A stretch of 25,141 bases of DNA. Origin: a virus. The position numbers were made by a program, and so were the translations under genes. This document shows, one piece after another, positions 1 to 25,141 of the stretch. The first letter of the stretch is position 1, and the number at the start of each line of letters is the position of its first letter. The notes beneath the pieces are model-generated. The model saw only the letters and a program-made list of their open reading frames with translations. It was not told where the DNA came from and made no database searches. The stretch spans positions 1-25,141 of the IMG/VR virus record IMGVR_UViG_3300002514_000228. One strand, 5' to 3'.

Positions 1-41
1 ATAAACTTATTAGTAAACAATATGATGTATCAATAAAGTAG
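1..41 (+). CDS. 3' end of an upstream gene (partial)
   Basis: Reading from base 3, the frame gives a protein-like C-terminus (KLISKQYDVSIK) and stops at TAG 39-41, six bases before the next start codon. This tight spacing matches the rest of the window. A second open frame from base 1 (ends TAA 34-36, INLLVNNMMYQ) is also possible. Too little is visible to say anything about function. Confidence 0.4.
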   Translation, partial: KLISKQYDVSIK

Positions 42-47
42 GTAATA

Positions 48-767
48 ATGAAAATATTAATCCCAATGGCAGGCGAAGGTAGCCGTTTTACTAAAGAAGG
101 TTACACCTTTCCCAAGCCTTTAATTGACGTTGGTGGCAAACCAATGATCCAGACAGTTGTAGAAAATTTAGATTTTGATTGTGAGTATATTTTTCTGGTG
201 AGAAAAGAACATCTTGAAAAATATACCGGCCTACTACACACTTTAGGTCGTATCACGAATGATAGATTTCGACATGTCGTTGTCGACGGTTTAACAGAAG
301 GGGCAGCGTGTACTGCTCTTTTAGCAGAAAAATATATCAACAATGATGAAGACTTGCTTATAGCTAACTCAGATCAATTCATTCAGTATGAATCGGAAAA
401 TTTTAAAATTTTAAAAAATCTAACAGACGTTGATTCTGCTGTTTTTACGTTCAACGCGGTACATCCGAAATGGTCATTTGTAAAGACGAATTCTCGAGGT
501 TTTGTTACTCAAGTTGCCGAAAAGAAGCCAATATCCAACATCGCAACCTGTGGAATTTACTGGTATCGAAAAGGTTCAGATTTTGTTAAATATGCCAAGC
601 AGATGATTGAGAAAAACGTCCGCGTCAATAATGAATTTTATATAGCACCGGTCTTCAATGAACTAATCCAAGATGGAAAAACACTAATACCTTTTTATGT
701 ACACCAGATGTGGGGTATTGGAACGCCTGAAGACTTAAGATACTTTTTAGAGAACTATAAAAAATGA
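48..767 (+). CDS. Sugar/polyol-phosphate nucleotidyltransferase (NTP_transferase family)
   Basis: This 239-residue protein is predicted to activate a sugar-, polyol- or choline-phosphate with an NTP to give an NDP-linked donor. The N-terminus carries the family's nucleotide-binding signature (PMAGEGSRF, residues 6-14) followed by FPKPL (21-25). A likely metal-binding aspartate lies in ANSDQF (D109), and a late GTPEDL segment (225-230) is typical of the family. The length fits a single Rossmann-like catalytic domain without the C-terminal left-handed beta-helix of longer pyrophosphorylases. The start follows the upstream stop by six bases and has only a weak AGGT ribosome site. Its last four bases (ATGA) overlap the start of the next gene, which begins with a related domain, so the two probably act in one pathway. 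The substrate cannot be told from sequence; LicC-like choline-phosphate or hexose-1-phosphate transferases are the alternatives. Confidence 0.85.
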   Translation: MKILIPMAGEGSRFTKEGYTFPKPLIDVGGKPMIQTVVENLDFDCEYIFLVRKEHLEKYTGLLHTLGRITNDRFRHVVVDGLTEGAACTALLAEKYINNDEDLLIANSDQFIQYESENFKILKNLTDVDSAVFTFNAVHPKWSFVKTNSRGFVTQVAEKKPISNIATCGIYWYRKGSDFVKYAKQMIEKNVRVNNEFYIAPVFNELIQDGKTLIPFYVHQMWGIGTPEDLRYFLENYKK

Positions 768-2821
768 TAGAAAAACTTAACCTTGTCTTCCCAATGGCCG
801 GTGACGGCTCTCGTTTTGATTTCGACTTTAAACCTTTTAAGAAGCTAGGGGACCAGACATTTATTGAACATGCTGTGGAGCCCTTTTATAAATGGAAATA
901 CAACATAGATAAGGTGTATTTTATTTTTAGACAAGATCAGGAAGACACCTATCAAGTATCTGAATACCTCAAGTCAAATATCGCTTTTGACGAAGACCAA
1001 ATAATTCCTATTATCATACCGGAACGGACGAAGGGACCGCGAAACACCATTGAAGAGGCTCTAAAACAAGCCGATATTCCCAATGCCATCGTTTGTGATT
1101 GTGATCATAAAATTATGGTTGATAAGCTTTTCCGTAAAATAATTGACACTCGGTTTGTACAAACTGTTATTCCCGTTTGGAAAATAGATAAGTCTGAAAG
1201 CCATAACTGGTCCAAAGTGGTCGTTGATGGTTCAAAGATTGTCAATATTGTGGAGAAGGAAGACGTTGATTTTGATAAATTTGAAGTCTGGGGAATTTTA
1301 GGCTGTATCTACTTTGCTGATTTAAAGCTTTTTCAAAGGGAAGAATTGGGAGAATATGTCTCGGACGTCTCTCGGGAAGTGCTCTTTTCTGGAAGTGAGA
1401 TTACATTTACTGATGTTGCGGATGCCTATTTCTTTGGCGATCCTGAAATGCTTGACAAGTGTGTTAATAAGAGAAGAAATGAATGTTCTTTTTTCTTTGA
1501 TATTGATGGGGTATTGATAAGACACAGTGATCATTCCACAAACGATACCGAAACCAATTTAAGTCTTAAAGAAAATATAGAATTTCTCAGAAGTTTGAAA
1601 AACCAAAATCATAAAATTGTTATTACGACTGCGCGCAGCACCAAGTATCTTGCAGGATTAAAAAGACTTTTGGAAAAATTAGGTATTCGTTATGACCATA
1701 TTGTCACCGGTTTGGCTTCCGGCCCACGAATATTGATAAACGATAGAAAGCCATCCAAACCATTTACAAAACAAGCACATGCTTTTGAAAATTTTCGGAA
1801 TGAGCCATTAGAAATAAACGTGGGCAGCATTCTTGATAAAAACAAAGAAACTGTCCTTGAAGACATCAGCGCTAATTCTGGCGCCAATACTTATATTATA
1901 CAAAAAGATGACTCAAAAGTTGTACGGAAAATAGTGAACAAAAACATTGTAGACCATGAAAAACACGTCGATGTTTTGAAACGTCAGTATAGGGATCTTG
2001 AAAGGTTTAATCACTTCAGCCCCGCTTCTTGTCCCAAGACTTTAGGCCTGACCGAAAACAATATTGAATGTTATTACGATATGGAGTTTTTAAAAGATTA
2101 CTACAAACTGGACGGGTACAGCAGGAAGGTGCAAACAAAATTACTCAAAAGAGTGATGCAAAATTTAAAGGAAAATGTATATTGCTATAATAAACAGTTC
2201 GACACTTTGCAGGGCAAAACATTCTTTCAAAATTTTATCAATGAAAAGATAATTACCAAACTTAATAGATTCTCTTCGGAAAATCCAGAAATGAAAAAAC
2301 TTATTGATTCCGACAATCTACAGATAAATGGTTGGAATTTTAAAAATCTCAAGGAGTTGTTTAATAAACAAGACCTTTCGAGATTCGCGCCGAAAATGAT
2401 TTCTCCGGTCCATGGAGATCTTACTTTAGAAAACATTCTTTATAATATTGTTAGAGATGATTATAAGCTTATCGATATGGACGGCGCCAAGCTGATGGAC
2501 ACTCATATGTTGGATTTGGGAAAGCTATCACAATCTATTTTGTCGCGATATCACGAATGGAACAAAGCTGATATTGAAATCGGCATCGATGGAAACAATT
2601 TCACCTGCGATCCCCAGTGGTTTGAACCTAAAGACGCCGATGTACGTATGCTGAAAGATGTTTTGCCATATCCTGAAGATACTATCGCAAAATGTATTTT
2701 TTATATGGCCACTTATTTTGTACGCTTCACACCATTTAGATTAAAAAAAGGTGTAAACCATGGTATATTTGCTTTGATAATGTCTATAGTTTGGCTAAAC
2801 AAACTTAATACCTGGAGATAA
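764..2821 (+). CDS. Three-domain fusion: nucleotidyltransferase, HAD phosphatase, APH/choline-kinase-like kinase
   Basis: Three enzymatic modules are visible in 685 residues. Residues 1-240 repeat the nucleotidyltransferase fold of the preceding gene (FPMAGDGSRF at 9-18, lysine-rich FKPFKKLGD at 22-30, acidic CDCD at 111-114). Residues 241-335 are a HAD-like phosphatase: motif I FFFDIDGVL (243-251, D246 and D248), motif II VITTAR (286-291) and the late acidic motif ILINDRKP (323-330, D327). Residues 370-685 are an aminoglycoside-phosphotransferase/choline-kinase-like domain with the catalytic loop VHGDLTLEN (549-557) and the metal-binding IDMDG (570-574). Combining activation, dephosphorylation and phosphorylation in one chain suggests successive steps on one small metabolite. 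The start overlaps the previous stop (ATGA). A GGAG ribosome site for the next gene lies inside its 3' end. The domain calls are firm, but the substrate and the reaction order are unknown. Confidence 0.85.
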   Translation: MIEKLNLVFPMAGDGSRFDFDFKPFKKLGDQTFIEHAVEPFYKWKYNIDKVYFIFRQDQEDTYQVSEYLKSNIAFDEDQIIPIIIPERTKGPRNTIEEALKQADIPNAIVCDCDHKIMVDKLFRKIIDTRFVQTVIPVWKIDKSESHNWSKVVVDGSKIVNIVEKEDVDFDKFEVWGILGCIYFADLKLFQREELGEYVSDVSREVLFSGSEITFTDVADAYFFGDPEMLDKCVNKRRNECSFFFDIDGVLIRHSDHSTNDTETNLSLKENIEFLRSLKNQNHKIVITTARSTKYLAGLKRLLEKLGIRYDHIVTGLASGPRILINDRKPSKPFTKQAHAFENFRNEPLEINVGSILDKNKETVLEDISANSGANTYIIQKDDSKVVRKIVNKNIVDHEKHVDVLKRQYRDLERFNHFSPASCPKTLGLTENNIECYYDMEFLKDYYKLDGYSRKVQTKLLKRVMQNLKENVYCYNKQFDTLQGKTFFQNFINEKIITKLNRFSSENPEMKKLIDSDNLQINGWNFKNLKELFNKQDLSRFAPKMISPVHGDLTLENILYNIVRDDYKLIDMDGAKLMDTHMLDLGKLSQSILSRYHEWNKADIEIGIDGNNFTCDPQWFEPKDADVRMLKDVLPYPEDTIAKCIFYMATYFVRFTPFRLKKGVNHGIFALIMSIVWLNKLNTWR

Positions 2822-2824
2822 AGA

Positions 2825-3532
2825 ATGTCTAATTTTAATATTGATATATACTATGACGGTAGTGACAACATCGAGCAATATTTAGATTGTGTCGATGGAG
2901 TTACCACAAACATTGGTTTTCTTAAGAAATCAAAGATTGTAGACTACAACAAATTCATTCGTGAAACATTAGCGCTTAATAAAGATAAAAAGCCCATTTC
3001 TTTTCAAGTGTTTGGAGCCTCTAAAACGGCTTGTCGAAAGCAAGCCGAAAAGATTAACTTCATCGCAGATGAGTGTGGCTCACCAGTATTCACTAAAATA
3101 CCTATTGTAAGCCCATCAGGAGAGAATTTCACACCTCTAATCCATCAGTTGGTTTTCACCAATCAGTTTAGCATTAATACAACTTGTATATATACAAAAG
3201 ATCAAATAGACGAATTAGCGTTCTTAAGTCAAGCCAAAAGTCCGACAATTGTATCCATTTTTTGTGGCCGCATTGGAGACACAGGTCACAATCCGTTGGA
3301 TATTGTCGACTATGCGGTTTCAAGATTTAGAGACAATGACAACGTAAAAATTCTATGGGCTGGTTGTCAACGGGTTTATGATGTCCAAGTAGCCGAAAAG
3401 TCCGGTTGCGATATTATAACAGTTCCGGAAGGAGTGCTTAAAAAGATGGATCGCTTGGGGACTTCCTTACACGATTTTTCGGTAAAAACATCGTATGACT
3501 TTCATATGGATGGACAAGGTTTAGAGCTTTAA
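2825..3532 (+). CDS. Transaldolase (TalC/fructose-6-phosphate aldolase type)
   Basis: This 235-residue single-domain TIM barrel resembles the small TalC/FSA transaldolases, which move a three-carbon dihydroxyacetone unit between sugar phosphates through a lysine Schiff base. Visible signatures are an N-terminal strand aspartate (YYDGSD, D11), DGVTTN (24-29), the presumed Schiff-base lysine in FTKIPIV (K91), CGRIGDTG (147-154, with R149) and the late CQRVYDVQVAEKSGCDIITV strand-helix-strand (181-200). The usual GR-[IL]-D-D motif reads GRIGD here, an unusual change near the active site. Phage transaldolases are known from cyanophages, where they are linked to pentose-phosphate metabolism. Here the gene sits between sugar-activation and carbamoyl-transfer genes, so a role in making an unusual sugar is at least as likely. 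It starts three bases after the previous stop behind a GGAG site. Confidence 0.85.
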   Translation: MSNFNIDIYYDGSDNIEQYLDCVDGVTTNIGFLKKSKIVDYNKFIRETLALNKDKKPISFQVFGASKTACRKQAEKINFIADECGSPVFTKIPIVSPSGENFTPLIHQLVFTNQFSINTTCIYTKDQIDELAFLSQAKSPTIVSIFCGRIGDTGHNPLDIVDYAVSRFRDNDNVKILWAGCQRVYDVQVAEKSGCDIITVPEGVLKKMDRLGTSLHDFSVKTSYDFHMDGQGLEL

Positions 3533-3542
3533 GGAGAAAGAG

Positions 3543-5135
3543 ATGAAAGTAGCGGGTTTCAATTCTGGTCATGATTGCGCATATGCTGTTTTAGACAATG
3601 GTATTCCCATTATACACGCAGAGTTAGAAAGATACATTAGAATTAAAGAGCCGCCGGGAGATTCAATACAATTTTTATTTGATACATATCCCGAGGCTGA
3701 AGAAATAGTGCATTTTGCACATTGGTCCGAAACAAATCCAAATTGGGCTATTCGCAATAAGTATCCAGAATCATTTAAAAAAGCTCTCCAAACAACTAGC
3801 AAAAATGGTGGCTCCTTTTACGAACCGGGCCATCACTTATGCCACGCTGCTAATGCTTTATTTTCTAGCAATTACAAGGATGCACTCGTAATTACAATTG
3901 ATGGCGGAGGCAGAGATATAATAGACGACCAGTCATTAATTGGTACATTTACGGCGTGGAAAGGCGATGATCTAGATTTTGAATTGTTGGCCTATTTGCA
4001 AGAGCACGAAATTAATATTGGTACAATGTGGAGTCAATGCACTTCCCAAATCTTCGGCCTTTCCAGCGGATATCCAAAAGGGAACCAGTGCGGCAGCGTA
4101 ATGGCCATGGCCTGTATGGGAGATGCATCAAAATATTACGATGAGTTTTATAACCATCGTTTTAAACACCCAAGTATGCGCCCTTTTAATTTTGGAAAGT
4201 TCAAAGAAATCGCAGAAGCATCTGAACAAGGCGCTTTTGACGTCGCCGCAGCATTACAAAGAGCCACCGAAACAGTCGTCAAAGAAATTCTAGATCCACT
4301 TGTAGAAAACTCAGACTCAGATAATATTTGTCTTTCTGGTGGCGTAGTGTTGAATTCAGTTATGACTGGAAAACTGGCTAAAGATTGGTATCCAGATAAA
4401 AACATCTATGTTTGTCCGGTTCCTTATGACGCGGGACTTGCAATCGGCGCCGCTCAATACGTTTGGCATACTATGTTGCGAAACGAAAGAATCCAGTGGG
4501 AAGACAACTGCACACCTTATCTTGGCGTGACACACTCTGAAGAGTCGATAGTTGCAACTTTAAATAGCAGAACAGCGGACGTATTTTGGCATAGAGCAGA
4601 TGTGGATGCGATAGTGGATAAACTAGATCAAGGCTTTATTGTATCGGTTTTCAGCCAAGGATCAGAATCTGGGCGCAGGGCGTTGGGTAATAGAAGCATT
4701 TTAGCTGATCCAAGAAACCCGGATATGAAAGACATCATTAATGAAAAAGTAAAACATCGCCAATGGTATCGCCCCTTCGCCCCCTCCATTATTAGAGAGG
4801 AGGTCAAAAACTGGTTTACAACCGATCAATCGAGTCCCTATATGTCTTTCGTACTTGATTTCACTGAAGAAGCAGCGGAAAAGGTACCAGCAGTCGCACA
4901 CTTTGATAATTCAGCAAGATTGCAAACTGTAACTGAAAAAGATAACGCTTGGTACTACAATTTTCTTAAGAAATGGCAGGAGAAGTCAGGTGTTCCCATT
5001 ATTCTCAACACCAGCTTTAATGATAGAGAGCCAATTGTAGAAAATCCAGATCACGCCGTAAATTGTTTTCTTAAGACGGATATTGATTTTTTGTTTTTCT
5101 GTGATTACAACATTTTGGTGAAGAAAAACAAATGA
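3543..5135 (+). CDS. O-carbamoyltransferase (NodU/CmcH/TobZ family)
   Basis: The 530-residue protein has the two-domain layout of carbamoyltransferases that use carbamoyl phosphate and ATP to carbamoylate a hydroxyl, commonly on a sugar. The N-terminal Kae1-like domain opens with GFNSGHDCA (5-13) and has the metal-binding HHLCHAAN (97-104), TIDGGGRD (118-125) and LSGGVVLNS. The C-terminal YrdC-like domain carries SGRRALGNRSILADPR (about 375-390) and RPFAPSI (about 410), both characteristic of the family, and NTSFNDREP near the end. Length is slightly short of the usual 550-600 residues but no key motif is missing. A strong AGGAG site directly after the previous stop supports this start. The stop overlaps the methyltransferase start (ATGA). 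The acceptor is unknown. Some phage members of this family modify hydroxymethyl groups on DNA bases, but the sugar-gene neighbours favour a glycan. Confidence 0.93.
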   Translation: MKVAGFNSGHDCAYAVLDNGIPIIHAELERYIRIKEPPGDSIQFLFDTYPEAEEIVHFAHWSETNPNWAIRNKYPESFKKALQTTSKNGGSFYEPGHHLCHAANALFSSNYKDALVITIDGGGRDIIDDQSLIGTFTAWKGDDLDFELLAYLQEHEINIGTMWSQCTSQIFGLSSGYPKGNQCGSVMAMACMGDASKYYDEFYNHRFKHPSMRPFNFGKFKEIAEASEQGAFDVAAALQRATETVVKEILDPLVENSDSDNICLSGGVVLNSVMTGKLAKDWYPDKNIYVCPVPYDAGLAIGAAQYVWHTMLRNERIQWEDNCTPYLGVTHSEESIVATLNSRTADVFWHRADVDAIVDKLDQGFIVSVFSQGSESGRRALGNRSILADPRNPDMKDIINEKVKHRQWYRPFAPSIIREEVKNWFTTDQSSPYMSFVLDFTEEAAEKVPAVAHFDNSARLQTVTEKDNAWYYNFLKKWQEKSGVPIILNTSFNDREPIVENPDHAVNCFLKTDIDFLFFCDYNILVKKNK

Positions 5136-5902
5136 AGCTTAAGGACAATAATGACCCCAAAAAGAATCCCAATATAAACTGGGCTCCCCTTTTGACGACA
5201 TGGATTGATTTTTGCAATTATAAAACAATTGTGGAAATAGGAGTCCAACAGGGCGAAACAACAGAAGAGTTTTGTAAAATTGCTCAGAAAATAGGTGGAA
5301 AGGTTTTTGGTTACGATTTTTTTGACAAGATCGGGGCTTATGGCACTGTCGACAGCAAAGTACCTCCGACGCCACCACTAGAAACAATTCGGGAGAAATT
5401 ATTTAATAAGGGGTATGACGACAACGTTTTAAAACTAACTAAAATTGATACTTCAACAGACGAATTTGTTACTGTATTAACACGCGATTTAAAAAAGTAC
5501 CGCAAACGCAGTATTGATTTCGCATTTATTGATGGCTGCCATTCTTACGAAGGTGTAAAGAATGATTTTTTAAAAGTATATCCACTTTTGTCCCCCGAAG
5601 GGACCATTGTTTTTCACGATACTTTTTCTCACGCCGGTCCAAGAAAGTTTGTTTTAGAGCTATATGAAGAAAATGATGGAACATACGACATAATTCATCT
5701 TCCATTTGGTGGAGGCCCAGGTACACAGCCATATGGACGCATAGGCATTGCAATATTAACTAAAAGGAGCTTTGCCTGGAGCGAAGGGGGAATACACAAC
5801 ACCGATCATGATAATCCGCCCCTTGACGAAGAAGAGATTTATAAAAACGAAAAAGAATGGTACGAGAGACAATTAGAAGCAGCACGAGATAGAAAAAAAT
5901 GA
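5132..5902 (+). CDS. SAM-dependent methyltransferase (Methyltransf_24-like)
   Basis: This 256-residue class I methyltransferase-like protein transfers a methyl group from S-adenosylmethionine. Motif I appears as VEIGVQQGETT (34-44), an acidic strand end as FGYDFF (59-64), and motif IV as DFAFIDGCHSYEGVKNDF (129-146). This is followed by GTIVFHDTFSHAGP (157-170), the His-Asp strand typical of Methyltransf_24 enzymes found in glycan and antibiotic loci. The C-terminal 30 residues are acidic and charged, with no recognised domain. It overlaps the carbamoyltransferase stop by four bases and the following glycosyltransferase-like gene by four, so translation is probably coupled. An O-methyl group added to the same sugar that is carbamoylated is the simplest reading. 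The exact acceptor cannot be inferred. Confidence 0.82.
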   Translation: MKLKDNNDPKKNPNINWAPLLTTWIDFCNYKTIVEIGVQQGETTEEFCKIAQKIGGKVFGYDFFDKIGAYGTVDSKVPPTPPLETIREKLFNKGYDDNVLKLTKIDTSTDEFVTVLTRDLKKYRKRSIDFAFIDGCHSYEGVKNDFLKVYPLLSPEGTIVFHDTFSHAGPRKFVLELYEENDGTYDIIHLPFGGGPGTQPYGRIGIAILTKRSFAWSEGGIHNTDHDNPPLDEEEIYKNEKEWYERQLEAARDRKK

Positions 5903-6705
5903 AATTAGCATTGTGTCTATTTGGATATCCAAAAGGCAGCTCTGTATATGCTGCTGATGGTTATCAAGAAAAATATAAGCATTTGTTTGAGCAAGTGATG
6001 GAATATAACCCGGACGTGTTCATTCATTGTTGGGATGAGGATTTGGAAGAAGAAACAGTAAATCTCTTTCAACCTAAAAAATATTTTTTTGAAAAACAAC
6101 TAGATTTTAAAGATGAAATTGCCAAATTGAATATGGAAAGGTTCGCAGGCGGTAGAGGTAACATATTCAAAACATTAAGCTTTTTCTACACCAGAAAGAA
6201 AAGTAACGACTTAAGACTCGAATACCAAAAGGAAAACAATATAGAATACGATTGTGTTGTAACCAGCCGTTTTGACGTTGGCTATCACAACCATGGCCGA
6301 AACAAAACCAGCTACATTGACTTTAACCCTAATTTAGATATGTCTGCAATTTATAGCGCATATTGGGATCAAATTAATGCTGGCTTGTCCGATCACTGGT
6401 TTTATAGCCAACCACCCAATATCGATGTTATATGCGGTATATACGACAAAACTATAGAGTATTTGCAAGAGAATAGTGAATATATGAATGAGATGATGAA
6501 TGGCTGCTTTGATACAAATATAAACGATTGGTTTTCAAACGAGTTCTTGAAAGAGAACGCAGAAAAAACTAATAATTTTCACAAATATGAAGAAAGCTAT
6601 TGTTTAAATAATCATTGTTTATATAAGTGGCATCTATATAAAAACAATCTTTGGCAAAAAGATAAATGCAAATTTTTAAATAAAGGGCTGTGGACTAATG
6701 CATAA
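5899..6705 (+). CDS. Glycosyltransferase-like protein of polysaccharide-locus type
   Basis: This 268-residue soluble protein has no signal peptide or membrane segment. It starts with a short hydrophobic strand (KLALCLFGYPKG, residues 2-13), then PDVFIHCWDED (38-48), a pattern frequent in uncharacterised putative glycosyltransferases of capsule and O-antigen loci. YDCVVTSRFDVGY (117-129) supplies a DxD-like acidic strand (RFD) of the kind used by GT-A enzymes for metal and nucleotide binding, and SDHWFYS follows downstream. It starts within the methyltransferase stop (ATGA) and its end overlaps the dehydrogenase start by eight bases. I place it as a transferase using the donor made by this cassette, based on pattern resemblance and context rather than a confident family match. 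The C-terminal 80 residues are rich in Asn, Tyr and Trp and are not recognised. Confidence 0.55.
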   Translation: MKLALCLFGYPKGSSVYAADGYQEKYKHLFEQVMEYNPDVFIHCWDEDLEEETVNLFQPKKYFFEKQLDFKDEIAKLNMERFAGGRGNIFKTLSFFYTRKKSNDLRLEYQKENNIEYDCVVTSRFDVGYHNHGRNKTSYIDFNPNLDMSAIYSAYWDQINAGLSDHWFYSQPPNIDVICGIYDKTIEYLQENSEYMNEMMNGCFDTNINDWFSNEFLKENAEKTNNFHKYEESYCLNNHCLYKWHLYKNNLWQKDKCKFLNKGLWTNA

Positions 6706-7546
6706 AGTGGGTATTATTGGTAATGGTTTCGTAGGGTCTGCAATTGCAAATGGTTTTGCATTGCATGCTGACGTAAAAGTGTATGATGCTAACCCAAAAA
6801 GAACGATTAACACTTTAGAAGAAGTACTAGATTGTGAATTTGTGTTTGTGGCGGTGCCCACACCGATGGATATGAGAAATAGTAATCACATTGATATATC
6901 GATAGTTCACAATGTATTTGAAGAAGTCTCGAAAAAGAACAAAAGAGACAATATTTTTATTTTGAAATCCACGGTAATTCCAGGCACCACCGAAAGTTTA
7001 CAACGAGAATACCCCAGCCTGAACATTATTTTCAATCCAGAGTTTTTGACCGAAAGAACAGCTTATTTGGATTTTATTAATGCCTCTCGAATTGTCATCG
7101 GGGGTTCAAACGATCACTGTCGGAGAGTAAAAGAGCTTTATAGAAATCGATTTCAGCATACTAAAATTATTTGTACCGATACTAAATCAGCAGAATTTGT
7201 GAAATATATGTGCAATTGTTTTTTTGCAACTAAGATTTCATATATGAATGAAATGAAGGTAGCATCCGACAAGCTCAATTTAGAGTGGGACAAAATAATG
7301 GAAGCATTTTTATCAGATGGTAGAATTGGAAATTCCCACACAGACGTTCCCGGTCATGATGGCCAGCTTGGCTTTGGAGGTAAATGCTTTCCAAAAGATA
7401 TTAATGCGTTTATTAATTTCTATAAAGACATAAATATATACCCCACGATGCTTTATGGAGCATGGGATAGAAATAAAGAAGTAAGAAAAAAACGCGACTG
7501 GGAACAAATCGAAGGCGCGACAACTAAAAAGGAGAAAGTAAAATGA
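6698..7546 (+). CDS. UDP-glucose/GDP-mannose dehydrogenase family protein, short form
   Basis: The family oxidises the C6 hydroxyl of an NDP-sugar to a uronic acid with two NAD+ molecules. The N-terminal Rossmann domain shows GIIGNGFVGSA (5-15), VAVPTP (51-56) and KSTVIPGTT (90-98). The middle contains FNPEFLTE (112-119), EFVKYMCNCFFATKISYMNE (166-185) and the catalytic-cysteine segment GFGGKCFPKD (225-234, C230), so the catalytic residues look intact. At 282 residues it is much shorter than the usual 390-450: the chain ends after the central helical domain, and the C-terminal NDP-sugar-binding Rossmann domain is absent. The next reading frame is unrelated, so this is not a simple split. Either the enzyme works on a different or protein-bound substrate, or it needs a partner. 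It overlaps the preceding gene by eight bases. Confidence 0.85.
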   Translation: MHKVGIIGNGFVGSAIANGFALHADVKVYDANPKRTINTLEEVLDCEFVFVAVPTPMDMRNSNHIDISIVHNVFEEVSKKNKRDNIFILKSTVIPGTTESLQREYPSLNIIFNPEFLTERTAYLDFINASRIVIGGSNDHCRRVKELYRNRFQHTKIICTDTKSAEFVKYMCNCFFATKISYMNEMKVASDKLNLEWDKIMEAFLSDGRIGNSHTDVPGHDGQLGFGGKCFPKDINAFINFYKDINIYPTMLYGAWDRNKEVRKKRDWEQIEGATTKKEKVK

Positions 7547-7779
7547 CAAAAGCACCAGAATATAAATTTTCGAAACAAGCTCTAGGGGCCGTTATGATGG
7601 CTTTGCAACAGTCGTTGCTCGAGCAAAGCGACATTGTACCTGTTTTTGAGAACTTCCGTTTGAAAAATTCAACAGAAGGGTTGGTTGTATTAAATCCACC
7701 ACTTGTTAAATTTAATGCAGAAACCGTAGAACAGTTTCAAGTAGATGATGAAGATGTTGATGCTTCGGCGGCAGATTAA
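7543..7779 (+). CDS. Small acidic phage protein of unknown function
   Basis: I do not recognise this 78-residue protein. It has a helical N-terminal half rich in Gln/Leu (residues 10-28), a hydrophobic middle with NPPLVKF, and a strongly acidic tail (DDEDVDASAAD). There is no membrane segment or cysteine. The start is well supported: a GGAGAAAG ribosome site lies nine bases upstream, and the ATG overlaps the dehydrogenase stop. The stop overlaps the next start by one base. It marks the step from the glycan cassette to small phage genes. Confidence 0.75.
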   Translation: MTKAPEYKFSKQALGAVMMALQQSLLEQSDIVPVFENFRLKNSTEGLVVLNPPLVKFNAETVEQFQVDDEDVDASAAD

Positions 7780-8024
7780 TGCCTGTGTATATTTACGGCT
7801 GTTCTGATTGTTCGGAAGAGTTTAAAGTAAACCATGGTATGCGCGAGAAGTGGGATACGTGTAATTTGTGCAATTCTACAAATATAGCACGTATCCCATC
7901 GCTCCTCACAAAGCTGAAGACAACAGCAAAAGAAGCAAAGGTCGGAGATTTAACAAATGAGTTTATAGAAAACGCCAAAAAAGACCTCCGACAACAGAAA
8001 AAAGGATTGGATAAAAAAAGATGA
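7779..8024 (+). CDS. FmdB-like zinc-ribbon protein
   Basis: The 81-residue protein begins MPVYIYGCSDC, as in FmdB/CxxC_CxxC zinc-ribbon proteins. Two CxxC knuckles at C8/C11 and C28/C31 can bind one zinc ion. The rest is a basic, lysine-rich helix (TAKEAKVGDLTNEFIENAKK onward) that may contact nucleic acid or a partner protein. Such ribbons are frequent in phages, and their role there is unknown; a transcription-related role is possible because the sigma-factor gene follows two genes later. Its start and stop overlap both neighbours (TAATG and ATGA). Confidence 0.8.
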   Translation: MPVYIYGCSDCSEEFKVNHGMREKWDTCNLCNSTNIARIPSLLTKLKTTAKEAKVGDLTNEFIENAKKDLRQQKKGLDKKR

Positions 8025-8326
8025 TCGAAGTATTATTTAGTGTTTCTATTGTTGTAAACTTGCTTTTAGCTTGGTATATCGTGCAGCTTTTAAAGCGATT
8101 TTTAGCTTTTCAAGAGGAGATAGACAACTTTGTTGAAAGACTCACAGAATACGAGGGACACATCGAAATTATTAATAATTTAGAAAGATTCTATGGAGAC
8201 GAAACTCTAGCGAACCTCAGTCGTCACTCAAAAGATCTAGTACGTGAGTGTAAAGAATTAAGATTCATCATTAATGATGATTATGAGAACGATGAGGAGA
8301 TAGAAGAATATGCCACGGAAGCGTAG
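8021..8326 (+). CDS. Small membrane-anchored protein of unknown function
   Basis: This 101-residue protein has one N-terminal hydrophobic helix (residues 3-25, VLFSVSIVVNLLLAWYIVQL) with no clear signal-peptidase site, so it is probably an inner-membrane anchor. The remainder is a charged, likely coiled-coil helix (30-85) with an acidic end. No enzyme motif is visible. The start overlaps the zinc-ribbon stop by four bases and the stop lies 17 bases inside the sigma-factor gene. Its tail also contains the GAGGAG ribosome site of that gene. Function is not known to me. Confidence 0.75.
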   Translation: MIEVLFSVSIVVNLLLAWYIVQLLKRFLAFQEEIDNFVERLTEYEGHIEIINNLERFYGDETLANLSRHSKDLVRECKELRFIINDDYENDEEIEEYATEA

Positions 8327-9026
8327 CAAAAAGAATCATTATTTTACAAAGATTCATGAGCAGGCAATAATTGATTACTGTAATACAGAGGATATGAAGT
8401 TGCGCAATGAACTTTATAAAATTTACATAGGTCCGGTGTTTAGCGAAATGGTGGATAAAATTGTATATACATACAAATTTACTACTTTACCAAACATTGA
8501 TGCATTGCGTGATGATTGCAAGAATTGGTTAATCACAATATTAAACAAGTTCGACCCAAGTAAAGGATCGAAGGCCTTCACTTATTTTAGCGTAGTCTCA
8601 AAGAACTGGTTTATCGCTGAAGTTAAGAAGACTGGCAAAAAGTCCAGAAAAGAGGTGCCTCTCGAGGATTACTATTATGAAAAACCAGGAGGAAATGATA
8701 AGAACTTTGCTTCCCTATCAGGCGCCGAAAACCTCGTTTCTCACAATACATATATTGAGGATAGGATCAAACATGAGTTTTTCGTGGGGCTTTTTAGAGA
8801 AATTAAGTCTTGGGATGACCTTCCTTTGCGACCCAATGAAAGAAAAACAGTCGAGGCCATAAAAATTCTTTTTGAAGATTCTGAAAAAATAGAGATTTTT
8901 AACAAAAAAGCTATTTACCTATACATCAGAGAAATCACCGGTTTAAACACTAAACAGGTTGTTAGCTCTTTAAACAAAATTAGGAAACGCTACGCGGTAT
9001 ACAAAAAAGAATGGGAAAAAGAATAA
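8310..9026 (+). CDS. Late-transcription sigma factor, T4 gp55-like
   Basis: The 238-residue protein carries a sigma-70 region-2-like stretch: CKNWLITILNKFDPSKG (70-86) followed by SKAFTYFSVVSKNWFIAEVK (87-106). This matches the pattern in T4 gp55 and other phage sigma factors where a helix binds the RNA polymerase clamp and contacts the -10 DNA. A basic patch (KKTGKKSRKE) follows. T4 gp55 has about 185 residues, so this one is longer. The extra C-terminus (about 185-235, with REITGLNTKQVVSSLNKIRK) looks like a helix-turn-helix and might act as a minimal region 4. It would direct host polymerase to late promoters of the structural genes downstream. GAGGAG at 8294-8299 supports the start. The end overlaps the next gene by 16 bases. 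Confidence 0.75.
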   Translation: MPRKRSKKNHYFTKIHEQAIIDYCNTEDMKLRNELYKIYIGPVFSEMVDKIVYTYKFTTLPNIDALRDDCKNWLITILNKFDPSKGSKAFTYFSVVSKNWFIAEVKKTGKKSRKEVPLEDYYYEKPGGNDKNFASLSGAENLVSHNTYIEDRIKHEFFVGLFREIKSWDDLPLRPNERKTVEAIKILFEDSEKIEIFNKKAIYLYIREITGLNTKQVVSSLNKIRKRYAVYKKEWEKE

Positions 9027-9316
9027 AAGATTTAGATGCTTACATTGAAGAAGCAGTTAAGAACATTAGAGATGACAGAGACATCACTTCTACTCTATTA
9101 ACGGGTATTTTCGCCCAAATTCAAAAAATAAACGATGCAGATTCACATAAAGACCTGGGCCTTATTGCTTCCAAGTATGTGGAAACTCTGCAACGATCAA
9201 ACGAACAATTAGTAAAAATATCCTCCATAATATCAAAAAAGCAAGATACGGGCGTTTCCTTGGGCGAAGAAGACAAAAAGGAACTTTTTGATATTATCCA
9301 AGGAGATAAAAAATAA
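9011..9316 (+). CDS. Small helical phage protein of unknown function
   Basis: This 101-residue protein is mostly charged and predicted helical, and contains KYVETLQRSNEQLVKISSII (57-76) as its most distinctive segment. It has no cysteines and no membrane segment. The start lies 16 bases inside the sigma-factor gene in another frame. Its 3' end carries the AGGAG ribosome site of the amidase gene and shares one base with that start. By position it could be a transcription co-activator (T4 gp33 sits functionally beside gp55) or a small packaging protein, but I see no sequence match to either. Confidence 0.7.
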   Translation: MGKRIKDLDAYIEEAVKNIRDDRDITSTLLTGIFAQIQKINDADSHKDLGLIASKYVETLQRSNEQLVKISSIISKKQDTGVSLGEEDKKELFDIIQGDKK

Positions 9317-11268
9317 TGACTGACAATACTGTTCATCTTAAAAATACTTTGGATCTTCCCGATGATTTCATTCCTTATGATAAGATGCTGGAGTCTCCAG
9401 CGTCGTTTGTTAAAAAAGTAGTTGCCAAAACTGCATCACCAAACCCCCTTAAGACAAGAAAACAATATTATGGTCGCTTTATAACTCGATTGTTCCAAGA
9501 TAAACTTGAGGGGGATTGTATGTTTGATCCGGTGCTTGCCGCAATGCAACGCTCCGGAGGCGAAGCGACCTCGGCGCTGAAGGTCTTCGTTTGTGTGGTT
9601 TACGTGGAAGAGCTACAATCTTATCCTTTCCCCCAAAAAACAGCGAATGGACAGCTTGATATGGATCTGGTAAGAAAAATTGCTACAAATGATGGCATAT
9701 TTAAATCTTACACTTACTTGCAGTCCGGAGGTCAAGATCTGGAATATGGCGAAAATGTTCTTGTTTCTTTCACTGACCCAGGCGCTAGAAAAGAGGGGAT
9801 CTTTGAATATTCTTTAACAAAGGGCGCAGGTGCCCCCGGTGGAATGCCGGGAGGAGCCGGAGGCCCCGCAGGCGGAGCAGGTGGCTTAGCTGTCCCCGGA
9901 GGCCCTGCTAGCGCCTTCGGCGGTGGTATTATCGCAGACGGTTGCGATGGAAACCAGATAAAACACACTTATAAGAACCCAGCTATTAAAGCTACTCAAG
10001 ACACTGTAGGAGCCAAAGCTCCCCCATGGATAAAAGGCATCGGCGCTGATCCAAAACCCAAGCCAAAAGAAAAAGAAGGAGGTGTCTTATCGCAAATGGT
10101 AGGTGCAGCTTCTGACGATGTTAAAGCAGCAATGAAAAAATATGTACCCGAAGTATTTACTTTGCCCGCAGGCCCAGCTTGCCCCGGCGCATTCCCAGAG
10201 TTTCCCAGTAAGTTCCCCTTGGTCTTAGATAATCGTCACGCACTTAAAGCCAGGGTTGAAGAGGCTGTCGCAAAAGGAAGATTAGGTGGCCCCAAAGGCT
10301 ATGTTCAACGGTATGCAAAATATTATAAATCAAGGAAAATAAAGGCCGAACGAATGGCACAAGGTGTGATGATTATTTTACATAACACAGCCGGTGGCCG
10401 CTCCAAAGCAAGAAAAATCAACGGTGAGCGCCTAGGCAAAAAAACTGGCAAATATCAGACATCGCCATCCCGAAATCTTGAGACATTCGCCGGTCATGGC
10501 ACCCCAGTTCATTTCTTTCTTGATACATACAATGCTTATTGGAATTGGGATTTAGAAAATACCGTAGGCGGCGGCGATCATGATTTGAACGGTTCACGCG
10601 CCAGAATGCCCGCCATTGGTATAGAAATTATGCACTTATCGAATGGAATCATCGGCGCACCTCCCAAATCCTCAAAGGCCAACTTGGTTAGTAGGTCGTA
10701 TTGGAATTATTCAGCGCATATTGGGCGCAGCAAGTGGGAGCTTCAAAACGAAATGCAACGAGACTCGTTAGTGGATAATGCTTTTTCTAGAAAGTATCCC
10801 GGCGGTAATGTTTTACCACCCTCTCAAATAACAGCTCTTCGACAATGTATTCAATTTATTATGTCGTATTTACAAAAGGCATATGGCACGAGGATCGTTT
10901 ATATTGCTACCCACCGTAATGGCTATAGCGGAAAGCCGAGCTGCCCTGGTCAATACGCCATTCGGCACGGAATTGCGCCTGTAATGCAATCATTGGGGCT
11001 GCGACCCTTAAATTTTGCTACTCCTCAAACCATTGATCTTGGCTTTGGTCCAAGAAAATATTCACGTGCAGGTCTGTTATACCCGGAAGCATTTTTTCAC
11101 GATACAATATATGAAACAAATTGGAAGGGGCAACCTTACTTCAAAAAACCCTTTACTAGAGAGTCGGGATGGAACTCAATGAATCGACCTCTTACATTGG
11201 AAGAAGCAATCAAGCATGCTGGCGAAACCACAAATCAGTCTTGGTATAAAGGAAAAGGACTTAAATAA
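9316..11268 (+). CDS. Tail hub-lysin candidate: OB-fold-like N-terminus plus N-acetylmuramoyl-L-alanine amidase
   Basis: The C-terminal half of this 650-residue protein is an Amidase_2 domain, which cuts the MurNAc-L-Ala bond of peptidoglycan. It shows MIILHNTAGG (first zinc ligand H356), GTPVHFFLD (395-403), IGIEIMH (434-440) and ATHRNGYSGKPSCPGQ (531-546, ligands H533 and C543). The H/H/C set and ten-residue spacing resemble AmpD and T7 lysozyme. Upstream, residues 90-165 (KVFVCVVYVEEL; GENVLVSFTDPG) look like the OB-fold that begins T4 gp5. They are joined by a Gly/Pro/Ala linker (169-204) and a Lys/Pro segment (246-256). The beta-helical gp5-like part is the next gene. I infer a virion-borne lysin that opens the cell wall during injection; a free endolysin is less likely given its place in the baseplate genes. 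AGGAG at 9300-9304 fixes the start. Confidence 0.8.
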   Translation: MTDNTVHLKNTLDLPDDFIPYDKMLESPASFVKKVVAKTASPNPLKTRKQYYGRFITRLFQDKLEGDCMFDPVLAAMQRSGGEATSALKVFVCVVYVEELQSYPFPQKTANGQLDMDLVRKIATNDGIFKSYTYLQSGGQDLEYGENVLVSFTDPGARKEGIFEYSLTKGAGAPGGMPGGAGGPAGGAGGLAVPGGPASAFGGGIIADGCDGNQIKHTYKNPAIKATQDTVGAKAPPWIKGIGADPKPKPKEKEGGVLSQMVGAASDDVKAAMKKYVPEVFTLPAGPACPGAFPEFPSKFPLVLDNRHALKARVEEAVAKGRLGGPKGYVQRYAKYYKSRKIKAERMAQGVMIILHNTAGGRSKARKINGERLGKKTGKYQTSPSRNLETFAGHGTPVHFFLDTYNAYWNWDLENTVGGGDHDLNGSRARMPAIGIEIMHLSNGIIGAPPKSSKANLVSRSYWNYSAHIGRSKWELQNEMQRDSLVDNAFSRKYPGGNVLPPSQITALRQCIQFIMSYLQKAYGTRIVYIATHRNGYSGKPSCPGQYAIRHGIAPVMQSLGLRPLNFATPQTIDLGFGPRKYSRAGLLYPEAFFHDTIYETNWKGQPYFKKPFTRESGWNSMNRPLTLEEAIKHAGETTNQSWYKGKGLK

Positions 11269-11269
11269 A

Positions 11270-12250
11270 ATGCCCCTAAAAAAAGCTTTTAATGATGATG
11301 CCTTAAACACACGCCAAAAAAGAAATATGAGCATAGCAGGCAATGCTATTAATATTACTCGCAGAGGTATTCAAGGGGATAATCTAGTCGAACCTCTGCC
11401 AAACTTTCGACGAACCAAGAGTGAAACTATATATGAAGGCTCCAATAATACTAGTATTGTTTTAGGGCGAGACAGGCCCGGAGAAGCTGGCAGCGGTTAT
11501 GGAAATCAAACTGGCGCCGGAACTATTGATATGGTCGTCGGCCGCGTTTCAAGTGACATACAACAATCGATTGTCAACGATCAATCGCTCGAAGTAGAAT
11601 CTTTATATGTTGACAACAACTTGTCTCGCGATGCCTCGAGAATCTATATCAGCCAAAAAACTGACGTCGATACAAATTTTAATCTACCGAGTGGATTAGT
11701 GGGAGAATCTAAAGCTAAGGCTGCAATTGCGATAAAGTCAGACGCAATAAGAATTATTAGTCGCGAAGGTATAAAAATTATTTCACAAGGCGATAAAGCC
11801 AATTCTCACGGCGCCAAGATTCGCACAATTCCAGCGATTGATATCATTGCGGGCAGCTCAGACGCTAATAATGAACCTATTGTTAAAGGAAAAACTTTAC
11901 GAAAGGTACTAAAAGATATTATGACTCGAATAGATGAATTGAATTCCACATTAGATACGTTTATGACAGCACAGGTCGAATTTAATGCCGCCACGTGCGC
12001 ACACGAACATCCCGATCCAATGCTCAGGTTTTTAGGCTCAGCAGCCAACGGAGATCAATTTTCGGTTAATAATGGTAAAGTGCCCTTTAGTGCCGAACTC
12101 TTGCAAAGTGGAATAAAATGCTTTGCAAATCAGTCTATTGCTAAGACTGATGGTGTAATTAACAAACTGTCTTCGGCATTAACAGAAATGAACATTAGTG
12201 AAGTTTATGGCGCCAAAGAATCCAGTAGTGATCGAGTGAATGTAAGCTAG
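11270..12250 (+). CDS. Baseplate central-spike-like protein (gp5 C-terminal-like)
   Basis: I choose the ATG at 11270 (326 residues), two bases after the amidase stop and behind a GGAAAAGGA ribosome site, rather than the in-frame ATG at 11216, which would overlap the amidase gene by 53 bases. The protein is rich in alternating hydrophobic strands, such as GAGTIDMVVGRV and AIAIKSDAIRIISREGIKII (about 151-170). This is the pattern of the intertwined beta-helix in T4 gp5 and VgrG spikes. A helical stretch (DIMTRIDELNSTLDTFM) is followed by AHEHPDP with H245 and H247. An HxH pair binds iron at the tips of some phage spikes, but it may be unrelated here. Position after a gp5-like OB/lysin gene supports a split spike. 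The fold is an inference from strand pattern and context. Confidence 0.6.
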   Translation: MPLKKAFNDDALNTRQKRNMSIAGNAINITRRGIQGDNLVEPLPNFRRTKSETIYEGSNNTSIVLGRDRPGEAGSGYGNQTGAGTIDMVVGRVSSDIQQSIVNDQSLEVESLYVDNNLSRDASRIYISQKTDVDTNFNLPSGLVGESKAKAAIAIKSDAIRIISREGIKIISQGDKANSHGAKIRTIPAIDIIAGSSDANNEPIVKGKTLRKVLKDIMTRIDELNSTLDTFMTAQVEFNAATCAHEHPDPMLRFLGSAANGDQFSVNNGKVPFSAELLQSGIKCFANQSIAKTDGVINKLSSALTEMNISEVYGAKESSSDRVNVS

Positions 12251-12274
12251 TTAAACCCAGAGTCGAGACAATAA

Positions 12275-15200
12275 ATGAATAGATGGTACATATATAAAGA
12301 CATTGAGCCCATAACAAAGGGGCAGGTAAAGACTATAAATGAATCTTCCATTGAAAAAATTATGGTTGATTCAGAAGAAACTGTCTACTATCAAATAATT
12401 AATTCAACTGCCGCCACTGGATTACCTAAAAATTTCTTCCCCACGGCACCAGACGCCGAAACAGAAACGGATAAGCCGAGTGGTAATACTGAAGACCCCG
12501 AAATAGAAAAATATATTTTAGAGCGCAAAAAAGCTGCATTGGGCGCCCTCTTGACCCATGGCGGCCAAAATATTCAAGAAGAGGAGACTAAGAAGTTAAT
12601 AGAAAAATTTGCGCCCACTCACGTATATGTAACGGGTGGGTTTTATATACCCCCAGGTCCGGCCGATTTAATTAAATTTCAGTTAATTATAAGAAGCGAT
12701 ACAGAACTCTATAATGCAATTAGGCAACTTTTAGGGGAAGAAGTAGAGCCCGCCAAACCCGAAGAAGATGAAGCCGTAACAGTAACGGGCAAGATCAAAT
12801 TCCGCGCTGATAAATTTTTAAAAGATATTGTATACGTTTCAGAGATCTTTAAAACCTCCTTCAACAGTATGAATGCTACTGATTTAGAGACCCCTTACGA
12901 TTATAATTATGAACTGTCCGGGCAGAACTTATCTATCATTAAATTGCTGGTGGAAGGAGAATTATTAACTACTAAAAAAATTGTTAAATATTTTCGAAAA
13001 GGTAAGTGGCTTCCTCGTAAAAAAATAAATTTATCAAGATATGATATTAGATTTGCTTGGATAGGCACATTAGCCGCTGACCAGCCCACCGACGATATGG
13101 GCGCCCTTGTCATGAAGCTAGATGAAAGTGTCCCTATTACCATACATCAAAAAAACAAAAAGAAGGTTTTAGCTTCTCTAAGTTCTAAGAACTTTAACGA
13201 AAAGTTCGATTCTGAAACACTAGGCGTGTTGATTAATCTTGAGGGGGCAGCTCAATCTTTAAGAGAAAACGAAGCCCCGGTAGGCGTCGACTTAGAAGAA
13301 TTTACTAATCAATATATTATACCCAACCCTAGCAAAGAACAGAAGCCAGTTGAAGTAAAAAAGGTTTTTAACAAGGGGGCTATAAAGTACAAATCTAAAG
13401 AAGAATTAGAAACAGAACGTCTAACTGATAGAGTTAGGAATAAAATTTTCAAAAAAGTAAAAAATGAATTTTTGCAAGTGGGCGACCAAGCATTTTTAGA
13501 AATTCTTAAAAACCGTACAAACATTAAATCCATTGAAGACATCTATAATCAAGTGCTCAAAACAATTCCGGTTGACGCCCTTTTGGATGCCGCCGCCGAG
13601 TGTTTGTTGAAAAGCCTTCCGATAACAGATCTAAAAAAGAAAGTGTGTGACATTGTTTTGGGAGATTTGCAGCCAAAAGACCTTAATAAGATTTTAAAAT
13701 ATATGGGCACAAATACTACCAAAGAGACGAAAAAAGTCAAACAACAATTAATTCAGATAACTAAAAAAAACACGGGCAATTTCAAAGGGGTCCGTTCCGA
13801 GATAATACAATATATTAAAAAAGACGTAACTGCGCGCGATGTTCTCTGCCTTGCCATTTTCGCCGCCATTCCAGCAGCGATTGCGCTGCTCTCAAAACTA
13901 TCCCCCGGCGCCGCCAAAAAATATTTAAAGGAACAGTTCGAAAAGCAAAGAAAGATCGCCGAGATAGATCTTAATGATTATTTTACCCCACCCGTATCGC
14001 CACCGGCAGCACTACCTAGTAATCCCGCTAAGCTGCTTTTAGAGAAATTCGAAATGGGTCTCGACGCATATAATATTACCTCATTGACAGGTGATTGGGC
14101 ATCCTCTCTTAAGGTTGATGTAACAGGTTTGGTTGAAAATTTGGTGGTTGATATGGTTAAGATACTTCTTGAGCAAGTCTCTTATATGTGCGATGGCTCA
14201 AGCGCATCAGATTTCGCCGGTTTTAGTCAAGGCTATGGTTCGGATGGTATTCCTCCGTATGTTGACCCCGTATTTCCATTCGTACCTTATATGTTTAATG
14301 ATTTAATTGATGATCCGATGACATATGGCGTTTTAGGTGATGCCCTTCCAATGGTGACACAAGATGAGATCACCGATTTCTTAGACGCCCTTTCAGAATT
14401 CTTGACTATTTCTGAAATCTGCACCTTAATCAACGGAGGTCCGAATGCCAACCTCATCATTGAAAACATATATGCAGGAATGTTTAAGCTTGAAAGGTTC
14501 AAGAACATAGCTTCGGCACTAAAAAATAGATCTAAGTTTGTAAAGTTTATAGAATTAATAAGCAAAAATGTTGACAAAGGGGTGTGTGTTAGGAAACTTG
14601 ATCAACTTACCAAAACAAAGAAGATTTTAGCTGAATTTTGTGGTCCTTCCTCCAACGGCGCTCTAGTGGAAGATTTAAAAAGAAAAGCCTCAGACGCGGT
14701 TATCGAAAACTTCTTAAATCAAGAAAATGAAATGGCCAATCGGGTTCTTAACGCTATCATGAACCTTAGCGATTTTCAACGAATTGCAGACAAAGCACCG
14801 CCAATATTTTGCGGCCCTGCAACGCCAGGAGAAGAGGATGATAAAGAACCAATACTTAAAGCACAGCAACATCCAAGTCAAAAACACACTAATCGTGTTT
14901 TTATGGACAGGATCTTAAAAACCATTGATAATACTTTTGAGCAAGATCTAATGTCTTATAAGCCTATTCTTGCTTATGGCGGCAACGACGACAAGATGAA
15001 GAAAGCAGTCGTAAATGCATCAAAATACCAAGCAAAAATTTACGGACTTGATGGATTTGACGATATAAATGAAGCTGAAATGAACCAATTAGTCGCGGAA
15101 AACAGCATAATAGCCGCAAAAGTTTATAATACTTTTATTGACAAGTCGCTTATTCATATATCCTCCAAAACAAACGATAGCTACTTGAAAATCAATAGAC

Positions 15201-17866
15201 ACACAGCAGGCGACTTTACTCAGCTAAGAATGAATTTTTCTGATAAGCCTCAATATTCTTGTCCACCTGCCAGTATACAACTGGAGTTTGGCCAACCCGG
15301 AAATCTTAAAAAACAGGTGAAAGCTATAGAAGTCGACCAATGGGAAAAAATAAGTGCCAATTTTATCCCTGAAGGCGGCATTGGATTAGACCTATATGAC
15401 CTACAAATTTTAGATAAAATAACAGCAGGGCTCCCCTTTTATGCATCTATCTTAGAGCAAGTAATTCAGGAGCATGCCGAATATATTACTACTCAAGATC
15501 TGTTTAAAAAGACCAACTTTGATAAACTTGAATTAAATAAAAGAAACCCTATATGTCCCTCTCTTCTGGACTATAAACAAGCTATTATTGATTTAGAAAA
15601 AAATGCAAAAGAGCTAGAGTGTAAAATTGATTTTGCGGCCACTCCTTCTGCCAGTGATGTGGCGCAGTTAAATTCTTTTATTGAGATTGCTGTAAAGGTC
15701 GTTGTCATACGCGAGTTTTTGAAAAGCTTGTTGGTGTTCTCCTCTTTTGGAATCAAGTCACTTCTTCCAACAGCGGAAGGCTCCTCTTTTTACTATGGAT
15801 ATGTGGAGAACCAAGTGGCAGAGAGTCTAGGACAAGAATGGAAGGAACTGATTAAACAATACTCTCAACAGGCCTATGGTGCAGCATCTGTTGATGAGAC
15901 TATAGCTATAATGGTAGGAAAACATTTCAAGACCGTCCAGGCCATAATAACAGAAAAACTAAACGCCATCGGATTGAATACTGGCAATACTCTAGAAAAA
16001 GAATATAATTTAGATGCCCCTCCAACGGATCAGGATATTAAACAACAAATCTTAAATAATATCATTTTAGATAAAGTGCTTGATCCTCCGGAGATACTAG
16101 CTATTGATTTTAAAAACAAAAAAGGAGTAATACCAAAGAAATATTATTCCAACCACGAGCGATTAAAAAACGGTGGCTTCTTCATTGAGCAAGGATTTGA
16201 TGTGAGACACAAATATGCTGAAGATGTTGGCGTCATAACCAAAGAGGAGATGAAAGCTCTTCTGAAAGCAGGCGATAGTGATTTTATCGATAAAGTAAAA
16301 GCTAATAAAGAAAAACTACAATTACTTTTTGGATACGCATACGGCTATGAGGCCGAATCTGGCTTTCCATATGGAATCGGCGCTTTTAAAAACACACTTA
16401 AAGCACAAAGCGATTCGATGCGATATCATGTTGAAAATAATATTGCGAATAACATAGCTATAGACAAACAATTATTAGAATGGGAAGGTCGCCTTTCAAA
16501 AGCTAAATATTGGTCATACGGAGCGATGTTAAAATATTGGGGAGAGATTGACAAGCCAGCAGTTCAAAACAAATTTACCCCGAATAAGGTTGATCTAAAC
16601 AACTCGGGTTTCTTCAAGAAGATGAATCAGTATATCACGTTGAATATTTTGATCCCTGTCTCAACAGATAATCATATGGTTGAAAACCGCGAAAATCTTA
16701 AAGATGCCACGCAAACTGAAGCATTTAACACCGGATTTCTCGAGGGTGTCTTCGATAGGAAATATTTCCTTCAAGAGGCCGGAGAGAATGATTCGGGTCA
16801 AAAATGGTTCAAACTTCCTTTAGTAGAGATCCCCCTGAACAAGAATGCTTCTAATAAAACTGTCTTGGAGCTTTTCGATGATAATTTCACCCCGACGCCT
16901 CCGTACACCCCTACTTCATTTTATGATGAATATAAAAATATGGAAAATCTGTTTAGACTTTACCGCTCTTCGTTGATCGGCGGCGACGACGAAGAGGGCT
17001 CCTTTCAACAAGGCGCCCTCCAGCAGTCCCAACAGTTTACAGAGACCGCCGCCGCAGAGGGTGGTCTAGACGAAAATGCCTTTGCCAACAATAATGTTAT
17101 AGCCGAGATCGGGTCGTACACTGACGAAGAGGGCAAACTCACACCTTCGGAAATGTACTCCAGGCTCCAAAAGACCTTTCGTATGGCTGAAAATGCCCCA
17201 TTCCCCCCTTTGAAAACAAAACCAGACTGGTGGCCTGAAACAATTGGCAACAATCAAACCAATCTTTTTGAAAACAAGTATGAGGCGACAGTCCAGGCGT
17301 TTTTGGATTTCAAAAGTGCTTATGAATCTTATACCTCGTTTGTAAAAAGCAGAATATGTTGGAGCACTCAATTTGCTGACTTTGCTGAAAATATACAGTA
17401 TAAAGAATTGCTTTCCTTCTTGGCGATTATGACTGCAGAACAAATTGAAACAGAATATCCGGAATTAAAGCCGATGTTTAACAAAACTTTGCTCACCATA
17501 GCCAAAGCAATTCAACCTTTAATCACTGCCGCCAATCGTCACGAAGATCCTGAGTTTTATCAAAAAATGCCTAAAATCGCGGATTTAGAGGTGTCTGCTA
17601 GTGGTCCTAATTGGTATATGATTATATTAGAAGTAATGATGAAGATGCTAGCGAATCAAACTGACCCCACTTGGAGGACACCATGGTTCTGGCCCGGACC
17701 ATTAAATTCTGTAGGAATCGTTGCAAAGATATTGGACGCTATACCTGACGAGAATAGCATTGTTAGTATAAACAACAGCAGCGAGGCTTATGATGAGATT
17801 GAAAAAGAAAGAAAAGAAAATCTTGAAAAAAGTCTAATATGTTCACAAGATAGTAATTCAGAATAA
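12275..17866 (+). CDS. Giant structural protein of unknown function (1863 residues)
   Basis: This is the largest complete gene in the window and I do not recognise its family. Position between the spike-like gene and gp25 implies a baseplate or tail component. Visible landmarks are an acidic low-complexity stretch (about 60-85 and 158-172), a helical Lys-rich region (380-520), and one strongly hydrophobic segment (523-542, VLCLAIFAAIPAAIALLSKL). Cysteine-containing motifs include two FCGP repeats (C789, C846), and there is a Gln/Glu/Gly-rich linker (about 1563-1607) before a C-terminal aromatic-rich domain ending in an acidic tail. It lacks the long heptad coiled coil expected of a tape-measure protein. 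The start has only a weak purine-rich site (GAGTCGAGAC). A membrane-active or ejected virion protein is one possibility raised by the hydrophobic segment, but this is speculation. Confidence 0.8.
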   Translation: MNRWYIYKDIEPITKGQVKTINESSIEKIMVDSEETVYYQIINSTAATGLPKNFFPTAPDAETETDKPSGNTEDPEIEKYILERKKAALGALLTHGGQNIQEEETKKLIEKFAPTHVYVTGGFYIPPGPADLIKFQLIIRSDTELYNAIRQLLGEEVEPAKPEEDEAVTVTGKIKFRADKFLKDIVYVSEIFKTSFNSMNATDLETPYDYNYELSGQNLSIIKLLVEGELLTTKKIVKYFRKGKWLPRKKINLSRYDIRFAWIGTLAADQPTDDMGALVMKLDESVPITIHQKNKKKVLASLSSKNFNEKFDSETLGVLINLEGAAQSLRENEAPVGVDLEEFTNQYIIPNPSKEQKPVEVKKVFNKGAIKYKSKEELETERLTDRVRNKIFKKVKNEFLQVGDQAFLEILKNRTNIKSIEDIYNQVLKTIPVDALLDAAAECLLKSLPITDLKKKVCDIVLGDLQPKDLNKILKYMGTNTTKETKKVKQQLIQITKKNTGNFKGVRSEIIQYIKKDVTARDVLCLAIFAAIPAAIALLSKLSPGAAKKYLKEQFEKQRKIAEIDLNDYFTPPVSPPAALPSNPAKLLLEKFEMGLDAYNITSLTGDWASSLKVDVTGLVENLVVDMVKILLEQVSYMCDGSSASDFAGFSQGYGSDGIPPYVDPVFPFVPYMFNDLIDDPMTYGVLGDALPMVTQDEITDFLDALSEFLTISEICTLINGGPNANLIIENIYAGMFKLERFKNIASALKNRSKFVKFIELISKNVDKGVCVRKLDQLTKTKKILAEFCGPSSNGALVEDLKRKASDAVIENFLNQENEMANRVLNAIMNLSDFQRIADKAPPIFCGPATPGEEDDKEPILKAQQHPSQKHTNRVFMDRILKTIDNTFEQDLMSYKPILAYGGNDDKMKKAVVNASKYQAKIYGLDGFDDINEAEMNQLVAENSIIAAKVYNTFIDKSLIHISSKTNDSYLKINRHTAGDFTQLRMNFSDKPQYSCPPASIQLEFGQPGNLKKQVKAIEVDQWEKISANFIPEGGIGLDLYDLQILDKITAGLPFYASILEQVIQEHAEYITTQDLFKKTNFDKLELNKRNPICPSLLDYKQAIIDLEKNAKELECKIDFAATPSASDVAQLNSFIEIAVKVVVIREFLKSLLVFSSFGIKSLLPTAEGSSFYYGYVENQVAESLGQEWKELIKQYSQQAYGAASVDETIAIMVGKHFKTVQAIITEKLNAIGLNTGNTLEKEYNLDAPPTDQDIKQQILNNIILDKVLDPPEILAIDFKNKKGVIPKKYYSNHERLKNGGFFIEQGFDVRHKYAEDVGVITKEEMKALLKAGDSDFIDKVKANKEKLQLLFGYAYGYEAESGFPYGIGAFKNTLKAQSDSMRYHVENNIANNIAIDKQLLEWEGRLSKAKYWSYGAMLKYWGEIDKPAVQNKFTPNKVDLNNSGFFKKMNQYITLNILIPVSTDNHMVENRENLKDATQTEAFNTGFLEGVFDRKYFLQEAGENDSGQKWFKLPLVEIPLNKNASNKTVLELFDDNFTPTPPYTPTSFYDEYKNMENLFRLYRSSLIGGDDEEGSFQQGALQQSQQFTETAAAEGGLDENAFANNNVIAEIGSYTDEEGKLTPSEMYSRLQKTFRMAENAPFPPLKTKPDWWPETIGNNQTNLFENKYEATVQAFLDFKSAYESYTSFVKSRICWSTQFADFAENIQYKELLSFLAIMTAEQIETEYPELKPMFNKTLLTIAKAIQPLITAANRHEDPEFYQKMPKIADLEVSASGPNWYMIILEVMMKMLANQTDPTWRTPWFWPGPLNSVGIVAKILDAIPDENSIVSINNSSEAYDEIEKERKENLEKSLICSQDSNSE

Positions 17867-17871
17867 AACTA

Positions 17872-17892
17872 CTTATAAAAAGGGATTATAAT
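17872..17892 (+). promoter_or_regulatory. Gene-25 leader: ribosome site and possible T4-type late promoter
   Basis: The 26-base gap before gp25 is the longest inside the window. AAAAAGGGA (17877-17885) gives a good ribosome site eight bases before ATG. The overlapping TATAAAAA (17874-17881) differs from the T4 late promoter TATAAATA by one base. A late start there would leave almost no leader, so the promoter reading is weak. Confidence 0.3.
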
Positions 17893-18300
17893 ATGGGCTA
17901 CGGGATAGACGCAAAATTACCACTGGGAAGAAACGTTGCTTCTGGTTTTTATGGTTTAACCAAAACCATAAAAGAGAACACAAAGCAAAAGGTTAAAATG
18001 CTTATGCTAACAGCTCCGGGTGAAAGAATGATGCTACCAGAGTATGGGGTTGGGCTGAGAAATTATTTATTTGAAAACACTCCAGAAATGGATATAATCA
18101 ATGCAATTAATGAACAAATAGAAGCATTTTTGCCTGAAGTCAAAGTAGTGTCGCTAAACGTTGACAAAGGTACAAATAGGCAAGCAACACACGCAGGTCA
18201 TAAAAATAGTTTATTTATAGAATTAACCTATTTGATTAAGTCCATTAATCTAAAAGACACTTTACAGTTAATAGAAAACGCTGAAGGATTAGGTATGTAA
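17893..18300 (+). CDS. gp25: Baseplate wedge protein, GPW/gp25 family
   Basis: At 135 residues it is close to T4 gp25 (132). The family core is clear: the segment 36-61 holds a hydrophobic strand followed by APGERMMLPEYGVGLRNYLF (41-60), where the GER and PEYG residues form the conserved turn. The helix MDIINAINEQIEAFLPEVKV (66-85) follows, and then the final beta strands. In T4-like particles gp25 sits at the inner baseplate, clasping gp6/gp53 and nucleating sheath assembly; the same fold is found in contractile injection systems. It is followed three bases later by the gp6-like gene, the usual partner order in marine T4-like phages. Start is supported by the AAGGG site. Confidence 0.93.
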   Translation: MGYGIDAKLPLGRNVASGFYGLTKTIKENTKQKVKMLMLTAPGERMMLPEYGVGLRNYLFENTPEMDIINAINEQIEAFLPEVKVVSLNVDKGTNRQATHAGHKNSLFIELTYLIKSINLKDTLQLIENAEGLGM

Positions 18301-18303
18301 AAA

Positions 18304-20100
18304 ATGGCAGATATTAAAAAACCAGCAATAAATTATACTAGCAGACAGTTTTCAACCATCAAGGCAGATTTAGTAAACTATGCTAAAAAATATTATCCAA
18401 ATGAATTTAAAGATTTTTCCGCCAACTCGTTTGGCTCCCTGATGTTGGACACGGTTGCTTATATTGGGGATATTTTATCGTTTTATTTGGATTATCAAGT
18501 AAACGAGTCATTTCTCTCCACCGCAATAGAATACGACAATGTATTAAAATTGGCACAAAATTTTGGCTATAAGCCATCATTATCGCCATCATCATATGGA
18601 ATGTTAACCTTTTTCATCTTGATTCCAGCATCTAACGGTGCGCCAAATTTTGATTATGCTCCGCTGCTTAAGCGAGGAACAAAAGTTTCCACAGGTCAGG
18701 GAAATATGTTTAGTTTAATAGAAGATGTCAATTTTAAAGATACTGCTAAAAATGAAGTGGTAGTTGGTAACGTTGACCCCGACACGGGAACTCCTGTTTC
18801 ATATGCTATTCGAGCCAAAGCTCAAGCAGTCTCGGGAGAATTAGCCATACAAAATAGCGCAGTCGGAGATTATCAAAGGTTCCTTAGAATTCCAGTGCAG
18901 GGAAATAATATTACTGAAATTGTCTCTGTCGAAGATAGCCTAGGCAATCAATATTACCAAGTAGATTATTTGACTCAAAATACAGTTTACATTCCTTTAA
19001 CAAATAGAGGGGCTGACAACACCACTACCCCAAATATACTTAAGCCTATGTCGGTCCCTCGTCGCTTTACTGTCGTGCAGGAAAAGAATCAAGTCCTACT
19101 ACAGTTTGGAGCCGGTACTAACGAGAATGTTGAAGAAATTTTGGACCCCTCAAGTGTCTTACTTAAACAACATGGCAAAAAATACATTACAGACGACTCC
19201 TTCGACCCGGCAAAATTGATTCAAACGGATCGCTTAGGCATTACCCCTAAAAATACAGTTTTAACAATTGTCTATCGTGTCAACGCCACCGACGATACTA
19301 ACGCATCGGTTAACACAATCACCAACATTGTTGATCCTGTTTTCGACTTTGTTTCAGAAACCACACTTAACACGTCGCTGTTGAATGGTGTACGCAGAAG
19401 TTTAGAAGTTATAAACGAGGAAGCTTTCGTTGGCGATATTCCCTTTCCAAATTCGGACGAGATTAAGCAACGAGCTTATGGTGCCTATGCAATGCAGAAT
19501 CGCGCCGTTACAAAAGAAGATTTTATGACTATTGCCTATAGTATGCCTGCATCGTTTGGGACAATCAAAAAAGTAAATGTTGTACAGGATTCTGACACCT
19601 TTAAACAAAGAAATATTAATTTATATGTTTTGTCTGAAGATTCTCTGGCAAATTTGTTACCTGCGAACGATACAATAAAAAATAATTTAAAAACCTATAT
19701 CTCTAGATATAAAATGATTAATGATTCTATCGATATTTTAGATGCGAACATTATAAACTTAGGGGTATCATTTAAAATAGCCGCCTTTGAAAATACTAAT
19801 AAATTTTCAGCTTTACAAGCAGCAAAGGACGCAATACAAAACTTTTTCGCTGCACGTAAATCGTATGAAATAGGAGAAGCCTTTAGTATTACTGACATTT
19901 TTAATGTTTTGAAAAACACACCTTCAGTCCTAGATGTACTAGAGGTAGATGTATTTGTAAAATCAGGCACCAATTATGCTGATTCGAATTTCAATGTCGC
20001 AGAGAATAAATCTCCGGAGGCAAGAAAAATATTCTGTCCTCAAGACGGATGCTTCGAAGTCAAGTTTCCTAACACAGATATTTTAGGAGCCGTAATTTAA
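18304..20100 (+). CDS. gp6: Baseplate wedge protein, T4 gp6-like
   Basis: The 598-residue protein resembles T4 gp6 (660), the dimeric wedge subunit that forms the continuous inner ring of the baseplate. The N-terminal helical region with YTSRQFSTIKADLVNYAKKY (11-30), then LMLDTVAYIGDILSFYLDYQ (46-65) and NESFLSTAIEYDNVLKLAQN (67-86), is the conserved start of this family. The central Baseplate_J-like part includes AYAMQNRAVTKEDFMTIAYS (about 395-414). The C-terminal part (DIFNVLKNTPSVLDVLEVDV, about 535-555) matches the ring-contact domain layout. It lies between gp25 and a further structural gene; its stop overlaps the next start by one base, and AGGAG near its end serves that gene. The start (18304) has a poor ribosome site and may depend on coupling to gp25. 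Confidence 0.88.
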   Translation: MADIKKPAINYTSRQFSTIKADLVNYAKKYYPNEFKDFSANSFGSLMLDTVAYIGDILSFYLDYQVNESFLSTAIEYDNVLKLAQNFGYKPSLSPSSYGMLTFFILIPASNGAPNFDYAPLLKRGTKVSTGQGNMFSLIEDVNFKDTAKNEVVVGNVDPDTGTPVSYAIRAKAQAVSGELAIQNSAVGDYQRFLRIPVQGNNITEIVSVEDSLGNQYYQVDYLTQNTVYIPLTNRGADNTTTPNILKPMSVPRRFTVVQEKNQVLLQFGAGTNENVEEILDPSSVLLKQHGKKYITDDSFDPAKLIQTDRLGITPKNTVLTIVYRVNATDDTNASVNTITNIVDPVFDFVSETTLNTSLLNGVRRSLEVINEEAFVGDIPFPNSDEIKQRAYGAYAMQNRAVTKEDFMTIAYSMPASFGTIKKVNVVQDSDTFKQRNINLYVLSEDSLANLLPANDTIKNNLKTYISRYKMINDSIDILDANIINLGVSFKIAAFENTNKFSALQAAKDAIQNFFAARKSYEIGEAFSITDIFNVLKNTPSVLDVLEVDVFVKSGTNYADSNFNVAENKSPEARKIFCPQDGCFEVKFPNTDILGAVI

Positions 20101-21581
20101 TGGGAATTAAAAGATATTACGCCACAAAAGATAATACTATAACAAACGCCTATAAAGCAAATTTGACTACACGCGGTGTGAGCGGAAATATGGGCCAGTC
20201 TGATATTGTAGAGATATTTCATATATATGGTCAAGTCAGTAGTTCATCCGGTTTAAGCTCTGAGCTATCCCGTGTTTTGATTCAATTTGACATGAATCAA
20301 ATAACGACAGACAGAACAGATGGCGTCATTCCTGCTTCCGGCAGCGTAAGCTTCTTTTTACGTTTATACGACGCTGCCCACACACAAACAACACCGAAGG
20401 ATTATAAATTAATAGCAACTGCTATATCGCAATCTTGGGACGAAGGTCTTGGCTTAGACATGGAAAATTACACTGACGTCGACGCCTCCAACTGGCTAAC
20501 TGCTAGCAATGATAGCACTACGGTAAAGTGGACCGCAGAAGGCGGAGATTATATTACCGGCTCAAATGCAAATCGCACCAAGTACACGTTTTCTCAATCC
20601 TTTGTTAATGGTTTCGAGAACTTAGACGTCGATGTAAGTCATTTGGTTGAAAGTTGGATCGATGGAACACTGACCAACTATGGGTTTGGAGTTCATCTAT
20701 CAAGCTCTTATGAGACAGCAGAAGAATCTTATTACACTAAGATGTTCTTCGCGCGCGACTCACAATATTTTCATAGAAGGCCGGTCCTCGAGGCTCGATA
20801 CGATAAAAGCAAAAAAGATAATAGAAGTAGCTTCTATTTAAGTTCCTCCCTTGTTCCAGCTTCTGACAACTTAATGAAGCTTTATTTGTATAACATTGTC
20901 AGAGGAGAGTTAACAGATATACCGGCAGTAGGTACCGGCCAGATGCGGGTGAGTATTTATAGCGGAAGTCAAGCGGGCGCACCAGCCGGAAGTCAATTGA
21001 TGTTACCGATTGGCGGAGGCACTGCCGCCGAGGCTGATATTAACACCACAGCATCACACGTTGAAACAGGCATATACTCGTGTTCGTTTGCATATGCCTC
21101 TTCGAGTATCACAAAAATATTTGACATTTGGCACTCTGGCGCTATACAATATCATACTGGCGCAGTGGTTTCGGTGAAGACATTTGACAGCGAAGACTAT
21201 AATTTTGACCAAGTATATGTTACGAAGATTGCTAATTTGCGATCAACTTATTCTAAAAAGGAAACAGCCCGATTTAGAACTTTTATACGCCCGAAGAATT
21301 GGTGTCCCAATGTGTACACTGTTATTTCTCAAACAACACCGACGTCTATTATTGAAAATGCCTATTATAGAGTGGAAAGAGTATCCGATAGTTTTAAAGT
21401 TATTAATTTTGGAACAGGTTCGTTGAATCAAACTCGAATGTCATATGATGTTAGTGGAAGTTATTTTGACTTAGATATGAGCCTGTTCGATAATGATGAA
21501 GTGTACGAGATGAGTTTTGCATATGTTATTAATGGTAATTATGTAGAACAACCAGAAAAATTTAGATTTAGAGTTGAGTAA
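20100..21581 (+). CDS. Baseplate-associated structural protein with a DNRLRE-like N-terminal domain
   Basis: The first 235 of 493 residues match the pattern of DNRLRE/disaggregatase-type beta-sandwich domains: DNTITNAYK near the start, a shared strand LSRVLIQFDMNQI (56-68), SVSFFLRLYDAA, and the diagnostic LDVDVSHLVESWIDG...NYGFGVHLSSS (about 176-205). In secreted bacterial proteins such domains bind carbohydrate or act as structural spacers. Residues 240-493 are further beta-rich and not recognised. The place between gp6 and the LamG-containing giant gene suggests a wedge- or fibre-connecting role. AGGAG at 20084-20088 and a one-base TAATG overlap fix the start. Carbohydrate binding in the virion is inference from the domain type only. 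Confidence 0.65.
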   Translation: MGIKRYYATKDNTITNAYKANLTTRGVSGNMGQSDIVEIFHIYGQVSSSSGLSSELSRVLIQFDMNQITTDRTDGVIPASGSVSFFLRLYDAAHTQTTPKDYKLIATAISQSWDEGLGLDMENYTDVDASNWLTASNDSTTVKWTAEGGDYITGSNANRTKYTFSQSFVNGFENLDVDVSHLVESWIDGTLTNYGFGVHLSSSYETAEESYYTKMFFARDSQYFHRRPVLEARYDKSKKDNRSSFYLSSSLVPASDNLMKLYLYNIVRGELTDIPAVGTGQMRVSIYSGSQAGAPAGSQLMLPIGGGTAAEADINTTASHVETGIYSCSFAYASSSITKIFDIWHSGAIQYHTGAVVSVKTFDSEDYNFDQVYVTKIANLRSTYSKKETARFRTFIRPKNWCPNVYTVISQTTPTSIIENAYYRVERVSDSFKVINFGTGSLNQTRMSYDVSGSYFDLDMSLFDNDEVYEMSFAYVINGNYVEQPEKFRFRVE

Positions 21582-21583
21582 AA

Positions 21584-24500
21584 ATGTCTTTAAAAGATTT
21601 ATTTAAAGGAAATAAAAAACAGTTTCTCGCAGCTACATCCATCAATGAGCTAACGGGCACCATTGAGTCTGCCGAGTTTGTAGCCGCCTATGAAGCCAAG
21701 AAAAACCGCTTCATTCCATTTGTTGATTTTTCCAAAGAAAAGAATTTTTCTAGGTTTGGCTCGGCTGAAAAATATTATTACGATAGTATTAACAGCATCA
21801 CAAACACCTATCCCTATGATGGCTCAAGAAAAGAAAAAATTCTATGGGAGATGTCTTCTTCTTATTTAGATCTTTACCTTTTGGATAACGGATATCCCCG
21901 AACCACCGGTTATGCCAATTTTGTCGGAGCCCCCGGCACAACACTTAATTCCGGCTCTTGTTATCCACCGGCCGGTGACGACGAATATATTTTAATAAAA
22001 GGCGGCCCCCATAAAGGCAGCGGTGAAAAAATATACATCGATCAAGATACAGGCGAAGCGCGCTATCGTAAGGGCGCAAACATTTGGGATACGTCCGAAA
22101 GTAGAGAAAACAATCTTAAAATTAGCGGAATTGACGGAAATACTGTTGAATTTTGGCTAAAAAAGGAAGCTTGGAATGTCGATCAAGATTATTTTGAATT
22201 TATATGCGACGTCCATGTCACAGGCACCAGCGAAGATGACACCGATTATGGCCAACTTTCGGTTGCAATTGCCACCACAGGCACATACGGTAACAGCTCT
22301 AAACAAGCATTTTTAGTCAAAGTAGCTTCGGGCTCTTCGAGTATTATCAAATATATGGGCTCCTCAACAGTCACAACCGGCACTATTGCAGACGGCGCTT
22401 GGCACCACTATGCTATCCGAACTAAAAACACCGGAAGCAGCTTTGTGATTGATTTGTTTGTCGACGGAGAACACAATGACCAACTCATCACTGGCTCGAG
22501 TACAACCACAATAAACAATGTCAGCGGCGCAATAGTTGCAACGCTTGGCGCTCAAGCGGCGCCATTTACGGTCGGGGGCATTGATAGCGGTTCACGAGGC
22601 TGGTCTAAGTTTTCCGGCTCAATGGATGAGTTTAGATATTGGAAAACGTGGAGAAACTCAGAGCAAATCCAAACGCGTTGGTTCGATCAAGTTGGTGGCG
22701 GAACAAACACAGATACCTCTAATACAAACCTAGGTGTCTATTTTAAGTTTAATGAAGGTATTACCCAAACAGCATCGATGGATTCAAACGTTCTTGATTA
22801 TTCTGGCCGTGTAAGTAATGGTAATTGGACAGGATATTCAACTAGTTCTCGAAACACTGGCTCCGCCATCGATGAATCTAACTTAACGAATTTTAGTGGA
22901 AGTGAATTTAAAGATCCTATTATTTACTCCCAGCACCCGTTAGTTAAATCTTATTTGAGTGAAAAAAGAAAAGAAGGTAAAGAATACGATTTTAGAAATC
23001 CCTCAAACATCTACTATTCAATGCCGAGTTGGATTATCGAAGAACACGATCCCGCCAATTTGGATAAGGACAATATCAACAATAACTCCTTGTTAAACTT
23101 AACACAGATTGTGAGTAGCTATTTTGATGAATTAGCGAATCAAATCAAAGTCTTACCACAATTAGCCCAACCAACTTATCCGAGCGGGTCAATAAGCGGT
23201 ACGCTTAAACCTATTCCTTTTATGGACCGCGCATTGGAGTCGAAAGGGTTTGCCACACCAGCTATCTTTTCTGGTCTTGATGCGCTAGAGATGTTCGAAA
23301 GCCGGGATAACAACACCCTCTATACACAGAACATTTATGACATTAAAAACACCATTTATAAGAATATTTATAACAACTTAACTTACATTAATAAATCAAA
23401 GGGTACTGAAAAATCATTTAGAAATCTCATTCGCTGTTTTGGCGTCGACGACGACATATATAAATTTAACGTATACAGCAACAACATAGAATACATTTAT
23501 AGAGACAATTATCGCTCTACTTCTGAATTACACAAGCTAATAAACTTTAATCATTCATCGAACGACGAGGCTACTGTATATCAGTATTCTTCAAGCTTAA
23601 ATCCAAATTCAACAACTTTTATCTCTGGCAGTGGGGATTTTGATACTTCAAAAGAGGGAGCGGGCTTATCGTTTACTGCTGAAGCGGCGATAGTTTTTCC
23701 TAAAAGGGTGTCGCAAGGAGATTTCTATACTCTTAAGCAGAATGCAACAGAATATCAAAACAATTATCCTTCAATTATAACTTCTAGTTTGTTTGGTATG
23801 CACACAGCTATTGATACTGATGAGCCGGAAACAACTTGGGCTACCAACGATTATGCTAACTTTATTGTTAGGGCGGTCAAAGCTTCAACAACCCCGGTTC
23901 ATTTAAGTGGTGCCTTCAGCACTCGAGCCAAGTTTGTACTCACTGGAACGACGGGTGGTTTTATACCCATACTTACATCTTCTGTTTTCGACGAGGTTTA
24001 TTTAAACAAAAATTGGAATCTTATGGTTTCGGTTTATCCAAAAGCTTATCCGAATGCCAATGAGGTTAGTGGGACATTGAGTGAAGGATACATTGTAGAG
24101 TTTGCAGGTGTGCAGAACACTTTAGATGTTACTAATTTTGAATTTTCTGTAACAGGCACAATGACAACAGCTCAAGCTCAAAAATTCTTAGCTTCGCCAA
24201 AACGAATGTTCATCGGAGCACATCGAACCAACTTCACTGGCTCGGTGATAAATAAAACCGATGTGAAGTTTAACAATTTAAGAGTCTGGCAAAACAAGTT
24301 ATCAACAGCAGACCTCAAGCTACATGCAGGAAATCCGAAGAATAGAGGATTAGTGAATTCTGCCCAGAATGCTTATTTATTCAATACTTCCATTAACAAG
24401 ACATTTGTTCCCAAGGCCGAAACTTTACTTTTAGATTGGAGTTTTAATCAGGTAACGGGTTCAGATTCTAGTGGCGAATTTCTTGTACAAGATCTAACTT

Positions 24501-25141
24501 CGGGCTCTGCCTCTCAAATTCCACGCTATGGTTGGCTTTCTAATATAAAAAATAAACAATTCTTAGGCCAAGGGCGCTATTTTAAAGCCTCCACTACGGA
24601 AGTTGTTGATAATATGGAAATTATCACAGCAAAGCCGAATCTACCTGAATCCATTGGCAGCGATGATATGATTACCGTTATGCAAAACGATGATAAATAC
24701 TTTACGCGAGAAAAAAGACCTAACTTCTTCGATCTTTATGTGGAAAAAAGCCCCTATCAAAACATCTCCGAGGAAATGTTGAAGTTTATGGCTACTGTAA
24801 AAGATTTCAATGACTTGGTAGGCCACCAAGTGGATCGGTACCGTGATGAATATAAAGACTTGGCGCTATTGAGAAACTTGTTCTTCGAAAAAGTTGAAAA
24901 TGCCCCTGATATCGACAAATACATTGAATATTTCAAATGGTTTGACATCGCTGTATCTTCAATGATCCAGAAAATCGCCCCCATGTCATCGGGCCTAGAC
25001 GAGAGACCATTGCGAAATATCATCGAATCACACATTTTAGAGAGAAGTAAATACCGTAGCAAGTTCCCATCATATGAATTTAAGGAGTTTAATCCAGTTG
25101 GTATCGCCACTGGCATTAATGTCTATGATTGGAAATTTGGA
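21584..25141 (+). CDS. Giant baseplate structural protein with two LamG-like domains (partial, runs off the right edge)
   Basis: An uninterrupted frame runs from ATG 21584 to the last base (1186 codons, no stop), so the gene is larger than T4 gp7 (1032 residues), whose position after gp6 it occupies. Residues 1-115 form a conserved-looking opening (FGSAEKYYYDSI, TYPYDGSRKEKI). Residues about 178-370 are a LamG/concanavalin-like sandwich: NTVEFWLKKEAW, DGAWHHYAIRTK and GSMDEFRYWKTWRN (345-358). A second, weaker copy spans about 690-915, ending in FNNLRVWQNKLSTADLK. The region between (430-650) is helical and Asn/Tyr-rich, and the visible end is helical (DLYVEKSPYQNISEEML). LamG domains often bind glycans or proteins. 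A gp7-like wedge role comes only from position, and the C-terminus is outside the window. Confidence 0.75.
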   Translation, partial: MSLKDLFKGNKKQFLAATSINELTGTIESAEFVAAYEAKKNRFIPFVDFSKEKNFSRFGSAEKYYYDSINSITNTYPYDGSRKEKILWEMSSSYLDLYLLDNGYPRTTGYANFVGAPGTTLNSGSCYPPAGDDEYILIKGGPHKGSGEKIYIDQDTGEARYRKGANIWDTSESRENNLKISGIDGNTVEFWLKKEAWNVDQDYFEFICDVHVTGTSEDDTDYGQLSVAIATTGTYGNSSKQAFLVKVASGSSSIIKYMGSSTVTTGTIADGAWHHYAIRTKNTGSSFVIDLFVDGEHNDQLITGSSTTTINNVSGAIVATLGAQAAPFTVGGIDSGSRGWSKFSGSMDEFRYWKTWRNSEQIQTRWFDQVGGGTNTDTSNTNLGVYFKFNEGITQTASMDSNVLDYSGRVSNGNWTGYSTSSRNTGSAIDESNLTNFSGSEFKDPIIYSQHPLVKSYLSEKRKEGKEYDFRNPSNIYYSMPSWIIEEHDPANLDKDNINNNSLLNLTQIVSSYFDELANQIKVLPQLAQPTYPSGSISGTLKPIPFMDRALESKGFATPAIFSGLDALEMFESRDNNTLYTQNIYDIKNTIYKNIYNNLTYINKSKGTEKSFRNLIRCFGVDDDIYKFNVYSNNIEYIYRDNYRSTSELHKLINFNHSSNDEATVYQYSSSLNPNSTTFISGSGDFDTSKEGAGLSFTAEAAIVFPKRVSQGDFYTLKQNATEYQNNYPSIITSSLFGMHTAIDTDEPETTWATNDYANFIVRAVKASTTPVHLSGAFSTRAKFVLTGTTGGFIPILTSSVFDEVYLNKNWNLMVSVYPKAYPNANEVSGTLSEGYIVEFAGVQNTLDVTNFEFSVTGTMTTAQAQKFLASPKRMFIGAHRTNFTGSVINKTDVKFNNLRVWQNKLSTADLKLHAGNPKNRGLVNSAQNAYLFNTSINKTFVPKAETLLLDWSFNQVTGSDSSGEFLVQDLTSGSASQIPRYGWLSNIKNKQFLGQGRYFKASTTEVVDNMEIITAKPNLPESIGSDDMITVMQNDDKYFTREKRPNFFDLYVEKSPYQNISEEMLKFMATVKDFNDLVGHQVDRYRDEYKDLALLRNLFFEKVENAPDIDKYIEYFKWFDIAVSSMIQKIAPMSSGLDERPLRNIIESHILERSKYRSKFPSYEFKEFNPVGIATGINVYDWKFG

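Follow-up and report, generated by a model that had tools for sequence, protein, structure and literature searches.

A transaldolase paired with a three-domain nucleotidyltransferase-phosphatase-kinase appears to form the core of a glycan cassette in a T4-like phage

The anomeric kinase of the MupP-AmgK-MurU route has the APH fold. In this route, which serves peptidoglycan recycling in Pseudomonas, a HAD phosphatase strips the 6-phosphate from the sugar, and the anomeric kinase together with an RmlA-type nucleotidyltransferase yields an NDP-sugar (PMC5371407). In phages, altering the host surface is the role proposed for the host-recognition cluster of pelagimyophages (PMC7029224) and the sugar clusters of jumbo cyanophages (PMC7824862). 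For the phage carbamoyltransferase that acts on 5-hydroxymethyl-dC, residues W408, G421 and R423 have been reported, and the text is silent on which of them mark DNA-active enzymes (PMC8670742). Here we compare with these systems a seven-gene cassette carried by IMG/VR record IMGVR_UViG_3300002514_000228, of which the whole stretch of 25,141 nucleotides analysed is referred to as the window.

The seven open reading frames are packed tightly on the plus strand (Table 1). The junctions from g1 to g7 measure -4, +3, +10, -4, -4 and -8 bases, giving four overlaps and leaving the transaldolase gene g3 flanked by the 3- and 10-base gaps; the reading frame after g7 overlaps it by 4 bases. A sequence-only reading had described exactly these junctions and these gene families, and the reading frames, Pfam and an AlphaFold model agree with it, the match for g6 being weak. 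The source of the cassette is a fragment of a T4-like myophage genome, and the contig end cuts it, as g1 begins at base 48 and the island of relatives extends several kb further upstream. The same right flank borders differing glycan genes in the window and in L034, L036, L045 and L029, and tail genes lie downstream, such that nucleotide-sugar and glycosyltransferase genes form a variable stretch between conserved phage modules, the arrangement of a phage glycan or surface-modification island. No near-identical DNA to the window was found in the phage collection, and every phage record, that of the window among them, is either a fragment or of unstated completeness. The T4 late-promoter octamer TATAAATA occurs no more often than expected by chance, with none near the cassette. 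None of the seven genes matched a PADLOC model, and an anti-phage defence function was dropped for that reason.

Table 1. Features of the cassette and its right flank, in window coordinates
Feature	Coordinates	Strand	Basis or content
g1, sugar-1-phosphate nucleotidyltransferase, RmlA/MurU/HddC-like, phrog_3980	48..767	+	Pfam NTP_transferase above cut-off
g2, predicted nucleotidyltransferase + HAD phosphatase + APH/NahK-type kinase, 685 aa	764..2821	+	AlphaFold model, motifs
g3, class I transaldolase/FSA-type, TIGR02134-like	2825..3532	+	Pfam TAL_FSA, Schiff-base Lys91
g4, NodU/TobZ-type O-carbamoyltransferase, phrog_1601	3543..5135	+	Carbam_trans N and C domains
g5, SAM methyltransferase, accessory	5132..5902	+	Methyltransf_24 above Pfam cut-off
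g6, putative GT-A glycosyltransferase	5899..6705	+	weak fold match; kept in both phage lineages
g7, short nucleotide-sugar dehydrogenase, UGD-like, phrog_9148	6698..7546	+	UDPG_MGDP_dh N and central domains
Fixed right flank of the island	7543..9316	+	small ORFs 7543, 7779, 8021, 9011; gp55-like sigma factor 8310-9026

The Pfam families of g1, g3, g4 (N and C), g5 and g7 (N and central) all exceed their cut-offs. On the MurU equivalog model (NCBIfam NF045761) g1 scores 32.7 bits against a cut-off of 250, and g2 is not listed. In another phage lineage g1 is fused to a beta-phosphoglucomutase-like HAD (L039-L041, L043, L046), and in L034 a HAD gene adjoins it; judging from these arrangements, the HAD partner of g1 would fall left of the contig end here. 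The O-carbamoyltransferase g4 (PF02543, 73.5 bits; PF16861, 205.6 bits) has homologues in 32 viral contigs. For g6 there is no family match and its model is weakly GT-A-like, with matches (best Z 8.0) too weak to name a family from the fold. As had been proposed, g7 is a short NDP-sugar dehydrogenase: it retains the catalytic-Cys motif GFGGKCFPKD and is related to UGD, and falls outside that family as defined by NAD-binding, central and C-terminal UDP-binding domains, the last of which it lacks. It is 34% identical to the copy in the nearest relative, where neighbouring genes are 62-81% identical, and is a displaced or exchanged allele. Among the viral loci compared, g5 is present in the nearest relative only, as is the combination of g5 with g7, and both genes are accessory, lying outside the wider recurring set.

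The g2 protein contains a nucleotidyltransferase domain (about residues 1-235), a HAD phosphatase domain (about 240-345) and an APH/NahK-type kinase domain (about 360-685). The HAD domain gave a sub-threshold Pfam match only, and Pfam returned no significant match for the N-terminal nucleotidyltransferase or the kinase; the predicted identities of these two rest on fold and on catalytic motifs that are invariant or nearly so across 12 phage and bacterial homologues. In the AlphaFold (AF2) model (pLDDT 80.6) the nucleotidyltransferase domain best matches 4evw (Z 19.2), and its best fold matches are sugar-1-phosphate nucleotidyltransferases; weak sequence matches to IspD and other cytidylyltransferases were also seen. 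The kinase domain matches APH(2'') (Z 18.2), the anomeric kinase NahK (Z 17.6) and the choline/ethanolamine kinase 3dxq (Z 17.5), and with less than 1 Z unit separating NahK-like, aminoglycoside and choline/ethanolamine kinases, its sugar substrate is one that we infer. The HAD phosphatase, APH-fold kinase and sugar-1-phosphate nucleotidyltransferase domains thus all lie in g2 with conserved motifs, anomeric specificity being predicted. A split version, in which a nucleotidyltransferase-HAD gene adjoins a separate kinase gene, occurs in a marine virus and in Prochlorococcus (L048 and L071), and no plasmid match for g2 was found. The similarity of the HAD domain to Pnkp raised a role in RNA repair, which was rejected because neither a P-loop kinase nor a ligase accompanies it; its partner domains are an APH kinase and a nucleotidyltransferase of the sugar type.

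Searches with single proteins proved too narrow (one gave no matches, another two loci) and alignments were needed to recover relatives. Ten full-length viral relatives of g2, 36-62% identical, were found, and in all ten a transaldolase gene lies directly downstream, overlapping g2 or separated from it by no more than about 11 bp. The divergences of g2 and g3 are correlated (Spearman 0.70, a value reached in 6 of 5000 permutations). The g3 protein belongs to the transaldolase family (PF00923, 67.5 bits against a cut-off of 27, with the Schiff-base Lys91 invariant), scores 167.7 on TIGR02134, below the equivalog cut-off of 281.95, and has cyanophage talC as a distant relative (27% identity). 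In phage L042, g2 and g3 are the only cassette genes present. The seven genes are therefore unequally tied and the strict unit is g2 with g3, a trifunctional protein and a transaldolase that together appear to be a new and undescribed pairing.

The pairing extends to bacteria. An initial scan of bacterial genomes found no g2 relative and a deeper alignment yielded six, located in polysaccharide loci; a transaldolase gene lies directly upstream in three of these (L050, L051, L054), and none was found within 10 kb of g2 in the other three. In a Prochlorococcus genome a transaldolase also adjoins a second, divergent copy. In that genome a transaldolase of TIGR02134 type directly borders a run of GmhA-like, HddA-like and HddC-like genes with a GmhB-like HAD nearby, so that the grouping of transaldolase, kinase, HAD and nucleotidyltransferase recurs there with a non-homologous kinase. 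Outside the seed genomes, no trifunctional protein was found in 41 genomes of the genus Prochlorococcus or in sets of 369, 385 and 292 further genomes, with one nucleotidyltransferase-HAD-only protein as the sole exception, and the g2-type protein is rare among the bacterial genomes sampled.

Beyond this pair, two divergent phage lineages that differ in gene order and genomic place both keep g1, g2, g3, g4 and g6 together, which supports a functional set. About six genes beyond the window edge form a larger set with g1, g4 and g6, and this set is reshuffled in the divergent lineage, where it sits between nrd and uvsX genes. The earlier proposal of a single seven-gene pathway, against which separate and unlinked genes in relatives would speak, is partly supported: g2-g3 are unparted in 10 of 10 viral contigs, and g1, g4 and g6 stay linked with them in the two lineages. 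A single linear pathway of seven genes is too strong, because g5 and g7 fall outside the wider set and L042 lacks the other five genes. A two-gene core with an exchangeable decoration set fits better.

We consider it likely that the cassette belongs to a phage glycan island, of which it forms the right-hand part, and acts as a nucleotide-sugar module supplying a surface glycan that is carbamoylated and possibly methylated. The gene content and its linkage, the conservation of catalytic residues, the domain folds and the kinship to bacterial polysaccharide loci are as described above, and reaction order, substrate, acceptor and biological role we infer as follows. The g3 enzyme would make or adjust a ketose or heptose phosphate from the pentose-phosphate pool (of sedoheptulose-7-P or fructose-6-P type), the HAD phosphatase and anomeric kinase of g2, in either order, would relocate the sugar's phosphate from the far end to C1, and its nucleotidyltransferase domain would convert the sugar-1-phosphate to an NDP-sugar. 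A second NDP-sugar may come from g1 and the mutase-like HAD that in relatives sits just outside the window, and g7 may oxidise one NDP-sugar to a uronic acid. Assembly would be by g6 and upstream transferases, with O-carbamoylation by g4 and possibly O-methylation by g5, and the final place of the glycan would most likely be a surface, either virion protein or host envelope. The carbamoylated, methylated sugar proposed from sequence thus stays plausible, and its phospho-linkage found no support. The priming glycosyltransferase PF02397 is absent from 12 phage records, weak evidence against a lipid-linked route; a flippase search with PF01943 gave no usable answer, since the putative flippase of the bacterial locus L050 escaped it too. 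The standard D-glycero-D-manno-heptose route is incomplete in the phage contigs, as the phosphoheptose isomerase GmhA (SIS_2, PF13580) was found neither in the window nor in 10 related phage contigs, sequences that may all be incomplete. Tentatively, and at somewhat less than even chances, the transaldolase and the one-polypeptide nucleotidyltransferase-HAD-kinase could constitute an undescribed portable pathway from ketose phosphates of the pentose-phosphate cycle to an NDP-ketose or NDP-heptose that dispenses with a separate isomerase, common to phages and scattered bacterial surface-polysaccharide loci.

Other explanations have to be weighed against this. That independent glycan or metabolic genes were heaped at one insertion spot with no common pathway is unlikely: the hypervariable spot beside a fixed right flank, the shuffling of gene order from lineage to lineage, the displaced g7 allele and the bare g2-g3 of L042 would all fit, but g2 and g3 are never separated in the viral contigs and are found again in polysaccharide loci of bacteria, divergent phages carry no fewer than five window genes and about six neighbours as a group elsewhere in the genome, and a HAD is fused to g1 or adjoins it. 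A slightly poorer prospect is that g2 activates choline, ethanolamine or a polyol, in the manner of LicA/LicC and CDP-alcohols, for a phospho-linked substituent. The choline/ethanolamine kinase 3dxq is level with NahK and the weak cytidylyltransferase matches (IspD and others) point the same way; this reading leaves no role for the HAD domain or the constant transaldolase partner, however, and the top nucleotidyltransferase folds are those of sugar-1-phosphate enzymes.

DNA bases, also named as a target by the sequence-only reading, are disfavoured. We regard as highly improbable that g4, perhaps with the glycosyltransferase and methyltransferase, modifies 5-hydroxymethyl-dC or another base and so blocks host nucleases, even though a phage-type carbamoyltransferase of the g4 Pfam families yields 5-carbamoyloxymethyl-dC (PMC8670742). 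That enzyme is found together with a thymidylate synthase/dCMP hydroxymethylase, and where glycosyltransferases flanked the carbamoyltransferases, the DNA of origin was unmodified (PMC8670742). The corresponding homologue (PF00303) is missing from 14 of 15 related, possibly incomplete contigs, including records of 185-190 kb, and from the recognised genes of the window, and base modification has no need of the g2-g3 chemistry. Least credible to us is that g3 aids the pentose-phosphate pathway in infection, as proposed for cyanophage talC, with its adjacency to g2 incidental. The transaldolase fold, the conserved Schiff-base lysine and the distant kinship with talC would allow it, but talC of S-SM1 adjoins nrdAB and hypothetical genes with no glycan cluster, whereas in each of the viruses examined, and also in bacterial surface-polysaccharide loci, a transaldolase of the g3 type is paired with g2.

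On the glycan-module reading, g2-g3 offers a concrete two-gene module, present in viruses and in bacterial polysaccharide loci, for turning common metabolites into an unusual sugar in activated form. A phage transaldolase gene need not be a pentose-phosphate helper and, if the reading is true, some of those taken for carbon-metabolism genes are glycan genes. Telling the conserved core apart from exchangeable decorations (carbamoyl, methyl, uronate) also aids asking what phage glycan islands coat.

Among known systems, MupP-AmgK-MurU has three activities equivalent to those predicted for g2, but as three separate proteins acting on MurNAc-6-P with no transaldolase, whereas g2 is one protein beside a transaldolase, and both g1 and g2 fall far under the MurU equivalog cut-off. 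The GmhA-HddA-GmhB-HddC heptose pathway likewise applies a kinase, a HAD and a nucleotidyltransferase to a sugar phosphate derived from the pentose-phosphate pathway, and such a run abuts the g3-type transaldolase in the Prochlorococcus genome; its proteins are separate, its kinase is of the GHMP family, to which the APH-fold kinase of g2 does not belong, and it requires the GmhA isomerase, which was not found in the phage contigs. The CDP-6-D-glucitol pathway of the Campylobacter capsule likewise serves a surface polysaccharide by activating a metabolite of the transaldolase type, fructose-6-phosphate, with a cytidylyltransferase and a reductase only and without HAD, kinase or transaldolase (PMC10918830). 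The phage 5-hydroxymethyl-dC carbamoyltransferase shares its Pfam families with g4, but it neighbours a thymidylate-synthase homologue where g4 neighbours sugar genes (PMC8670742). The pelagimyophage and jumbo cyanophage islands are likewise hypervariable, belong to marine T4-like phages and carry glycosyltransferase and nucleotide-sugar genes, and the available portions of their texts contain neither the word transaldolase nor carbamoyltransferase and no mention of a trifunctional nucleotidyltransferase-HAD-kinase (PMC7029224, PMC7824862). Phage glycan islands are thus already known, and it is the pairing of g2 with g3 that appears to be new.

The seven-gene cassette and the tight packing of its genes that the sequence-only reading had described were confirmed when ORF coordinates and junctions were checked, and the families of genes 1, 3, 4, 5 and 7 (a nucleotidyltransferase, a transaldolase, a carbamoyltransferase, a methyltransferase and a short nucleotide-sugar dehydrogenase, respectively) are secure as judged from sequence. 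Because gene 1 starts only 47 bases from the contig end, the cassette is cut there. A T4-like tail module occupies the right half of the 25,141-base IMG/VR virus record, with gp25- and gp6-like baseplate wedge proteins, and the nearest matches of one wedge protein point to a lineage far from cultured phages.

Locations of features in the window and in related loci
Feature	Location	Observation
Seven-gene cassette	48-7546	
Gene 7	6698-7546	
gp55-like sigma factor	starts 8310	
650-aa protein	9316-11268	amidase-like sequence (ILHNTAGG, THRNGYSG); 53-base overlap with next ORF; no Pfam or PHROG match
1863-aa protein, baseplate region	12275-17866	no PHROG match
Baseplate wedge protein	18304-20100	nearest: Microcystis phage Mel-JY01 (32%), Flavobacterium phages (31%)
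Gene 7 counterpart	L034:12246-13055	
SHRGN protein	L034:3837-4286; L046:14873-15316	also in L013, L014, L024, L027; no Pfam match for L046 copy
Phage contig gene row	L024:14412-18218	CMP-sugar-synthetase-like, HMGL-aldolase-like, SDR and NT-HAD genes; second aldolase plus NT-HAD arrangement
187 kb phage contig	L022 / G014:180800-181537	carbamoyltransferase and PF00303 homologue
Legionellales locus	L050:13368-20096 (also L073)	transaldolase and gene 2, then putative flippase, GmhA-like isomerase, further sugar genes (AroB-related sugar-phosphate cyclase, TIGR04425; HpcH-type aldolase; NeuA-like cytidylyltransferase); unusual sugar cluster

In an AlphaFold model of the gene 2 product, built from 11 homologues (pLDDT 80.6, pTM 0.49), the N-terminal domain resembles nucleotidyltransferases (best match 4evw with Z 19.2 across 199 residues, GalU/RmlA next), and a C-terminal kinase begins at about residue 350; a HAD domain, a sub-threshold Pfam match, lies in the middle. 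The kinase best matches APH(2'') (Z 18.2 over 269), and other matches are the N-acetylhexosamine 1-kinase NahK (Z 17.6 over 289) and choline/ethanolamine kinase (Z 17.5); these scores are too close for fold to tell a sugar from a choline/ethanolamine-type substrate, and a sugar is the putative one. When 12 homologues from phages and bacteria are compared, some with as little as 27% identity, the catalytic motifs of the three domains (DCDH; DxDG and ND.KP; HGD....N; kinase ID.D) show no or almost no variation.

An alignment-based scan placed gene 2 in 11 viral contigs, and in all ten with a full-length copy the transaldolase lies directly downstream, with an overlap or a gap of no more than about 11 bases. 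One of the ten is a GC-richer phage (L042) in which the other five cassette genes were not found nearby. The linkage from which a single pathway had been proposed is retained in two relatives, phage contigs L034 and L035, which have all seven genes and the same right flank, but the order differs. A divergent lineage (L039, L040, L041, L043 and L046) carries the carbamoyltransferase, gene 2, transaldolase, gene 6 and a HAD::gene 1 fusion, together with a glycosyltransferase, a WecB-like epimerase, a GT-D-like protein and a GDPD-like SHRGN protein, in a block between a ribonucleotide-reductase gene and uvsX, away from the baseplate genes. That one gene set recurs at two genomic positions, arranged differently in each, supports the view that its members work together. 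Genes 5 and 7 fall outside the set common to both lineages; gene 7 is only 34% identical to its L034 counterpart whereas neighbouring cassette genes are 62-81% identical, and it has therefore been exchanged, as an allele swap in a conserved slot. The SHRGN protein, which is small and conserved, starts (M)xxISHRGN and is glycerophosphodiesterase-like by eye, recurs in phage carbamoyltransferase islands.

A scan of 84,980 genomes gave six full-length bacterial homologues of gene 2 with 29-34% identity (one from a Legionellales MAG, two from single-cell genomes of Prochlorococcus, two from Actinomycetota MAGs and one from an alphaproteobacterial MAG), which form a supported clade distinct from phage gene 2. 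The trifunctional protein was also rare in broader genome sampling. Polysaccharide-type genes are present in the loci read in detail; in three of the six, a transaldolase gene immediately precedes gene 2, and in three none lies within 10 kb. The identities of genes 2 and 3 co-vary (rho 0.70; 6/5000 permutations). In one Prochlorococcus genome a divergent gene 2 copy adjoins a transaldolase, and another stretch of the same contig reads as a heptose-type operon, in which HddC-, HddA- and GmhA-like genes adjoin a transaldolase of TIGR02134 type and a GmhB-like HAD is close by. Both this genome and Marine virus AG-345-E15 encode NT-HAD and APH kinase in separate genes that lie side by side.

Carbamoyltransferases adjoining a thymidylate-synthase homologue modify 5hmC, and those adjoining glycosyltransferases came from contigs with unmodified DNA (PMC8670742). 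PF00303 was not found in 14 of 15 related contigs, including three with lengths of 185-190 kb; this and the carbamoyltransferase context make DNA bases, previously listed among the likely targets, an unlikely one. The phage of contig L022, which does have PF00303, is a candidate for real 5hmC carbamoylation. Virion glycosylation would fit the late-gene position in the window's lineage, but not the divergent lineage's location next to nrd and uvsX; the glycan may end on the virion or on the host envelope. Glycan islands of pelagimyophages (PMC7029224) and jumbo cyanophages (PMC7824862) are interpreted as host-surface modifiers. No priming transferase (PF02397) was found in 12 phage records.

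In the proposed surface-glycan island with genes 2 and 3 at its core, the HAD and kinase of gene 2 would swap a distal sugar phosphate for a C1 phosphate, and its nucleotidyltransferase domain would then nucleotidylate the sugar-1-phosphate. The constant presence of the transaldolase suggests that the substrate comes from the pentose-phosphate pool, and because this transaldolase type sits in a heptose-type operon, sedoheptulose-7-phosphate or a similar ketose phosphate is favoured, steps and substrate both being proposals. A GmhA-type isomerase was not found in the phage contigs (the window and 10 related, possibly incomplete), and the product may thus be some other heptose or a ketose, unless the isomerase comes from the host.

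Phage glycan islands are already known, as are all the enzyme families and the logic by which NDP-sugars are made; no description of the trifunctional NT-HAD-kinase or its fixed transaldolase pairing was found in the open-access papers searched. Gene 2 would follow the same HAD, kinase and nucleotidyltransferase logic as MupP-AmgK-MurU (PMC5371407), and likewise that of GmhB-HddA-HddC.
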